From assembly GCF_003387475.1 (NCBI RefSeq), contig NZ_QUNO01000006.1, positions 62,001 through 126,000 on the forward strand: 64,000 nucleotides of DNA, read 5' to 3'. Source of the DNA: Kutzneria buriramensis. GTDB lineage: Bacteria; Actinomycetota; Actinomycetes; Mycobacteriales; Pseudonocardiaceae. Both the position numbers and the translations under genes were made by a program. The notes below the pieces were generated by a model, which had not been told where the DNA came from, ran no database searches, and saw only the letters and a list, made by a program, of their open reading frames with translations. Of the stretch, positions 1 through 64,000 are shown in pieces; the stretch's first letter is position 1, and each line of letters starts with the position of its first letter.

Positions 1-3000
1 TCGCCCAGCCGCGCGGTGCGGGCGTTCACCGACTCCTGCACTTCCGGCCCCTGGTCGCGCAGGTGGGTCAGCACGGCGCGAGCCGCGGCCATCGACACCG
101 GGTGCTGGATGTAGGTGCCGCCGTAGAACACGGTGTCCCGGGTGGGACGGGAATCGTCGCCGTAACGCCAGAATCCGCCGTCCACACCGTCCAGGATGTC
201 GGCCCGGCCGGCAATCGCGCCGATCGGGAAGCCGCTGCCCAGCGCCTTGCCGTAGGTGGCGAGGTCGGCGGTCACGCCGTAGTGGTGCTGGGCGCCGCGC
301 TGGTGCGGGCGCAGGCCGGTCAGCATCTCGTCGAAGATCAACACGATGCCGTGGCGCCGGGTCAGCTCACGCAGCGCGCGGACGAACTCGACCGGACGCA
401 GCGCGGGATTGCGGCACTGCACGGGTTCCACCAGCACGGCGGCGATCTGCCCGGCCTGGGCCGCGATGACGTCGAGGCTTTCCGCGCTGCCGTACTCCAG
501 CACGATCACCTCGGCGACCGCGCTGTCCGGGATGCCGGCCGAGGCCGGCACGGTGCGCAGCTGGCCGCCGGGGCGGCCGAGCAGCGAGTCGATGTGGCCG
601 TGGTAGGCGCCGCGGAAGGTGACGATCCTGGTGCGGCCGGTCGCGGCTCGGGCCAGCCGGATCGCGGCCGAGTTGGCCTCGGTGCCGGAGTTGGCGAAGG
701 CGACCCGCTCGGCGCCGGTCAGTTCGGCCAGCAGCTGCGCGGCCTCGCCGGTGTCGGCACTGCGCGGCCCGAGGCGCAGCCCGTGCGCCAGGTGCTCGCG
801 CACCGCCTCGGTGACGAACTCGGGCTCGTGGCCGAACAGCAGCGCGCCGAACCCCATCGTGATGTCGACATAGCTGTTGCCGTCGACGTCCTCCAGCCGG
901 GAGCCCCGCGCCGCGCGGCTGACGATCGGGTAGAGCATTTCCTTGGTGGCGCTGCGGAATCCGACCACGGCGCGACTGTCTGCGAGCACGCCGCGATACC
1001 GCGCTGCCTGCTCCTTGGAGCCCTTCGTGCGTTCGGTCAGCCGCCGGACCAGTTCGTCGGCATGCGCCCGCTGCCGGTCGCCGGCCGCCGCGACCATTCC
1101 CGAGTCGACGGGGACGCTGACCCTCGGGCCGTCCACCAGCGGCGCGGGCGGTTCCACCGGTTCCATCGGCTCGACCGGCACCGGCTCATCGTGCCGGGCC
1201 TGGATCGGCTCGGGTTCGACCGGTTCGGGTCGGGGTGGTTCGGTTGCGGTGCGGCGGGTGCCGATGAGCTCGGCGACCATGTTCGGGTTGGGGGCGGCAT
1301 CGAGCAGCTCCGCCATGTCGATCTCGACGCCGTACTCGCCCTCCAGCGCGACCATGATGCCGACCAGCTGCAGCGAGTCGGCGCCGAGGTCCACAAAGGA
1401 TCGATCCGGGTCGATCTCGCCGGGCTCGTAGCCGAGATGACGCGCCGTCAGCTCGATCACCCGGGTCACCGTTTCCGCCGCCACGCTTCCTCCCTTGTGC
1501 TGCTGATCGGGCCGCTCGCCGCCCAGCGGCGGTCCCACCCAGTGCCTGGTGGGCCGGAACGGGTAGTGCGGCAACGAGATCCGGCCGCCGCCGCTACCGG
1601 CCAGCTCGGCCGCCCAGTCGATGTCCGCGCCCAGGCAGTAGGACCGGGCCAGTTCGCCGTCCGGCCCCGAACCGATGCCCCGGTCGGGCGAGGCCGAGTC
1701 CGGGCCGGCGTTCGGGCGGTCCAGGGCGTCGGCGAGTTCGGCCGGTGTGCGGCCCAGCGCGACCAGGCGGTGGGTGAAGTGCCGTCGGCCCAGCGCCGCG
1801 GTGGTGAGCAGGTCCGTCGGGCTGGTGTCGGGATGGCGGCGCAGGTGATCGCGGTAGGCGGCGGCCAGGTCGGCCAGGGCCTGCGGATCGCGTGCCGACA
1901 AAGGCAACACGCCCGGCACCGGCCGGCGATGCCGGGCCGGGGCGGCCGGTGGCGCCTCCAGGATCACGTGTGCGTTGGTGCCGCCCATGCCGACCGAGTG
2001 CACGCCGGCCCGGCGCGGATGGTCGCCGTCGGGCCAGGCGCGGGCGTCGGTGTCGATGGTGAACGGGCTGGCGGCCAGGTCTATCGCCGGATTCGGCTCG
2101 CGGAAGTTCACCAGCGGCGGCAGCACGCCATGACGCAGCACCAGCACGGCCTTGATCAGTCCGGCCAGCCCGGCGCAGCTGTCCAGGTGGCCGATCGCGG
2201 GCTTGACGGTGCCCAGCGAGCAGAAGCCGGTCCGGTCGGTGTGCCGCGCGAACGCCGAACGCAGCGCCTCGAACTCGATCGGGTCGCCCTTGCGGGTGCC
2301 CGTGCCGTGCGCCTCCAGGTAGCCGATGGAGGTGGCCGGCACGGCGGCGGTCTCCAGCGCACGCAGCACGGCGTCGCGTTGGCCGGAGACGCTGGGCGCG
2401 GGGAACCCGGCCTTGTCGGCGCCGTCGTTGGTGACCCCCGAGCCGAGGATGACCGCGTGCACGGTGTCGCCGTCGGCCAGCGCTCGGTCGAGCCGTTTGA
2501 GCAGCACCGCTGCCACCCCGTTGCCGCCGACGGTGCCGTCGGCGGCCGCGTCGAACGGGCGGATGACACCGGTGCGGGAGATGGTGGAGCCCTTGACGTG
2601 CCGGTGGCCGGTGACCTGCGGCAGGTGCAGCGCGGAACCGCCGGCGATGGCCAGGTCGGCGTCGCCGAGGCGGACCGCCTGCGCGGCCAGGTGCACGGCC
2701 ACCAGCGCGCCGGAGCAGGCCGTCGCCACGTTGATCGCGGGCCCGGTGAGGCCGAGCCGGAACGCGGCACGGGTCGCGGTGAAGTCCGCGTAGTTGCCCA
2801 CCTGCACCTGCTTGACCGACATCCAGTCCGGTTCCCAGCCGGCCGCGGCCAGGTTGTGGTCGAGGTAGCTGTGCAGCGAGTAGAGCCGGTAGCCGGTGCT
2901 CGCGTAGACGCCGACCCGGGCGTCGGCGCCCGCGTAGCCGCCGTCCTCGAGCGCGTGGTGGCAGCACTCCAGGAACAGTCGCTGCTGCGGGTCGGTGATC

Positions 3001-3260
3001 GCGGCCTCGCGCGCCGTCATGCCGAAGAACTCGGCGTCGAACCGGTCGATCCCGGTGATCAGGCCGCTCGCGCCGGTGAAGTCCGGCGACCGGTAGTCGC
3101 GTTCCGGGACTCCGGCGGCGGCCAGTTCGGCCCGGGTGAAGCGATGGACGCGGCTGACGCCCGCGCTGATGTCGCGCCAGAACGCCGCCGGTGAATCAGC
3201 CCCGGGGAACCGGAACGCCATCCCGATGATCGCGACCCGTTCCGACGGTGGTGCTGGCAT
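1..3260 (-). CDS. Truncated KS-ACP-aminotransferase polyketide synthase
   Basis: Minus-strand reading frame open from an ATG at 3260 (preceded by an AGGGGACGAG ribosome site) to the window edge, so the C-terminus is missing. About 1086 residues are visible. A ketosynthase comes first: active-site Cys182 in VATACSGALVAVHL, then EAHGTGTRKGDP and the KPAIGHLDSCAG histidine motif, so it looks catalytically intact. No acyltransferase follows. After a linker there is a carrier protein (GADSLQL, the Ser carries phosphopantetheine) and then a class III PLP aminotransferase of the glutamate-1-semialdehyde aminomutase type, with the PLP lysine in YGKALGSGF near residue 1005. KS-ACP-AMT is the arrangement known from mycosubtilin/iturin-type synthases, where a beta-keto acyl-ACP is transaminated to a beta-amino acyl unit. 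The missing AT implies a trans-acting AT or use of a preloaded ACP. What the unit is built into cannot be seen here. Confidence 0.9.
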   Translation of the reverse strand, partial: MPAPPSERVAIIGMAFRFPGADSPAAFWRDISAGVSRVHRFTRAELAAAGVPERDYRSPDFTGASGLITGIDRFDAEFFGMTAREAAITDPQQRLFLECCHHALEDGGYAGADARVGVYASTGYRLYSLHSYLDHNLAAAGWEPDWMSVKQVQVGNYADFTATRAAFRLGLTGPAINVATACSGALVAVHLAAQAVRLGDADLAIAGGSALHLPQVTGHRHVKGSTISRTGVIRPFDAAADGTVGGNGVAAVLLKRLDRALADGDTVHAVILGSGVTNDGADKAGFPAPSVSGQRDAVLRALETAAVPATSIGYLEAHGTGTRKGDPIEFEALRSAFARHTDRTGFCSLGTVKPAIGHLDSCAGLAGLIKAVLVLRHGVLPPLVNFREPNPAIDLAASPFTIDTDARAWPDGDHPRRAGVHSVGMGGTNAHVILEAPPAAPARHRRPVPGVLPLSARDPQALADLAAAYRDHLRRHPDTSPTDLLTTAALGRRHFTHRLVALGRTPAELADALDRPNAGPDSASPDRGIGSGPDGELARSYCLGADIDWAAELAGSGGGRISLPHYPFRPTRHWVGPPLGGERPDQQHKGGSVAAETVTRVIELTARHLGYEPGEIDPDRSFVDLGADSLQLVGIMVALEGEYGVEIDMAELLDAAPNPNMVAELIGTRRTATEPPRPEPVEPEPIQARHDEPVPVEPMEPVEPPAPLVDGPRVSVPVDSGMVAAAGDRQRAHADELVRRLTERTKGSKEQAARYRGVLADSRAVVGFRSATKEMLYPIVSRAARGSRLEDVDGNSYVDITMGFGALLFGHEPEFVTEAVREHLAHGLRLGPRSADTGEAAQLLAELTGAERVAFANSGTEANSAAIRLARAATGRTRIVTFRGAYHGHIDSLLGRPGGQLRTVPASAGIPDSAVAEVIVLEYGSAESLDVIAAQAGQIAAVLVEPVQCRNPALRPVEFVRALRELTRRHGIVLIFDEMLTGLRPHQRGAQHHYGVTADLATYGKALGSGFPIGAIAGRADILDGVDGGFWRYGDDSRPTRDTVFYGGTYIQHPVSMAAARAVLTHLRDQGPEVQESVNARTARLG

Positions 3261-4446
3261 CTCGTCCCCTGTGCCATCCGAGGTAGGTGAGCAAGGACAG
3301 TCCGACGGCGATCGCGATCCCGTGCGACCCGGCCACCACGGACAGCGGCGAGAGCCGGTCCAGCAGGCCCGCGTTGACGATCATGCCGACGCCGAAACCG
3401 GTGTTCTCCACCGTCGCGGACAACGCGAAGGCGTGATCGCGCCGCGCGCTCGGCAGCCGCTGCAGAAAGGTGGTGTAGGAGACCTCGGTGAACCCGTCGG
3501 CCTGTCCCGCCAGGAACGCGAACACGAGCGTCGGCGCCAGCGGCAGGCCGGCGAAGCCGAGCACGAACGCGGCCGACATCAGCACGGTGCCGATCGCGAA
3601 GCCGCGCATTCCCGCGCTGCGACCGTAGCGCCGTACGACCTGTTGCACCACGACGTTGCCGATCGCCCAGCAGCACCAGAATTCGCTGACGAAGGTCGCC
3701 GGCTCGTGCGGGTCGAGCAGTGTGGAGTACACCGGCAGGGCCACGTTGTGCGAGGAGGAGCCGAACGCGTCCACCGCGCGCAACGCGATCATGGCCAGCA
3801 CGGCGCCACCCAGCGCGGCCCACGCCCGGCGCGCCGGCGCCGCGGTCGGTTCCGGTGCCGGCTCGGTGTGGGTGTCGACGCCCGCGATCCGCACGCAGGC
3901 GACGATGACGCCGCAGCTGACGAAGGTCGCGGCATCGACCAGCATCGCGGCCGAATACCCCCACCAGGAGACGACCAGCCCCGCCGACGCGAAGCCGGCG
4001 ACCATGGCCAGCGAGCGGCCGGTGATGACCAGCGAGTTCGCCCAGGTCAACCGGTCCGCGGGGACCATCTCCGGCACCGAGCTGCGTTGCGCCACCAGGA
4101 ACAGCGTCGCCCCCACGCCGCTGATCAGCGCGGTCGTGAACAACATGGCCAGCCGCAGCGCGACCGGGCAGCCCACCAACGCCACCAGCGCGGCGGCCGG
4201 GGCCGCGTTGGCCCAGACCATGATCCGCCGGCGGCCGAGCCGCGCGATCAGCCGGCGCGCGACGGCGCCGGCCACCACGCCGGAGGTCAGTCGGACCGCC
4301 ATGAACGCGCCCATACCGAGGACGCTTCCGGTGACCTGGTAGACGAACAGATTGAGCGCGACCATGTTGAGGTAGCTGCCGTACGCGCTGAACGAGTACG
4401 CACCCGCCAGCACCCGGAATCTCGCGCGCCAGGACACGGTGGTCAC
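3196..4446 (-). CDS. MFS exporter
   Basis: Major facilitator superfamily protein of about 416 residues with the usual run of hydrophobic helices and short basic loops (for example RRLIARLGRRRIMVW). I chose the GTG at 4446 (VTTVSWRARF...), which has GACGAGG just upstream; the frame is open further upstream to 4584, but those residues do not look like a membrane protein N-terminus. The 3' end overlaps the first 65 bp of the downstream polyketide synthase, so the two are translationally coupled. It resembles drug or siderophore efflux MFS proteins of the EntS/MFS_3 type, and the position points to export of the polyketide-derived product or self-resistance. Substrate unknown. Confidence 0.85.
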   Translation of the reverse strand: MTTVSWRARFRVLAGAYSFSAYGSYLNMVALNLFVYQVTGSVLGMGAFMAVRLTSGVVAGAVARRLIARLGRRRIMVWANAAPAAALVALVGCPVALRLAMLFTTALISGVGATLFLVAQRSSVPEMVPADRLTWANSLVITGRSLAMVAGFASAGLVVSWWGYSAAMLVDAATFVSCGVIVACVRIAGVDTHTEPAPEPTAAPARRAWAALGGAVLAMIALRAVDAFGSSSHNVALPVYSTLLDPHEPATFVSEFWCCWAIGNVVVQQVVRRYGRSAGMRGFAIGTVLMSAAFVLGFAGLPLAPTLVFAFLAGQADGFTEVSYTTFLQRLPSARRDHAFALSATVENTGFGVGMIVNAGLLDRLSPLSVVAGSHGIAIAVGLSLLTYLGWHRGRDASTTVGTGRDHRDGVPVPRG

Positions 4447-4537
4447 CCTCGTCCGGGCTTTTGCCGCATTGTCGCCACGAGCCCCGGGCAACAACCGCCC
4501 AAACGGCGGAGGATGCCGATCGACGAATCGGGGAGTG

Positions 4538-4756
4538 TCACTGCTCGACCAGCCTGAAAAGGCACACCGTCGCGACGACGTCATCCTTCTCGTCGGCCGG
4601 GGGCATCAACGGGGTCCTCGTGAGGTTCCCGCGGATTTGCCTCGTCCATTCGATCAGCAACCGATCGCCAGGCCTGCGGAGCATGGGCCCGAGTGTGGCA
4701 CGAAGCCCGTCGAAGCGGCTCAACCGCGACTCAAGCGCGTCGTCTGTCGTGGACAC
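4538..4756 (-). CDS. Small hypothetical protein
   Basis: A GTG-initiated 72-residue frame upstream of the MFS gene on the same strand, 91 bp from its start. The protein (VSTTDDALESRLSRFDG..., ending DDVVATVCLFRLVEQ) has normal soluble composition and GC-rich third positions, so it may be real and the first gene of the operon. I recognise no family. It could equally be the tail of a decayed gene, since a broken transposase lies immediately upstream. Confidence 0.4.
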   Translation of the reverse strand: MSTTDDALESRLSRFDGLRATLGPMLRRPGDRLLIEWTRQIRGNLTRTPLMPPADEKDDVVATVCLFRLVEQ

Positions 4757-4789
4757 AGCTTGTTGCTGACCAATATGTCAAGGGTATCC

Positions 4790-5080
4790 CGCCCGTCCTC
4801 GGAAGCGCAGATCGTCCGCCAGCAGATTCGCAACCTCGTGATGGGCCTCGGTGGCCGAGTCGACGAGTTCAGGTTTCTCATCCGCGAACGGGCCGGCCCG
4901 TTCGCGGCCTCCTTCGATGCCGTTCTGGCTGACGGGCATCACGACGGTCAAGATCCCGCCACGCTGCCCACGGGCGAACTGCTACGCCGAACGGTTCGTG
5001 CTCACAGCCAGAACCGAGCTCACCGACCGCATGCTGGCCCGGGGCCAGCGGCATCTCAACGCCGTGCTGTTGGTGAGATG
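4790..5080 (+). pseudogene. Frameshifted integrase-core transposase fragment
   Basis: One frame reads RQQIRNLVMGLGGRVDEF and continues FRFLIRERAGPFAASFDAV to about 4937. The adjacent frame then continues TTVKIPPRCPRANCYAERF and VLTARTELTDRML to about 5075. Together these match the DDE integrase core of a common actinobacterial transposase (usual text FRFLIRDRAG...VKIPPRSPRANC.AERFV.T.RTELTDRML). The junction is a frameshift, and neither the N-terminal HTH nor the C-terminal end is present, so this is a dead remnant with no terminal repeats that I can see. Confidence 0.75.
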
Positions 5081-5383
5081 GGGAGCAGCCGCCTATGCGG
5101 ACAAGTCGAGAAGCAGCTGCTGCTGTACGCCGCCGGGGGCGCGGTGGCGGCGTGCTGGTCTGGTGGATGGTGAGGCACGGTGCCCGGTGGTCGCCGCTGA
5201 CTGGCATGCGGCGCGCCGGCACGATGCCGGCTCGCTGCTCGGATGCATGCGGTCGAGGTTCCACCCGCTGATGCTGATACGGCACGCGGGCACAAGAATC
5301 GGGACGCCGCCAATCCCACTCCGCGTCGACGACCGCATGCACGGTGTGGCTGTCCGATGGTGCAGCGTAGGCGCGACCAGGTG
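5081..5383. other. Gene-free stretch
   Basis: Between the transposase remnant and the end of the GH29 gene I find no frame with a recognisable protein and no clear hairpin followed by T residues. It probably is decayed insertion-element DNA. Confidence 0.4.
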
Positions 5384-6679
5384 TCAGCCGAGGACGTCGA
5401 AGCGGACGACGACCGGCAGCTCGCCGACCTCGCCGATGTGCAGGAGCGTCCCGTCGGGAACGGTGTGGGCGGCAACGGGACCGCCGTAGAGCCGGACGGC
5501 GGTGGTGGGGTCGAGCAGGCCGGAGCGGTGAGCGAGGGTGACGTCGCCGGCCGCGTCGGCGATGAGCGCATACGCGTGATCGCCGTGTCGGGTCCAGCGG
5601 AGCCACGGGGCGTCGCCGGGTGATACGCCGCCGAGGGGCTGGCTGCCGTGGATGGCCGAGGAGTTGACGGCCATCCAGTCCGCCATGCCTTCCAGCACTT
5701 CGCGCTGCGTCCGGGGAAGGGTGCCGTCGGCGCGTGGACCTACGTTCAGCAGCAGATTGCCGCCGCGGGAGACGACGTCCGCCAGCAGCCGGACGGCTCC
5801 GGCGACCGAGAGGGAGTGCTGCGGACCCTCGGCCTGGTTGTAGCCGAAGGAGAACCCGATGCCGCGGCAGTTCTCCCAGGCGCCGTCGCCCTCGTTCTGG
5901 CGGTTGGCCTGGTACTCGCTGGTCCGGAAGTCGGGCCGGACCGACGGTCGGCGCGAATGCGTGCCGTCCCAACGGTCGTTGACCACTCCCTCCGGCACCA
6001 CCTCGCGGTACTCGGCGAACAGCGCCGGCAGGTCGTCCAGCCCGAGGTCCGGCCAGCCGATGTCGTTCCACAGCACGTCGGGTCGGTAGCGCTGGATCAG
6101 GTCGCGGACCTGCCGCAGCGCATACGCGGCGTAGGCGGACTCGTTGGCCCGGCCGTGGTCGTCGATCTCGTCCTCGTGCCGGATGACGGCACGGCGACCG
6201 GCATGCCAGTCGATGCCGCCGGAGTAGTAGACACCGAAGCGCAGGCCGTGGGCGCGGGCGGCGCGGGCCAGGTCGGCGACGAGGTCCCGCTGCGGCCCGC
6301 GGTGCACGGTGTTGCGGGAACCGGTGCCGGGCGCGTCCCAGAGCGTGATGCCGTCATGGTGCTTGGTGGTCGGCACGACGTAGCGGGCGCCGGCCCGAGC
6401 GAACAACTGGGCCAGGTCATCGGGGTCGAAGCGCTCGGCCCACCACTCGTCGAGGAAGTCGTCGTACGGCCGTCCACCATGGACGGCGCGGTGGTGCTCG
6501 AACGCCGGGCTGCCGGGGATCTGGCTGGAGTTCCAGTACCACTCGGCGTACGGGCAGTGGGCGAACCAGAACTCCGAGTCGAACGTGCCCAGCTCGCCGA
6601 TCGGCTCCGCCCACGCCGGCACGGAGAAGGCGCCCCAGTGCATGAAGATGCCGAGCTTGGCCTCCTGGAACCAGGTCAT
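5384..6679 (-). CDS. GH29-family alpha-L-fucosidase
   Basis: A 431-residue glycoside hydrolase of family 29. The family signatures are clear: the N-terminal GIFMHWGAFSVPAWAE, YVVPTTKHHDGITLWDA (conserved HHDG), FGVYYSGGIDWH, and VLWNDIGWP, where the Asp is the expected nucleophile; later comes GGNLLLNVGPRADG. No signal peptide is visible, so it should act in the cytoplasm on imported oligosaccharides, releasing fucose or a related sugar. The ATG at 6679 overlaps the upstream permease stop by 4 bp (ATGA), making it the last gene of the kinase-transporter operon. The exact sugar and linkage are inferred from family membership. Confidence 0.9.
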   Translation of the reverse strand: MTWFQEAKLGIFMHWGAFSVPAWAEPIGELGTFDSEFWFAHCPYAEWYWNSSQIPGSPAFEHHRAVHGGRPYDDFLDEWWAERFDPDDLAQLFARAGARYVVPTTKHHDGITLWDAPGTGSRNTVHRGPQRDLVADLARAARAHGLRFGVYYSGGIDWHAGRRAVIRHEDEIDDHGRANESAYAAYALRQVRDLIQRYRPDVLWNDIGWPDLGLDDLPALFAEYREVVPEGVVNDRWDGTHSRRPSVRPDFRTSEYQANRQNEGDGAWENCRGIGFSFGYNQAEGPQHSLSVAGAVRLLADVVSRGGNLLLNVGPRADGTLPRTQREVLEGMADWMAVNSSAIHGSQPLGGVSPGDAPWLRWTRHGDHAYALIADAAGDVTLAHRSGLLDPTTAVRLYGGPVAAHTVPDGTLLHIGEVGELPVVVRFDVLG

Positions 6680-7500
6680 CCGCGCAACGCCCCCTCGGCC
6701 GCGCCGGCGATGAAGCCTCGGGCGAACAGCGCGAACACCGCCACCATCGGCACCGACGCCATCAGCACGCCGGCCATCACCATGCTGTAGTCGGTGTTGT
6801 GGCCGACGTTGAGCTGGGCCAGGGCCACCTGCAGGGTCAGGCGGCTCGGGTCGGTCAGCACGATCAGTGGCCAGATGTAGTCGTTCCACGCGTTGACGAA
6901 GGCGTAGATGGACAGGAACGACAGGGCCGGCCGCATCAGCGGGACGGCGACGTTCCAGTACTGGCGGAAGAAGCCGCAGCCGTCGATGCGAGCGGCGTCG
7001 AGCAACTCGTCGGGCACGCCGCCGCTGATGTACTGCCGCATCCAGAAGATGCCGAACGCGTTGGCCAGCGCCGGCGGGATCAGCGCCTGCAGCGTGCCGA
7101 CCCAGCCGATCTGGGACATGATGACGAACTGCGGCAGCGTGCCCAGCTGCAGCGGCAGCATCATGAACACCAGCAGCAGTCCGAACAGGACCCGGCGGCC
7201 GGGGAAGTCGAACTTGGCGAAGGCGAAGGCCGCCAGCGAGTCGATGAACACCACCAGCGCGGTGGTGACGGTCGCGACGATCAGGGTGTTGAGCATCGAG
7301 CCGAAGAAGTCGATGTTCGCCAGCACGTTGCCGATGTTCTCGAACAGGTGCGAGCCCGGGGTGAGCTTGGGCGGGCTGTGGTAGATGTCGGTGGTGGTGT
7401 TGGTCGCCATCACGATCGTCCACGCGAACGGGAACACCGAGATCGCCACGGCGGCCACCAGGACGACGTGCGGGCCGAGGCCGCGCCAGCGGCGGGTCAT
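6676..7500 (-). CDS. ABC sugar permease, MalG-type
   Basis: A 274-residue inner-membrane permease of the CUT1 (oligosaccharide) ABC importer class. It has about six hydrophobic segments and the cytoplasmic EAA loop ELLDAARIDGCGFFRQYW, which docks the ATPase. Start ATG 7500 overlaps the preceding permease stop (ATGA), and its own stop overlaps the GH29 start. It pairs with the MalF-type permease and the lipoprotein upstream. No ATP-binding subunit is encoded nearby; actinomycete CUT1 importers commonly share the multiplexed ATPase MsiK from elsewhere in the genome. Confidence 0.95.
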   Translation of the reverse strand: MTRRWRGLGPHVVLVAAVAISVFPFAWTIVMATNTTTDIYHSPPKLTPGSHLFENIGNVLANIDFFGSMLNTLIVATVTTALVVFIDSLAAFAFAKFDFPGRRVLFGLLLVFMMLPLQLGTLPQFVIMSQIGWVGTLQALIPPALANAFGIFWMRQYISGGVPDELLDAARIDGCGFFRQYWNVAVPLMRPALSFLSIYAFVNAWNDYIWPLIVLTDPSRLTLQVALAQLNVGHNTDYSMVMAGVLMASVPMVAVFALFARGFIAGAAEGALRG

Positions 7501-8471
7501 GGCTTCCTCCCGCGTTGCACCAGCCGCCAGTTGACCAGCACCAGCACGATGATCAGCACCAGGAACGCCCACACGATCGCCGCGCCGTAGCCGTAGTCGT
7601 TGTTCATGAAGGCTTCCTGATAGAAGTACAGCAGCGTGGTCAGGCCGGCCTGGCCGGGGCCGCCGAGGCTGGCGTTGGCCGCGTTGGTGCCGAACAGGAC
7701 CTGCGGCTCGCTGAAGCTCTGCAGCCCGTTGATCGTGGAGATCACCACGGTGAACAGGATGATCGGCCGCAGCATCGGCAGCGTGATCCCGAAGAAGGCG
7801 CGCACCGGCCCGGCGCCGTCGATCCGGGCCGCCTCGTGCACCTCGGGCGGGATGGCCTGCATGCCGGCCAGGTAGATGATCATGTTGTAGCCGGTCCACA
7901 TCCACGTCATCAGCGCGGCGATGACCACCTTGATCAGCCACGGGTTGCTCAGCCACGGCAGCGGCGCGATGCCCACCGCGCCCAGGATCGCGTTGACCAG
8001 GCCGAAGTTGTTGCTGAACACCGCCCCGAAGAAGAGGGTGACGGCCACGATGGAGGTGACGTTGGGCAGGAACAGCGCGATCCGGTAGAAGCCCTTGAAC
8101 CGCCGCACCGAGTGCACCAGCGCGGCGAGCACCAGCGCGCCGAACAGCGTCGGCACGGTGGACAGCACCCAGATCACCAGCGTGTTGCGCACGGACAGCC
8201 AGAACACCGGGTCCCGCAGCAGGAACTGGAACTGTTGCAGGCCGACGTACTTCATCTCGCTCAGGCCGTCCCAGTGCTGGAAGGCCAGGAACAGCGAGAA
8301 GAACACCGGGAACAGCGAGAAGACGGCGAACACCAGGTAGAACGGGGAGATCGCGAGGTACTGCCGCCAGTAGGAGAGCACGCCGCGCCGTGGCGGCCGG
8401 GCCGACGCCGGCGGGGTCCGGCGCGGCCGGAACCGGGCCGGCGCCGGCCGGGTGGCGGGCGGTGACGCCAA
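7497..8471 (-). CDS. ABC sugar permease, MalF-type
   Basis: A 324-residue permease with a Pro/Arg-rich cytoplasmic N-terminus, then hydrophobic helices and the EAA motif EVHEAARIDGAGPVRAFFG. It is the larger of the two CUT1 permeases. The TTG at 8471 lies just after the stop of the binding-protein gene; a start at a later GTG (around VLSYWRQYLAISPF) is possible, because the first 30 residues are low-complexity. It works with the MalG-type partner to carry an oligosaccharide across the membrane. Confidence 0.93.
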   Translation of the reverse strand: MASPPATRPAPARFRPRRTPPASARPPRRGVLSYWRQYLAISPFYLVFAVFSLFPVFFSLFLAFQHWDGLSEMKYVGLQQFQFLLRDPVFWLSVRNTLVIWVLSTVPTLFGALVLAALVHSVRRFKGFYRIALFLPNVTSIVAVTLFFGAVFSNNFGLVNAILGAVGIAPLPWLSNPWLIKVVIAALMTWMWTGYNMIIYLAGMQAIPPEVHEAARIDGAGPVRAFFGITLPMLRPIILFTVVISTINGLQSFSEPQVLFGTNAANASLGGPGQAGLTTLLYFYQEAFMNNDYGYGAAIVWAFLVLIIVLVLVNWRLVQRGRKP

Positions 8472-8472
8472 G

Positions 8473-9750
8473 TCAGCTCACCCCTTGCCGCTGGGCTATC
8501 TGCTTGGCCTTGCTGACGGCGTCGTTCCAGGCGGCGTCCGGGGACTTGCCGCTGGCCTCGATGTTGCCGAGTTCGGTGCTGTACGGCGCCATCACGGCCG
8601 CGTCGGCCGGGGCCTCGTAGCTGATCGGCATGGCCTCGGCCGCGGGGCCGAACACGTCGATGATCTTCTGCCCGCCGAAGTACGGGTCGCCCGCGGTCAT
8701 CGCCGGCAGCTTGTACGCGGCCGGTGCGGCCGGGAAGATCGCCGCGTCGGTGAAGCCGCGGGCGTCGTTCTCGGGGTTGAGGATCCAGCTGACGATCTTG
8801 AAGGCCTGCTCGGGGTTGCGGCACTGCTTGGGCAGCGCCAGGTACGAGCCGCCGTCGTTGGCTGGGCCGCCGGGCATCGGGGCGACTCGCCACTGGCCCT
8901 TGAGGTCGGGGGCGGCCTGCTCGATGTCCAGCGCGTGCCAGGCGGCGCCGAGTTCGATGCCGAGCGTGCCGGTGGAGATGGCGGCGTTCCAGCTGTTGTC
9001 GTCCACCTTGCCGTCCAGGCCGGCGGTGAAGCCCTTCACGGCGGTGTTCCAGGCGTTGCGGATGTGGCTCTGGTCGCCGATGAAGTGGTTGCTCTCGTCG
9101 ATGAAGCGCTTGGTGCCCTGGTCGACGACCAGGCTGAACAGCTCCGGCAGGTTGCGCATCGGGTACGACTTGGGGTTGGCGCCGTGCAGTTGGGCGCCGG
9201 CGGCCCAGAAGTCGTCCCAGGTCTTGATCTGCGCGGCCAGCTTGTCCGGGTCGGTCGGCAGGCCGGCCTTCTCCAGCAGGTCCACGCGGTAGTACATGGC
9301 GGTCGGGCCGATGTCGATCGGGAAGCCGATCTGCTTGCCGTCGGTGGTCTGCGCGCGCTTGGTCTTCCAGGCCAGGTACTGCGAGGAAATGTCCTTGAAG
9401 CCGAGCTCGTTGAGGTCGAGGAATTTGCTCGCGCTGGGCAGGAACGAGGCCATGTCCTCGCCCTTGATGCCGGTGATGTCGGGCACCGACGTCCCGCCCG
9501 CGGCGAGCGTGGTGACGAGCTTCTGCTTGAAGTCGCCGCCGACGGAGCTGGCGGTGAGCGTGACGTCCTTGGCGAACTGGGCCTTTGCGTCGGCCACGAC
9601 CTTGTCGCTCAGGCCGCCGCCCCAGTACCACAGGGTGAGGTCCTTGCCGTGCGCGCTGGTCGTGCCGGAACTGCCGCAGGCGGCGGTGAATCCGGCCGCG
9701 GCGGCGGTCATCGCGGATGCCTGGAGGAATCGTCTGCGGGAGAGTTCCAT
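8473..9750 (-). CDS. Sugar-binding lipoprotein of ABC importer
   Basis: A 425-residue extracellular solute-binding protein family 1. The N-terminus has a twin-arginine type motif (SRRRFLQ) followed by a hydrophobic stretch and a lipobox ending FTAACGSS, so it should be exported and lipid-anchored at the Cys. The body (LTLWYWGGGLSDKVVADAKAQF, PDITGIKGEDMASFLPSA) is typical of oligosaccharide-binding proteins. It starts 10 bp after the kinase stop, with a TAGGAGCG ribosome site. The ligand is presumably an oligosaccharide processed by the GH29, GH4 and GH38 enzymes of the locus. Confidence 0.95.
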   Translation of the reverse strand: MELSRRRFLQASAMTAAAAGFTAACGSSGTTSAHGKDLTLWYWGGGLSDKVVADAKAQFAKDVTLTASSVGGDFKQKLVTTLAAGGTSVPDITGIKGEDMASFLPSASKFLDLNELGFKDISSQYLAWKTKRAQTTDGKQIGFPIDIGPTAMYYRVDLLEKAGLPTDPDKLAAQIKTWDDFWAAGAQLHGANPKSYPMRNLPELFSLVVDQGTKRFIDESNHFIGDQSHIRNAWNTAVKGFTAGLDGKVDDNSWNAAISTGTLGIELGAAWHALDIEQAAPDLKGQWRVAPMPGGPANDGGSYLALPKQCRNPEQAFKIVSWILNPENDARGFTDAAIFPAAPAAYKLPAMTAGDPYFGGQKIIDVFGPAAEAMPISYEAPADAAVMAPYSTELGNIEASGKSPDAAWNDAVSKAKQIAQRQGVS

Positions 9751-9760
9751 GGGATCGCTC

Positions 9761-10732
9761 CTACTGGTGCATGTGGCGGCGTACGAGATCGTCGACGAAG
9801 GCGTGGTCGGGCCGGTGGTCGGTGCCGCGCCAGCGGGCCAGGTCCGACCACCGCGGCGCCGAGGCCGCGCCGCCGATTCGCTGGACGGAAAGCGCGGCGG
9901 CCAGGGCGGCGAAGCGCAGCCGGTCGGCCAGCGGCAGGCCGGCCAGGGTGGCGAAGACGAGGGCGGCGCCGAAGATGTCGCCGGCGCCGGTTGAATCCAC
10001 CGCCTCTACGGCGACGGCGGGCACGGCGGCGGTTTCGCCGGTGGTGCCGTCGATGCCGAGGGCACCGTCGGGCCCGCAGGTCACGACGGCCAGCGGCACC
10101 AGGTCGGCGAGTTTCGCCAGCGCGGCGGCGGGGGAGTCGGTGCGGGTGTAGGCCATGGCCTCGCGGTCGTTGGGCAGGAACGCGTGGCAGCCCGGCAACT
10201 GCGCGAGGATCTCCGAGCGGTGCCGTGAGGCCTCCTCCCAGCCGGCGTCGGCGAAGACCAGGGTGTCCTGGGCGACCGCCTTGCCGATCCACGCCTGCGG
10301 CTCCGGGCCGAGGTGGGCGACGGCGGCGCGGGTGGGCGGCGGGTTGGCGATGAGGTCGTCGGGGTGCAGCGGCGGGGTGGAGCCGTGGGTGATCAGCGCG
10401 CGGTCGCCGTCGTACGCGAGGGCGACGGTGAGCGGCATCGGCCAGTCGGGGATCCGTTGGGACAGCGAGAGGTCGATGCCCTCACCGGCGGCGAGCTCCT
10501 CCCAGCAGAGCGTTCCGGTGACGTCGTCGCCGAACGCGGCGGCCAGCGAGGTCCGCAGGCCGAGCCGGCCCAGCGCGACGGCGAAGTTGGCGATACCACC
10601 GGGGCTGGCGCCGCGCTCGCGGGCCCAGACCTCGGTGCCGACGGCCGGGGCGGCGGGCAGGCCGGCGAAACCGATGTCGTAGAAGAGCAGGCCCGACAGG
10701 AGCACGTCGGGGACCGTCGGTGGTGTTGCCAC
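9761..10732 (-). CDS. PfkB-family sugar kinase
   Basis: A 323-residue ribokinase/PfkB-family carbohydrate kinase. It shows the GG motif (SPGGIANFAVALGRLG), which positions the sugar, and the C-terminal signature DSTGAGDIFGAALVF containing the catalytic Asp and anion hole. I chose GTG 10732 because AGAAGG sits seven bases upstream; the upstream extension is not protein-like. It is the first gene of the operon kinase, binding protein, MalF, MalG, GH29 and is divergent from the deoR regulator. The likely role is phosphorylating a monosaccharide released from the imported glycan; the substrate is not deducible. Confidence 0.9.
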   Translation of the reverse strand: MATPPTVPDVLLSGLLFYDIGFAGLPAAPAVGTEVWARERGASPGGIANFAVALGRLGLRTSLAAAFGDDVTGTLCWEELAAGEGIDLSLSQRIPDWPMPLTVALAYDGDRALITHGSTPPLHPDDLIANPPPTRAAVAHLGPEPQAWIGKAVAQDTLVFADAGWEEASRHRSEILAQLPGCHAFLPNDREAMAYTRTDSPAAALAKLADLVPLAVVTCGPDGALGIDGTTGETAAVPAVAVEAVDSTGAGDIFGAALVFATLAGLPLADRLRFAALAAALSVQRIGGAASAPRWSDLARWRGTDHRPDHAFVDDLVRRHMHQ

Positions 10733-10839
10733 TCCGCAACCTTCTGTTCTGCTCGAAGTTGAGCTAGAGACTGCACCGCGTGCACGAGAATGGCAATAGC
10801 TGCGTGACTTTGAGCGAGTTTGAAGAGTAGGGTCCAGCT
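10733..10839. promoter_or_regulatory. Divergent promoter/operator between kinase operon and deoR
   Basis: A 107-bp space between divergent starts. It holds two related elements: GCTCGAAGTTGAGC (an inverted GCTC/GAGC pair, 10751-10764) and TTTGAGCGAGTTTGA (about 10808-10822), in which TTTGA repeats at a 10-bp period, one helical turn, just upstream of deoR. Such spaced TTTGA-type half-sites suit a DeoR-family repressor that would control both directions. Inference from position and repeat structure. Confidence 0.55.
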
Positions 10840-11592
10840 GTGCTTCCCGCCCGACGACACGAGCTGATCCTGCGCGCACTGCGCTCGGACGGCCCCAGCA
10901 CGGTCACCGCGCTGGCGGAACTGCTGGACACCAGCCAGGCGACGATCCGCCGCGACCTGCTCCAGCTGGAGGACGAGGGCCTGCTGCGGCGGGTGTTCGG
11001 CGGCGCGGTGCCGGTCAACGGCCACGACGACCCGTTCGTCGAGGTGGCGACCGTGCGCGTGGAGGCAAAGGACGCCGTCGCGGCCCACTGCGCGTCGATG
11101 GTGCGGGACGGCCAGACCGCGCTGCTGGACATCGGCACCACCGCGCACCGGATCGCCCGGCACCTGCGCGGGCGGTCGCTGACGGTCATCACCAGCAGCC
11201 TCGCCGTCTACGAGGAGTTGGTGGAGGAGAAGGATATCCAGCTCATCCTGCTCGGAGGTGTGGTCCGCCGCGACTACCGCTCGCTGGTCGGATTCCTCAC
11301 CGAGGACAACCTGCGCCAGGTGCACGCCGATGTGTTGTTCCTCGGCACCAGCGGGATCCGGCCCGACGGCCACGTGCTCGACACGACGGCCGTCGAGGTG
11401 CCGGTGAAGCGGGGGATGATCGCGGCCGCGGAGAAGGTGGTGCTGGCCGCCGACGCCGGGAAGTTCCCCGGCACCGGCATGGCCCGCGTGTGCGGGCCGG
11501 AGGATCTCGACGTCGTGGTGACGAACGGGCCCGCGGACGCGGCGACCCGGGACGCGCTGCGCGAGGCTGGGGTGGAGGTCGTGGAGATTTGA
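10840..11592 (+). CDS. DeoR-family sugar-responsive repressor
   Basis: A 250-residue DeoR/GlpR-type regulator. The N-terminal helix-turn-helix reads TVTALAELLDTSQATIRRDL followed by LEDEGLLRRVFGGA. The C-terminal domain is the ISOCOT-like sugar-phosphate sensor (LLDIGTTAHRIARHL, ITSSLAVYEEL, LLGGVVRRDYRSLVG). The sugar-phosphate inducer is probably the product of the divergent PfkB kinase. The GTG start gives the conserved N-terminus LPARRHELIL. The stop codon falls exactly at the boundary of the tnpB element that follows, so the last codon may have been supplied by the insertion. Confidence 0.92.
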   Translation: MLPARRHELILRALRSDGPSTVTALAELLDTSQATIRRDLLQLEDEGLLRRVFGGAVPVNGHDDPFVEVATVRVEAKDAVAAHCASMVRDGQTALLDIGTTAHRIARHLRGRSLTVITSSLAVYEELVEEKDIQLILLGGVVRRDYRSLVGFLTEDNLRQVHADVLFLGTSGIRPDGHVLDTTAVEVPVKRGMIAAAEKVVLAADAGKFPGTGMARVCGPEDLDVVVTNGPADAATRDALREAGVEVVEI

Positions 11593-12960
11593 CTTCTTGT
11601 CCGCTCGTGAACGAGAGGGACTCCTGCGGCTTGCGCCGTAGGGCTTCCTGCTTCGCCGCCGACCGCCCCAGCCGGGGGGACTCCCGTTGAGGTCTTGCAT
11701 CGGCTCCACAGGCCGACACCGCCAGTCCGGCGGTCAGAAGATTCGTCGCCGCGTTCACGTCCCGGTCATGGGTCGAACCACAGCCACACCTCCAACTGCG
11801 GATGTGCAGCGGCATCCTGTCCCGGAGCGCGCCGCAGATCGAGCAAAGCTTGGACGAGGGAAACCAGCGGTTCACGACCACCAGGTCCCGTCCATACCAG
11901 GCGGCCTTGTACTCCAGCATGCTGCGGAACTCTCGCCACGCGACGTCGCTGATCGCGCGGGCCAGGCTGCGGTTCTTGACCATATTCCGCACGGTCAGGT
12001 CCTCGATCACGAGCGTTTGGTTCTCACGCACGAGTCGAGTGCTCAGTTTGTGCAGATGGTCCCGACGCCGAGCTGTGATCTGCGCGTGCACACGGGCCAC
12101 CCTGAGGCGGGCCTTGTCTCGATTGTTGGAACCTGGGGACTTACGGGCCAGGGCACGCTGTGCGGCTGCCAGACGCTGCCGGTCCCGCCGCTCGTGTCGG
12201 GGATTGGCGATCTTTTCCCCCGTGGACAGGGTCAGCAGGTGGTTCAGGCCGACGTTGATGCCCACCGCGGAGCTGGCAGTGGGCAGTGGCCGGACGTCGG
12301 GGTCCTCACAGAGCGAAGACACGAACCAGCGCCCTGCGCTGTCTCGGGTCACTGTCACCGTGCTCGGCGACACCCCCTGCGGAAGCGGTCGGGACCACAC
12401 AATGGGCAGGGGCTTGCTCATCTTGGCCAGGGTCAGCTGGCCATCGTGGAACCGGAACGCGGATCTGGTGTACTCCGCCGAGGCGCGGGACTTCTTCTTG
12501 GACTTGAATCGCGGATACTTCCCACGCTGGGCGAAGAAGTCTGTGAAGGCGGTTTGCAAGTGGCGCGAAGTCTGTTGGAGAGGAACCGAGGAGACATCAC
12601 TCAGATGGGCCAGCCCCTCGGTTTTCTTCCACGCGGTCAGCAGCGCAGAGGTGGCGTTGTACGTGATCCGTTCCTGCCGCAGCGCCTACGCCTCGGTGCG
12701 AGCTCGCAGGGCGAGGTTGTAGACCGTGCGCACGCATCCGAACGTGCGGGACAACTCGGCCGCCTGCGCGTCAGTTGGATGGAAGCGGTACTTGAACGCC
12801 CGCTTCACGTTCGTGGTCACGGCAAACAACCTACCGCGTCGGCCGATGAGCCCCCACGGGCGGTCTGTGGCATGTGGACGGTGATTCGTGCTGGTGACGG
12901 ACCGCTCTTGCCTGTCTGGCTGCGCAGTGGTCAGTTTCGACTCCAGGCTGATGCCGATGG
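11590..12960 (-). mobile_element. IS200/IS605-type (IS1341-like) element, tnpB only
   Basis: The intergenic DNA between deoR and GH4 is filled by a TnpB gene with no TnpA transposase. The right end on the element strand finishes with a short hairpin (CTCGT/ACGAG, 11604-11615) followed by a terminal GTCAA abutting the deoR stop, as in many IS605-family right ends. This end would also be the omega-RNA scaffold. The left end is not recognisable, and I place it only approximately before the GH4 ribosome site at 12968. The element separates deoR from the GH4-GH38 pair. Confidence 0.6.
11593..12820 (-). pseudogene. tnpB: Nonsense- and active-site-mutated TnpB
   Basis: RNA-guided nuclease-type TnpB read from GTG 12820. 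The N-terminal domain (FKYRFHPTDAQAAELSRTFG) and RuvC/zinc-finger half are in one frame, but codon 45 is an amber TAG (12686-12688) inside NLALRARTEA-stop-ALRQERI, where relatives usually carry Trp. The RuvC-I aspartate is also lost: the motif reads VGINVGLNHLLTLSTGE instead of VG(I/V)D.G, Asn at codon 189. RuvC-II Glu (LVIEDLTV), RuvC-III Asp (DRDVNAATN) and the CSIC...CGCG zinc finger remain. The frame has no stop at the right end and runs antisense into deoR to 11297. Without a tnpA it could not move itself, and as written it should have no nuclease activity. Confidence 0.85.
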
Positions 12961-12978
12961 TCTCCAAGGAGGTTCCCT

Positions 12979-14334
12979 ATGAGGCTGACGATCCTGGGCG
13001 GGGGCGGTTTCCGCGTCCCGCTGGTCTACCGGGCGCTGCTGGCCGACCGGGGCCCGGGACGGGTCACCCACGTCACCCTGCACGACCTGGATCCGCGGCG
13101 GCTGGACGCCATCGTGAAGGTGTTGCGGGAGCAGGCTTCCGGCCACGACGACGCGCCCACTGTGGACGTCACGACCGATCTGGACGTGGCGGTGGCCGGC
13201 GCGGACTTCGTCTTCTCGGCGATCCGGGTCGGTGGCCTGGCCGGTCGGGCCGCCGACGAGCGGGTGGCGCTGGAGCTGGGGGTGCTCGGCCAGGAGACGG
13301 TCGGCGCCGGCGGCATCGCGTACGGGCTGCGCACGATCCCGGTCGCGGTGGACATCGCCCGCCGTATCGCCCGGCTGGCCCCCGAGGCCTGGGTCATCAA
13401 CTTCACCAACCCGGCCGGCGTGGTCACCGAGGCGATGAGCCACCACCTCGGCGACCGGGTCATCGGCATCTGCGACTCGCCGGTCGGCCTCGGCCGCCGG
13501 GCCTGCGGCGCACTGGGCGTGGACCCGGGCCAGACGTGGTTCGACTACGCCGGCCTCAACCACCTGGGCTGGCTCCGGGCGATCCGGGTCGGCGGCGTGG
13601 ACATGCTGCCGCGGCTGCTCGCCGACGAGGACGCGCTCACGTCGTTCGAGGAGGGCAAGCTCTTCGGCGCCGACTGGCTGCGCTCGCTGGGCGCGCTGCC
13701 CAACGAATACCTGCACTACTACTACTTCAACCGTGAGGCGGTCGCCGGCGCGCGGGCCGCCGAGCAGACCCGTGGCGCGTTCCTGCTCGACCAGCAGTCC
13801 CGTTTCTACGAACGGATGGAGACGCCCGGCGCCCCCGCGTTCGCGACCTGGGACGCCACCCGGCTGGAGCGCGAAGTCACGTACATGGCCGAGAACCGCG
13901 AGGCCGTGGACGCCGGCGAGCGCAACTCGTGCGACCTGGACTCCGGCGGTTACGAGAAGGTCGCCCTGGCCTTGATGCGGGCCATCGCGCTGGACGAGCG
14001 GGCCACGCTCATCCTCAACGTCCGCGGCCGGGGAGCGCTGCGGCCGTTGGACGACGACGCCGTGGTGGAGACCAACTGCCACGTGGACGCCAACGGCGCC
14101 CGGCCGATCATCGGCGAGCCGCTGCCCGATCACGCCGTCGGCCTGGTGACTGCCGTGAAGGCCGTGGAGCGGGACACCATTCGGGCCGCCACCACCGGCG
14201 ACCGGGCGGCCGCGCTGCGCGCCTTCGCCCTGCATCCGCTGGTCGACTCCGTCGCCGTCGCGCGGCGGCTGCTCGACGGCTACCTCGCCGACGTTCCCGG
14301 CCTCGACTACCTTCAGGGGGCGGCCCGTGTTTGA
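12979..14334 (+). CDS. GH4 family NAD-dependent glycosidase
   Basis: A 451-residue family 4 glycoside hydrolase. The N-terminal Rossmann start LTILGGGGFRVPLVYRALL binds NAD, ICDSP carries the metal-binding Cys, NHLGW the metal-binding His, and VINFTNPAGVVTEA is a family signature. GH4 enzymes cleave by a redox elimination mechanism using NAD and a divalent metal, acting on 6-phospho-beta-glucosides, alpha-galactosides and related substrates. The neighbourhood suggests a disaccharide from an imported glycan. An AAGGAGGTT ribosome site precedes the ATG. The stop overlaps the GH38 start by 8 bp, so the two are co-translated. Any promoter it shared with deoR is now separated by the tnpB element. 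Confidence 0.9.
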   Translation: MRLTILGGGGFRVPLVYRALLADRGPGRVTHVTLHDLDPRRLDAIVKVLREQASGHDDAPTVDVTTDLDVAVAGADFVFSAIRVGGLAGRAADERVALELGVLGQETVGAGGIAYGLRTIPVAVDIARRIARLAPEAWVINFTNPAGVVTEAMSHHLGDRVIGICDSPVGLGRRACGALGVDPGQTWFDYAGLNHLGWLRAIRVGGVDMLPRLLADEDALTSFEEGKLFGADWLRSLGALPNEYLHYYYFNREAVAGARAAEQTRGAFLLDQQSRFYERMETPGAPAFATWDATRLEREVTYMAENREAVDAGERNSCDLDSGGYEKVALALMRAIALDERATLILNVRGRGALRPLDDDAVVETNCHVDANGARPIIGEPLPDHAVGLVTAVKAVERDTIRAATTGDRAAALRAFALHPLVDSVAVARRLLDGYLADVPGLDYLQGAARV

Positions 14335-17300
14335 CGACCGCAGGCAGGTGGAGGCGCGCCTCGACCGCGTCATGGAGCAGCGGATCCGGCCCGCCGTGTA
14401 CGGCGCGACGGTCCCGTTGACCCTGACCGCGTGGCACGTGCCCGACGAGCCGGTGCCAGTGTCCGAGGCGCTGGCGGCGAAGTACGAGCCGTTCGCCGTC
14501 GGGCAGCGCTGGGGCCGGCCATGGTCCACAAGCTGGATTCGCGCGGTCGGCACCGTGCCCGCGGAGTGGACCGGCAAGCGCGTGGAGGCCGTCTTCGACC
14601 TCGGCTTCATCGGCGACTGGCCCGGCGGCCAGGCCGAGGCGCTGGTGTACGACGCGACCGGCCAGCCGGTGAAGGGCATCGAACCGCGCAACCAGTACGT
14701 GCCGGTATCCCACCCGGCGGTGGGCGGCGAGCCGGTGGAGCTGCTGCTGGAGGCGGCCGGCAATCCCGACATCCTCGCCAACGGCTTCCTCCCCACGCAG
14801 CTGGGGGACAAGCTCACCGCGCCGCCGGATCCGCTGTACACCTTCGCCCGCGCCGACCTCGCCGTGCTCGACGAGGACGTCTGGCATCTCGTGCTGGACA
14901 TCGAGGTCGCCGCCGAGCTCATGCGGCAGCTCAGCGAGCACGACACCCGCCGGCACGAACTGTTGCGCGCCTTGGAAAGGATGCTCGACGCCCTCGACAT
15001 CGCCGACGTGTCGGCGACCGCCGCCGAAGCCCGGGCCGAACTGGCCTGGGTGCTGTCCCGGCCGGCGCACGCCAGCGCGCACACCCTGTCCTCGGTGGGC
15101 CACGCGCACATCGACAGCGCCTGGCTGTGGCCGCTGCGGGAGACGGTCCGCAAGACTGGGCGCACCTTCGCCAACGTCACCGCGCTGGCCAAGGACTACC
15201 CCGAGTTCGTCTTCGCCTGCTCCCAGGCGCAGCAGTACGCGTGGGCCAAGGCGCACCATCCCGCCGTGTACGCCCGGATGCAGGAGGCGGCCAAGGCCGG
15301 CAACTGGGTTCCGGTCGGCGGCATGTGGGTGGAGGCCGACGGCAACCTGCCCGGCGGCGAGGCGCTGGCCCGGCAGTTGGTGCACGGCAAGAGGTTCTTC
15401 CTCGACGAGTTCGGCACGGAGTGCGAGGGCGTGTGGCTGCCGGACTCCTTCGGCTACACGGCGGCGTACCCGCAGTTGGCGAAGCTGGCCGGGATGCGGT
15501 GGTTCCTCACCCAGAAGATCTCGTGGAACCAGACCAACAAGATGCCGCACCACACCTTCTGGTGGGAGGGCATCGACGGCAGCCGGGTCTTCACCCACTT
15601 CCCGCCCGTGGACACCTACAACGCGGTGTTCTCCGGCGAGGAGCTGGCCCACGCCGTCCGCAACTATGCCGACAAGGGCGGCGGCACGCGGTCGCTGGTG
15701 CCGTTCGGCCACGGCGACGGTGGTGGCGGCCCCACCCGGGAGATGATGGAGAAGGCCCGGCGGCTGCGTGACCTGGAGGGCTCGCCGAAGGTGGTCGTGC
15801 AGGACCCCAACGTCTTCTTCCGCGAGGCGCAGGCGGAGTACCCCGATGCGCCGGTGTGGTCGGGGGAGCTGTACCTGGAGCTGCACCGCGCCACGTACAC
15901 CAGCCAGCACCGCACCAAGTCCGGCAACCGACGCAGCGAGCACCTGCTGCGGGAGGCCGAGCTGTGGGCGGCCACCGCGGCTCTCCGTACGGGCTTCCCC
16001 TATCCGTACGAAGAGTTGGACCGGCTGTGGAAGACGGTGCTGCTGCACCAGTTCCACGACATCCTGCCCGGCAGCTCGATCGCGTGGGTGCACCGCGAGG
16101 CCGAGGCCACCTACGCCGCGATTGCCGCCGAGTTGCAGGACATCGTCGCCGACGCCGCGGCGGCGCTGGCCGGTGCTGCGGGCGACGTGCCGTGGGTGCT
16201 CAACGCCGGCCCTCGCTCTCGTACCGAAGTCGTTGCGGTGCCGAAGGAATTGGCCGCCAACGGGCAGGATTTGTCCGACGGAACGGTAGCGGTGTTTGTC
16301 GCGGCGGAAGGTTCCAGCGCGGGGCCGTTGGTCGCGGCTGAACCGCAGGCGACGGTCGTCGTCAGCGACCGGGTGCTGGAGAACGGCCTGGTGCGGGTCG
16401 AGTTCGACGACGACGGCCTGTTCACCTCGGTGCGGGACCTGGTCGCCGACCGTGAGGTGCTGGCCCCCGGCGAGCGCGGCAACCTGCTGCGCCTGCACAC
16501 CGACCTGCCGAACCAGTGGGACGCCTGGGACATCGACAAGCACTACCGGCACCAGTACGTGGACCTGACCGCCGCGGAGTCGATCACGGTGGTGGAGCGT
16601 GGGCCGCTCGTCGGCGCGATCCGGGTCGAGCGGCGGTTCGGCGACTCGACGCTCGTGCAGACGATCCGGCTGCGCGCGGGCTCGCCGCGGATCGACATCG
16701 AGACGGAGATCGACTGGCACGAGCGGGAGAAGATCATCAAGGCGGCGTTCCCGCTGGACGTGCACGCCGACCGCTCCGCCGCCGAGATCCAGTTCGGCCA
16801 CGTCTTCCGGCCCACCCACACCAACACCAGCTGGGAGGCCGCGCGGTTCGAGGTCTTCTGCCACCGCTGGGTGCACGTGGCCGAGCCCGACTACGGCGTC
16901 GCCGTGCTCAACGACTCCACCTACGGCCACGACGTCGGGCGCACCGCCCGTGACGACGGCGGCACCACGACCACCCTCCGCCTCAGCCTCGTCCGCGCGC
17001 CACGCAGCCCCGATCCGCAGGCCGACCAGGGCCCGCACCGGATGACCTACTCCCTGCTGCCCGGCGCTTCCGTCGCCGATGCCGTCGACGGCGGCTACGC
17101 CCTCAACCTGCCGCTGCGGGTCGTTCCCGGCTCCGCCGGTTCGCCGCCGGCGCCACTGGTGGCCGTCGACGGCCGCAAGGTCGCCGTGGAGTCCGTCAAG
17201 CTGGCCGACGACCGTTCCGGCGATGTCGTGGTGCGCCTCTACGAGGCCCTGGGCACCCGGGCGTCGACCGTGCTGCGGCCCGGCTTCGCCGTCTCCCGCG

Positions 17301-17425
17301 TCCAGGTCACCGACCTGCTGGAGCGCCCGCTCGGCGAGGACGTGCCGGTGGGGCCGGACGGGACGGTGCCCCTGCGGCTGCGCCCGTTCCAGGTTCTCAC
17401 GCTGCGGCTCACATCTGCACGCTGA
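14327..17425 (+). CDS. GH38 alpha-mannosidase
   Basis: A 1032-residue family 38 alpha-mannosidase of usual length. After an N-terminal beta domain, the catalytic domain shows GHAHIDSAWLWPLRE (zinc ligands His and Asp) and WLPDSFGYTAAYPQL with the nucleophile Asp; LHQFHDILPGSSI supplies a further zinc-binding His. The C-terminal half is the family's beta-sandwich region. No signal peptide is seen, so it is expected to be cytoplasmic and to trim mannose from imported oligosaccharides. It begins with GTG 14327, overlapping the GH4 stop. With GH29 and GH4 it makes a set suited to fucosylated, mannose-containing glycans. Confidence 0.93.
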   Translation: MFDDRRQVEARLDRVMEQRIRPAVYGATVPLTLTAWHVPDEPVPVSEALAAKYEPFAVGQRWGRPWSTSWIRAVGTVPAEWTGKRVEAVFDLGFIGDWPGGQAEALVYDATGQPVKGIEPRNQYVPVSHPAVGGEPVELLLEAAGNPDILANGFLPTQLGDKLTAPPDPLYTFARADLAVLDEDVWHLVLDIEVAAELMRQLSEHDTRRHELLRALERMLDALDIADVSATAAEARAELAWVLSRPAHASAHTLSSVGHAHIDSAWLWPLRETVRKTGRTFANVTALAKDYPEFVFACSQAQQYAWAKAHHPAVYARMQEAAKAGNWVPVGGMWVEADGNLPGGEALARQLVHGKRFFLDEFGTECEGVWLPDSFGYTAAYPQLAKLAGMRWFLTQKISWNQTNKMPHHTFWWEGIDGSRVFTHFPPVDTYNAVFSGEELAHAVRNYADKGGGTRSLVPFGHGDGGGGPTREMMEKARRLRDLEGSPKVVVQDPNVFFREAQAEYPDAPVWSGELYLELHRATYTSQHRTKSGNRRSEHLLREAELWAATAALRTGFPYPYEELDRLWKTVLLHQFHDILPGSSIAWVHREAEATYAAIAAELQDIVADAAAALAGAAGDVPWVLNAGPRSRTEVVAVPKELAANGQDLSDGTVAVFVAAEGSSAGPLVAAEPQATVVVSDRVLENGLVRVEFDDDGLFTSVRDLVADREVLAPGERGNLLRLHTDLPNQWDAWDIDKHYRHQYVDLTAAESITVVERGPLVGAIRVERRFGDSTLVQTIRLRAGSPRIDIETEIDWHEREKIIKAAFPLDVHADRSAAEIQFGHVFRPTHTNTSWEAARFEVFCHRWVHVAEPDYGVAVLNDSTYGHDVGRTARDDGGTTTTLRLSLVRAPRSPDPQADQGPHRMTYSLLPGASVADAVDGGYALNLPLRVVPGSAGSPPAPLVAVDGRKVAVESVKLADDRSGDVVVRLYEALGTRASTVLRPGFAVSRVQVTDLLERPLGEDVPVGPDGTVPLRLRPFQVLTLRLTSAR

Positions 17426-17690
17426 GGTTCCCCGACCGCGGATGTTGAGCTTGCGGTAGACGCCGGTGAGGTGCTGCTCGACGGTGCTGTAGGGCTTGCT
17501 GGCGATCTCGCGGTTGACGTGGCCGGAGCGGGCCAGCATGGCGACGCGGCGCTCGGTGTCGCTGAGGGCGTTGGCTTCCTCGACGGCGTTGGTGCGCATC
17601 TCGGGCACGTCGGGGCCGGGTTCGGCCTCGCCGCGATTCGTCGGCGCGAGGCTCCCCAGCCTGGCGTGCTCGACTGAAGCAAGGCGGAAG
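17426..17690 (-). pseudogene. Remnant of LuxR/LAL-type regulator
   Basis: Minus-strand text ALSDTERRVAMLARSGHV, then NREIASKPYSTVEQHLTGVY and RKLNIRGRG, is the C-terminal LuxR helix-turn-helix found in large ATP-binding (LAL) regulators. The usual string is LTPSERRVA.LA..G.SNREIA..L.VT..TVEQHLTSVYRKL, so residues are deleted before STVEQHL. About 40 more residues are readable upstream, then the frame is lost; no ATPase portion exists. It lies tail to tail with GH38 and is a decayed gene. Confidence 0.75.
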
Positions 17691-17755
17691 TTTCTGCCGC
17701 AGCCGGCTGGTCAGACCCGGTCGGTGCCGGCCGTGGGCCGCTGCCGGGAGACACA

Positions 17756-17787
17756 TCGGCCGGCCCGGGTTGCCCCGGACCGGCCGA
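17756..17787. terminator. GC-rich hairpin between convergent genes
   Basis: TCGGCCGG..CCGG with its inverted partner CCGG..CCGGCCGA around a short loop, 8 plus 4 paired bases with one mismatch. It has no T-tract, as is common in high-GC actinobacteria. It lies between the GH38 3' end and the DUF7405-like gene 3' end and could stop transcription from both sides. Confidence 0.5.
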
Positions 17788-17842
17788 CGCCATCTCGCGG
17801 TGTGCCCTCCAGCGGCGCCCTAGCCGTTGGAGCCAGGCCGGT

Positions 17843-19495
17843 TCACGTGAACTCGGTGAGGGGGAATGACCGGACACACCGCGGCGGGACGAGGAAGTTC
17901 TGCCGGCGGGTCGCGGTGATGAACCGTTCCAGGCCGTTGTCGTCCGGGTCGACCTTGAACTGGACCTGGAGGTCCTGCGCGGCCACGGCGACGCGCATCC
18001 GGCGGAACGATTCCGCGGTCGGCATGAACGCGCTGAACTCGAGCTTCGGTTGCATGCTCCCGGCGGCGACGGTGGTGCCGCCGGGGAACGTCTGGAAGGC
18101 GGGCACGTCCAGGCTGGACAGTCCGGGGCCGTCGACCCGGATGTGCAGGGGTGTGCCGTCGGCCGCCCGGGAGTTGCGTTGCAGGGCCGACTCGTGGCCG
18201 ATGCGGCCGAGGCCGGTGAAGGACTGGGTCTGCTGCACGCTGGCCGGCGAGTTCGGGTTGAACTGGCCGCCGGCGTTCTGCGCGTTCAGACGGGCGTCGT
18301 TGGGGCCCTGGAACTTGTTGGTGACGTAGGCGGGGCAGCCGCCGTTGGTGAAGGGGTCGTTGGCGTTGAAGGGCGCCGGCAGGCCGTTGGCGGTGGCGAT
18401 CTGGTTGGAGCGGAACATGTACATCTGCCGTTCCTGGGCGTCCTCGCCGTCGGCATGACGAGGATCCTGGTTGGGCAACGCGTAGAACTGGAACAGGTCC
18501 TCGATGTCGTGGGAGAGGTGCTGGATGCCGCCGTCGTCGAAGTAGTCGCCGGAGGAGGCGTCGGTCAGCTGCGCGGAGTCGTTGCCGGCGAAGGTGCAGA
18601 TCTGCGCCGGCCCGGCGGAGTCGGTCTGCTGGTCCAGGAAACCCATCCACATCGGCGAGTCGGGGTTGATCCGCGACGCGTACTCGAAGTGGTGCGAGTC
18701 GGCCATCTGCCGGGGCAGGCCGCGTTGGACGAACTGCACCCTGGTGGTCTGAAATGAGATCAGCCCTCGGAAGTGGGGCGAGGGCACAGAGGAGCCGGCC
18801 AGGCTGTTGCTGCCCTTGAGCCAGGCGAGCACGTCGTTGAGGTTGCTCACCGAGTCGCTGCGCATGTGGAACAGCATGTGGTTCTGCTCGATGGCGACGT
18901 TGACGTTGAAGCGGTCCTTGGTGACGTTGGGCACGGGGGCGTGCGGGCCGCCGACCAGGCCGCCGATCACGTCGGTGGGCATCGGCACCGCTTCGGCCAG
19001 CGCGTTGGTGGTGCCGTCGGGATTCTGTCCGGAACGCAGTTGGGGCATGAAGGTCTGGACCAGGTCGCCGTTGATGCCGCCGGGCAAGAGGTTGAAGTAC
19101 GGCACGCCGTAGGAGACGAACACGAAGATGCCGCTGGGGCTGAAGTCGTAGCAGCTCTCGATGGTGTCGAGCGCGTCGGACAGCACCTGTTGGTCGTTCG
19201 ACGTCGGGGTGCGGGTCAACACGGCCGGCACGAAATAGGTGAACACCGGTCCGAATTGGGCGGTCACCTTGCCGGCGCCGTCGTTGAGGGTGAGCGGTGG
19301 TGCGATGAAATCGCCGATGTCGAACTGGATGTTCGGGAACGAGGATGAGCCGCCGGCGGTGGCCGCCGCGGCCCGCACCGGTGTGACGGCGACCTGCTCG
19401 ATCATCGCGAGCTGGGTCGCCACGGCGAGCCCGAAGCCGGCCCTGAGCGCTCCTCGTCTGCTGAGGCGCGGGCCCTTGAAGTCGTTGAGCGGCAT
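17843..19495 (-). CDS. Tat-exported DUF7405-like protein
   Basis: A 550-residue protein beginning with a twin-arginine signal (LSRRGALRAGFGLAVATQLA) and an Ala-rich cleavage region near residue 45, so it should be exported folded. The mature part contains MLFHMRSDS, RGLISFQTTRVQFVQRGLPR and SPMWMGFLDQQTDSAGPAQI. From memory these resemble actinobacterial DUF7405 proteins, which look distantly like dye-decolourising peroxidases; a haem or redox role is therefore possible but not shown by a known catalytic motif. A GAGAAGGGA ribosome site precedes the ATG. It stands alone, flanked by decayed DNA. Confidence 0.7.
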   Translation of the reverse strand: MPLNDFKGPRLSRRGALRAGFGLAVATQLAMIEQVAVTPVRAAAATAGGSSSFPNIQFDIGDFIAPPLTLNDGAGKVTAQFGPVFTYFVPAVLTRTPTSNDQQVLSDALDTIESCYDFSPSGIFVFVSYGVPYFNLLPGGINGDLVQTFMPQLRSGQNPDGTTNALAEAVPMPTDVIGGLVGGPHAPVPNVTKDRFNVNVAIEQNHMLFHMRSDSVSNLNDVLAWLKGSNSLAGSSVPSPHFRGLISFQTTRVQFVQRGLPRQMADSHHFEYASRINPDSPMWMGFLDQQTDSAGPAQICTFAGNDSAQLTDASSGDYFDDGGIQHLSHDIEDLFQFYALPNQDPRHADGEDAQERQMYMFRSNQIATANGLPAPFNANDPFTNGGCPAYVTNKFQGPNDARLNAQNAGGQFNPNSPASVQQTQSFTGLGRIGHESALQRNSRAADGTPLHIRVDGPGLSSLDVPAFQTFPGGTTVAAGSMQPKLEFSAFMPTAESFRRMRVAVAAQDLQVQFKVDPDDNGLERFITATRRQNFLVPPRCVRSFPLTEFT

Positions 19496-19928
19496 GGATG
19501 TCCCTTCTCACGCCGGCGAGGAACAGCCCCACCTGCCATCCGTACCTGACCCAGTAAAGGCGTCCGCACCGGCGGCCGGAATTGGCAAGAAATCCCTAGG
19601 TATGACAACAACTACTTAGGTGTCCGCGATCTGGGCCCGACATGGTGTGGTCCTGCGGCCACGTGCTTGATCGTGGCGACCAGCCAAGGAACACTGAGCG
19701 GCACACAGAATCGTGCGACCGATACCGAGCGTGCCTCGTTGTGGGGTGTCGTCAACAATTGCCAAATATCAGCGTGGCCGGCACGCGCGAGAGACATCGC
19801 CGGAATCGGGCCGGCATGCTCGCGCCGGCCTGGCGGCCCGATCGACCTGCACCCCCAGCCGGCGCGACGGCCGAGCTGACGACAATCATCGGCTGTCCTT
19901 CACTGCACAGTGGTTTCCTGGCCCAGAG
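19496..19928. other. Intergenic region upstream of the Tat-exported protein
   Basis: About 430 bp without a convincing gene. The part near 19560-19620 is less GC-rich (AAGAAATCCCTAGGTATGACAACAACTACTTAGG) and probably carries the promoter of the minus-strand gene. The rest yields only Arg/Pro-rich shadow frames. Confidence 0.4.
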
Positions 19929-20052
19929 TCAGAAACCGCCGGACACCTCGATGTTCTGCGCGATGACCCACCGGCCGGCCTCGCTCACCAGCGACGCGAT
20001 CGCCAGCCCGATGGCGTCCGGCTCGCCGACGCGGCCGAGCGCGGTCCTGGCC
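19929..20052 (-). pseudogene. C-terminal fragment of an SDR oxidoreductase
   Basis: RTALGRVGEPDAIGLAIASL then VSEAGRWVIAQNIEVSGGF is the typical last 40 residues of short-chain dehydrogenases (R.G.PEDIA..V.FL.S...RWVTGQ.I.V.GG). Nothing upstream encodes the Rossmann core, so only the tail survives. Confidence 0.7.
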
Positions 20053-20107
20053 GCGAGGCCGAGGGGACCGCGTTGGACGGCGGCCGCTCTGCACGTGGCC
20101 GCGATCA

Positions 20108-20450
20108 TGGATGACCCCAGAACCCTCAAGCCGGCCATCGCGACGCTCTCGGGTTCGCCGTCACCTCTGCGGTTCGAGTTGCAGGAGTGGCTGGGGGCTG
20201 TTGCCGCTGAAGTGGACGACGAGGCGATGGAGATCAGACGCCGTCATGGTCTGGGTGTCGGGCGAGGGGGTCAGCACTTGCAGCGTGTCCGGCCTGTCCT
20301 GTTCCGCTCTGTGTCGCGATGTCTTGACGACCCTGATCGGCAGGTGCGGGAGGCGGCGCTGGCCGCCTGCGTGCCGTTGTTGGATGATCCGCCTTCGGGG
20401 TCGTCGTGCCGCGTTGGCGCCGCTGACACGTGACGTGGTGGCCACCATAG
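20108..20450 (+). pseudogene. Degenerate HEAT-repeat-like fragment
   Basis: One frame reads RFELQEWLGAVAAEVDDEAM and later DDPDRQVREAALAACVPLLD, the latter having the rhythm of a HEAT/armadillo repeat. The frame breaks near 20395; the adjacent frame continues RAALAPLTRDVVATIVEW. No proper start or end was found, so I treat it as a broken gene. The assignment is tentative. Confidence 0.4.
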
Positions 20451-20519
20451 TGGAGTGGCATCACCGGCTGTGGGCGATCCGCGGCCCGCTTGGTGCTGGC
20501 CGTCGACCGTGGCCGCCGC

Positions 20520-20897
20520 TCAGACGAGTTTGCACGGAATGTCGGCGTTCTCGTCCAGGTGATAGGACGCGCACACCCGGTGGTAGCCGTCCGCGATCAC
20601 CAGGTCGTCGTTGACCCGGAGGTTCTCGCGGGTGTGCCCGCGGACCAGCAGCACCGGCGACAGCAGCTCGCCGCGTTTGACCTTGCCCAGGTCCTTGGCC
20701 ACGTGCGCGTTGTCCGCCGGCAGTAGTGCCAACCGGCTGGCGCGCAGGATGTCCTTGGCCTTGCGGTGGACGAGTGTGGCGGCTCGGAGCAGGTCGACCA
20801 TGCTGTCGGCGACTGCCTCGTCGGTGACGAGCGTCAGGTAGTCGTGCGCCGCCGGGTAGTCGTGCTCGTCGGGCTCGCTCTTCCAGTGTTCCTTCAC
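20520..20897 (-). CDS. ParB-like small protein
   Basis: A 125-residue protein starting at GTG 20897 after a strong GAGGAGGGAC site. The C-terminal text LVIADGYHRVCASYHLDE resembles the ParB/Srx-like nuclease core motif (DG.HR), and the preceding LSPVLLVRGHTRENLRVNDD fits the same fold. It overlaps the stop of the antiporter gene by 4 bp (GTGA), so the two are produced together. Similar short proteins occur in many actinomycetes with no assigned function. DNA binding or a sulfiredoxin-like nucleotide role is possible. Confidence 0.7.
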   Translation of the reverse strand: MKEHWKSEPDEHDYPAAHDYLTLVTDEAVADSMVDLLRAATLVHRKAKDILRASRLALLPADNAHVAKDLGKVKRGELLSPVLLVRGHTRENLRVNDDLVIADGYHRVCASYHLDENADIPCKLV

Positions 20898-22063
20898 GAC
20901 GTGTCCCTCCTCGTATCGCCACCGGTAGACGGTGCCGGGCCTGGGCTGCCCGCTGCGCGCGTCGCCGCCCACGCCGTCACCGCGACGCTGACCATCGCGG
21001 CGGCCAGGATCGCGCCGCCTTCCCCGCTCTCGAGCAGATTGGCGCGGGTGCCGATGGTGACCGCGGCGACGGGCACGCCCATCTGCGCCCCAGCCAGCAG
21101 CGCCAGCGGCAGTGGCTGACCCAGTAGCCGGGCCGCTGCGTGCACCATGACTGTCGCCACGGCCAGCAGCAAGGCAAGGATGATCATTCGGGGTTGGCTG
21201 GCCAGCGCACGCAGGTCCAATGACGCGCCGAGCCACACGAAGAACACCGGCCCGAGGAATCCGTCGGCCACCGCGAACAGCTGCCGGGCCAAGCGTCGCG
21301 GCTCGCCCTCGGCGGCCAGCGCCAGGCCGATCACAAAGCCGGCCAGCATCACCGACACGCCCACGAGCTGTGCCAACCCTGCCAGGCCGAACACCGAGAT
21401 CAACGCGATCCGTAGCTCGATGCCGAAATGCCGACGCTTGCTCAGCTTGTGCACCCGCTCGGTCACGCCCCGCGCGCGCAGCCAGCGCATGGCCGCGAAC
21501 CACGCCGCGCCGACGCCGATCACCGCGAGCGCGCCCAGTCCGGCCCGGCCGGCGCGCGAGGGATCCTCCGCCAGCGGCAGCAGGACGATGCAGGCGGTGT
21601 CGGCGATCGCGACGTGCACGATGGTGGCGATCGCTGCCGGCGTGTCCAAGCCCTTCTCGTCGATCACCGGCATGACCAGTGCCGCCGAGCTGGAGGCCAG
21701 GAGCACCGCGTACAGCAGACCGTGGCCGGTGCCGGTCAGTGCCGCCACGCCGAGCCCGGCGGGCACGGCCAACACGCCCACCAGCCCGGCCAGCAGCGCC
21801 CCTCGCCGCAGCGCCACCCGCAGCGCGGCGTTGCGCAGCGGCACGTGACTGCCGGCCACCAGCATCACCAGGGCGAAACCGGCCGAGGCCAGGAAGGACA
21901 GCGCGGGCTCGTCCGCGTCGACCCAACCGAGGCCGGTGCGCCCCAGCACCACTCCGAACGCGATCTCACCGACCACCACCGGCACCCGGAACCGCTTCGG
22001 GGTGGCCAGTAGCGGCCCGGCGAGCCCGACCGCCAACACCAGCGCCAACGTGAACAGACTCAT
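20894..22063 (-). CDS. CPA2-type cation/proton antiporter
   Basis: A 389-residue membrane protein of the KefB/NapA (CPA2) family. It has about twelve hydrophobic segments with family features: VVVGEIAFGVVLGRTGLGW, LLASSSAALVMPVIDEKGLD, and IVHVAIADTACIVLLPLAED, whose Asp lies in the ion-binding region. The ATG at 22063 follows GGAAGGAGG. There is no C-terminal RCK/TrkA domain. It probably exchanges Na+ or K+ for protons and is coupled to the ParB-like protein downstream. This is distinct from the second CPA2 antiporter inside the halogenase operon. Confidence 0.88.
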   Translation of the reverse strand: MSLFTLALVLAVGLAGPLLATPKRFRVPVVVGEIAFGVVLGRTGLGWVDADEPALSFLASAGFALVMLVAGSHVPLRNAALRVALRRGALLAGLVGVLAVPAGLGVAALTGTGHGLLYAVLLASSSAALVMPVIDEKGLDTPAAIATIVHVAIADTACIVLLPLAEDPSRAGRAGLGALAVIGVGAAWFAAMRWLRARGVTERVHKLSKRRHFGIELRIALISVFGLAGLAQLVGVSVMLAGFVIGLALAAEGEPRRLARQLFAVADGFLGPVFFVWLGASLDLRALASQPRMIILALLLAVATVMVHAAARLLGQPLPLALLAGAQMGVPVAAVTIGTRANLLESGEGGAILAAAMVSVAVTAWAATRAAGSPGPAPSTGGDTRRDTS

Positions 22064-22429
22064 GGCCGCTCCTCCTTCCACCCAGATCGGAGCATTGTGC
22101 GGGCTCACGTGCCGGGTGTCACCGCCGGCACGCGGCCACGGGGGCATGACGCGGGGTGGGTCCTCGCGATCACCGCGAACTCGGCATGACGATCACCACG
22201 GGTCGGGCGTAGTTGATCGCGTGCCTGACTCGGTGAGCGTCGCCTGGGGGCCTGCCGCCCTGCGGGTCTTTCGGGGCCTGCGGCCTGGATGTTCGGCTGT
22301 GGATGGGGACCATCCTGGCGGCCTTTGGTGGACGCCTCGGCGTACCTCACCGACGCCGGCCAGGTGACGCAGTTCTTCACCGCGCTGGTCGGGGTGGCCT
22401 TCACCGCGACGGTCATGGGCCGCACCCTG

Positions 22430-22580
22430 GACTGTGGGTACCAGGGTGCCGTCCACGATCAGCGCCGCGTCCTTTGCGAACCGCTTGCGCGGCTTGACAC
22501 GAGCTTCGGGCCGAGGTGGCCTATGAGGCGACTGACCGCGGATTTCGACACGCCGAACGGTAGTGCCAGTTGCCGCTAAC
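22430..22580 (-). pseudogene. IS5-type transposase fragment
   Basis: Two frames on the minus strand together read LALPFGVSKSAVSRLIGHLG and then KPRKRFAKDAALIVDGTLVP, as in IS5/IS1112-like DDE transposases of actinomycetes. The pieces are joined by a frameshift, and sequence beyond VPT is unrelated. Only about 50 residues survive. Confidence 0.7.
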
Positions 22581-22600
22581 GGACTAGCTACCGTCAGCTC

Positions 22601-23320
22601 ATGGCCTCTGACCGGCACTCAAACAAAGTCGCGGTGGCAGCTGTCGTCGCACTCGTGGTCGGTGCCGCCCTCGTCCTGCTATTGCAGGTGATACCGCCGA
22701 CCGACGAAATCAGCGCGCTGGACACCACGCTCAGCGAGTACGGTACGGGGAGGAACAAATGGATCTTCAATCTCGCGCTGATCCTGCTGGCCACGGGTTC
22801 GGTGGCCGGTCTGGCCATGCTCCTACGTGAAGGCAGGCTACCGGTGCCGGCAGCCGCACTGGGCGCGGTCTGGTCGGTTGGGCTGCTGGTGATCGTGGCG
22901 TTCGCCAAACACGACTGGCGGATCGACCCGACCATGGACGCCGCCGGGATGGCGCACCGAGCCGCAAGCATCGTCGCGTTCGTCTGCCTTCCGCTGGCCG
23001 TGCTCGCTTCGGTGCGGCGGGCGTTTCCGTATGCACCACGACGGCGACTGACTGCGCGGCTGCTGGCCATCGCCTCGTTCGCCTGGATTACGGTGATCGT
23101 CGGTGCGATCGTGGTCGCGATCCGCACGGGCCATGACTGGTGGCTGAGTACCCCGTACGGCCTCGAGGAACGGGGCTTGGCCCTGACCGAACTGCTCGCC
23201 CTCGCCGTACTGATCCTTCCTGTGTGTGATCGGGTGGCCCGGGTACGTCCCGCCGCACGCACACGAGGTGGCCCGCGCCCACACCAGCTGGGAACGCGAG
23301 AAGGCCGTTCGGCTCACTGA
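22601..23320 (+). CDS. DUF998 family membrane protein
   Basis: A 239-residue integral membrane protein with about six transmembrane segments and the DUF998 pattern: first helix, the ISALDTTLSEYGTG region, then LALILLATGSVAGLAMLL, HRAASIVAFVCLPLAVLA with the conserved His, and a C-terminal polar tail. Function is unknown for the family. The ATG at 22601 lies shortly after the transposase remnant, so its promoter may be recent. It is monocistronic. Confidence 0.85.
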   Translation: MASDRHSNKVAVAAVVALVVGAALVLLLQVIPPTDEISALDTTLSEYGTGRNKWIFNLALILLATGSVAGLAMLLREGRLPVPAAALGAVWSVGLLVIVAFAKHDWRIDPTMDAAGMAHRAASIVAFVCLPLAVLASVRRAFPYAPRRRLTARLLAIASFAWITVIVGAIVVAIRTGHDWWLSTPYGLEERGLALTELLALAVLILPVCDRVARVRPAARTRGGPRPHQLGTREGRSAH

Positions 23321-23561
23321 GGCCGGCTGCCGGTCACGGTGCTCGACGGTGATCCAGCCAACTGAATCTCGGCCGCCGTCGTCCAGGCCCGGCTGTGGCA
23401 CGCCGGTGACTGCGCGGATCTGCTGCCCGAGGCAGTTGTCTCCGTGCCGGCCGACCTGCTGGCGGCCAGGCGCAGGTGCGGCCGCGCTCCGTCCGCAACC
23501 CCAGGCGCGGTAGCGCCCGCAGGAGCACGCGCACAACGGACAGATGCGTCACAAGTGCGCG

Positions 23562-24335
23562 TTACGCGTTCGGATCCCAGTCTGCGAGCTGCTCCATCGG
23601 CTCGGTGTCGCCGGTGATCTCCAGACCGTCGAGCGGGGCGCGCTCGTAGAAGTAGAGGACAAGTTCGCTCGCTGCGCCCCGCATCACCATGTCGCCAGGC
23701 TCCGCGTCGGCGGCGAGGTCGTCGCAGCGGACGCCGTCGGCGTTGAGGGTCAGGCGCCAGGAGCGGCCCTCGGTCGTGTGCAGGTCGATGGTCGCCGGCT
23801 TGAACGGCCAGGGGACGGTCGTCGCCGAGACGGTCGTCAGGAACTCGTCGACGCCTTCGACCGCGACGTCCGTCGGCAGCGGCTGTGCGGCCCCCTGGGA
23901 GAGTTGGGCGTCGTAGGTGTGGACGGCGATCTCCTGGATCTGGTGCCGGGCCACGGCTCCGCTGGTCTCCGGGGCCTGCGAGCGGCCCCACCAGGTCCAG
24001 CAGCCGCGGTTCGGGCCGGCCTCGCGCATCGCGTCGAGCATGAGCTCGGTCGACTCGGCGAGCCAGGCATCCAGAGCTTCGCGGTCACGGGGCGCGGTCG
24101 GGGCGCCCTTTGGGTCCGTCTTCGCTGGGGGCTCAGCGCCCGGACCCGCCGCGACGATGGCGGCCTGGCGGCGGCGGCCGTCGCCGAGGTGCTGTGCCAG
24201 TTCGCGCAGCGTCCAGTTCGGGCAGGTCGGGACCGGGACGTCGAGGTCGGGGGCGGACGCGATCGCGGCGCGGAACGCGGCCGAGCGGTCTTCGATCAGC
24301 CGCAGGAGCTCGGGGAACTCCACAGTGTTGTGCAC
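23562..24335 (-). CDS. Maleylpyruvate isomerase family mycothiol-dependent enzyme
   Basis: A 257-residue protein of the MDMPI/DinB-like superfamily. The N-terminal domain has VPTCPNWTLRELAQHLGDGR (the conserved W.. .L..H metal-binding helix) and later VARHQIQEIAVHTYDAQL, the second His-rich helix. The C-terminal MDMPI domain includes GRSWRLTLNADGVRC and DMVMRGAASELVLYFYER. Such proteins use mycothiol, the actinobacterial thiol, as cofactor or adduct in isomerisation or detoxification; the substrate here is unknown. The start is GTG 24335. It stands alone. Confidence 0.88.
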   Translation of the reverse strand: MHNTVEFPELLRLIEDRSAAFRAAIASAPDLDVPVPTCPNWTLRELAQHLGDGRRRQAAIVAAGPGAEPPAKTDPKGAPTAPRDREALDAWLAESTELMLDAMREAGPNRGCWTWWGRSQAPETSGAVARHQIQEIAVHTYDAQLSQGAAQPLPTDVAVEGVDEFLTTVSATTVPWPFKPATIDLHTTEGRSWRLTLNADGVRCDDLAADAEPGDMVMRGAASELVLYFYERAPLDGLEITGDTEPMEQLADWDPNA

Positions 24336-24436
24336 CTCAGTGGTGTATCACGGCGCTCCAGCCGCCGGTAGCGAATTTGTCGGACGAAGCGTCGACGGCC
24401 GGGCGGAGCGCAGCGTGAATCTCGGGACGCTGTCCG

Positions 24437-25225
24437 TCAAGGCTCGATCGATCGCGTGGTGGCGGCGAGTTCCCGCACGGCGTCGGCAACGGCGGGGGAG
24501 TCGTTGCGCAGGATCTTGCTGTGGTTGCTGGGGACCTTCGCGCTCACCTTCACGTTCGGGTTGTGGGCGACGATCGGGTCAAGCACTTTGCGGCCCTCGT
24601 CCATCTCGCCGTCCTTGCTGCCGAGGCTGTCGCCGGTGGCCAGCACGAACCGCACCGGGCAGGTGAGGCGCTCGATGACGGGCCCGCTGGCGGCGGAGAT
24701 CTCGTTGCACTCGATGTTGACGTCGGCGTGCTGGTCGGCGGTCATCTTCGCGGCCAGGCCCAGGCGGCTGGCGATGGGGAACGCCCACCGCATCCGGCGG
24801 AACAGCCTGCGGATCCGCTCCCGGCCGGCCTCGCCGGTCAGGCCGATCGGAAAGGCGTCCACGGTGACCAGACCCTGGACGCGGTCGGGGTTCCGGTCGG
24901 CCCAGTGCCAGCCGAGGATGCCTCCGTAGGACCAGCCGACCAGCAGCGGCCGTTCCACGTCCCGCGCCGTGAGCACGGCGTCCAGGTCGCGTAGGCACGC
25001 CTCGAACGAGTAGTCGGCCGAGCGTCGCGACTTGCCGCGGGCGCGCTGGTCGTAGGTGATGTGCCGGTAGCCGGTGCCGAGGTCGGCGATCACGCGCTTC
25101 CAGTGCGACTGGTCGGCGTAGGCGCCGTTGAGGTAGACCACGGGACGGCCGGGGCCGCCGGTGTCGCTGACGTACAGGGCGGTGTCGTCGACCGGGAGCA
25201 TGCCGGTCCAGGCGGTGCTGGTCAT
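24437..25225 (-). CDS. Alpha/beta hydrolase
   Basis: A 262-residue alpha/beta-hydrolase-fold protein. The nucleophile elbow is GWSYGG, the oxyanion region GAYADQSHW with RARGKSRRS, and the acid and His would be in ATGDSLGSKDGEMD and PSNHSKIL. No signal peptide, so cytoplasmic esterase, lipase or haloperoxidase-like activity is expected; substrate unknown. It follows the DUF4097 gene by 27 bp and is probably in one transcript with it. Confidence 0.88.
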   Translation of the reverse strand: MTSTAWTGMLPVDDTALYVSDTGGPGRPVVYLNGAYADQSHWKRVIADLGTGYRHITYDQRARGKSRRSADYSFEACLRDLDAVLTARDVERPLLVGWSYGGILGWHWADRNPDRVQGLVTVDAFPIGLTGEAGRERIRRLFRRMRWAFPIASRLGLAAKMTADQHADVNIECNEISAASGPVIERLTCPVRFVLATGDSLGSKDGEMDEGRKVLDPIVAHNPNVKVSAKVPSNHSKILRNDSPAVADAVRELAATTRSIEP

Positions 25226-25252
25226 GGGACTTTCCTTTTCTAGAGGCGGACG

Positions 25253-26080
25253 TCAGGCGGCGGGGTGGATGACGATGTCGTCGAGCCGGGCGCGGGCGTA
25301 GACCTTGACGGTGGTGTCGGCGTTGTCCTGCGCGGGTACCGAGTTGCGGACGGGTCCCTTGGTGCTGTTGGCGTCCACGTCGGCTGCGGTTCCCTCGGCG
25401 ATGCCGACCTGGATGCCGCCGGCGGCGTTGCGGAGGTCGGCGTGGCCATGCGTGATCCGTCCGATCCGGATGGGACAGGTGGCGGCCTCGGCGGTGACGC
25501 TGCCCTCGGCCACGTCGATGTCGAAGCTGCCGCCACTGGCCGCCTTGAGGTCGACATCGGACCGGGCGCGGCCGATCCAGACCCCGCCGGATGTGCCGTG
25601 GTACCGCACGGGGCCCTCGACCTCGTCGATCCGCACGCCGGCGGAGACACCGTCGATCTCGACGGAACCGGCGACATGGCCGATCGAGACTCTGCCGGCG
25701 GCGAGGGTTCCCCGCAGCGCGGCGACCCGGTCGAGTTGAATTTGTCCCGAGGCCACCTCCACCTGGCAGTTGCCGAACACCCCGTCGGCCCGCGTCTCGG
25801 AGAAGGCGCTGCTCAGGACCAGGCGGGAGCCGGCCGGCAATCCGACCGTGATGGCGACCGAACCGCTCTTGTCGCCGGCCTTGACCGTCTCGACCGACAG
25901 CTTCCCGTCGGCGAAGTTGACCTTGGTCTTCTCGGCCACCTTCACGTGGGACTGGTTCGCGCGGTTGACCGGTTCGACCGTCACCACAGTGTCCGGGCGC
26001 TCGCTGGCGGTGACCCGGACCCGGGCACCTGCGGTGGACAGCCTGGCGGTGATCGGCTGAGGTGTCTCGAAGGTTGGCAT
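25253..26080 (-). CDS. DUF4097 beta-strand repeat protein
   Basis: A 275-residue soluble protein made of short repeated beta strands (for example VSIGHVAGSVEIDGVSAGVR, DEVEGPVRYHGTSGGVWIG), the DUF4097 right-handed beta-helix pattern. The usual N-terminal start MPTFETPQPITARL is present. Function is not established; in other actinomycetes genes like it often sit next to an RHH/HicB-like gene, here found separately at 37750-38274. First gene of the pair with the downstream hydrolase. Confidence 0.85.
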   Translation of the reverse strand: MPTFETPQPITARLSTAGARVRVTASERPDTVVTVEPVNRANQSHVKVAEKTKVNFADGKLSVETVKAGDKSGSVAITVGLPAGSRLVLSSAFSETRADGVFGNCQVEVASGQIQLDRVAALRGTLAAGRVSIGHVAGSVEIDGVSAGVRIDEVEGPVRYHGTSGGVWIGRARSDVDLKAASGGSFDIDVAEGSVTAEAATCPIRIGRITHGHADLRNAAGGIQVGIAEGTAADVDANSTKGPVRNSVPAQDNADTTVKVYARARLDDIVIHPAA

Positions 26081-26271
26081 GGCTGTACCTTCGCCGGCCG
26101 TCCTGACACGGCGCAGTCACCGCGCTGACACGGGCCCGACCAGAGCTGAGGTCGACCCTTACGCGATCTTTGCGGTCCGGCCCGACTTCTTGACGTCGTT
26201 CGAGCGGCGAGACCGTGATCATCCCGTGGTACAACGACTTCGGGGATCAACAGGGTTGTTCAGAGGGGGAA

Positions 26272-29582
<3,311 letters not shown>

Positions 29583-29584
29583 TC

Positions 29585-30361
29585 ATGACCTGCACCGGCT
29601 GCGGCTCGGCGGTGGCGCCGAGCGACAACTTCTGCGAGACGTGCGGACTCGGCCAGCCGACCGGCCGGGACCATGTCGAGATCGACCTCGGCGTGGCCGC
29701 GGGCGTCAGCGACCGGGGTCTCGTGCACCACCGCAACGAGGACGCGCTGGCCTTGCGCGCCGCCGACAACGCCGTGTTCGCGGTCGTGTCGGACGGAGTG
29801 TCCACCGCCGACCTGGCGGACGAGGCGTCGCTGGCCGCGGTGGACGCCGCCATCGACGTGCTCGTCGCCGGCGGGCCGACCGTGAAGGCCGTGGCCGCCG
29901 CCAACTCGGCCGTCGCCGAGCTGCCGATTCGCTACGACGACACCGCGCCGTCGTGCACCTACGTCTCGGCCGCGATCACTGCGGACGAGGTCACGATCGG
30001 CTGGGTCGGCGACAGTCGCGCCTACTGGATCGGCGCCGAGGAGGCGCTGGTCCTGACCGTCGACGACGCGCACGGCCATGCCCTCACGGCCTGGCTCGGC
30101 GCGGACGCCGGCGAGGTCGAGCCGCACATCACCACCTACTACCCGGCCGGGCCGGGGGTGGTCGTGCTGTGCAGCGACGGCCTGTGGAACTACCTGGGCA
30201 GCGCCGACGAACTCGCCGACCGCGTGCGCCCGCTCGCCTCGCAGCCGAGAACGGCCGCGACCGAGCTGGTGCGTTTCGCGATCGGCCGGGGCGGCCACGA
30301 CAACGTGACGGTCGTCGTCGCGCCGCTGCCATCGACCAGCACGAGGAGCGACAGGCCATGA
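29585..30361 (+). CDS. PP2C-family Ser/Thr phosphatase with zinc ribbon
   Basis: A 258-residue PP2C phosphatase. A four-Cys ribbon (CTGCGSAV...FCETCG) precedes the catalytic domain, which has DRGLVHHRNEDALAL, VVSDGVS (metal Asp), IGWVGDSRAYWI, VVLCSDGLWNYL and GRGGHDNVTVVV, all PP2C metal or core motifs. It should dephosphorylate substrates of the neighbouring PknG-like kinase. The ATG at 29585 lies 2 bp after the kinase stop; GTG 29579, overlapping that stop, is an equally possible start. Its own stop overlaps the VWA gene start (ATGA). Confidence 0.9.
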   Translation: MTCTGCGSAVAPSDNFCETCGLGQPTGRDHVEIDLGVAAGVSDRGLVHHRNEDALALRAADNAVFAVVSDGVSTADLADEASLAAVDAAIDVLVAGGPTVKAVAAANSAVAELPIRYDDTAPSCTYVSAAITADEVTIGWVGDSRAYWIGAEEALVLTVDDAHGHALTAWLGADAGEVEPHITTYYPAGPGVVVLCSDGLWNYLGSADELADRVRPLASQPRTAATELVRFAIGRGGHDNVTVVVAPLPSTSTRSDRP

Positions 30362-31617
30362 GTTTCCAGGTCGACGTCTACCAGAACGAGTATCTGCCGG
30401 CCGGGGCCCGCGAGGTGAACGCCATCGTCACGGTCACCGCGTCCGGCGTCACGTCGACCCCCACGGCGGCCGCCGAGGTGATCATCATCGACTGCTCCGG
30501 CTCCATGGAGTACCCACGGGCCAAGCTGGTCGCCGCCCAGCAGGCCACCTGCGCCGCCATCGACGCGCTGCGCGACGGCGTCGCCTTCGCGGTCGTCGCC
30601 GGCACCGACACGGCCTCGACGGTGTATCCGTCAGGCGGACTGGTCGCCGCTTCCCAGCGGACTCGTCGCGAGGCCAAGGCCGCCGTGCAGCGGCTGCGGG
30701 CCGGTGGCGGCACCGCGATCGGCAGCTGGCTGTCGCTGGCGTCGACCCTGTTCCGCGGGCACGAGGACGCGCTGCGGCACGCCATCCTGCTCACCGATGG
30801 CCGCAACGAGCACGAGAAGCCGGCACACCTGGACCAGGTGCTGGCCGAGTGCGAGGGCCGGTTCGTGTGCGACTGCCGCGGTGTCGGCACCGACTGGGAG
30901 GTCGCCGAGCTGCGCAAGGTGTCCACCGCGCTGCTCGGCACCGTCGACATCGTGGCCGACCCGGCCGGCCTGGAGGCCGACTTCCGGGCGATGACCGCGG
31001 AGGCGATGGGCAAGGCCGTCGCCGACGTCCAGCTGCGGCTGTGGACGCCGCAGGGTGCGAAGGTCAAGTTCGTCAAGCAGGTGGCGCCGTCGATGGTCGA
31101 CCTCACGGACAAGCGCGCCGACACCGGGCCGCGGCACGGCGACTACCCGACCGGCTCGTGGGGCTCGGAGAGCCGCGACTACCACGTGTGCGTCGAGGTC
31201 AATCCGGCGTCGATCGGCGATGTGATGCTGGCCGGCCGGGTCAGCCTCCTCGCCGGCGACGAGGTGTTCGGGCCGGGCATGATCAAGGCGGTCTGGACCG
31301 ACGACGAGGCGCTGTCCACCCGGATGAGCAAGGAGGTCGCCCACTACACCGGGCAGGCCGAGCTCGCCGGCGTGATCCAGGAAGGCATGCTGGCCCGCCG
31401 GGACGGCGACCTGGAGCGGGCAACCGCCAAGCTCGGCCGGGCCGTCAAGCTGGCCGCCGAGTCCGGCAACGCGGACACCGCCGCGCTGCTGGCCAAGGTC
31501 GTGGACGTGGTCGACCCGGTCACCGGCACCGTGCGGCTCAAGGCGAAGGTCGCCGAGGCCGACGCCATGACGCTGGACACCCGGTCCACCAAGACCTCTC
31601 GCGTGCGCCGGGGCTGA
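30358..31617 (+). CDS. VWA-domain protein
   Basis: A 419-residue protein with a von Willebrand factor A domain. The metal-ion-dependent adhesion site is intact: DCSGSM near residue 45, the Thr in GGGTAIGSWL and the Asp in LLTDGRNEH. After the VWA domain come a beta-rich stretch and a helical tail (DGDLERATAKLGRAVKLAAE). No signal peptide, so it is intracellular, probably a Mg-dependent docking protein in the kinase/phosphatase complex. The ATG overlaps the phosphatase stop; the FHA gene starts 3 bp after its stop. Confidence 0.88.
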   Translation: MSFQVDVYQNEYLPAGAREVNAIVTVTASGVTSTPTAAAEVIIIDCSGSMEYPRAKLVAAQQATCAAIDALRDGVAFAVVAGTDTASTVYPSGGLVAASQRTRREAKAAVQRLRAGGGTAIGSWLSLASTLFRGHEDALRHAILLTDGRNEHEKPAHLDQVLAECEGRFVCDCRGVGTDWEVAELRKVSTALLGTVDIVADPAGLEADFRAMTAEAMGKAVADVQLRLWTPQGAKVKFVKQVAPSMVDLTDKRADTGPRHGDYPTGSWGSESRDYHVCVEVNPASIGDVMLAGRVSLLAGDEVFGPGMIKAVWTDDEALSTRMSKEVAHYTGQAELAGVIQEGMLARRDGDLERATAKLGRAVKLAAESGNADTAALLAKVVDVVDPVTGTVRLKAKVAEADAMTLDTRSTKTSRVRRG

Positions 31618-31620
31618 GCG

Positions 31621-32181
31621 ATGGCGACCTGTCCCGACGGCCACGACTCGGCCACCGACGACTTCTGCGACGTGTGCGGCCGCCAGATCGGCGCTGTGCC
31701 GGCGGTTTCGGCCGAGGCACCCTGTCCGGTCTGTGGTGAGCCGGTAGCGGGCCGGTTCTGCGAGGGCTGCGGCCATGACATGACCGTCTCCGTCACCACC
31801 TGGACGGCGGTGGTCGCGGCCGACCGCGTGCACTTCGACTCCGTGAGCTCCGCGGACGAGGAACTGGTCTTTCCGCTGGCGCAACGGGAACGGGTGGTCT
31901 TACTGGTCGCCGGCGAGGTCCACATCGGACGGTGGGGCGGCGGCGTCGCACCGGACATCGACCTCACCGGCGACCCCGGCGTGTCCCACCGGCACGCGCT
32001 GCTCCGAGGCGACCCGGCCGGTGGATGGACGCTGACCGATCCCGGCTCCACCAACGGAACCACCCTCAACGACAACCCCGAAGCCATCGCCGTCGGCGTG
32101 CCCGTGCCGCTGCGCGACGGCGACCGCATCCACGTCGGGGCGTGGACCACGATCACGATCAGGGCAGGCGAGCACGCATGA
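31621..32181 (+). CDS. FHA-domain protein with double zinc ribbon
   Basis: A 186-residue protein. Two four-Cys ribbons (CPDGHDSATDDFCDVCG; CPVCGEPVAGRFCEGCG) precede a forkhead-associated domain whose phosphothreonine-binding motifs are visible: HIGRWGGG, DPGVSHRHALL, DPGSTNGTTLND and LRDGDRIHVG. FHA domains bind phospho-Thr peptides, so this is the likely adaptor read by the PknG-like kinase, comparable in role to GarA/OdhI. Unlike GarA it has no N-terminal ETTS-type phospho motif but carries zinc ribbons instead. The stop overlaps the next gene's ATG. Confidence 0.88.
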   Translation: MATCPDGHDSATDDFCDVCGRQIGAVPAVSAEAPCPVCGEPVAGRFCEGCGHDMTVSVTTWTAVVAADRVHFDSVSSADEELVFPLAQRERVVLLVAGEVHIGRWGGGVAPDIDLTGDPGVSHRHALLRGDPAGGWTLTDPGSTNGTTLNDNPEAIAVGVPVPLRDGDRIHVGAWTTITIRAGEHA

Positions 32182-33548
32182 AATGGACGACACCCCAGTG
32201 GATCCGGACCCTCGCCGCAGCGTCCGTGCTGGCGGCGGTTGTGTTGGCCGTGGTGCTCGGCAGCGTGTTCGCGACCGTCCGCAACGGTCTGGCCGTCATC
32301 GGCGACCGCGCTGCGCCGCAGGTCAGCGCGGCTACCGACCTGTACTTCGCGCTGAGCGACATGGATGCCCAGCTGGCCAACGTTTTGCTCGCCGGCGACG
32401 ACGCTTCCCTCGCGGCGGACCGGAAGGCGGCACTCGGCACGTTCGCGCAGCGGCGCAGTCAGGCCGACGCCGACCTCCAGCAGATCGCCACGGACGCCTC
32501 CACGCAGAAGTCGGTGCGGTCGGTGCTCGACGGTGTCGGTCAGTACGAATCCCTGGCCTCGCAGGTGATCCTGCTCGACCAGAACGACGCCGCTGGTCGA
32601 CCCGCCGCCAACGTGCTGGATCTGCACCGGCAGGCCACCGACCTCATGCGGACCACCCTGCACACGGTGGACGGCATCACCACCTCGAATCATGACCTGC
32701 TCAACGCCACCTACCAGAGCGATGTCGACGGCACCGTGACCGCTCGGGTATGGGTGATCGTCATCGGCGCGGCGACCGTGGGCTTGCTCGTGGCCGCGCA
32801 GGTGCATCTGCGGCGACGGCTGCGGCGGCGGCTCAATCCCGCGCTGCTGCTGGCGACGCTGGTCACCGCCGGCTTCACCATCACCGGCGTCGCCCTGCTG
32901 GCCCAGGAGTCGGGTCAGCTGACGGTGGCCAAGTCCAACGCGTTCGACTCGATCGTCGCGCTGTCGCAGGCGCGGGCGATCAGCTACGACGCGAACGCCG
33001 ACGAGAGCCGCTACCTGGTCGACCCCGGCCGGGCCGCGCAGTACCAGGACGCGTTCCTCGCCAAGACCCAGTCACTGGCCGGTTTGAGCGGCGCCACCAT
33101 CGACAGCTACGACGCCGGGCTGGACAGCGCGTTCAAGGCGTACCAGGAGAACAACTCCGACGTGAAGCTCACCGGGTTCTTCGGCACCGAGCTGAACAAC
33201 ATCACCTTCGCCGGGGAGCGCGGCGCCGCCGAGCAGACCGTGGCCGCCTTCCAGGCCTACGAGCGCGACGACCGCCGGATCCGAGCGCTCGACACCGCCG
33301 GCGACCTGCACGGCGCCATCGCGTTCGACGTCGGCACGGCCGCCGGCCAGTCCAACGCCGACTTCGCCCGGTACGACGCCGCGCTCAAGTCGGTGATCGA
33401 CATCAACCAGCGCGCCTTCGACGCGGCCATCGGCGACGGCGACGGCCGGCTGACCGGCTGGACCTGGCAGCTCCCGGCCCTCGCCGCGCTGCTCGTGGCC
33501 GGGCTCGTCGTCGCCGGCTGCTGGCCGCGACTGGCCGAGTACCGCTGA
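32178..33548 (+). CDS. Four-TM sensor protein resembling GlnX
   Basis: A 456-residue membrane protein with four hydrophobic segments (about residues 12-33, 188-208, 222-242 and 430-450). The segments between TM1 and TM2 and between TM3 and TM4 are helical (LYFALSDMDAQLANVLLAGD; SQARAISYDANADESRYLVD), like the four-helix-bundle sensor domains of chemoreceptors; a very basic loop (HLRRRLRRRLN) joins TM2 to TM3 in the cytoplasm. Mycobacterial GlnX has this layout and passes an amino-acid signal from lipoprotein GlnH to PknG. Here the order is kinase to sensor and no GlnH-like gene is in the window. Last gene of the operon (ATGA overlap). Confidence 0.75.
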   Translation: MKWTTPQWIRTLAAASVLAAVVLAVVLGSVFATVRNGLAVIGDRAAPQVSAATDLYFALSDMDAQLANVLLAGDDASLAADRKAALGTFAQRRSQADADLQQIATDASTQKSVRSVLDGVGQYESLASQVILLDQNDAAGRPAANVLDLHRQATDLMRTTLHTVDGITTSNHDLLNATYQSDVDGTVTARVWVIVIGAATVGLLVAAQVHLRRRLRRRLNPALLLATLVTAGFTITGVALLAQESGQLTVAKSNAFDSIVALSQARAISYDANADESRYLVDPGRAAQYQDAFLAKTQSLAGLSGATIDSYDAGLDSAFKAYQENNSDVKLTGFFGTELNNITFAGERGAAEQTVAAFQAYERDDRRIRALDTAGDLHGAIAFDVGTAAGQSNADFARYDAALKSVIDINQRAFDAAIGDGDGRLTGWTWQLPALAALLVAGLVVAGCWPRLAEYR

Positions 33549-33550
33549 CC

Positions 33551-33634
33551 GCCCGTCAAGACGTCGTGCGGATCGGCCGTCGGCCCGTCAAGACGTCGTG
33601 CAGATCGGCCGTCGGCCCGTCAAGATTTCGTCAG
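33551..33634. repeat. 32-bp tandem repeat, 2.6 copies
   Basis: GCCCGTCAAGACGTCGTGC, then RGATCGGCCGTCG, is repeated head to tail with a 32-bp period starting at 33551, 33583 and 33615; the third copy diverges after GCCCGTCAAGA. It begins right after the sensor-gene stop and lies upstream of the small membrane protein. The core CGTCAAGA recurs at 34822 and 34993 before kdpD, suggesting a protein-binding site rather than random duplication. Confidence 0.8.
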
Positions 33635-33674
33635 GGCCGGCGTTCCGGTGCGGCGCGGGCCATGAACTTGCCGC

Positions 33675-34109
33675 GTGTCCCCGTCGACGATGTTTCCCTG
33701 GCACGTGCCCGGCCTCGCGGTCCGACGCCGACTGCCCGCCGCGGCGGCCGGCGCGCTGGGCATGGCCGGCTACTCGGTCGTGGCCGTTTCCGTCGCATTG
33801 ACGCCGCACGACGTGCCGGTCGACGTCCTGTTGACGCTTGCCGCGGCCGGTTTGACGGGATGGTGGACGACTGTGCCCGGCGCGCTCTGGATCGGCGTGC
33901 TGGGCTGGTTCTTCTACTCCGGCTTTGTCACCCACGCGGATGGGCAGCTCGGTGTCGTGGGCGTCTCCGACGCCCTCATGGCCGGGGCGTTGCTCGTCGT
34001 GGCCGTAGGGGCCGCGGCGGTCCGGCCGCTGTTGCTGCGCCGGCGTGCGCGCGCCGCTCAGGCCGCGTTGTCGAGCCGTGGCGGTCGCCGTCGGCCCGTC
34101 GTCACGTAG
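33675..34109 (+). CDS. Small four-TM membrane protein
   Basis: A 144-residue protein with about four hydrophobic helices (AAAAGALGMAGYSVVAVSVA, TLAAAGLTGWWTTVPGALWI and two more) and an Arg-rich cytoplasmic tail. A start at GTG 33675 or ATG 33690 is possible. The last 50 bp overlap the end of the convergent phoU gene. The N-terminal helices recall DUF4118-type sensor segments such as those in KdpD, but no kinase part exists. Function unknown; upstream CGTCAAGA repeats may control it. Confidence 0.65.
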   Translation: MSPSTMFPWHVPGLAVRRRLPAAAAGALGMAGYSVVAVSVALTPHDVPVDVLLTLAAAGLTGWWTTVPGALWIGVLGWFFYSGFVTHADGQLGVVGVSDALMAGALLVVAVGAAAVRPLLLRRRARAAQAALSSRGGRRRPVVT

Positions 34110-34723
34110 ACCATGCGGCGGGCCAGCGACACGGCGTGGTCGGCGTAGCGCTCGTAGAACCGGCTCAGCTGCGACACGTCGACCGCGGTCGCGACGCCGT
34201 GGGGCCAGTCCTGGCTCATCAGCAGGGTGAACACCTGTTGGTGCTGGACGTTGACGACCTCGTCGCCGTGTTCCACCGTGTCGGCCAGGGCGAGGTCATG
34301 GTCGCGGATGACCGTGCCGGCGCTGTCGGCCAACGTGATCGCCGTCTGAGCCATGGTCGCCACCGTCGGGCGGAGCTGATCGGGGAGGACCGGGTCGGGA
34401 TGACGCCGGCGCGCCGTCGCGGCGACGTGCGCGGCCAGGTCGCCCATCCGCTCGATGGTGTCGGCCGCGTGCACGGCGGCGAGCACGACACGCAGGTCGC
34501 CGGCCACCGGCGCCTGCCGGGCCAGCAACGAATAAGCCCTGTCCTCACAACGGGATCGAGCGCGATCCAGCTGCACGTCGTCGGCGATCACCCGCTCGGC
34601 GGTCCGGAGATCCCCGGTCAGCAACGCCTGGGTGGCGCCCCGCATCGCGGCGACGGCCAGGTCGCACATCGCCGCGAGATCGTGCACGCACTGGTCGAGC
34701 TGGGCCCGAAACACGGTACGCAT
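34058..34723 (-). CDS. phoU: PhoU-family phosphate regulator
   Basis: A 221-residue all-helical protein made of two PhoU three-helix bundles, with the diagnostic metal-binding motifs DTIERMGDLAAHVA in the first and RFYERYADHAVSLARRMV in the second. PhoU proteins link the Pst phosphate transporter to a histidine kinase and limit phosphate uptake. No pst genes are adjacent, so this copy is detached from its usual operon. It is transcribed convergently with the small membrane protein and divergently from kdpD. Confidence 0.93.
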   Translation of the reverse strand: MRTVFRAQLDQCVHDLAAMCDLAVAAMRGATQALLTGDLRTAERVIADDVQLDRARSRCEDRAYSLLARQAPVAGDLRVVLAAVHAADTIERMGDLAAHVAATARRRHPDPVLPDQLRPTVATMAQTAITLADSAGTVIRDHDLALADTVEHGDEVVNVQHQQVFTLLMSQDWPHGVATAVDVSQLSRFYERYADHAVSLARRMVYVTTGRRRPPRLDNAA

Positions 34724-35095
34724 GCCGCCGAGCCTACGAGATCCGTTGTGCCACAGGGGGTTTGTTTACGCCGATGCTACGTGGGCCGGCCGACCGTAAC
34801 CTCGGCCGAGCGTTCGGATTCCGTCAAGAACGGGCGCGTGGTGGCTCAGGGGAGCCGGGACGCCTGGTCGGCGTCGTCATGGCGGCGTGCTGACCGATGG
34901 AGGCGGCTTCCACAGGGCAGCTCGGTGTTGGCATGGCTGTCCGACCAGCCGTGGTTCCCGGGCACGGTGACGGCGCGGACCGCGATCCGAGCCGTCAAGA
35001 TCGTGTAAATGCCGGCGGATGTGGGCGTCAGGACGCAGCACCCTGTCAGCCGAGGCGGTCCAGCGGAGGACCGCGACCGAGCGAGGGCTGACGAC
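34724..35095. promoter_or_regulatory. Intergenic region upstream of phoU and kdpD
   Basis: A 372-bp divergent intergenic region. It contains CGTCAAGA at 34822-34829 and 34993-35000 (GCCGTCAAGATCGTGTAAAT), the same 8-mer as in the 32-bp repeats 1.2 kb upstream. The 34740-34790 part is the most AT-rich and is a likely promoter for phoU. An upstream in-frame ATG at 35009 exists, but the ATG at 35096 has the better ribosome site. Confidence 0.5.
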
Positions 35096-37642
35096 ATGGA
35101 GTCGGACAGACTGACCACCCGCCGTCGTGGGGAGCTGCGGATCTACCTGGGCGCGGCGCCCGGAGTCGGCAAGACGTTCGCGATGCTCGGGGAGGCGCGT
35201 CGGCGCGTCGAGCGTGGCACCGAGGTGGTCGTCGCCCTGGTGGAGACCCATGGCCGCGAAAAGACCGCTGAGCTGCTCGACGGCCTGGAGATCGTGCCGC
35301 GCGCGACGTTGCGCCACCGCGGCATCGAGGTCCAGGAGATGGACATCGACGCGGTGCTGGCGCGCAGGCCGGAGGTGGCGCTGGTCGACGAGCTGGCGCA
35401 CACCAACGTGGCCGGCTCGCGCAACGAGAAGCGCTGGCAGGACGTCGAGGAGCTGCTGGACGCGGGTACAGACGTGCTGTCCACGGTCAACGTGCAGCAC
35501 CTGGAGAGCTTCAACGACGTCGTGGAGCGGATCACCGGGGTTCGACAGCAGGAGACCGTGCCCGACGAGATGGTGCGCAAGGCAGAACAGGTCGAGCTGG
35601 TCGACATCACCCCGGAGGCGCTGCGCCGCAGGCTCGCCCACGGCAACGTCTACAAGGCGAACAAGATCGACGCGGCGTTGGGCAACTACTTCCGGGTCGG
35701 CAACCTGACCGCGTTACGGGAGCTGGCGCTGCTGTGGGTCGCCGACCAGGTGGACGTTGCCCTCCAGCGGTACCGATCCGAGCAGCAGATCACCGAGACC
35801 TGGGAGACCCGGGAACGGGTGGTGGCGGCGATCACCGGCGGACCCGAGAGCGAGACCCTGCTCCGCCGAGCGCGCCGGATCGCCACCAGGGCCGGCGCGG
35901 ACCTGCTGGTGCTGCACATCCTGCGCGGCGACGGCCTGGCCGGAGTGCCCGCCGACACGATCGCGAAGTATCGGCGGTTGGCCGAGGACGTCGGCGCGAC
36001 CTTCCACACCGTTGTCGGCGACGACGTGCCGACCGCGCTGCTGGACTTCGCCCGTGGCGTGAACGCCACCCAGCTGGTGCTCGGCACCTCCCGGAGATCG
36101 AGGTTCGCGCGGCTGTTCGAGGAGGGCATCGGCGCGACCACCGTGCAGGAATCCGGTCCGATCGACGTGCACATGGTCACCCACAGCGAGGCGCGCCGGG
36201 GTGTGCGGTGGCGGCTGGGCCGCAGCCCGCTGCCGGCGCCTCGCCTGCTGCTCGGGTGGGGGCTCGCGGTCCTGCTGCCGGCCGCCGCCACCCTTGTCGG
36301 GCTGCTGCTGCGGTCGACGCTGATCCTGTCCACCAACGTGATCGACTACCTGTTGGCCACGATGTTGGTGGCGGTGGTCGGCGGGCTGGGGCCGGCCGTG
36401 TTCGCCGCGATCCTGGGCGGCCTGCTGCTGGACTTCTTCTTCACCGAGCCGTTCTACACGCTCACGGTCGACGCCCAGACCAACGTGATCACCCTGGTGG
36501 CGATGACGGTGGTCGGCGTGACCGTCGCGTTGGTGGTGGACAACGCGACCCGACGGGCGACCCAGGCGGCGCGGGCCCAAACCGAGGCGGCCCTGCTCGC
36601 CTCGTACACCGGCATCGTGCTCACCGGCTCGTCGGCGCTGGTGCGGTTGCTGGAGAAGGTGCGCGAGAACTTCGGGCTCAGCTCCGTAGCGCTGTTGGAG
36701 AAACGGCACGGCGACTGGGAGCGGGTCGCCTGCGTCGGCCCTCGACCGTGCGATGAGCCCGACGACGCAGATGCGGACATTCCCGTGACACCGGAGGTTC
36801 ATCTGGCGCTGCGCGGGCGGGCTCTGCCGGCGGCGGACCGACGTGTGCTGGAGGCAGCGGCGGGCCAGGCGTTGCTGGCCCTGAGGCAGCAGCGCCTGGC
36901 GGCGCAGACGACCGAGGCCGAACGCCGCGCGAACGCCACCGAGCTGCGCACCGCTCTGCTCTCGGCGGTCGGGCATGACCTGCGGACGCCACTGACGTCG
37001 ATCAGGGCCGCGATCGACGGCCTGCGGGAGCCGCAGCTGCATCTGTCCATGGAGGACACCGAAGAGCTGCTGGCCACCGCCGCGGAATCGACCGATCGGC
37101 TGTCGGGCCTCGTCGACAACCTGCTCGATTCATCGCGGCTGGCCGCTGGCGCGGTGCGCCCCCGGCTCACGCCCGTCGGCTACGACGAGGTCGTCGCCCG
37201 CGCCCTGTCCAGTGTGGATGACCGCCACCGGGTCGAGGTCGACGTGGACGAGCAGTTGCCGCCTGTTCTCGCCGATGTCGGACTGCTGGAACGGGTGATC
37301 GCCAACGTGGTCGACAACGCGTTGCGCCACGGCAAGGCGGTGCGGAAGAAGGGGCTGCCGGGCAGCCCCGGCGAACCCGAGGTCGCCGTTCGGGCCAGCG
37401 CCGACCGGGGACGGGTCGAACTCCGCGTCGTCGATCACGGACAGGGGCTGCCCAGGGGAACGGCCGACGCGGCGTTCGCGCCCTTCCAACGACTTGGCGA
37501 CCGGGAGACGACCACCGGCATCGGACTAGGTCTCAGCGTTGCCAGAGGGTTCGCCGAAGCCATGGGCGGCGCCGTCAGCGCCGAAGACACACCCGGTGGT
37601 GGGCTGACCATCGTCATTTCCCTGCCCGCTCACGGCGGCTGA
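35096..37642 (+). CDS. kdpD: Sensor histidine kinase KdpD
   Basis: An 848-residue KdpD. The N-terminal KdpD domain has the Walker A-like GAAPGVGKT, DELAHTN and the STVNVQHLES region. A universal-stress-protein-like domain follows (LLRRARRIATRAGADLLVLH), then the four-helix DUF4118 transmembrane region (LDFFFTEPFYTLTV) and a GAF-like segment. The kinase core has H-box VGHDLRTPLTSI, N-box NVVDNALRHG and G-boxes DHGQGLP and GIGLGLSVARG. It senses low K+ or ionic stress and phosphorylates KdpE to induce kdpFABC. Neither kdpE nor kdpFABC is adjacent: the next gene is convergent and unrelated. I chose ATG 35096 (GAGGG 9 bp upstream). Confidence 0.95.
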   Translation: MESDRLTTRRRGELRIYLGAAPGVGKTFAMLGEARRRVERGTEVVVALVETHGREKTAELLDGLEIVPRATLRHRGIEVQEMDIDAVLARRPEVALVDELAHTNVAGSRNEKRWQDVEELLDAGTDVLSTVNVQHLESFNDVVERITGVRQQETVPDEMVRKAEQVELVDITPEALRRRLAHGNVYKANKIDAALGNYFRVGNLTALRELALLWVADQVDVALQRYRSEQQITETWETRERVVAAITGGPESETLLRRARRIATRAGADLLVLHILRGDGLAGVPADTIAKYRRLAEDVGATFHTVVGDDVPTALLDFARGVNATQLVLGTSRRSRFARLFEEGIGATTVQESGPIDVHMVTHSEARRGVRWRLGRSPLPAPRLLLGWGLAVLLPAAATLVGLLLRSTLILSTNVIDYLLATMLVAVVGGLGPAVFAAILGGLLLDFFFTEPFYTLTVDAQTNVITLVAMTVVGVTVALVVDNATRRATQAARAQTEAALLASYTGIVLTGSSALVRLLEKVRENFGLSSVALLEKRHGDWERVACVGPRPCDEPDDADADIPVTPEVHLALRGRALPAADRRVLEAAAGQALLALRQQRLAAQTTEAERRANATELRTALLSAVGHDLRTPLTSIRAAIDGLREPQLHLSMEDTEELLATAAESTDRLSGLVDNLLDSSRLAAGAVRPRLTPVGYDEVVARALSSVDDRHRVEVDVDEQLPPVLADVGLLERVIANVVDNALRHGKAVRKKGLPGSPGEPEVAVRASADRGRVELRVVDHGQGLPRGTADAAFAPFQRLGDRETTTGIGLGLSVARGFAEAMGGAVSAEDTPGGGLTIVISLPAHGG

Positions 37643-37749
37643 GCGCGCAGCGGCCGGTCGACCCCACTGTGCACGGTCACCCGGACGGTAGCCGCGGTGA
37701 AGGTCTTGGCGGAGGCGATGCTGTGCAGGGTGGCCAGCCGCACCGGACG

Positions 37750-38274
37750 TCATCTCTGACGTACCCAGCCGGTGTGGTGTTGGGGACCGTACTGGTTGTG
37801 GCGATCGGCGGTGCGCCCGCGTGCCGGGCCGTGCAGGGCGCTCGAGGCCGCCCGGACCAGCCATGCGTTGAGCGACCGGCCTTCCTTGGCAGCCGCCTCC
37901 TCGGCGGCGGCCTTGAGCTGTTCCGGAAGACGGACGTTGATCCGCACGGAAGGACCTTCCTCGAAGCTTGCCGCAGTCTCGTCGGCCGGCCTCGCGTCGC
38001 GAGCCGGTGGGTCGTCGGGCTCCTGGGGCACATGAGGAGCCGTCACGACAAAGTCCGGATCACGTCCGCGCAGGCGCACCTGGACCGAGCCGGGCGCCAG
38101 ATCATGCGTGATCTCGTCCGCGGCGGCCGACAGCGCCTCCAACAAGGTGAGCCGGATCGCCGGCTCCATTGTCGCGGTCAACCGCTCGATCACGGTGGTG
38201 GCGTCGGCGGCACCGGTCTCGACGGCGTCCAACAGCTCGCGACCGAGAGCACCCACGTACGGCGTCAAGTCCAT
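37750..38274 (-). CDS. HicB/Arc-like ribbon-helix-helix protein
   Basis: A 174-residue protein. The N-terminal half is helical (LRELLDAVETGAADATTVIE-like text), the middle has VRLRGRDPDFVVTAP, and residues about 112-150 carry the RHH motif RINVRLPEQLKAAAEEAAAK with EGRSLNAWLVRAASSAL, as in HicB-type antitoxins. No HicA toxin gene lies beside it, so it is more probably a stand-alone regulator. Elsewhere this type of gene sits beside DUF4097 genes; here the DUF4097 gene is 12 kb away, perhaps after a rearrangement. Confidence 0.82.
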   Translation of the reverse strand: MDLTPYVGALGRELLDAVETGAADATTVIERLTATMEPAIRLTLLEALSAAADEITHDLAPGSVQVRLRGRDPDFVVTAPHVPQEPDDPPARDARPADETAASFEEGPSVRINVRLPEQLKAAAEEAAAKEGRSLNAWLVRAASSALHGPARGRTADRHNQYGPQHHTGWVRQR

Positions 38275-38637
38275 GACATCACCTCGCCTTGTGTGTTGAG
38301 TACAGCTCGCGTCTTCGCGGGTCTTGCCCCTGACCCTGCGTCAGGCGTGCACCATGGGGTCATGCGGACGCGACTTGAGATCGGAACCGGGCGACGAGAC
38401 TCGTCGCAAGGCCACGGTCGCGCTGGCTCGGTTGCCTGCGAAGCGTCCCGTGGACGGGAGGTCATGAGTGAGTCCGTCGTGGACGGACGGCCTCCGGTGC
38501 CGCTCGCTCCCTCCGTGCAGCGGTACTGGAGGCCGTCCTTCTCTGCGGTTGTGGGAGCTGTCACCTGTGCGTTGGAGTTTCTATGGTGCGTGAAGCGTAT
38601 TCTGGAAAAGAGTTGTAGGGTCCTACTCGTGGACGCG
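38275..38637. promoter_or_regulatory. Intergenic region with a MerR-type promoter
   Basis: No convincing gene. At 38324-38355, TTGCCC, then the dyad CTGAC-N5-GTCAG, then CACCAT with a 20-bp spacer, is the layout of MerR-activated promoters, in which the dyad fills an overlong spacer between -35 and -10. It points rightward, but the ATG at 38362 opens only an unconvincing frame. It may be a relic of a lost MerR gene. The part near 38570-38620 is AT-richer than its surroundings. Confidence 0.4.
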
Positions 38638-39315
38638 TCAGGATCCGGTCATGGCGTCTTCCTGAAGTACGTCTTCGGCGGCGCGGTCGAGCGTTTCCAG
38701 TACCCAGTTCTGGAACTCCACGCCCGAGTGGTTTGCCGCACGCTGCCAGATTTTCATTCTGTTGTTCGGTACCTCGATGCGCCCGTCGATGGATGTCGGC
38801 GGCTTGGAATCCTCCGTTTCGCCGTTGCGCACGTTCTGTATGGCGTTGCGGAGCTGTTTGGTCGTCCACTTGGCTCGCTCGGCCTTGTCGAGGAGCCATT
38901 CCTGGTCGGTGAGCGGTAACGAGGCGACCTCGGCGTGGTGCTGAAAACTCAGTTTGGGTCGACGTCGCTTCAGGTCGAACCGTCGGGCGACCCAGGCGTA
39001 GTTGCGCAGCGTCTGGTATCGAAGGCCGACCGCTCGGATCGCCCGTTCGTAGCGGTCCGAGTAGTTCTTCTTCCCGAACACCAGCCAGTCGCCGAGCCAC
39101 CAGGCCGACGAGTCGACGATGTGTGCGAGTTGACGTCCGGTGCGTTCCCAGTCCTCGAAGCTGAGGCCGTTGGGGATCTGGAGGCCCACGCCCATGATGA
39201 GGACCTTCCCTCGACCCTGTGCGGTTTGATCAGTTTCTGTTGATGAACTATTTTGTGCCAAGTTGTCGCCCTGGGGCCTGGTAGTGCTCTTGATTAATCC
39301 GTGCAATTCAATCAA
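38638..39315 (-). CDS. LmbU-family pathway regulator
   Basis: A 225-residue regulator matching LmbU (lincomycin), NovE and HmtD-type proteins: LSFEDWERTGRQLAHIVDSS, AWWLGDWLVFGKKNYSDRYE, LRYQTLRNYAWVARRFDLKR, LSFQHHAEVASLPLTDQEWL. These control antibiotic genes through a C-terminal DNA-binding region. TTG 39315 is the likely start: GGGGGG lies 5 bases before it, and codon 7 is then TTA, the rare codon read by the bldA tRNA. ATG 39195 (MGVGLQIPNG) is an alternative that drops the TTA. The gene is visibly less GC-rich than its neighbours, suggesting transfer. It should be the pathway activator of the NRPS cluster to the right. Confidence 0.88.
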   Translation of the reverse strand: MIELHGLIKSTTRPQGDNLAQNSSSTETDQTAQGRGKVLIMGVGLQIPNGLSFEDWERTGRQLAHIVDSSAWWLGDWLVFGKKNYSDRYERAIRAVGLRYQTLRNYAWVARRFDLKRRRPKLSFQHHAEVASLPLTDQEWLLDKAERAKWTTKQLRNAIQNVRNGETEDSKPPTSIDGRIEVPNNRMKIWQRAANHSGVEFQNWVLETLDRAAEDVLQEDAMTGS

Positions 39316-39864
39316 AAGAACCCCCCAATGGTGATAGCTCCCCCCGTTGCCGAGTGTTGCAGCTCACTAACTTCAGGTTAAGCGGCCAAATGGGGGAACT
39401 TTGACAGTGTTCAAGTACTCACGGTAGCGGCGTATGGGTTGCGTAAAAACGTGTCTACACCTCTTGACTCGCCGTGTCGCAGCCTCCGGTGAAGATCGTG
39501 GATCGAGAGTGATGTCGGTGTCGAATTGGATCGTCGGTGTGATGTGCCAGCCGCCGTTCGCCGTCCTATTTCGGCGGTGAGTCGCAGGTCAGTTCGGGTG
39601 CGGCGGAGGATTGCTCGAGGTGGCGCATGGCCGCGGCCGGCGGCGCTGCGCGGGTGTCGTGCGGGTGGCGCTGTCAGTGGCACGGCGGGCTGCCTGCTGG
39701 CGCTCATTGCGAAAAACCGTACGGGCCGGTCCCCTGAGTGCGCCTCAGGTCGCTACTGAACGTGATGTCCGTATCGCGTGCTTGATCGATACGGAAGCGT
39801 GACCATTGGTGACCTGTCCGGTCGACCGGACAGCGTCTCATCGCATGGGTCCCGAACGGTGGCG
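39316..39864. promoter_or_regulatory. Intergenic region upstream of the LmbU-family gene
   Basis: About 550 bp without a protein-like frame. The part next to the LmbU-family start (39240-39450) is AT-rich and should hold its promoter. The remainder gives only Arg-rich shadow frames. It ends with the palindromic operator at 39814-39833. Confidence 0.5.
39814..39833. promoter_or_regulatory. Palindromic operator, copy 1
   Basis: CTGTCCGGTCGACCGGACAG is a perfect 20-bp palindrome centred on GTCGAC. It belongs to the set TGTCC-N-GTCGAC-N-GGACA also found at 47531-47552 and 49294-49315. It lies just past the MerR gene stop and about 500 bp upstream of the LmbU-family start. Confidence 0.65.
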
Positions 39865-40593
39865 TCAGGCCGGCCGGATCCGGTCGGCGCACAGCTGATG
39901 CAGCCGTCGCCAGGGCGCGGGCGAGTCGTCGAGCTGCCTGTCCAGCAGCGCGGTGATCGAATGCCGCTTCGCATCCGCGGCGGGCGTCCGCCGCCCCCGA
40001 TCGCCGTACGCGACGCAGCTGTCGGCGAGGTCGGTGAGCCGCTCGTCGTTCGGATCCCACTCGCTCGACCGGTCCACCTCGAGGTAGAGCGATTGCAGCT
40101 CCGGGTCGTCCAGGGCCGACCGCTTCTCGCGTATCCATGTCGGCATGTCGTCGGGGAAGAGCGTCGCCAGCAGGATGCAGATGTCTCGCTCCGCCTGTAC
40201 CAGCTTGTCGCTGACACCGATGTCGCGCAGTCGGTCGAGGCAGCGCAGGGCTCCGTCCGGCAGCACGAGCCGGTCGCCGGGGGCGAGGCCGGCGATGCGG
40301 CGCCGACGGCGTTCCAGTTCGCCGATTTGCGCCGAGAGATCCTCGTCGATCTGTGTGACTATCCGCGCGAATTCCACGGGCTCGGCGCCGAGTAGATCGT
40401 CAATTCGGGCGAGGGGAACGCCGGCGTCGGACAGCGCCCGGATGCGTTTCAGGGCGATGATCGACCGTGCGTCGTAACGTCGATGGCCCAATGCGTCGCG
40501 GTCCGGCTCCGGTAACAGGCCGCGCTTGAGGTAATACAAGACGGTGCGCACGGTCACACCTGTGGATGCGGCGAGTTGACCTGTCGTGAGCAT
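39865..40593 (-). CDS. MerR-family regulator
   Basis: A 242-residue MerR-type regulator. The winged HTH is N-terminal (MLTTGQLAASTGVTVRTVLY, then LGHRRYDARSIIALKRIRAL), then the dimerisation coiled coil (LSAQIGELERRRRRIAGL). The 110-residue C-terminal part (LQSLYLEVDRSSEWDPNDER) is a larger effector domain seen in many actinobacterial MerR proteins, without the Cys pattern of metal sensors. GAGAAGG precedes the ATG. It is divergent from the halogenase operon and may control it, possibly in response to a small-molecule ligand. Confidence 0.9.
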   Translation of the reverse strand: MLTTGQLAASTGVTVRTVLYYLKRGLLPEPDRDALGHRRYDARSIIALKRIRALSDAGVPLARIDDLLGAEPVEFARIVTQIDEDLSAQIGELERRRRRIAGLAPGDRLVLPDGALRCLDRLRDIGVSDKLVQAERDICILLATLFPDDMPTWIREKRSALDDPELQSLYLEVDRSSEWDPNDERLTDLADSCVAYGDRGRRTPAADAKRHSITALLDRQLDDSPAPWRRLHQLCADRIRPA

Positions 40594-40880
40594 GTGCCTT
40601 CTCCTTCTCGGAGACCGGGAACGCGCCGGCGGCAACGCCTCGTGAAGCGGCAAGGCGAACGTCAAGTCGATCTTACCGCCGGGCGTGCGGCCGCGGGTAC
40701 CTGCTCGCCGTCACATCACACCGGCGCCCGCGGCGCGTGCATACGACGGTGTGCTGCGTGACCGCAAGGTGTGACCGGGATCCCGGTCTTTTATAGGCGC
40801 CTTATGGGAGTCGGATGGGGCCGAATGCCAGGGTCGGTGTCTCAGTCGTGGCCACTGGCCGTAAGAACCGAGGTGCTGAC
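40594..40880. promoter_or_regulatory. Divergent merR/halogenase promoter region
   Basis: Contains a perfect 16-bp palindrome GACCGGGATCCCGGTC (40773-40788) followed by TTTTATAGG, a plausible -10 for the halogenase operon. The dyad sits where MerR proteins bind. GTGTGCTGCGTGACCGCAAG just upstream may include the -35. Predicted from position and symmetry only. Confidence 0.5.
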
Positions 40881-42446
40881 GTGGGTGCTCAGGGTCCAGA
40901 TCAGGTCGTCATCGTCGGCGGCGGCACCGCCGGGTGGATGACCGCGTCGTATCTGAAGGCAGCGTTCGAGGACCGGATATCAATCACACTTGTCGAATCT
41001 GGCAAGATCGGAACCATCGGGGTCGGCGAGGCGACCTTCAGCGACATCCGGCACTTCTTCGAGTTCCTGAATCTCCGCGAAGAGGATTGGATGCCGGCCT
41101 GCAACGCGACCTACAAGCTGGCCGTGCGATTCCAGGACTGGCGTCGGCCGGGGCATCACTTCTATCACCCGTTCGAACAGTTGCGATCGGTCAACGGCTT
41201 TCCCCTGACCGACTGGTGGCTGAACGGTGGGCCGGGGGAGCGGTTCGATCAGGACTGCTTCGTCATGGCGTCGCTGTGCGACGCCGGGCGCAGTCCCCGC
41301 TACCTGGACGGCACGCTGCTCGACCAGGAAGCCCGCGCGGTCACCGACGAGCCCTCGGGGCTGACCATGTCGGAGCACCAGGGCAAGACCCAGTTCCCGT
41401 ACGCCTACCACTTCGAGGCGGCGCTGCTGGCCAAGTACCTGGCCGCGTACGCCGTGGACCGCGGCGTACGGCACATCGTCGACGAGGTCCAGGACGTGCG
41501 CCTGGACTCCCGGGGCTGGATCGACCACATCGTCACCAAGGAGCACGGCGAGATCCGCGGCGACCTCTACATCGACTGCACCGGGTTCCGCGGCGTGCTG
41601 CTGAACAAGGCACTCGAGGTGCCGTTCATGTCCTATCAGGACACGCTGCCCAACGACAGCGCGGTCGCCCTCCAGGTCCCGCTGGACATGAAGAAGCTGG
41701 GCGTCCGTCCGTACACGACCGCGACCGCGCAGCGGGCCGGCTGGATCTGGACGATCCCGCTGTTCGGCCGGATCGGCACGGGTTACGTGTACGCCAAGGA
41801 CTACTGCACGCCGGAGGAGGCCGAGCGCACGCTGCGCGAGTTCGTCGGCCCGGAGGCGGAGTCGGTGGAAGCGAACCACATCCGGATGCGGATCGGCCGC
41901 AGCGCGCAGTCCTGGAAGAACAACTGTGTCGCCGTCGGGCTGTCGAGCGGCTTCGTCGAGCCGCTGGAGTCGACCGGCATCTTCTTCATCCACCACGCGA
42001 TCGAGCAACTCGTGAAGTACTTCCCGGCCGCCGACTGGAACCCGAAGACGCGCGACATGTACAACGCCGCGGTCGCGCACGTGATGGACGGGGTCCGGGA
42101 GTTCCTGGCGGTGCACTACCGGAGCGCGGCCCGTGACGACACGCAGTACTGGAAGGACGCCAAGACCCGGCCGGTGCCGGACGCGCTCGAGGAGCGCCTC
42201 GAGCGGTGGAAGGCGCAACTGCCGGACAGCGAGAACATCTTTCCCTACTACCACGGGCTGCCGCCCTACTCGTACATGTGCATCCTGCTCGGCATGGGCG
42301 GCATCCCGCTGCGGTCGTCGCCGGCGGTCGGCCTCTCCGACGACACCGCCGCGCAGAAGGAGTTCCAGGCGATCCGGGGCAAGGCACAGCATCTCGTCGA
42401 CGCGCTGCCCACCCACTATGACTACTTCGCCGAGATGAGGTCGTGA
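40881..42446 (+). CDS. FADH2-dependent tryptophan-type halogenase
   Basis: A 521-residue flavin-dependent halogenase. It has the FAD loop VVIVGGGTAGWMTASYL, TIGVGEATFSDIRHFF, the catalytic lysine in CNATYKLAVRFQDW, the diagnostic GWIWTIPLFGR (W.W.IP) and EPLESTGIFFIHHAIE with the Glu that positions substrate. I start at GTG 40881 (GAGGTG upstream) because this puts the lysine at residue 79, exactly as in PrnA and RebH; ATG 40815 is also in frame. The enzyme makes HOCl from FADH2, O2 and chloride and transfers Cl through the Lys to an aromatic ring, usually free tryptophan. The partner flavin reductase is two genes downstream, and the stop overlaps the antiporter start (GTGA). Confidence 0.95.
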   Translation: MGAQGPDQVVIVGGGTAGWMTASYLKAAFEDRISITLVESGKIGTIGVGEATFSDIRHFFEFLNLREEDWMPACNATYKLAVRFQDWRRPGHHFYHPFEQLRSVNGFPLTDWWLNGGPGERFDQDCFVMASLCDAGRSPRYLDGTLLDQEARAVTDEPSGLTMSEHQGKTQFPYAYHFEAALLAKYLAAYAVDRGVRHIVDEVQDVRLDSRGWIDHIVTKEHGEIRGDLYIDCTGFRGVLLNKALEVPFMSYQDTLPNDSAVALQVPLDMKKLGVRPYTTATAQRAGWIWTIPLFGRIGTGYVYAKDYCTPEEAERTLREFVGPEAESVEANHIRMRIGRSAQSWKNNCVAVGLSSGFVEPLESTGIFFIHHAIEQLVKYFPAADWNPKTRDMYNAAVAHVMDGVREFLAVHYRSAARDDTQYWKDAKTRPVPDALEERLERWKAQLPDSENIFPYYHGLPPYSYMCILLGMGGIPLRSSPAVGLSDDTAAQKEFQAIRGKAQHLVDALPTHYDYFAEMRS

Positions 42447-43729
42447 CAGTGCTCAACCTGCTCGCCACGGGCGCACATGTGGCGGCGGCGCTGGTCGTCG
42501 TGCTCGCGATCGCCTGGCTGGGCGCGATCGCGGCGCGGCGGCTGCGCCAGCCGGAGGTGATCGGGGAGATCATCGCCGGCCTGCTGGCCGGGCCGGCCGC
42601 GCTGGCACTGCTCGGGCACGCCACGTTCACCGTGGTGCTGCCGGCCGAGATCATCGACATCCTGAAGACATGCTCCGAGGTTGGCCTGATCCTGTTCCTG
42701 GTCGGCCTGGCGCACAAGCTCCGCATCGGCGCGCGGCAGGTGCCGAGGGGGACGGCCGCGTGGGTCGTCGTCGGCGGCATCGTGCCGGCCCTGGCGTCGG
42801 GTGTGGTGTTCGCGTGCTGGATCATCTTCGCGGGAGAGCCCGGCGAGCGAGGCGGCGCGCCGCTGCCGGCGTTCCTCATGATGTGTGCGGTGGTGCTCTC
42901 GATCACGGCGGTGCCGGTGCTGGCCCGGATCCTCGCCGATCGCGGCATCGCCGACACGCGCGAGGGACGGTTGTCGATGACGGCGGCCGTCGTCATCGAC
43001 ACGGTCGGCTGGCTGCTGCTGTCCGTCGCGGTCGCGCTCGGGGCCGGCCGGCCGGACGGTGTCCTCCGGGCCTTCGCCGTGCTGGTCGGCGGACTGCTGG
43101 TCGCGCTGGCAGTGCGGTGGGCGTTGCGCACCAAGGCGGCGAACGCCCTGTGCGGACGGTGGCCAGCGGTCACCGCGGTGCTCCTGGCCGCGATCGCGCT
43201 GACGGTCGCATTCTCAGTGGAGAAGGCGGGTCTGACCGACATCTTCGGCGCGGTTCTGGTCGGACTCGCCGTGCCACCCGACGGGCCGTGGCGGAAGATC
43301 GTCTCGGGTGTGAGTCGGGTGGGCCGGGCACTGGTTCCGGTGTTCTTCGTGGTGACCGGGCTGACCGTGTTCGCGACCGGCCTCGGCTCGCTGCCGTGGG
43401 TGCTGATGCTCGTCGCGATCCCGTTGGCGGTCCTGGGAAAGGGCGGTGGCAGCTATCTCGGGACTCGCTTGGCCGGAGAGCCCCGGATCACCGCGGCGAA
43501 GGTCGGAGCGCTCATGAACACGAGGGGGCTGACCGAGCTGATCGTCCTCAAAGTCGGCTACAGCGCGGGAATTCTCACGCTGCCGGTGTTCGTCGCGCTT
43601 GTCTTGACGGCAGTCGTGACAACCGTGATGACCGGCCCCCTGCTGTTGTTCCTCGACCGCGGCGCGGGACGTGCACAGCCGGCCCCCGTGCCGGTCACCG
43701 TCGAATCCCTGGACGGGGCTCATGACTGA
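42443..43729 (+). CDS. CPA2 cation/proton antiporter of the cluster
   Basis: A 428-residue Na+(K+)/H+ antiporter with about twelve transmembrane segments: LRQPEVIGEIIAGLLAGPAA, CSEVGLILFLVGLAHKLRIG, and VLSITAVPVLARILADRGIA are CPA2 signatures. GTG 42443 overlaps the halogenase stop, and its 3' end overlaps the flavin reductase start by 8 bp, so all three are made together. Similar antiporters occur in glycopeptide-type clusters with an unproven link to export or resistance. Possible roles are product self-protection or ion balance around halide use; the sequence does not decide. Confidence 0.9.
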   Translation: MTVLNLLATGAHVAAALVVVLAIAWLGAIAARRLRQPEVIGEIIAGLLAGPAALALLGHATFTVVLPAEIIDILKTCSEVGLILFLVGLAHKLRIGARQVPRGTAAWVVVGGIVPALASGVVFACWIIFAGEPGERGGAPLPAFLMMCAVVLSITAVPVLARILADRGIADTREGRLSMTAAVVIDTVGWLLLSVAVALGAGRPDGVLRAFAVLVGGLLVALAVRWALRTKAANALCGRWPAVTAVLLAAIALTVAFSVEKAGLTDIFGAVLVGLAVPPDGPWRKIVSGVSRVGRALVPVFFVVTGLTVFATGLGSLPWVLMLVAIPLAVLGKGGGSYLGTRLAGEPRITAAKVGALMNTRGLTELIVLKVGYSAGILTLPVFVALVLTAVVTTVMTGPLLLFLDRGAGRAQPAPVPVTVESLDGAHD

Positions 43730-44252
43730 CTCGATCGACGCGACACCCCGGGGCGGTGTCGAGGCGCCCGACCGGTTCCGGACGATGATGCGCGGGTTCC
43801 CCACCGGCGTCGCCGTCGTGACAGCCACGGACCTCGCCGGACAGCCGTGGGGCATGACATGTTCGTCGGTGTGCAGCGTGACACTGGATCCGCCGACGCT
43901 GCTGATCAGCCTGCGCTCGGCGAGCCCGACGCTCGCGGCGATACTCGGCTGCGGCCGCTTCACAGTGAACCTGTTGCACGACAGGGCATGGCGCACCGCG
44001 GAGCTGTTCGCCTCCGGCAACCCGGGCCGTTTCGACCTGGTCGATTGGGACCTGGACGCCGACTCCGCCGGCCCGCACCTGGGCTCGGACGCCCACGCCG
44101 CCGCCGACTGTCGAGTGGGGACCACCGTGCCGGCCGGCGACCACACGGTGGTCTTCGGCGAGGCGTACCGGATCACCCTGCGGCCGGGGCATCCGCTGCT
44201 GTACGGGCTGCGCGGCTACCGGAGGTGGCCGAGCGCCGAACCGACGAACTGA
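43722..44252 (+). CDS. Flavin reductase partner of the halogenase
   Basis: A 176-residue flavin reductase of the HpaC/RebF type. Signatures are MMRGFPTGVAVVTATDLAGQ, GMTCSSVCSVTLDPPTLLIS, the flavin-binding NLLHDRAWRTAELFA and, near the end, VVFGEAYRITLRPGHPLLY. It reduces FAD or FMN with NADH and supplies the FADH2 that the halogenase needs. Start ATG 43722 lies inside the end of the antiporter gene. It converges on the SARP gene with only 5 bp between stop codons. Confidence 0.93.
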   Translation: MTDSIDATPRGGVEAPDRFRTMMRGFPTGVAVVTATDLAGQPWGMTCSSVCSVTLDPPTLLISLRSASPTLAAILGCGRFTVNLLHDRAWRTAELFASGNPGRFDLVDWDLDADSAGPHLGSDAHAAADCRVGTTVPAGDHTVVFGEAYRITLRPGHPLLYGLRGYRRWPSAEPTN

Positions 44253-44257
44253 GCGGC

Positions 44258-45016
44258 TCAGCCGACGAGCAGCAGGCGGTCCAGGACCGGGTCGGCGGTC
44301 AGGATCGCCTGGTGCACCTGGCGCAGCAGCGGCCCGGGCTCGATGCCGAGCTCCTCGGCGAGCATCCGCCGGCGCCGGTCGTACAGCGCCAGGGCCTCGG
44401 CTTGCCGGTCGCCCCGGTACAGCGCGGTCATCAACTGGGCGCAGAAGCGTTCCCGCAGCGGGTACTGCCCGACCAGGCGGGTGAGTTCGGGCAGCACCCG
44501 CCCGTGCATGCCGACCACGAGATCTGCCTCGATACGGCTCTCCAGGACGGACAGCCGCGCCTCCTCGATCGCCGGGCCCTCGGCCGCCGCCAGGTGCTCG
44601 CTGACGTCGGCGAGCGCCGGCCCGCGCCACAGGGCCAGGCCGGCCCGCAGCAGCCGGCCGGCTTCGTCGAACCGGCCGGCCAGCTGCGCCGCGCGTCCAC
44701 GCGCCGCCAGGTTCTCGAACTCCAGGAGGTCCAACCGCGCGCCCTCGAGCCGCATCAGGTAGCCCGACGAGTGCCGGATGATGCTCGCCCGCCCGCCGAG
44801 TGCTTTGCGCAGCCGGGAGACCTGGGTGTAGAGCTGCGCGCTGAGCGTCGCCGGGGGGCGGTCGCCCCACAGCGCGGCGCTCAGTTTCGGGTCGGCCAGC
44901 AGCGAGTCCCCGGAGATGAGCAGGGCGGCCAGCACAGTGCGCTGTTTCGTGCCGTCCAACGTGACGCCGGCACCGCCGTCCAGCACCTCGACCGGACCCA
45001 GGATTCGGTACTCCAT
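44258..45016 (-). CDS. SARP-family pathway regulator
   Basis: A 252-residue Streptomyces antibiotic regulatory protein. The N-terminal OmpR-like winged helix (YRILGPVEVLDGGAGVTLDG, LSAQLYTQVSRLRKALGG) is followed by the bacterial transcriptional activation domain (LLEFENLAARGRAAQLAGRF, ALALYDRRRRMLAEELGIEP). The length is that of DnrI/ActII-ORF4, so it lacks the AfsR ATPase extension. SARPs activate biosynthetic genes by binding direct heptamer repeats near -35. It should act with the LmbU-family and MerR regulators on this cluster. Confidence 0.93.
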   Translation of the reverse strand: MEYRILGPVEVLDGGAGVTLDGTKQRTVLAALLISGDSLLADPKLSAALWGDRPPATLSAQLYTQVSRLRKALGGRASIIRHSSGYLMRLEGARLDLLEFENLAARGRAAQLAGRFDEAGRLLRAGLALWRGPALADVSEHLAAAEGPAIEEARLSVLESRIEADLVVGMHGRVLPELTRLVGQYPLRERFCAQLMTALYRGDRQAEALALYDRRRRMLAEELGIEPGPLLRQVHQAILTADPVLDRLLLVG

Positions 45017-45066
45017 CCAACGACCTCACAGACCCCGTACGGACTAGCGCGGCTGGCCGGACCGGG

Positions 45067-46086
45067 TCATGCGATCGGCGTGGCCTCGATGGCGTGCACT
45101 CCGGACGGCTCGCCGCCGACCAGCACGTCGCTGACCGACGTGAGCGTGAACCCCGCGGCGGCGAACAGAACCCGGTACTCGTCCTCGGTGCGCTCGGCGC
45201 CGCCGCATCCCACCAGGACACCGAGGTCGTCGTCGGCCCACGGATGGCCCGCGGTCATGATCGGCGGCATCACGGTCTCCACGATGAACAGCCGGCCGCT
45301 GTCCGGGATCACGGCACGGCAGTGCCCGAGGATCGTGATGACCTGGTCGTCGTTCCAGTCGTGCACGATGTACTTGAGGACGTAGGCGTCAGCACCGGAC
45401 GGCACCGACGTGAAGAAGTCGCCACCGAGGACGTCGCATCGATCCGCGACGCCGGCGGCGGTCAGCGTCGGCGGCGCGGTCGCGACGGCGGTGGGCAGGT
45501 CGTACAGGATGCCGTGTAGGCCTGGCGTCGCCGTCAGGATGCCGGCGATCAACGTGCCGTCGCCGCCGCCGATGTCCGCCACCGTGCCGAACCGAGCGAC
45601 GTCGCACGCCTCGGCGATGCCGGGGGCGAGCGCGCGGGTCTGGTCGCCGCCCAGGCGGTGCATCTTCACCGAGCCCTCGGGGTCCTGCAACAGCCACTCG
45701 AGCGGCGTCCACCCGGTCACCGGTTGCCGAGACGGTTCGCCGGTGCGCACGATCGTCGCCAGGTCACCCCAGGCGCGCCAGAGCTCCGGCGCGGCCGACA
45801 GCAGCACCGCGTCCCGCATGGAATCGGGTCGGTCCGCACACAGCTGACCGCCCTCCTCGGTCAGCTCGTACGTCTCGGTGTCCAGCTGGGTGGCCAGGCC
45901 GAGACCGACCAGGGAACGCAGCAGCTTGCGCAGTGCGCCCGGGTCGGTGCCCGTCTCCTTGGCGATGTCCGCGCAGGCGCGCGGGCCCGCGGCCAGCGCC
46001 TCCGCGATACCGAGCTCCACCGTGACATAGAGAGTCTTGGCGTGCATGTAGCCGGCCGCCATGTGCACCAGCGATGGCCGTTCCAT
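45067..46086 (-). CDS. SAM-dependent O-methyltransferase
   Basis: A 339-residue class I methyltransferase of the AdoMet_MTase_2 (hydroxyindole/flavonoid O-methyltransferase-like) family. An N-terminal winged-helix dimerisation domain (ELGIAEALAAGPRACADIAK, TGTDPGALRKLLRSLVGLGL) precedes the Rossmann domain with FGTVADIGGGDGTLI and LKYIVHDWNDDQVITIL, where HDW contains the family's catalytic His. It should methylate a hydroxyl of a precursor or of the peptide, perhaps the group introduced by the neighbouring P450, 40 bp upstream in the same operon. GGGGAA precedes the ATG. Confidence 0.92.
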   Translation of the reverse strand: MERPSLVHMAAGYMHAKTLYVTVELGIAEALAAGPRACADIAKETGTDPGALRKLLRSLVGLGLATQLDTETYELTEEGGQLCADRPDSMRDAVLLSAAPELWRAWGDLATIVRTGEPSRQPVTGWTPLEWLLQDPEGSVKMHRLGGDQTRALAPGIAEACDVARFGTVADIGGGDGTLIAGILTATPGLHGILYDLPTAVATAPPTLTAAGVADRCDVLGGDFFTSVPSGADAYVLKYIVHDWNDDQVITILGHCRAVIPDSGRLFIVETVMPPIMTAGHPWADDDLGVLVGCGGAERTEDEYRVLFAAAGFTLTSVSDVLVGGEPSGVHAIEATPIA

Positions 46087-46126
46087 CGTCGGTTCCCCTT
46101 TCGTGGTTGTGGGGCAAGGGATGTCG

Positions 46127-47326
46127 TCAGCCGATGCGGACCGGCAGCCGGCGCGCCCCCGTCATGTCCATGACCGGGAAGAACGACGGCTGGTCGTCCG
46201 GATCGAGCCGGAGCGTCGGGAACCGGTCCAGCAGGATGTTCAGGGCGACGCGGCCCTCCAGCCGAGCCAGCGGCGACCCGACGCAGTAGTGGCTGCCGCG
46301 GCTGAAACCGATGTGCGGGTTGGGATCGCGGGTGAGGTCGAACTCGTCGGGCCGCTTGAACTGGCGCTCGTCCCGGTTCGCCGCGCCGAGCCACACCACC
46401 AGCATCTGGTCCTTGGGCACCGGGAAGTCGCCGAGCTTGACATCGGTGGTGGTGGCCCGTGAGGTTGCGGGGAAGGGGCTCAGGAATCGCAGCGACTCCT
46501 CGATCGCCGACGGCACCAGCGCGCGGTCGGCGCGGACGCGGGCCTCCTGCTCCGGGTTGGCGTCCAGGCACAGCACCGTGTTGCCCAGCAGCAGCGTGGT
46601 GGTGATGTGGCCGGCGAACAGCACGATGGACGAGAAGCCGGCCACTTCCTCGTCGGACAGCCGCTGGCCGTCGACCTCGGCCTGGACCAGCTTGGTGAGC
46701 AGGTCCTCGCGCGGGTGCTTGCGGCGGTCCCGGAGGTGGTCGAGCAGGTAGCTGTTGAGCTGCCTGGCCTGCTCGGCCAGGATCTGCATGTTGGTGGCGC
46801 CGTCGTCGTCGCCGCTGTCCTGGATGGTGAACGGGCTCTTGGTCTCGGTGATCTTGTACGTCCAGTCCTTGAGCAGCGTGCGGTCGCTGCGGGGCAGGCC
46901 GAGCAGCTCGGCGATCACGATCACCGGCAGCGGGAACGCCACCGCGTCCACGAAGTCGAACCCGGGCTTGCCCTCGACCGCGTCGATCAGCTCGTGGGTG
47001 ATCTCGGCGATCTGCGGCTCGAGGTCGGCGACCACCCGGGGCGTGAACGCGCTCGCGATCAGCTTGCGCATGTTGGTGTGCTCCGGCGGATCCATGTGCG
47101 TGACGTCGCCGTGGTTCATCGACTCGTCGACCTCGTACGGGTAGAGCCGTGCGGTGTCGGAGGAGAAGACCGCCGGATCGCTGAGGACCTCGGCCGACTC
47201 CGGATATCCGTAGATGTGCCAGATGCCCCGGTTCTCGTCGAACACGACGGGACGCTCCGGCTGGATCCCGCGCAGCCAGATGAGATCCGGGTGGACACCC
47301 CAGGCGTCGGGGATGGTCATGGCCAT
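46127..47326 (-). CDS. Cytochrome P450
   Basis: A 399-residue bacterial P450. The ExxR motif is EESLRFLSPFP, the PERF-like region FKRPDEFDLTRDPNPHIGFS and the haem ligand is Cys348 in FSRGSHYCVGSPLARLE. The I-helix reads FAGHITTT: the usual acidic residue before Thr (AG.(E/D)T) is Ile, as I recall for EryK-type P450s, so it should still be active. FSRG replaces the common FG.G. AAGGAGAA lies 8 bases before ATG 47326. Likely role: hydroxylation of an amino acid, free or carrier-bound, or of the peptide. The divergent promoter with DDAH holds operator copy 2. Confidence 0.95.
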   Translation of the reverse strand: MAMTIPDAWGVHPDLIWLRGIQPERPVVFDENRGIWHIYGYPESAEVLSDPAVFSSDTARLYPYEVDESMNHGDVTHMDPPEHTNMRKLIASAFTPRVVADLEPQIAEITHELIDAVEGKPGFDFVDAVAFPLPVIVIAELLGLPRSDRTLLKDWTYKITETKSPFTIQDSGDDDGATNMQILAEQARQLNSYLLDHLRDRRKHPREDLLTKLVQAEVDGQRLSDEEVAGFSSIVLFAGHITTTLLLGNTVLCLDANPEQEARVRADRALVPSAIEESLRFLSPFPATSRATTTDVKLGDFPVPKDQMLVVWLGAANRDERQFKRPDEFDLTRDPNPHIGFSRGSHYCVGSPLARLEGRVALNILLDRFPTLRLDPDDQPSFFPVMDMTGARRLPVRIG

Positions 47327-47697
47327 CGATATTTCTCCTTAATACCGGCATGCGGTGGGAACCTGTGCACGGTTTGCTACGGTGACCCGGGCCATTTCCG
47401 GTTTCCCGGGCCGGCGGAATCGCCGAGCCGCGGCCGCCGTCGACGATACCCCGTGCCAGGCCTGATCTATTGGGTCACGGTCACCGGTGGCGGGCTCGCG
47501 TCAGCGCGGATAATCCTGCTCGGTGGGCCGGTTGTCCTGTCGACAGGACAACGCGGGGCCACCCGTCACGGGACGTGACGATATCGGCCAGCATCGACGG
47601 CGGGCGTGGAATTGCCCGACATTCCCTCGGATCTCGCGTTCCCCGGCGGCAGCGGAAACACCGGAACGGCTATCGCACCCGACTCGTGAGGACTGAC
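47327..47697. promoter_or_regulatory. Divergent P450/dimethylargininase promoter with operator copy 2
   Basis: A 371-bp divergent region. At 47531-47552 the half-site GTTGTCCTGTC is followed directly by its exact inverse GACAGGACAAC, a perfect 22-bp palindrome centred on GTCGAC. It matches copy 1 (39814) and copy 3 (49294). No gene is supported in this stretch. Confidence 0.75.
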
Positions 47698-48528
47698 ATG
47701 AACGACGCGACCAGGACGATGAGACGCCGCACCTACCTGATGTGCCGGCCGCTCCACTTCGACGTCACCTACTCGATCAACCCGTGGATGGATCCCGGCC
47801 GGCCGACCTCGCCGGACGTCGGGTTGACCCAGTGGAAGTGGCTGCACGACCAGCTGGTGGACCTCGGGCATCGGGTCGTGCTGATCGAGCCGGAGCCGGG
47901 TCTGCCGGACATGGTGTTCGCCGCGAACGGCGCGATCACCGTCGACGGCCGGGCGCTGGTCGCGCGGTTCCGGCACGACTGCCGGACCGGGGAGTCGCGG
48001 GCCTATCTCGAGTGGTTCCGCCGCAACGGCTGGGCCGAGGTCGCGCAGGCGCGGCACGTCAACGAGGGCGAGGGGGACTTCCTCCTGGTGGGCGACCAGT
48101 TCCTGGCGGGATCCGGGTTCCGCACCGAACCCCGCGCGCACGAGGAGGTGGCGACCTTCTTCGGCCGGGACGTGGTCGGCCTGACGCTGATCGACCCGCG
48201 GTTCTACCACCTCGACACCGCGCTCGCCGTGCTCGACGACGACGAGGTCATGTACTACCCGCCGGCCTTCTCGCCGGAGAGCCGCGAGCGGCTCGCCGCG
48301 GACTTTCCCGACGCCGTCCTGGTGGGTGAGGCCGAGGCTGAGGCGTTCGGGGTCAACGCGGTGTCCGACGGCGTGCACGTCCTGCTTCCCGAGCACGGCG
48401 GCCGGCTCGCGGGCCAGCTTGCCGAGCGCGGCTACGTGCCGATCGGCGTCGACATGTCGGAGCTGCTCAAGGCCGGTGGCGCGGTGAAGTGCTGCGCCAA
48501 CGAGCTGCGCGGCGGTCCGGACGACTGA
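47698..48528 (+). CDS. Dimethylargininase-family (DDAH) amidinohydrolase
   Basis: A 276-residue protein of the DDAH/arginine-deiminase superfamily. It shows the substrate loop YSINPWMD, PDMVFAANGAI, EGEGDFLLVG, the catalytic His171 in FYHLDTALAVL and the nucleophilic Cys265 or Cys266 in AVKCCANEL. Such enzymes convert arginine or N-substituted arginines to citrulline plus an amine or ammonia. GAGGACTGAC precedes the ATG. Inside an NRPS cluster it could supply citrulline or a modified ornithine as a building block; it could also be an arginine-catabolism gene recruited here. It shares operator copy 2 with the divergent P450. Confidence 0.9.
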   Translation: MNDATRTMRRRTYLMCRPLHFDVTYSINPWMDPGRPTSPDVGLTQWKWLHDQLVDLGHRVVLIEPEPGLPDMVFAANGAITVDGRALVARFRHDCRTGESRAYLEWFRRNGWAEVAQARHVNEGEGDFLLVGDQFLAGSGFRTEPRAHEEVATFFGRDVVGLTLIDPRFYHLDTALAVLDDDEVMYYPPAFSPESRERLAADFPDAVLVGEAEAEAFGVNAVSDGVHVLLPEHGGRLAGQLAERGYVPIGVDMSELLKAGGAVKCCANELRGGPDD

Positions 48529-48534
48529 CCATCG

Positions 48535-48562
48535 GCTGGCTGCCGGCAACCCGGCAGCCAGC
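48535..48562. terminator. Bidirectional hairpin terminator
   Basis: A perfect 12-bp stem (GCTGGCTGCCGG with CCGGCAGCCAGC) and a CAAC loop, lying between the convergent ends of the dimethylargininase and PaiB-like genes. It has no T-tract but is very stable and symmetric, so it should serve both directions. Confidence 0.8.
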
Positions 48563-48568
48563 GCGCCG

Positions 48569-49231
48569 TCACTCCGCGTCCGCGAGCCTGCCCATCATGG
48601 CCGCGATCGCCTTGTGGTTGCTGGATTCCCGCTCGGCGAAGGACTCCCGCACCCGCGCGCGGACGTCGGCGTCCTGCTCCTGGCTGAGCTTGAACATGCC
48701 GTCGACGTGGGAGACCGTGACGCGGAACGCGCCGACCGCCGGCACGATGCGACGGAAGTACTCGACCGACTCGGACATCGCCCAGCCGGCGCCGAAGCGG
48801 GCCTCGAACGCGCGCACGGTGGCCATCACCGTCTCAAGGGTCTCGTCGCCGGCCGCCTCGGCGTCCACTCGGCGCAGCAAGCCGCGCGCGTGCACCGCAG
48901 TGAAGTTCCAGGTCGGGGCGGCCGGGGTGCGCTGGTAGAGCGTCGGCGACACGTAGGCGTGCGGGCCGGTGAAGACGATCACCACCGGCGTCTCCGACTC
49001 CAGCGCCGCCCAGTGCGGATTCGACCGGTTCATGTGGCCCCACAGGGTGGCCCCGACGATCTCGCCGGGCGGCCGGTCCGGGTCGTGCGGGTCGGGAATG
49101 ACCGGCACATGGGTCGCAAAGGGGCCGGCCGGTCCGTTACCGTTGCTCACCAGCTCGGCCAGCGGGTTCTCGCGGATCAGGTCGGTCATCCACGATTCGT
49201 TCGGTTCATGGTAATGGTGTGGAACGAACAT
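48569..49231 (-). CDS. PaiB-like FMN-binding protein
   Basis: A 220-residue protein of the PaiB/FMN-binding negative regulator family. It starts MFVPHHYHEPNESWMTDLIR and has GATLWGHMNRSNPHW, VIVFTGPHAYVSPTLYQRTP and VPTWNFTAVHARGLLRRVD-type text (WNF.AVH), all family signatures of the split-barrel flavin fold. In Bacillus PaiB affects sporulation and enzyme genes; in antibiotic clusters its role is undefined and could be a flavin-linked oxidase or repressor. GAGAGGAA precedes ATG 49231. It is divergent from the first NRPS gene. Confidence 0.9.
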   Translation of the reverse strand: MFVPHHYHEPNESWMTDLIRENPLAELVSNGNGPAGPFATHVPVIPDPHDPDRPPGEIVGATLWGHMNRSNPHWAALESETPVVIVFTGPHAYVSPTLYQRTPAAPTWNFTAVHARGLLRRVDAEAAGDETLETVMATVRAFEARFGAGWAMSESVEYFRRIVPAVGAFRVTVSHVDGMFKLSQEQDADVRARVRESFAERESSNHKAIAAMMGRLADAE

Positions 49232-49293
49232 GCGGATTCCTCTCTCGGTATTCAGAACACCGTGGGATCGCCCGCAAATACTAAGGATGCCCG

Positions 49294-49315
49294 GTTGTCC
49301 TGTCGACGGGACGGC
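49294..49315. promoter_or_regulatory. Palindromic operator, copy 3
   Basis: GTTGTCCTGTCGACGGGAC, continuing GGC, shares its left half exactly with copy 2 (47531) and has two changes in the right half (GACGGGACGGC for GACAGGACAAC). It sits between the divergent PaiB-like gene and the first NRPS gene, 148 bp before the NRPS start, in the expected promoter zone. Confidence 0.7.
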
Positions 49316-49462
49316 CGATGCGTGACCGATCGGGAGCGGACCCGAAACCGGGTTGACCGGACCGCCTCCGGAGTATGACGGTATTGGGCGTCGGGCTCGG
49401 GCCGGCGTTCGGAGTCCCTGATACGCGACTGTCGCAGCGAACGTCAACGAATTGTCCGCTCT

Positions 49463-52400
49463 ATGAGTTCGGATGGTGTTGTGCAGATGGACGTGTTGTC
49501 TGGCGCCGAGTGGGAACGCGTCGTCGTGGGGTGGAACGAGACGTCGTACGGAGTTCGTGACGCGACCCTGGGCGCGGTCTTCGAGCGGCAGGTGGCCCGC
49601 GGCGCGGACCGTCCGGCCGTGGTCTTCGAAGGCCGGACATTGACCTACGGCGAGTTCGACACCCGGGTGAATCGGGTCGCCCACTGGCTGCTGGACAACG
49701 GTGTGGAGCCGGGTTCGGTGGTGGGAGTGCGCCTACCCCGGTCCTTCGACCTGGTGGTCGCGATCTACGCGATCGTGCGGGCAGGCGCGGTGTTTCTGCC
49801 GATGGAGACCGATCTGCCCGCCGAGCGCGTGGCCTGGATGGTCGCCGACGCGGAGCCCGCGCTGGTGATCGAGGAGATGCCGGACGCGGCGGGGTACCCC
49901 GCCGAGAACCCCGGCGTCCGCGTGTCGGCCGACCACGCCGCCTACGTGATCTACACGTCCGGATCGACCGGTCGGCCCAAAGGCGTGGTGGTGTCGCACC
50001 GGTCGATCGTGAACCGGATCGTGTGGGGCCACGCCGAGTACGGCATCGGCCGCGAGGTCCGGATGGTGCTGAAGACGTCCGTCGGGTTCGACGTGTCCGT
50101 GCCCGAGCTGTTCTGGCCGCTGCTGGTAGGCGGCGTGCTGGTGATTGCGCGTCCGGACGGCCACAAGGATCCCGAGTACCTCGCCGGCCTGATCCGCGAG
50201 CAGAACGTCACGGACATCGACTTCGTCCCGTCCATGCTGGCGGCCTTCGTGGCCGAGCCGGCGGCGGCGCAGTGCCGGAGCCTGCGCCGGATCGAGGCGG
50301 CCGGCGAGGCGCTTACCACGGAGCTGGCCCAGCGGTGCGCCGCCGTGCTGCCGTGGGTGGAGCTGCACAACCTTTACGGGCCGACCGAGGCTGCCGTCGA
50401 GGTCACCGCATGGCAGTACCAACCGGCGTCCGACGCCGGGGCGGGCGTGCCGATCGGTCGGCCGGTGTGGAACACCCGGGTGTACGTGCTGGACTCCGCG
50501 TTACGGCCGGTGGCCCCCGGGGTTCGCGGCGAGCTGTATCTGGCCGGCGTGCAGCTGGCGTCGGGGTACCTGAACCGCACGGCGCTGACGGCGGAGCGGT
50601 TCGTGGCCAACCCGTTCACGCCTGGCGAGCGGATGTACCGGACCGGGGACGTGGTGAGCTGGCGTGACGACGGCGCCCTGGAGTACGTCGGCCGGGCCGA
50701 TTTCCAGGTGAAGGTGCGCGGTTTCCGGATCGAGCCCGCGGAGATCGAAGCGGCGCTGCTGGCCCATCCCCGGATCGCCGGGGCCACCGTCGTCGCCCGC
50801 GCCGACCGCGGCCGCACCCAGCTGGTCGGCTACGTCGTGCCGGCTGCCACCGAGGCCGCGGACTTCGCCTTCCGCACCGGTCCCAGCGCGGCCGAGCTGC
50901 GCGACTTCCTCCGCCGACGCCTGCCGGAGTTCATGGTCCCCGCCACATTCGTGGCACTGGAACGGTTTCCGCTGACGCCGAGCGGGAAGGTGGACCGGGG
51001 CGCGTTGCCGGCACCGGTCTTCGCGGACCAGACCTACCGCGCACCCGGCACTCCCAGGGAGGAGATCCTGGCGGCCGCGTTCGCGGAGGTGCTCGGACGG
51101 CCCCAGGTGGGCGTCGACGACGACTTCTTCCTCGTGGGCGGCGACAGCATCCAGGCCATCCAGGTCGTGGCGCGCGCACGGGCACACGGCGTCGTGGTGA
51201 GCGCGGGCGAGATCTTCCGGCACCGAACCGTCGCCGAACTCGCGGCAGTGGCGACCGATGGGCACGGCGCCGGAACCGCGCCGGCCGCGCACGACGACGG
51301 CGTCGGGTGGATGCCGCAGTTGCCGGTCGCCCGGTGGTACCGCGAACTCGGGCGGGGATTCGAGCGGTTCCTCCAGGCCGTGCTGCTCAAGCTGCCGGAG
51401 GGCGTCGACGCGGCCGGCCTCACGCGCACGCTCACCGCGGTGCTGGATCGGCACGACGTGCTGCGGTCGCGGCTGGTGGCCGACGGCATGGTGGTGGACC
51501 CGCCGGGTTCCGTCGCCGTCGACCAGCTCATCCACCGTGTCGAGTGCGACGGGCGATGGGACGGCGAGGCCTGGCGTGGGCTCGCGCTGCGCGAGCTGGA
51601 GGCGGCGGCCGGCCGGCTGGATCCGTCGGCCGGGATCGTCGCCCAGTTCGTGTGGTTCGCCCCGACCGAGCCGGGGCCGGGGCGGCTGCTGATGGCCCTG
51701 CACCACCTCGTGGTCGACGGCGTGTCCTGGCGCATCCTGATGCCCGACCTCGCGATGGCCTGGAAGCAGGCGCGGGCCGGTCGGGAGCCGTCCCTGTCTC
51801 CGGTGCCGACGTCGATGCGCCGGTGGGCGCAGGACCTGATGACCGAGGCGCACACAGCCCGCCGGTCGGCGGAGCTCCCGTTATGGCGGTCCATCGTGGA
51901 TGGACCTGACCCGGCGCTGGGTGTCCGCCGGCTCGACCGGGCCACGGACGTGATGTCCACGGTGCACAGGGTTTCCGTGGAGTTGCCGGTGTCCGTGACC
52001 GAGGCGGTGCTGACGACGGTGCCGGCGGCGTTTCACGGTCGGGTCGACGACGGGTTGCTGGCGGGGTTGGCGCTGGCGGTCACGAAGTGGCGTCGCGCCA
52101 GGGGAGTGGACGAGCCAACCACGCTGCTGCGGCTGGAAGGGCACGGGCGCGAGGAGGAGACGGTGGCCGGCGCGGACCTGTCCCGCACCGTGGGGTGGTT
52201 CACGAGCGTCTTCCCCGTCCGGCTCGACCTGTCCGGGATCGACCTCGACGACGCGTTCGCCGGCGGCACCGCCGCCGGGACGGCGCTCAAGACGGTCAAG
52301 GAGCAGATGCTGGCGGTGCCCGACCGGGGCATCGGCTACGGACTGCTGCGGCACCTGAATCCCGAGACCGCCGCGGTGCTGCGGGAGTTCCCACTGGGAC

Positions 52401-55400
52401 AGATCGGATTCAACTACCTGGGGCGGTTCTCCGCTGCCGACATGCCCGAGAGCCTGCGCGGGCTCGGCTGGACGCGGACGGACGAACTGGTCGAACTCGC
52501 CGAGCTCGACGCGGCGCACGGCCCGGACATGCCCGCACCCTGCGAGATCGACATCAACGCCACCGTCACCGACTCTGCCGACGGCCCCCGGCTCCGCGCG
52601 GTGTTCGCCGCGCCGACCGGTGTGCTGTCCCCGACCGACGTCGAGGAGCTCGCCGACCTCTGGTGCGCGGCCCTGCACGGGCTGGTGAGGCATGCCGCCG
52701 AGCCCGGCGCCGGCGGGTTGACCCCGTCGGACGTGTTGCTGGACAGGGTGAGCCAGGGCGAGATCGACACGTGGGAGGAGCGCTTTCCGGTACTGGCCGA
52801 CGTGTGGCCGCTGACGCCGCTCCAGAACGGTTTGCTGTTCGAGTCCCTTGTGGACGATCCGAGTCGGGACGCCTACCGGGTGCAGTACACGCTGCGGCTG
52901 TCCGGGCCGGTCGACGCGCGCCGGCTGCGCGCGGCCGGCCAGGCGCTGCTCGACCGGCACGCCAGCCTGCGCGCGGCGTTCGTGCCCAACACCGCAGGCG
53001 ATCTCGTGCAACTCGTCGTCGACGGCGTCGTCCTGCCATGGCGGGAAGTCGATCTGAGCGGCGAGGAGCGCCAGGCTGAGGCGCTGCGGCGAGTTCTGGC
53101 CGAGGAGCTGTCCACGCCCTTCGATCTGACGGCGCCGCCGGTGCTGCGGCTGGCCCTCGTCCGCATGGCGGAGGACCGGTGGGAGCTCGTGCTGACGTCG
53201 CATCACGTGCTGTTCGACGGCTGGTCGATTCCGGTCATGATGCGGGACCTGCTGCGGCTCTACGCTCGCGACGGAGACGGTTCGGAACTGCCGCCGGCGC
53301 GCGGCTACCGGGACTTTCTGGCGTGGCTGCGACGGCAGAACCGCGACGCGTCATCCCGCGTCTGGGCCGAGGAGTTCCAGGGATTCGACGAGCCGACGAT
53401 GCTCGCCTCCGGCGTCAGCGGCGCGAAATCGGGCATCGGGGCGATCGACGTTCCGATGGCGCCCGACGTCGCCCGGAGGCTGTCCGACCGCGCCGCCGAG
53501 CTGCGCGTCACGCTGAACACCGTGGTCCAAGGCGCTTGGGCGGTCCTGTTGGGACAGTTGACCGGCCGACGGGATGTCGCCTTCGGGGCCACGGTGGCGG
53601 GCCGGCCGCCCACACTGGCCGGCGCGGAGTCCATGGTCGGGATGTTCCTCAACACGGTGCCGGTGCGGGTGCGGTGGCAGCCGGGCGACACGCTCGCCGA
53701 ACTGATGGCCGGCTTGCAGCAGCGGCAGAGCACGCTGCTCGAAGACCACCACCATCCGCTGGCCGACATCCAGCGGGCCACCGGGCTACCCGCGCTGTTC
53801 GACACCTACGTCGCCTTCGAGTCCTTCCCGCTCGACGGCGCCGGCATGGAGGCGGCGAGCGAGGAGGCCGGAATCGCCTTCACCGGGCTGGACCTCTTCG
53901 TCACGACGCACTACCCGCTGACCGTGTTGGCCCTACCCGGCAACGACTCCCTCCGGCTCGTGCTGCACCACCAACTCGCAGCGTTCGACCACGACACCGC
54001 CGCGTCCATCGCCAAACGATTCGCAGCGGTGTTGGCGGAGCTTGCTTCCGACCCGCAGCGACGGGTCGACGGGGTCGACCTGCTCACGCCCTTGGAGCGG
54101 AGCCGGCTGCTGCCAGCGGTCGGTGAGCCGGCAGCAGGGGAGACGATCCCTGACCGGTTCGAGCGGCAGGCCAGCGCGACGCCGGACGCCGTGGCGCTGG
54201 TCACCGAGGACGGTGAACTCACCTTCGGTGAACTCAACGACCGGGCGAATCGGTCGGCGCACGGCCTGATCGCGCTCGGCATCGGGCCGGGGTCGCTGGT
54301 GGCGGTCGCGTTGCCGCGAACGGCCGACCTGATCGTGACGTTGCTGGGAGTGCTCAAGTCCGGCGCCGGGTACCTGCCGGTCGACCCGGCGTACCCGAGC
54401 TCTCGGCTGGCGGACATCATCCGCGACGCCGGCCCGTCCCTCACCGTCGCCGATGCGTCGACCCGGGACGTGCTGCCCGACAACGACGTCCCCCTGCTGC
54501 CCCCGGCCCGGATCGCTGGCCGTCACGCGCACGACCCCGTCGACACGGACCGGATTCGGCCGCTCAGCCCGGACGACGTCGCCTACGCGATGTACACCTC
54601 CGGGTCGACCGGCCGCCCGAAGGGCGTGCTGATCACGCACCGAAACGTGACCAACTGCGTGCCGGGACTCGTGGCCAGCCTGGGAGTGCCGCCGGGTTCG
54701 CGGATGCTGGCGGCGACGTCGGTCAACTTCGACGTGTCGGTCTTCGAGATCTTCTCGACGCTCTGCACCGGCGGCACCGTCGAGCTGGTTCGGGACGTGT
54801 CGGTTCTCGGACTTCGGGGCGGCTGGTCGGGCGGCGTCATCAGCTCGGTGCCGACGGTCTTCGGCGAGCTGCTGGACGAGCTGGCGGGCTCGATCGACGT
54901 GCGGACCCTGGTGTTCGCCGGCGAGGCGCTGCCCGGCTCGCTGGTGCGGCGAGTCCGGAACGCGATCCCCGGGGTCCGAGTGGTCAACGGCTACGGGCAG
55001 AGCGAAACCTTCTACGCCACCACCTTCTCCCTCGCCGCCGCGGACGGCTGGGACGGCGCCGTGCTGCCGATCGGCACGCCGTTGGACAACGTGCGTGCCT
55101 ACGTGCTCGGCCCCGGCCTCGCCCCGGTGCCACCGGGAGTGGCCGGGGAGCTGTACGTCGCCGGGGCCTCGGTAGGTCGCGGCTACCACCGTCGTCCGGA
55201 TCTGACCGCAGACCGGTTCGTCGCGGATCCCTTCGGGCCGCCCGGATCCCGGATGTACCGCACGGGCGACCGCGCCCGCTGGCGCCCCGACGGTCCGCTG
55301 GAATACCTGGGGCGGGACGACACGCAGGTGAAGATCCGCGGTGTCCGCGTCGAGCCCGCCGAGGTCGAGGCCGTGCTGGCCGCGCATCCCGACGTCAGCC

Positions 55401-55921
55401 AGGCGATCGTCCTGGCCCGCGCGGGCCGCGGCGCGAGCACGGCCAAGCGATTGGTGGCCTACGTCGTCGCCGGCGGCCCGGTGGACGGCCTGCGGGAGTT
55501 CGTGTCCGAGCGGCTGCCGGACGTCATGGTGCCGTCGGCATTCGTCGAGTTGGACGGCTTTCCCTTGCTGCCCAACGGAAAGCTGGACCGCAAGGCGCTG
55601 CCGGAGCCGGCGGCCGCCCACCGCGGGTACCGCGCGCCGCGGACCCCGGGCGAGGACGTGCTGTGCGGCCTGTACGCCGAGGTGCTCGGCCTGGACCGGG
55701 TCGGCGTCGACGACGACTTCTTCGAGCTGGGCGGACATTCGCTGGTGGCGATCCGCCTGGTCAGCCGGCTGCGGGCGACGCTCGGCGTCGAGGTGCCGAT
55801 CCGGACCGTGTTCCGGCACCGCACGGTCGCCGAGCTGGCCCGCGAACTCGACACCGCCGCGGCCGCCGCGAGCCGGCCACGCCTGCGCAAGATGACCGAC
55901 CGAGGAGTGGAATCGCCGTGA
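49463..55921 (+). CDS. NRPS, initiation module A-T-E plus C-A-T
   Basis: A 2152-residue nonribosomal peptide synthetase. A1 comes first with no condensation domain, so this is an initiation module: [11 protein letters not shown] near residue 163, carrier [10 protein letters not shown] near 559. Then an epimerisation domain ([14 protein letters not shown] near 748), a condensation domain of the D-acceptor type ([19 protein letters not shown] near 1247), A2 ([11 protein letters not shown] near 1710) and T2 ([10 protein letters not shown] near 2088). By alignment with GrsA I read the ten pocket residues as D-V-P-D-E-A-L-V-E-K for A1 and D-V-F-S-V-A-G-Y-A-K for A2. The acidic A1 pocket suggests a basic side chain; A2 resembles, from memory, piperazate-type codes. 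The start ATG 49463 has a weak ribosome site; ATG 49487 is possible. No MbtH gene is in view. Confidence 0.93.
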
Positions 55922-58900
55922 TCCCCCTGTCCTTCGCGCAGCGCCGGCTGTGGTTCATCGACCGCTTCGACGGGCCGTCGGCGACCTACAACCTGCCCTT
56001 CCTGCTGCGGCTCACCGGCCCGCTCGACGTGGCCGCGCTGACCCTCGCGGTACGTGATGTCGTCGCGCGGCACGAGAGCCTGCGCACGGTGCTCGTCGAA
56101 GACGAGTCCGGCGTTCCGGAGCAGAAGGTGCTGCCGGTCGATCCGTCGCTGCCGACCGTGCCGGTCGTCGACGTGCAGCCGCAGGATGTGGACGCCGTGG
56201 TGGCCGAGGCGGCGGACTACCGGTTCACCCTGTCCAGGGAAGCCCCGGTCCGGGCGTTCCTGCTGCGTTCCGGACCGGAGCAGCATGTGTTGGTTCTGGT
56301 GCTCCACCACATCGCGGCCGACGGCGAGTCGATGGCGCCACTGGGCCGCGACCTGGCCGCGGCCTACACCGCGCGGTTGCGTTCGACCGCTCCCGAGTGG
56401 CCGGAACTGGCCGTCCAGTACACGGACTACACGCTGTGGCAACGGGAACTGCTCGGCGACGACCAGGATCCGGGCAGCGTGCTGGCCACCCAGCTCCGGC
56501 ACTGGCGTGACGAACTCGCCGGCGCGCCCGCCCAACTGCCGCTGCCGACGGACCGGCCGCGTCCATCGTCCGCGAGCCACCGGGGCGACCTGGTCGAGTT
56601 CGTGGTCCCCGGCGACCTGCTGACCGAGGTGACGGAGCTGGCCCGTTCGCGGGGCGCTACGGCGGCGATGGCGATGCAGGCCGCGCTGGCCGCCCTGCTG
56701 TGCCTGCTCGGCGGCGGCATGGACATCCCCATCGGTTCCACGATCGCCGGTCGCGGTGAGGAGGGACTCGCCGACCTCGTCGGGTTCTTCGTGAACACGT
56801 GGGTGCTGCGGGCCGACCTGTCCGGGAACCCGTCGGCGGAGACGCTGATCGACCGGGTCCGCGACAAGGCGCTCGGCGCGTACGACAACCAGGACCTGCC
56901 CTTCGAACGGCTCGTGGAGGCCCTGAACCCGGAGCGGTCGCGCGCGTACCACCCGCTGTTCCAGGTGATGTTCACCTGGCAGACCGCCCCGGGACTCGAC
57001 CTCGACATGCCGGACGTCGCCGCGCGGCTGGAGCCGGTGTGGACGCGGACCGCGAAGTTCGACCTGGAGTTCAACTTCTCCCCGGATCCCGGCGACGGCC
57101 TGCGGTGCAGCCTGGAGTACGCCACCGACCTGTTCGACCGCGGCACCGTGGCGGACATCTGCGCACGGTTCCTGCACGTCCTGCGCGGGTTCGCGGCCGA
57201 TCCAGGCGCGTCGGTGAACGTCATCGACGTGCTCACGCCGGCGGAGCGAATCATGTTGGCCGGCGTGAACGACACGGCGGCACCGACGCCGGATCTGACC
57301 GCAGCGGGCGTGGTCGAACGGCAGGTCGCGGTGACGCCGGAGGCTGTCGCGGTCGAGTGCGCTGGCACCTCGCTGACCTATCGGGAGCTCAATGCCCGCG
57401 CGAACCGGCTGGCGCATGCGCTGGTTGCTCACGGTGCCGGCCCGGAGGCCCTGATCGGCCTCGCCCTGCCGCGCTCGGCCGATCTGGTGGTGGCACTGCT
57501 GGGGATCCTCAAGGCGGGGGCCGCGTACGTTCCGATCGACCCTCGGTATCCCAGCCGTCGCCTCGACCAGATCCTCGACGATGCTCGGCCCCAGTTCGTG
57601 CTGATCGACGCCGAGGCCCAGCCGGTGCTCCCGAACGACATTCCGGTGCTGCTGCTCGACGACGTCGACCTGACTGGCGCCGACCCAGGTGCGCCGGCGG
57701 GCGGCCCGGGGCCGGACAACCTTGCCTATGTGATGTACACGTCCGGCTCGACCGGAACCCCGAAGGGAGTCGGGATCACGCATCGCGGCGTGGTCAACGG
57801 GATCACGCGGCTGGCCGCCGCCGTCCCGGTCCGGCCGCGGGCGAAGGTCCTGGCAGGGGCTTCGGTCAACTTCGACGTGTCGGTGTTCGAGATCGTCACG
57901 CCGCTGAGTGTCGGCGGGACCGTCGAGGTCGTCCGGGACGTGCTGGAGCTCGCGGAGCGGGACAGCTGGTCGGGCGGGGTGATCCACTCCGTGCCGTCGG
58001 TGTTCGCGGAGCTGGTGGACCAGATCGCCGGTCGCACCGCGGTGGACGTCCTGGTGTTCGCCGGTGAGGCACTGCCCCCGGCGCTGGTGACAAGAGTGCG
58101 CGATGCGTTCCCCGGCGTCCGTGTTGTCAACGCCTACGGCCAGAGCGAGAGCTTCTACGCCACCGCGTTCGCCGTTCCCGACACGGCCACATCAGACCTC
58201 GACGCAAGCACGCCGATCGGCACGCCGCTGGGCAACATGCGGACCTACGTGCTCGGACCAGGGCTGCGACCGGTGCCGCCGGGTGTGGTGGGCGAGCTGT
58301 ACGTTGCCGGCGAGGTCGGGCGGGGCTACCACGGCCGCGCCGGGATGACCGCCGAGCGCTTCGTGGCCGATCCGCTCGGACCGGCCGGATCCCGCATGTA
58401 TCGCACCGGCGACCTCGCGCGCTGGACCGCCGACGGCCAGCTCCAGTACGTCGGCCGGGACGATCAGCAGCTCAAGATCCGTGGACAGCGGATCGAGGTG
58501 GCCGAAGTCGAGGCGGTTCTCACCACGCACCCCGGTGTGGCCCAGGCGGTGGTGGCCGCGCGCCCAGGACCTGGCGGCACGCGGCTGGTCGGCTATGTGC
58601 TGCCGAGCTCGGCCGCCCGCATCGGCACCGTGGCCAGCCTCGGCGAACTCGACCTCGACCTGACAGCCGGTGTGTCCGCCGCCGAGCTGCGGACCTTCGC
58701 GGCGGAGCGGCTGCCGGAGTTCATGGTGCCGGCCGCGTTCGTGATGTTGAACCGGCTTCCGTTGGCGCCCAACGGCAAGCTCGACCGCGCGGCGCTGCCG
58801 GACCCGGAGTACCGCAACGCGGCCTACCGCGCGCCGCTGACGACCGAGGAGCAGGTCCTCGCCGACGTCTACGCGGAGGTTCTCGGCCTGCACGAGGTGG

Positions 58901-61900
58901 GCGTCGACGACGACTTCTTCGCGGTCGGCGGGGACAGCATCCGGTCGATCCAGGTCGTGGCGCGGGCCCGGGCGCGAGGCGTCGAGGTGACCCCCAGGGA
59001 GATCTTCCAGTGCCGCACCGTCGCTGAGCTGGCGGCGGTGGTGGCCGGCCGCGCCGACACGTCGCCGGCGCCGGAACCGGAGGGGTCCGGCGTGGGCTGG
59101 ATGCCGCTGCTGCCGGTGGCCCGGTACCTGACCGAACTGGGCGGCGGCATCAACCGGTTCTCCATGTCGATGGTGCTCGACCTGCCGGACGGCATCGACG
59201 AGGACGGGCTCGTCGCGACCATCGGCGCCGTGGTGGACCGCCACGACATCCTCCGGTCCCGCCTGGAGTCCAACGGCCTGCGGGCCGACCCGCCCGGGTC
59301 GGTCGACGTCCGGACCTTGATCCGCCGGATACCCCTCCGGGGTAACTGGGAGGAACTGGCGGCCGTCGAGCTGGACGCCGCGACGGGGCGCCTCGACCCC
59401 GCGGCCGGTCGTATGGCCCAGTTCGTCTGGTTCGACCCGGGCCGCCTGCTGGTGGTCCTGCATCACTTCGTGGTCGACGGCGTGTCCTGGCGAATCCTGT
59501 TGCCGGACTTCGCGCAGGCCTGGGAGCAGGTGCGTGCCGGGCGGACCCCGGTGCTGCCGGACGTCCTGACGTCGGCCCGCCGTTGGACGGACGCACTGAT
59601 GGACGCGTCGAAGGAGCGCGTGGCGGAACTGCCGTTCTGGCGCTCCGTGCTGGACGGCCCCGACCCGCTGCTCGGCTTGCGAGAACTGGATCCCACGGTG
59701 GACGTGACGTCCACTGTGGAGCATCTCTGGGTGCGGCTGCCGGCATCCGTGACCGACGTTCTGCTCACCCGAGTGCCGGCGGTGTTCCACAGCGGCGTGA
59801 ACGACGGGCTGCTGGCCGCGCTGGCGCTGGCAGTGACCAGGTGGCGGCGGGTGCGAGGCGAGTCCGAACCGTCGGTGCTCGTGCGAATGGAGGGACACGG
59901 TCGCGAGGAAGGCATCGTTCCCGGCGCGGACCTTTCCCGCACCGTCGGCTGGTTCACGAGCATGTTCCCGGTCCGACTGCGCACGACACTCACGGACCTG
60001 GACGAGGCGTTCGCCGGCGGTCCCGCCGCGGGCCGGCTGGTGAAGTCGGTCAAGGAGCAGCTTCTCGCCGTGCCGGACAAGGGCATCGGCTACGGGCTGC
60101 TGCGCTACCTGAACGACGACACCGCCGCGATCCTCGGTGGCTACCCGACCGGGCAGATCGCCTTCAACTACCTGGGCCGTTTCTCGGCCACCGACATGCC
60201 GACCGAGCTGCGGGGCCTGGGCTGGACGGAGACCCCCGGCTGCTCAGAACTGGTCGCGCGTCCGGACGAGGACATGCCCGCGCTGTCGACGCTGGACGTC
60301 AACGCGCTGGTCACCGACACCGAACAGGGCCCGCAGCTGGAGGCCAGGCTGTCCTTCCCGACCGGCGTCCTCGCCCGGGAGGAGGTCCAGGAGATCGCCG
60401 ACCTGTGGTGCGCGGCGCTCGCCGGGCTGGCCCGGCACGCGGTCGAACCGGACGCCGGCGGGCTGACCCCGTCGGACGTCACGCTGGTGTCGGTCGGGCA
60501 GAGCGAACTGGACGCGTGGGAGAAGCGGTATCCCCGAGTGGTCGACGTGTGGCCACTGACCGCGTTGCAGTCCGGGTTGCTGTTCCACGCGATGCTGGCC
60601 GACGCGAAGTTCGACGCGTACCACATGCAGTTGGTGTTCCACCTGTCCGGAACCGTGGATCCGGCCCGGATGCGCGCCGCCGGCCAGGCGATCCTCGACC
60701 GGTACGCCAACCTGCGCGTCGCGTTCGCGGCCAACGCCGCCGGTGATCATGTGCAGGTGGTGCCGGACCGGGCCGCGCTGCCCTGGCGGCACCTCGACCT
60801 GAGCGACCAGGGCCCCGAAGCGGTCGACCGGTTCCTGGTCGACGACCGCAACGCGCATTTCGACCTGGCCAGCCCGCCGCTCGTGCGGATGTCTCTCGTC
60901 ACGTGCGGCCCCGAGCGTTCCGAGCTGGTCGTCACCGCCCACCACGTGCTGTTCGACGGCTGGTCGGTGCCGCTGCTCATGCGGGACCTGTTGCAGCTCT
61001 ACGGATCGAGCGGTGACGCGGCCGCGCTGCCCCGGGCGCGGGGATACCGGGACTTTCTCGGCTGGCTGGCCCGGCAGGACCGCGACGCGGCCACCCGGGC
61101 CTGGCTCAGCGAGTTGGACGGGATCGACGAGCCCACACTGCTCGCCGGCGGGTCGGAGGCCGGTTCGGACAGCGGCGACATCGGACAGGTCGACGTGCCG
61201 CTGACGGCATCGACCGCCGAGGGACTGGCCCGGCGCGCCGCCGAACTCGGCGTCACGGTGAACACCGTCGTGCAGGGCGCGTGGGCGCTGGTGCTGGGCG
61301 GGCTGACCGGCCGCCAGGATGTGGTCTTCGGCGCTACGGTGTCCGGCCGTCCCGCCGATCTGTCCGATGTGGACTCCATGGTCGGGCTGTTCGTCAACAC
61401 CGTTCCGGTCCGAGTGCGGTGCGCGCCGGAGCAGTCGATCGGCGGGTTGCTGCGTGAGCTCCAGGACCGACAGGCCGCGCTGTTGGACCACCACCACGTC
61501 GGGCTGACCGAGATCCACCGGGCCACCGGACTGACCGTGCTGTTCGACACGGTGGTCGTGTTCGAGTCCTTCCCGGTCGACCACGTCGGCATCAGCACCG
61601 CGAACACCGCGGCCGGCGTGGCGATCACCGGCCTCACCCCGTACAGCGGCACGCACTACCCGCTGACCGTCACCGCGGACGCGGACCCGAACCCGCGAAT
61701 TGCCCTGCAGTATCAGCACGATGTCTTCGAGCACGAGTTCGTGCTGGAGATCGCGGACCGGCTGTGCCGCGTCCTGGAGCAGTTCGTCGCCGATCCCGAC
61801 CGCCGGGTGGCACAGGTCGACGTCCTGGCGGTCGCCGAGCGGGAGTTGGCAGTGGCCGGGTGGAACGCGACCGCGCACGCCGTCCCGCCCGCCACGCTAC

Positions 61901-64000
61901 ATGCCGCATTCGAGGCGCAGGTGCGGCTGGGCGCCGGACAGGTCGCGTTGATCTTCGATGCGGAAACGCTGACCTACGGCGAATTCAACGCTCGGGCCAA
62001 CAGGTTCGCCCACTGGCTGATCGACCGCGGCGTCGGCCCCGGCGCGGTCGTCGGAGTTCGGCTGCCGCGGTCGTTCGACCTGCTGGTGGCGATCTACGGT
62101 GTGGTGAAGGCGGGCGCGGCCTTCCTGCCGATGGAGGTCGATCTCCCGCCGGAGCGGGTGGCCTGGATGGTCGAGGACGCGTCGCCGGCACTGGTGATCG
62201 AAAGCGTCCCGGACGTGTCGGCCCACCCCGACGAGGATCCGGCTGTCCCGATGTCGGCCGACCACGCCGCGTACATCATCTACACCTCCGGGTCGACGGG
62301 CCGGCCCAAGGGCGTGGCGGTCCCGCACCGGTCGATCATGAACCGGATCCGATGGGGACAGGGCCGCTACGGAATGAGCGGCAGCGATCGGATGCTGCTG
62401 AAGACCTCCGTCGGCTTCGACGTGTCCGTGCCGGAGTTGTTCTGGCCGCTCCAGGTCGGCGCTGCCCTGGTGATCGCCCGCCCGGACGGGCACAAGGACC
62501 CGGCGTACCTGGCCCGGCTGATCCAGGAGCGGGACATCACCGACGTCGACTTCGCGCCGTCCACATTGGCCACCTTCCTGGCCGAGCCGTCGGCCGCCGA
62601 ATGCCGGACCCTCCGGCGGATCGAGGCTGCCGGCGAGGCGTTGTCGACCGAGCTGGCCCAGCGCTGTGCGACCGTGTTGCCACAGGTCGAGCTGCACAAC
62701 CTCTACGGCCCGACCGAAGCCGCCGTCGAGGTGACGGCCTGGCAGTACCAGCCTGAGCTCGACGCCACCGGCGCCGGCGTGCCGATCGGGACGCCGGTGT
62801 GGAACACGCAGGTGTACGTGCTGGATGCGGCGTTGCGTCCGGTGCCGCCGGGGGTGCGGGGCGAGCTGTACCTGGCCGGCGTCCAGCTGGCCTGGGGTTA
62901 CGTGCGACGGTCCGGGCTGACCGCCGAACGGTTCGTGGCCAACCCGTTCACGCCCGGGGAGCGCATGTACCGGACCGGGGACGTGGTCGCCTGGCGGCAG
63001 GACGGCGCGCTGACCTACCTGGGACGCGTCGACTTCCAGGTGAAGGTCCGCGGGTTCCGGATCGAGCCGGGCGAGATCGAGACCATGCTGATGGCGCATC
63101 CGCACGTCACCCAGGCCACTGTCATCGCCCGCGAGGACCAGCCGGGCGACCAGCGGCTCGTCGCTTATGTCGTGCCCGACGTCGACGACTCGGACGGCGG
63201 CGCGGACGAGCAGGTCGACGAGTGGAAGCAGGTGTACGACCAGACGTACGCCGACGCCACGCCGGCCGCCTGGGGCGAGGACTTCACCGGCTGGAACTCC
63301 AGCTACACCGGCGAACCGATCCCGACGGCGCAGATGCGTGACTGGCGGGACGCCGCGGTGAGCCACGTCCTCCGATGGTCGCCGCGCCGTGTTCTGGAGC
63401 TCGGTGTCGGATCAGGGCTGCTCCTGGCCCACCTGGTGCCGGCTGTGGACGAGTACTGGGGCACCGACTTCTCCGCACCCGTGCTCGACGAGTTGCGCCG
63501 GCAGGTGGACCGCGCCGGGTGGTCGGATCGGGTTCGGCTGCGGTGCCAGCCCGCCGACGACACGTCCGGACTGCCGGCCGAGGGCTTCGACACGGTCGTG
63601 CTGAACTCGGTGGCGCAGTACTTCCCGGACGCCCGCTACCTGGACCGCGTGCTGACGCGGGCGCTGGAGGTCCTCGCTCCGGGCGGTCGCGTGGTGATCG
63701 GCGACGTGCGCTACCTGGGATCGCTGCGCGCGCTGCGGGCCGCCGTGCACCGCGCCCACAACCCGGCCGCGACGCCGGCCACGGTACGGGCCGTGGTGGA
63801 ACAATCCCTGTTGACGGAGAAGGAACTTCTGCTCGACCCGGAGTGGTTCGTGCGTTGGGCCGCCCAGCACGACGACGTGCAGGTCGACGTCCGGCTGAAG
63901 CCCGGCCGGGCGCACAACGAGCTGACCCGCCACCGCTACGAGGTCGTGCTGCACAAGGCGCCCGCCGCACGGCGGGATCTGGCGAACTTGCCCGTGGTGG
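55918..64000 (+). CDS. NRPS C-A-T-E-C-A-nMT, truncated at window end
   Basis: GTG 55918 overlaps the stop of the first NRPS, so both are co-translated; about 2694 residues are visible and the frame is still open at 64000. Order: condensation domain of the L-acceptor type ([23 protein letters not shown] near 130), A3 ([11 protein letters not shown] near 606), carrier ([10 protein letters not shown] near 1003), epimerisation ([14 protein letters not shown] near 1181), condensation (HHVLFDGW near 1675), A4 ([11 protein letters not shown] near 2121), then an N-methyltransferase ([12 protein letters not shown] near 2493) inserted before the end of A4. Pocket residues read D-V-F-H-V-A-A-Y-A for A3 and D-V-P-D-E-A-L-V-E for A4, the latter the same as A1. 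It adds a D-residue and an N-methylated residue. A thioesterase is expected beyond the window. Confidence 0.93.

Follow-up and report, generated by a model that had tools for sequence, protein, structure and literature searches.

The nonribosomal peptide synthetase (NRPS) cluster of Kutzneria buriramensis carries four palindromes that are very probably operators of the cluster's own LmbU-family regulator, and the putative operator is common to several promoters of the cluster. We assign the sites to the LmbU-family protein because the motif co-occurs with LmbU genes and because, in genomes free of piperazate synthase (PZS), its arms enclose the published LmbU core. Three of the sites (S1 to S3) lie in the window, the whole 64,000-nucleotide stretch of contig C6 that was analyzed and whose numbering is used below, and the fourth (S4) lies beyond its right edge.

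Palindromic sites in the Kutzneria buriramensis cluster

By our own gene calls, the cluster extends from approximately C6:100638 to 147810. The LmbU-family regulator that we propose as the binder (38638..39315, minus strand) scores 228.9 bits (E 3.6e-68) against the curated model NF038070, whose cut-off is 125, and its start codon is uncertain between TTG 39315 and ATG 39195. To its right lie a gene for a MerR-type regulator (39865..40665, minus; Pfam MerR_1, 3.7e-15), plus-strand genes for a tryptophan halogenase, an antiporter and a flavin reductase (Pfam, NCBIfam and PDB matches), and a minus-strand run encoding a cytochrome P450 (46127..47326; Pfam p450, 1.4e-34), an O-methyltransferase (45067..46086; Pfam Methyltransf_2, 1e-37) and, as its last gene, a SARP-type regulator (44258..45016; Pfam BTAD, 6e-47). 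A dimethylargininase-like (DDAH) gene (47698..48528, plus; NF045659, 413.6 bits, cut-off 300) and a PZS gene (48569..49231, minus) follow, and then three large genes that we read as NRPS genes from their translations, the first of which is an ORF call at 49463..55921 (plus). The remaining genes are named from their translations alone: an ornithine N-oxygenase, an MbtH-like protein, a P450 and an adenylation protein (plus), a TetR regulator (minus), transporters and another P450 (plus) and, beyond S4, genes for a carrier protein, a PhyH-like protein and a thioesterase-like protein (plus). TTA codons occur in the lmbU frame (at 38919) and in the MerR and first NRPS frames, suggesting that the cluster may be timed through bldA.

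The protein encoded at 48569..49231 had originally been named PaiB, a name that has to be replaced. By sequence it is a piperazate synthase, a predicted enzyme with a full-length match to PDB 9ebk (chain 9ebk_B covers query residues 1-218 of 220, E 1.6e-80), compared with E 1.6e-24 and 2e-24 for the PaiB entries 2ol5 and 9vyc, and it is therefore unlikely to be a regulator.

S1 (39814..39833) is a perfect 20-bp palindrome, CTGTCCGGTCGACCGGACAG, between the 3' end of the MerR gene and lmbU; S2 (47531..47552) is a perfect 22-bp palindrome between the P450-O-methyltransferase-SARP run (minus) and the DDAH gene (plus); and S3 (49294..49315) lies between the PZS gene (minus) and the NRPS genes (plus). 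These three sites, assigned to no strand, were found where the original prediction had placed them, and its description of S1 and S2 as perfect palindromes was accurate. Its count of two changes in S3 was not: S3 departs once from the 16-base pattern TGTCC-N-GTCGAC-N-GGACA (last A to G) and has three unpaired positions over the full 22 bp. S4 (C6:145692-145709, or 83692 in window numbering) lies 19.7 kb beyond the right edge of the window and 44 kb from S1, and precedes the three-gene carrier protein run. With the centre relaxed to TGTCC-N-GNCGNC-N-GGACA, S1 to S4 have 0, 0, 1 and 0 mismatches, respectively.

A weight matrix built from 131 unique sequences among 145 sites at LmbU loci (described below) gave the operator an information content of ~27 bits and scored S1 to S4 at 25.5, 35.0, 30.5 and 34.2 bits, compared with 22.0 bits at the 5 percent point of the training sites. 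All four thus conform to the relaxed pattern and score within the range of the sites found at other LmbU loci.

Long mechanical ORFs would cover S2 (from TTG 47470) and S3 (from GTG 49684), but the sites are non-coding, as had been claimed, once the start codons are set. For the ORF that begins at ATG 47698, the match to the dimethylargininase model starts at residue 4, which leaves S2 outside this ORF, and several PZS relatives begin with MFVP, which corresponds to 49231 here and leaves S3 outside the PZS gene. S1 and S4 lie directly past stop codons. S1 is 32 bp beyond the stop of the MerR gene and 500-620 bp upstream of lmbU, the range reflecting the uncertain lmbU start codon. This distance is far for a promoter site and counts against the LmbU reading.

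When the window was scanned with up to three mismatches, exactly S1, S2 and S3 were recovered (0, 0 and 1 mismatches), in agreement with the original prediction, in which no further site had been noticed. Shuffled windows gave a mean of 0.80 matches at three mismatches, and 7 of 100 shuffles gave three or more matches. The loose window scan alone is weak; the strength of the case is the exactness of the sites. Across the whole genome (11,968,322 bp, 65 contigs), the exact pattern occurred three times, as S1, S2 and S4, all inside the same 44 kb of contig C6, and the concentration in the NRPS cluster that the original prediction had proposed looking for was therefore found in full (3/3). Two further places matched with one mismatch, namely S3 and one site on contig C10, and at up to two mismatches the real pattern had 8 matches vs 3 for the reversed pattern. 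The relaxed pattern matched 18 places genome-wide within one mismatch vs 4 for its reversed form; the exact ones were still S1, S2 and S4, and 14 of the 18 lay outside the cluster, each with one mismatch. Among 390 genomes drawn from the family, 6 had an exact match, and that of K. buriramensis was the only one with more than one.

Association of the motif with LmbU genes

A scan of genome contigs with the window LmbU as a single protein confirmed no relative. An alignment of 12 LmbU-family proteins recovered 391 relatives, and the best 80 of these 391 were kept, giving 78 distinct loci that lean toward piperazate clusters and that, with flanks of up to 10 kb a side, total 1,435,238 bp. The pattern was derived at first from the window and relaxed to GNCGNC from variants in two other genomes (G223 and G427, described below), so that scoring these 78 loci, and 60 more introduced below, with a pattern defined beforehand was a test, but not a blind one. 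Since the weight matrix was built from these same sites, its scores in the 78 loci are no test.

In the 78 loci (best 80 of 391 relatives), the relaxed pattern had 63 exact matches, 145 within one mismatch and 197 within two, compared with means of 0.024, 1.2 and 22 for 127 letter-permuted palindromes in the same DNA; the largest permuted counts were 1, 14 and 153, and none equaled the real ones. All 63 exact matches in these loci (best 80 of 391) lay outside called genes, as did 81 of the 82 one-mismatch matches and 37 of the 52 two-mismatch matches, when by our own gene calls ~24 percent of this DNA is non-genic. At least one match within one mismatch was present at 68 of the 78 loci (best 80 of 391), and none was found in the flanks of the other 10.

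A further set of 315 genomes was drawn from the genus to which Streptomyces aurantiacus (G635) belongs, a strain that itself has two LmbU proteins. LmbU was present above the curated cut-off in 59 of them and gave a match of any strength in 76; the 17 genomes with only weak matches were counted as LmbU-negative. The draw yielded 60 LmbU loci (one match from each LmbU-positive genome and an additional one from G824); of these loci, 15 share DNA with the 78. The 45 loci free of overlap had 24 exact matches and 51 within one mismatch, compared with 0 and 1 for the reversed pattern, and the best matrix score was at least 17 bits in 36 of the 45. When 5-bp palindromic arms with gaps of 4-20 were counted without guidance from the motif and ranked by how many loci contained them, TGTCC with a gap of 8 came first in the 17 loci with PZS in the flank. 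In the other 43 loci, the top three ranks were taken by three registers of this motif; 13 of these 43 loci come from genomes that do have PZS, sometimes just beyond the flank. Of the 43 loci without PZS in the flank, 29 had a site within one mismatch.

Piperazate synthase was present in 62 of the 78 loci (best 80 of 391 relatives), which had raised the suspicion that the motif was tied to piperazate biosynthesis, so LmbU and PZS (threshold E 1e-40) were searched for in the same 315 genomes. An exact match to the motif was found in 81 genomes, in 45 of 59 LmbU-positive vs 36 of 256 LmbU-negative genomes (Fisher p 2.9e-20, which, like the p values that follow, is too small because the genomes in the draw are related). 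When PZS was present, the exact motif was found in 27 of 29 genomes with LmbU vs 1 of 8 without (p 2.6e-5); when PZS was absent, it was found in 18 of 30 genomes with LmbU vs 35 of 248 with neither (p 1.2e-7). The matches of the single motif-bearing PZS-only genome were on other contigs than its PZS gene, and the best matrix score was at most 8.9 bits in the flanks of all 8 PZS-only genes. Among the 30 LmbU loci of PZS-free genomes, 17 had a site within one mismatch; the sites numbered 20, of which 13 were exact, compared with means of 0.46 and 0.01 (largest 8 and 1), respectively, for 209 permuted palindromes on the same loci. Seventeen of these 20 sites were intergenic, the other three being exact matches inside lmbU itself. 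Judged by these sequence counts, the motif follows LmbU rather than piperazate synthase, and we therefore rejected a link to piperazate biosynthesis.

No site within one mismatch was found in the scanned flanks of the remaining 13 of the 30 PZS-free loci, and 14 of the 59 LmbU-positive genomes had no exact match. The presence of an exact match in 36 of the 256 LmbU-negative genomes counts against the LmbU reading.

Individual genomes were examined alongside these sets. G223, of the same genus as K. buriramensis, has a piperazate synthase (60 percent identical) and an LmbU gene; a single 73-kb stretch around these genes contains 7 of the 10 matches that this genome has at up to two mismatches, 6 of the 7 being intergenic. 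G226, also of this genus, has a piperazate synthase (61 percent) and no LmbU-family gene that we found; the 100 kb around its piperazate synthase held no match at up to three mismatches, and its 7 matches at up to two mismatches lie away from that gene. G427 belongs to a different family and has three LmbU-family genes. The 140 kb around two of them contain four matches at up to three mismatches, all intergenic, and two matches at three mismatches, one intergenic and one coding, lie near the third. The sole exact match to the original pattern in G427 (C1:4818266) has its nearest identified LmbU gene ~200 kb away.

The distance from site to gene start had a median of ~220 bp and a minimum of 39.5 (238 pairs, cut from 347). 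TANNNT was over-represented 22-23 bp after the start of the site. All 13 cases face a piperazate synthase gene and look like one homologous promoter, and we therefore drew no rule for activation or repression from this geometry.

Candidate binders and the published LmbU site

The original prediction read the palindromes as a regulon operator, which the comparative evidence supports, and named the LmbU-family and MerR proteins as candidate binders. Only the LmbU-family candidate was supported by this evidence. MerR-type activators bind long dyads located between promoter elements, but the proposal that the MerR protein encoded beside S1 recognizes the palindromes in this way appears highly improbable. 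In its favor, the MerR gene abuts S1, and the palindromes are about as long as those that MerR-type proteins bind; however, no relative of the window MerR (phmmer E 1e-5) was found in the 78 LmbU loci (best 80 of 391), 68 of which have sites within one mismatch, by a screen that used our own gene calls and missed LmbU itself in 4 of the 78. The other set of 60 loci yielded a single hit, scoring below 40 bits, and the region upstream of the MerR gene has no site at up to three mismatches. We rejected a MerR operator on the grounds that no relative of the cognate MerR was found at the 78 loci, although most of them have sites. The SARP protein had been thought less likely, and this view was borne out: a SARP box consists of direct repeats upstream of the -35 element, S1 to S3 are inverted repeats, and SARP relatives occur in 16 of the 78 loci (best 80 of 391).

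Association is not binding, and the regulators screened were those of the window cluster rather than every regulator type, such that another regulator travelling with LmbU genes could in principle bind the motif. We consider this unlikely. Only LmbU was general among the window regulators in the 78 loci (best 80 of 391), with SARP in 16, TetR in 2 and MerR in none, and in PZS-free genomes 18 of 20 sites have as their centre the core that LmbU requires according to the accessible text of PMC6510168. That the palindromes are RNA hairpins, acting as terminators or attenuators, seems very improbable. S1 and S4 do lie just past stop codons, and S4 sits inside a near-perfect palindrome of ~38 bp; however, no T run follows S4, and S2 and S3 are in divergent promoter regions, where transcript ends are not expected. 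Permuted palindromes of the same letters were not enriched, and thus sequence, not pairing, is what is kept.

The LmbU-family protein remains the favored binder, and the nearest known counterpart of its system is LmbU of Streptomyces lincolnensis. The available portions of PMC6510168 describe a conserved LmbU site, CGCCGGCG, at lmbA and lmbW, binding of LmbU to lmbAp through a helix-turn-helix, activation of lmbA, repression of its own promoter, and regulation of genes without the 8-bp core as well. They also report that SACE_5599, another LmbU relative, binds the same two promoters, which argues against a different regulator, and that LmbU-type regulators are present in hundreds of actinomycetes. 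A 10-bp version of the site, TCGCCGGCGA, occurs at 176 places in the S. lincolnensis genome with uneven affinities, for which the authors suspected flanks or DNA shape (PMC10763038, as far as its text was accessible), and a review of November 2025 still gives CGCCGGCG as the LmbU site in the portion available (PMC12945683).

Both systems thus have a cluster-situated LmbU-family regulator and a palindromic site in promoter regions. They differ in that S1 to S4 have GTCGAC centres and 5-bp arms, TGTCC and GGACA, that are absent from the published descriptions we found, in the parts accessible. None of S1 (GGTCGACC), S2 (TGTCGACA), S3 (TGTCGACG) and S4 (CGTCGACA) equals the published core CGCCGGCG, and we therefore file the sites as a variant that is linked to LmbU by way of the broader consensus. 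Among the 20 sites at LmbU loci of PZS-free genomes, 18 have CGCCGGCG as their centre, and the site at C1:5044099 of G427, TGTCTCGCCGGCGAGACA, has the 10-mer TCGCCGGCGA enclosed by the arms. The published 8-mer therefore appears to be the central part of an 18-22 bp operator, with the S. lincolnensis core at positions 6-13 of one operator variant, and on this evidence the published core and the GTCGAC form of the window appear to be two centres of one operator.

LmbU-family regulators are also found in the clusters for himastatin (HmtD) and lunaemycin (Lun18), which, like the window cluster, have a piperazate synthase and an ornithine N-oxygenase (PMC9866976, accessible text); unlike here, no operator is described for either in the parts of the literature found. 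HmtD is called a positive regulator, with its mechanism described as unknown, in the available portions of PMC6510168. A literature search that was weak on subscription journals returned no other description of an LmbU operator, including in the accessible parts of PMC7014725, PMC7567792, PMC8546547 and PMC4351081, and searches with operator 12-mers returned nothing that appeared related.

In its predicted model, the window LmbU has a DNA-binding fold of the ParB/Noc helix-turn-helix type, followed by a ribbon-helix-helix tail. Fold matches to ParB, Spo0J and Noc, at 7-17 percent identity, took ranks 1-12 among the matches listed, and when PDB sequences were searched with the LmbU alignment, the best E was 0.32. 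In contrast with ParB, Spo0J and Noc, the window LmbU has the modelled C-terminal ribbon-helix-helix, and no N-terminal CTPase domain was found in it; the N-terminal CTP-binding domain of ParB/Noc gave no Pfam hit at E 1, and residues 1-33 are modelled at pLDDT below 50. The recognition helix is nearly invariant across 50 sequences. The residue needed for LmbU binding is R101, not R102, according to the accessible text of PMC6510168, and we infer from position in the helix that R101 corresponds to the nearly invariant R111 of the window protein.

A predicted regulon and operator code

In the mechanism that we propose, an LmbU dimer would place one helix-turn-helix on each half-site TGTCC-N-GNC. 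S1 would serve the lmbU upstream region, S2 the P450-O-methyltransferase-SARP run together with the dimethylargininase gene, S3 the piperazate synthase gene and the long run from the NRPS to the tailoring genes, and S4 the carrier protein-PhyH-thioesterase run. Binding would most likely activate the runs at S2 to S4, an expectation based on the reported activation of lmbA by LmbU and on the description of HmtD as a positive regulator, and the SARP behind S2 may pass the signal on as a second step; binding, activation and cascade are all inferred. The same arrangement of P450, O-methyltransferase and SARP genes following an operator was seen in G223, at site 10099497, as judged from translations, and in G731, at site 7326459, as judged by phmmer and with two P450 genes instead of one. 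Of the genomes in the draw of 315, G731 has the closest piperazate synthase (68 percent).

The published 8-mer appears too short for regulon prediction, and the arms seen here would provide a direct, testable reason for the uneven binding of the 10-bp version. We lean toward the broader view that LmbU-family regulators are ParB/Noc-type domains recruited to antibiotic clusters and that most of them read one code, TGTCC-N-GNCGNC-N-GGACA, with GTCGAC and GCCGGC centres as two dialects. Since 13 of the 30 PZS-free LmbU loci show no site within one mismatch in the scanned flanks, this code may not serve the whole family. If the view is correct, LmbU regulons would be predictable throughout the actinobacteria from a single sequence search, and where one cell has several LmbU proteins, these could cross-regulate separate clusters. 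A site of ~27 bits would let LmbU targets be read from sequence and would help in choosing silent clusters that an LmbU gene would wake.

Paired and enclosed operators

At six LmbU-family loci, two copies of the palindromic operator are spaced exactly 24 bp apart (L106:638/662, L138:2789/2813, L139:3731/3755, L140:1025/1049, L129:7400/7424 and L153:2683/2707). This spacing suggests two dimers side by side, and the loci may represent homologous promoters. At S4, the site of the NRPS cluster beyond the window edge, a near-perfect 38-bp palindrome (L011:5682-5719) encloses the operator and starts shortly after a P450 stop codon.

Second LmbU-family genes and outlying sites

The K. buriramensis genome carries a second LmbU-family gene (C9:106005-106568; L077; 47 percent identical), and an intergenic candidate operator, CGTCCCGCCGGCAGGACG (C9:127423-127440; L078; 21.8 bits with the operator weight matrix), lies 21 kb from it. 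In the whole-genome scan, the sole one-mismatch match to the original TGTCC-N-GTCGAC-N-GGACA pattern outside the cluster was C10:299219-299236 (L013; 18.4 bits), which falls outside the listed ORFs and could be either an extra target or a chance match. A nearby gene reads like a single-strand binding protein. Streptomyces aurantiacus also has a second LmbU-family gene, on contig C14, and five operator-like matches with at most one mismatch (C14:8309-57952) share that contig.

Features within coding sequences

Exact operators occur inside the lmbU coding sequence of three genomes (L215:10028, L220:10026 and L234:9966), each ~220 bp into the family match, and are possibly intragenic operators. 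Since their centres differ (GCCGGC in two, GTCGAC in one), the palindrome is kept though its letters change. In the window, TTA codons are present in the lmbU (38638-39195), MerR (39865-40557) and first NRPS (49481-55921) frames, hinting at bldA control.
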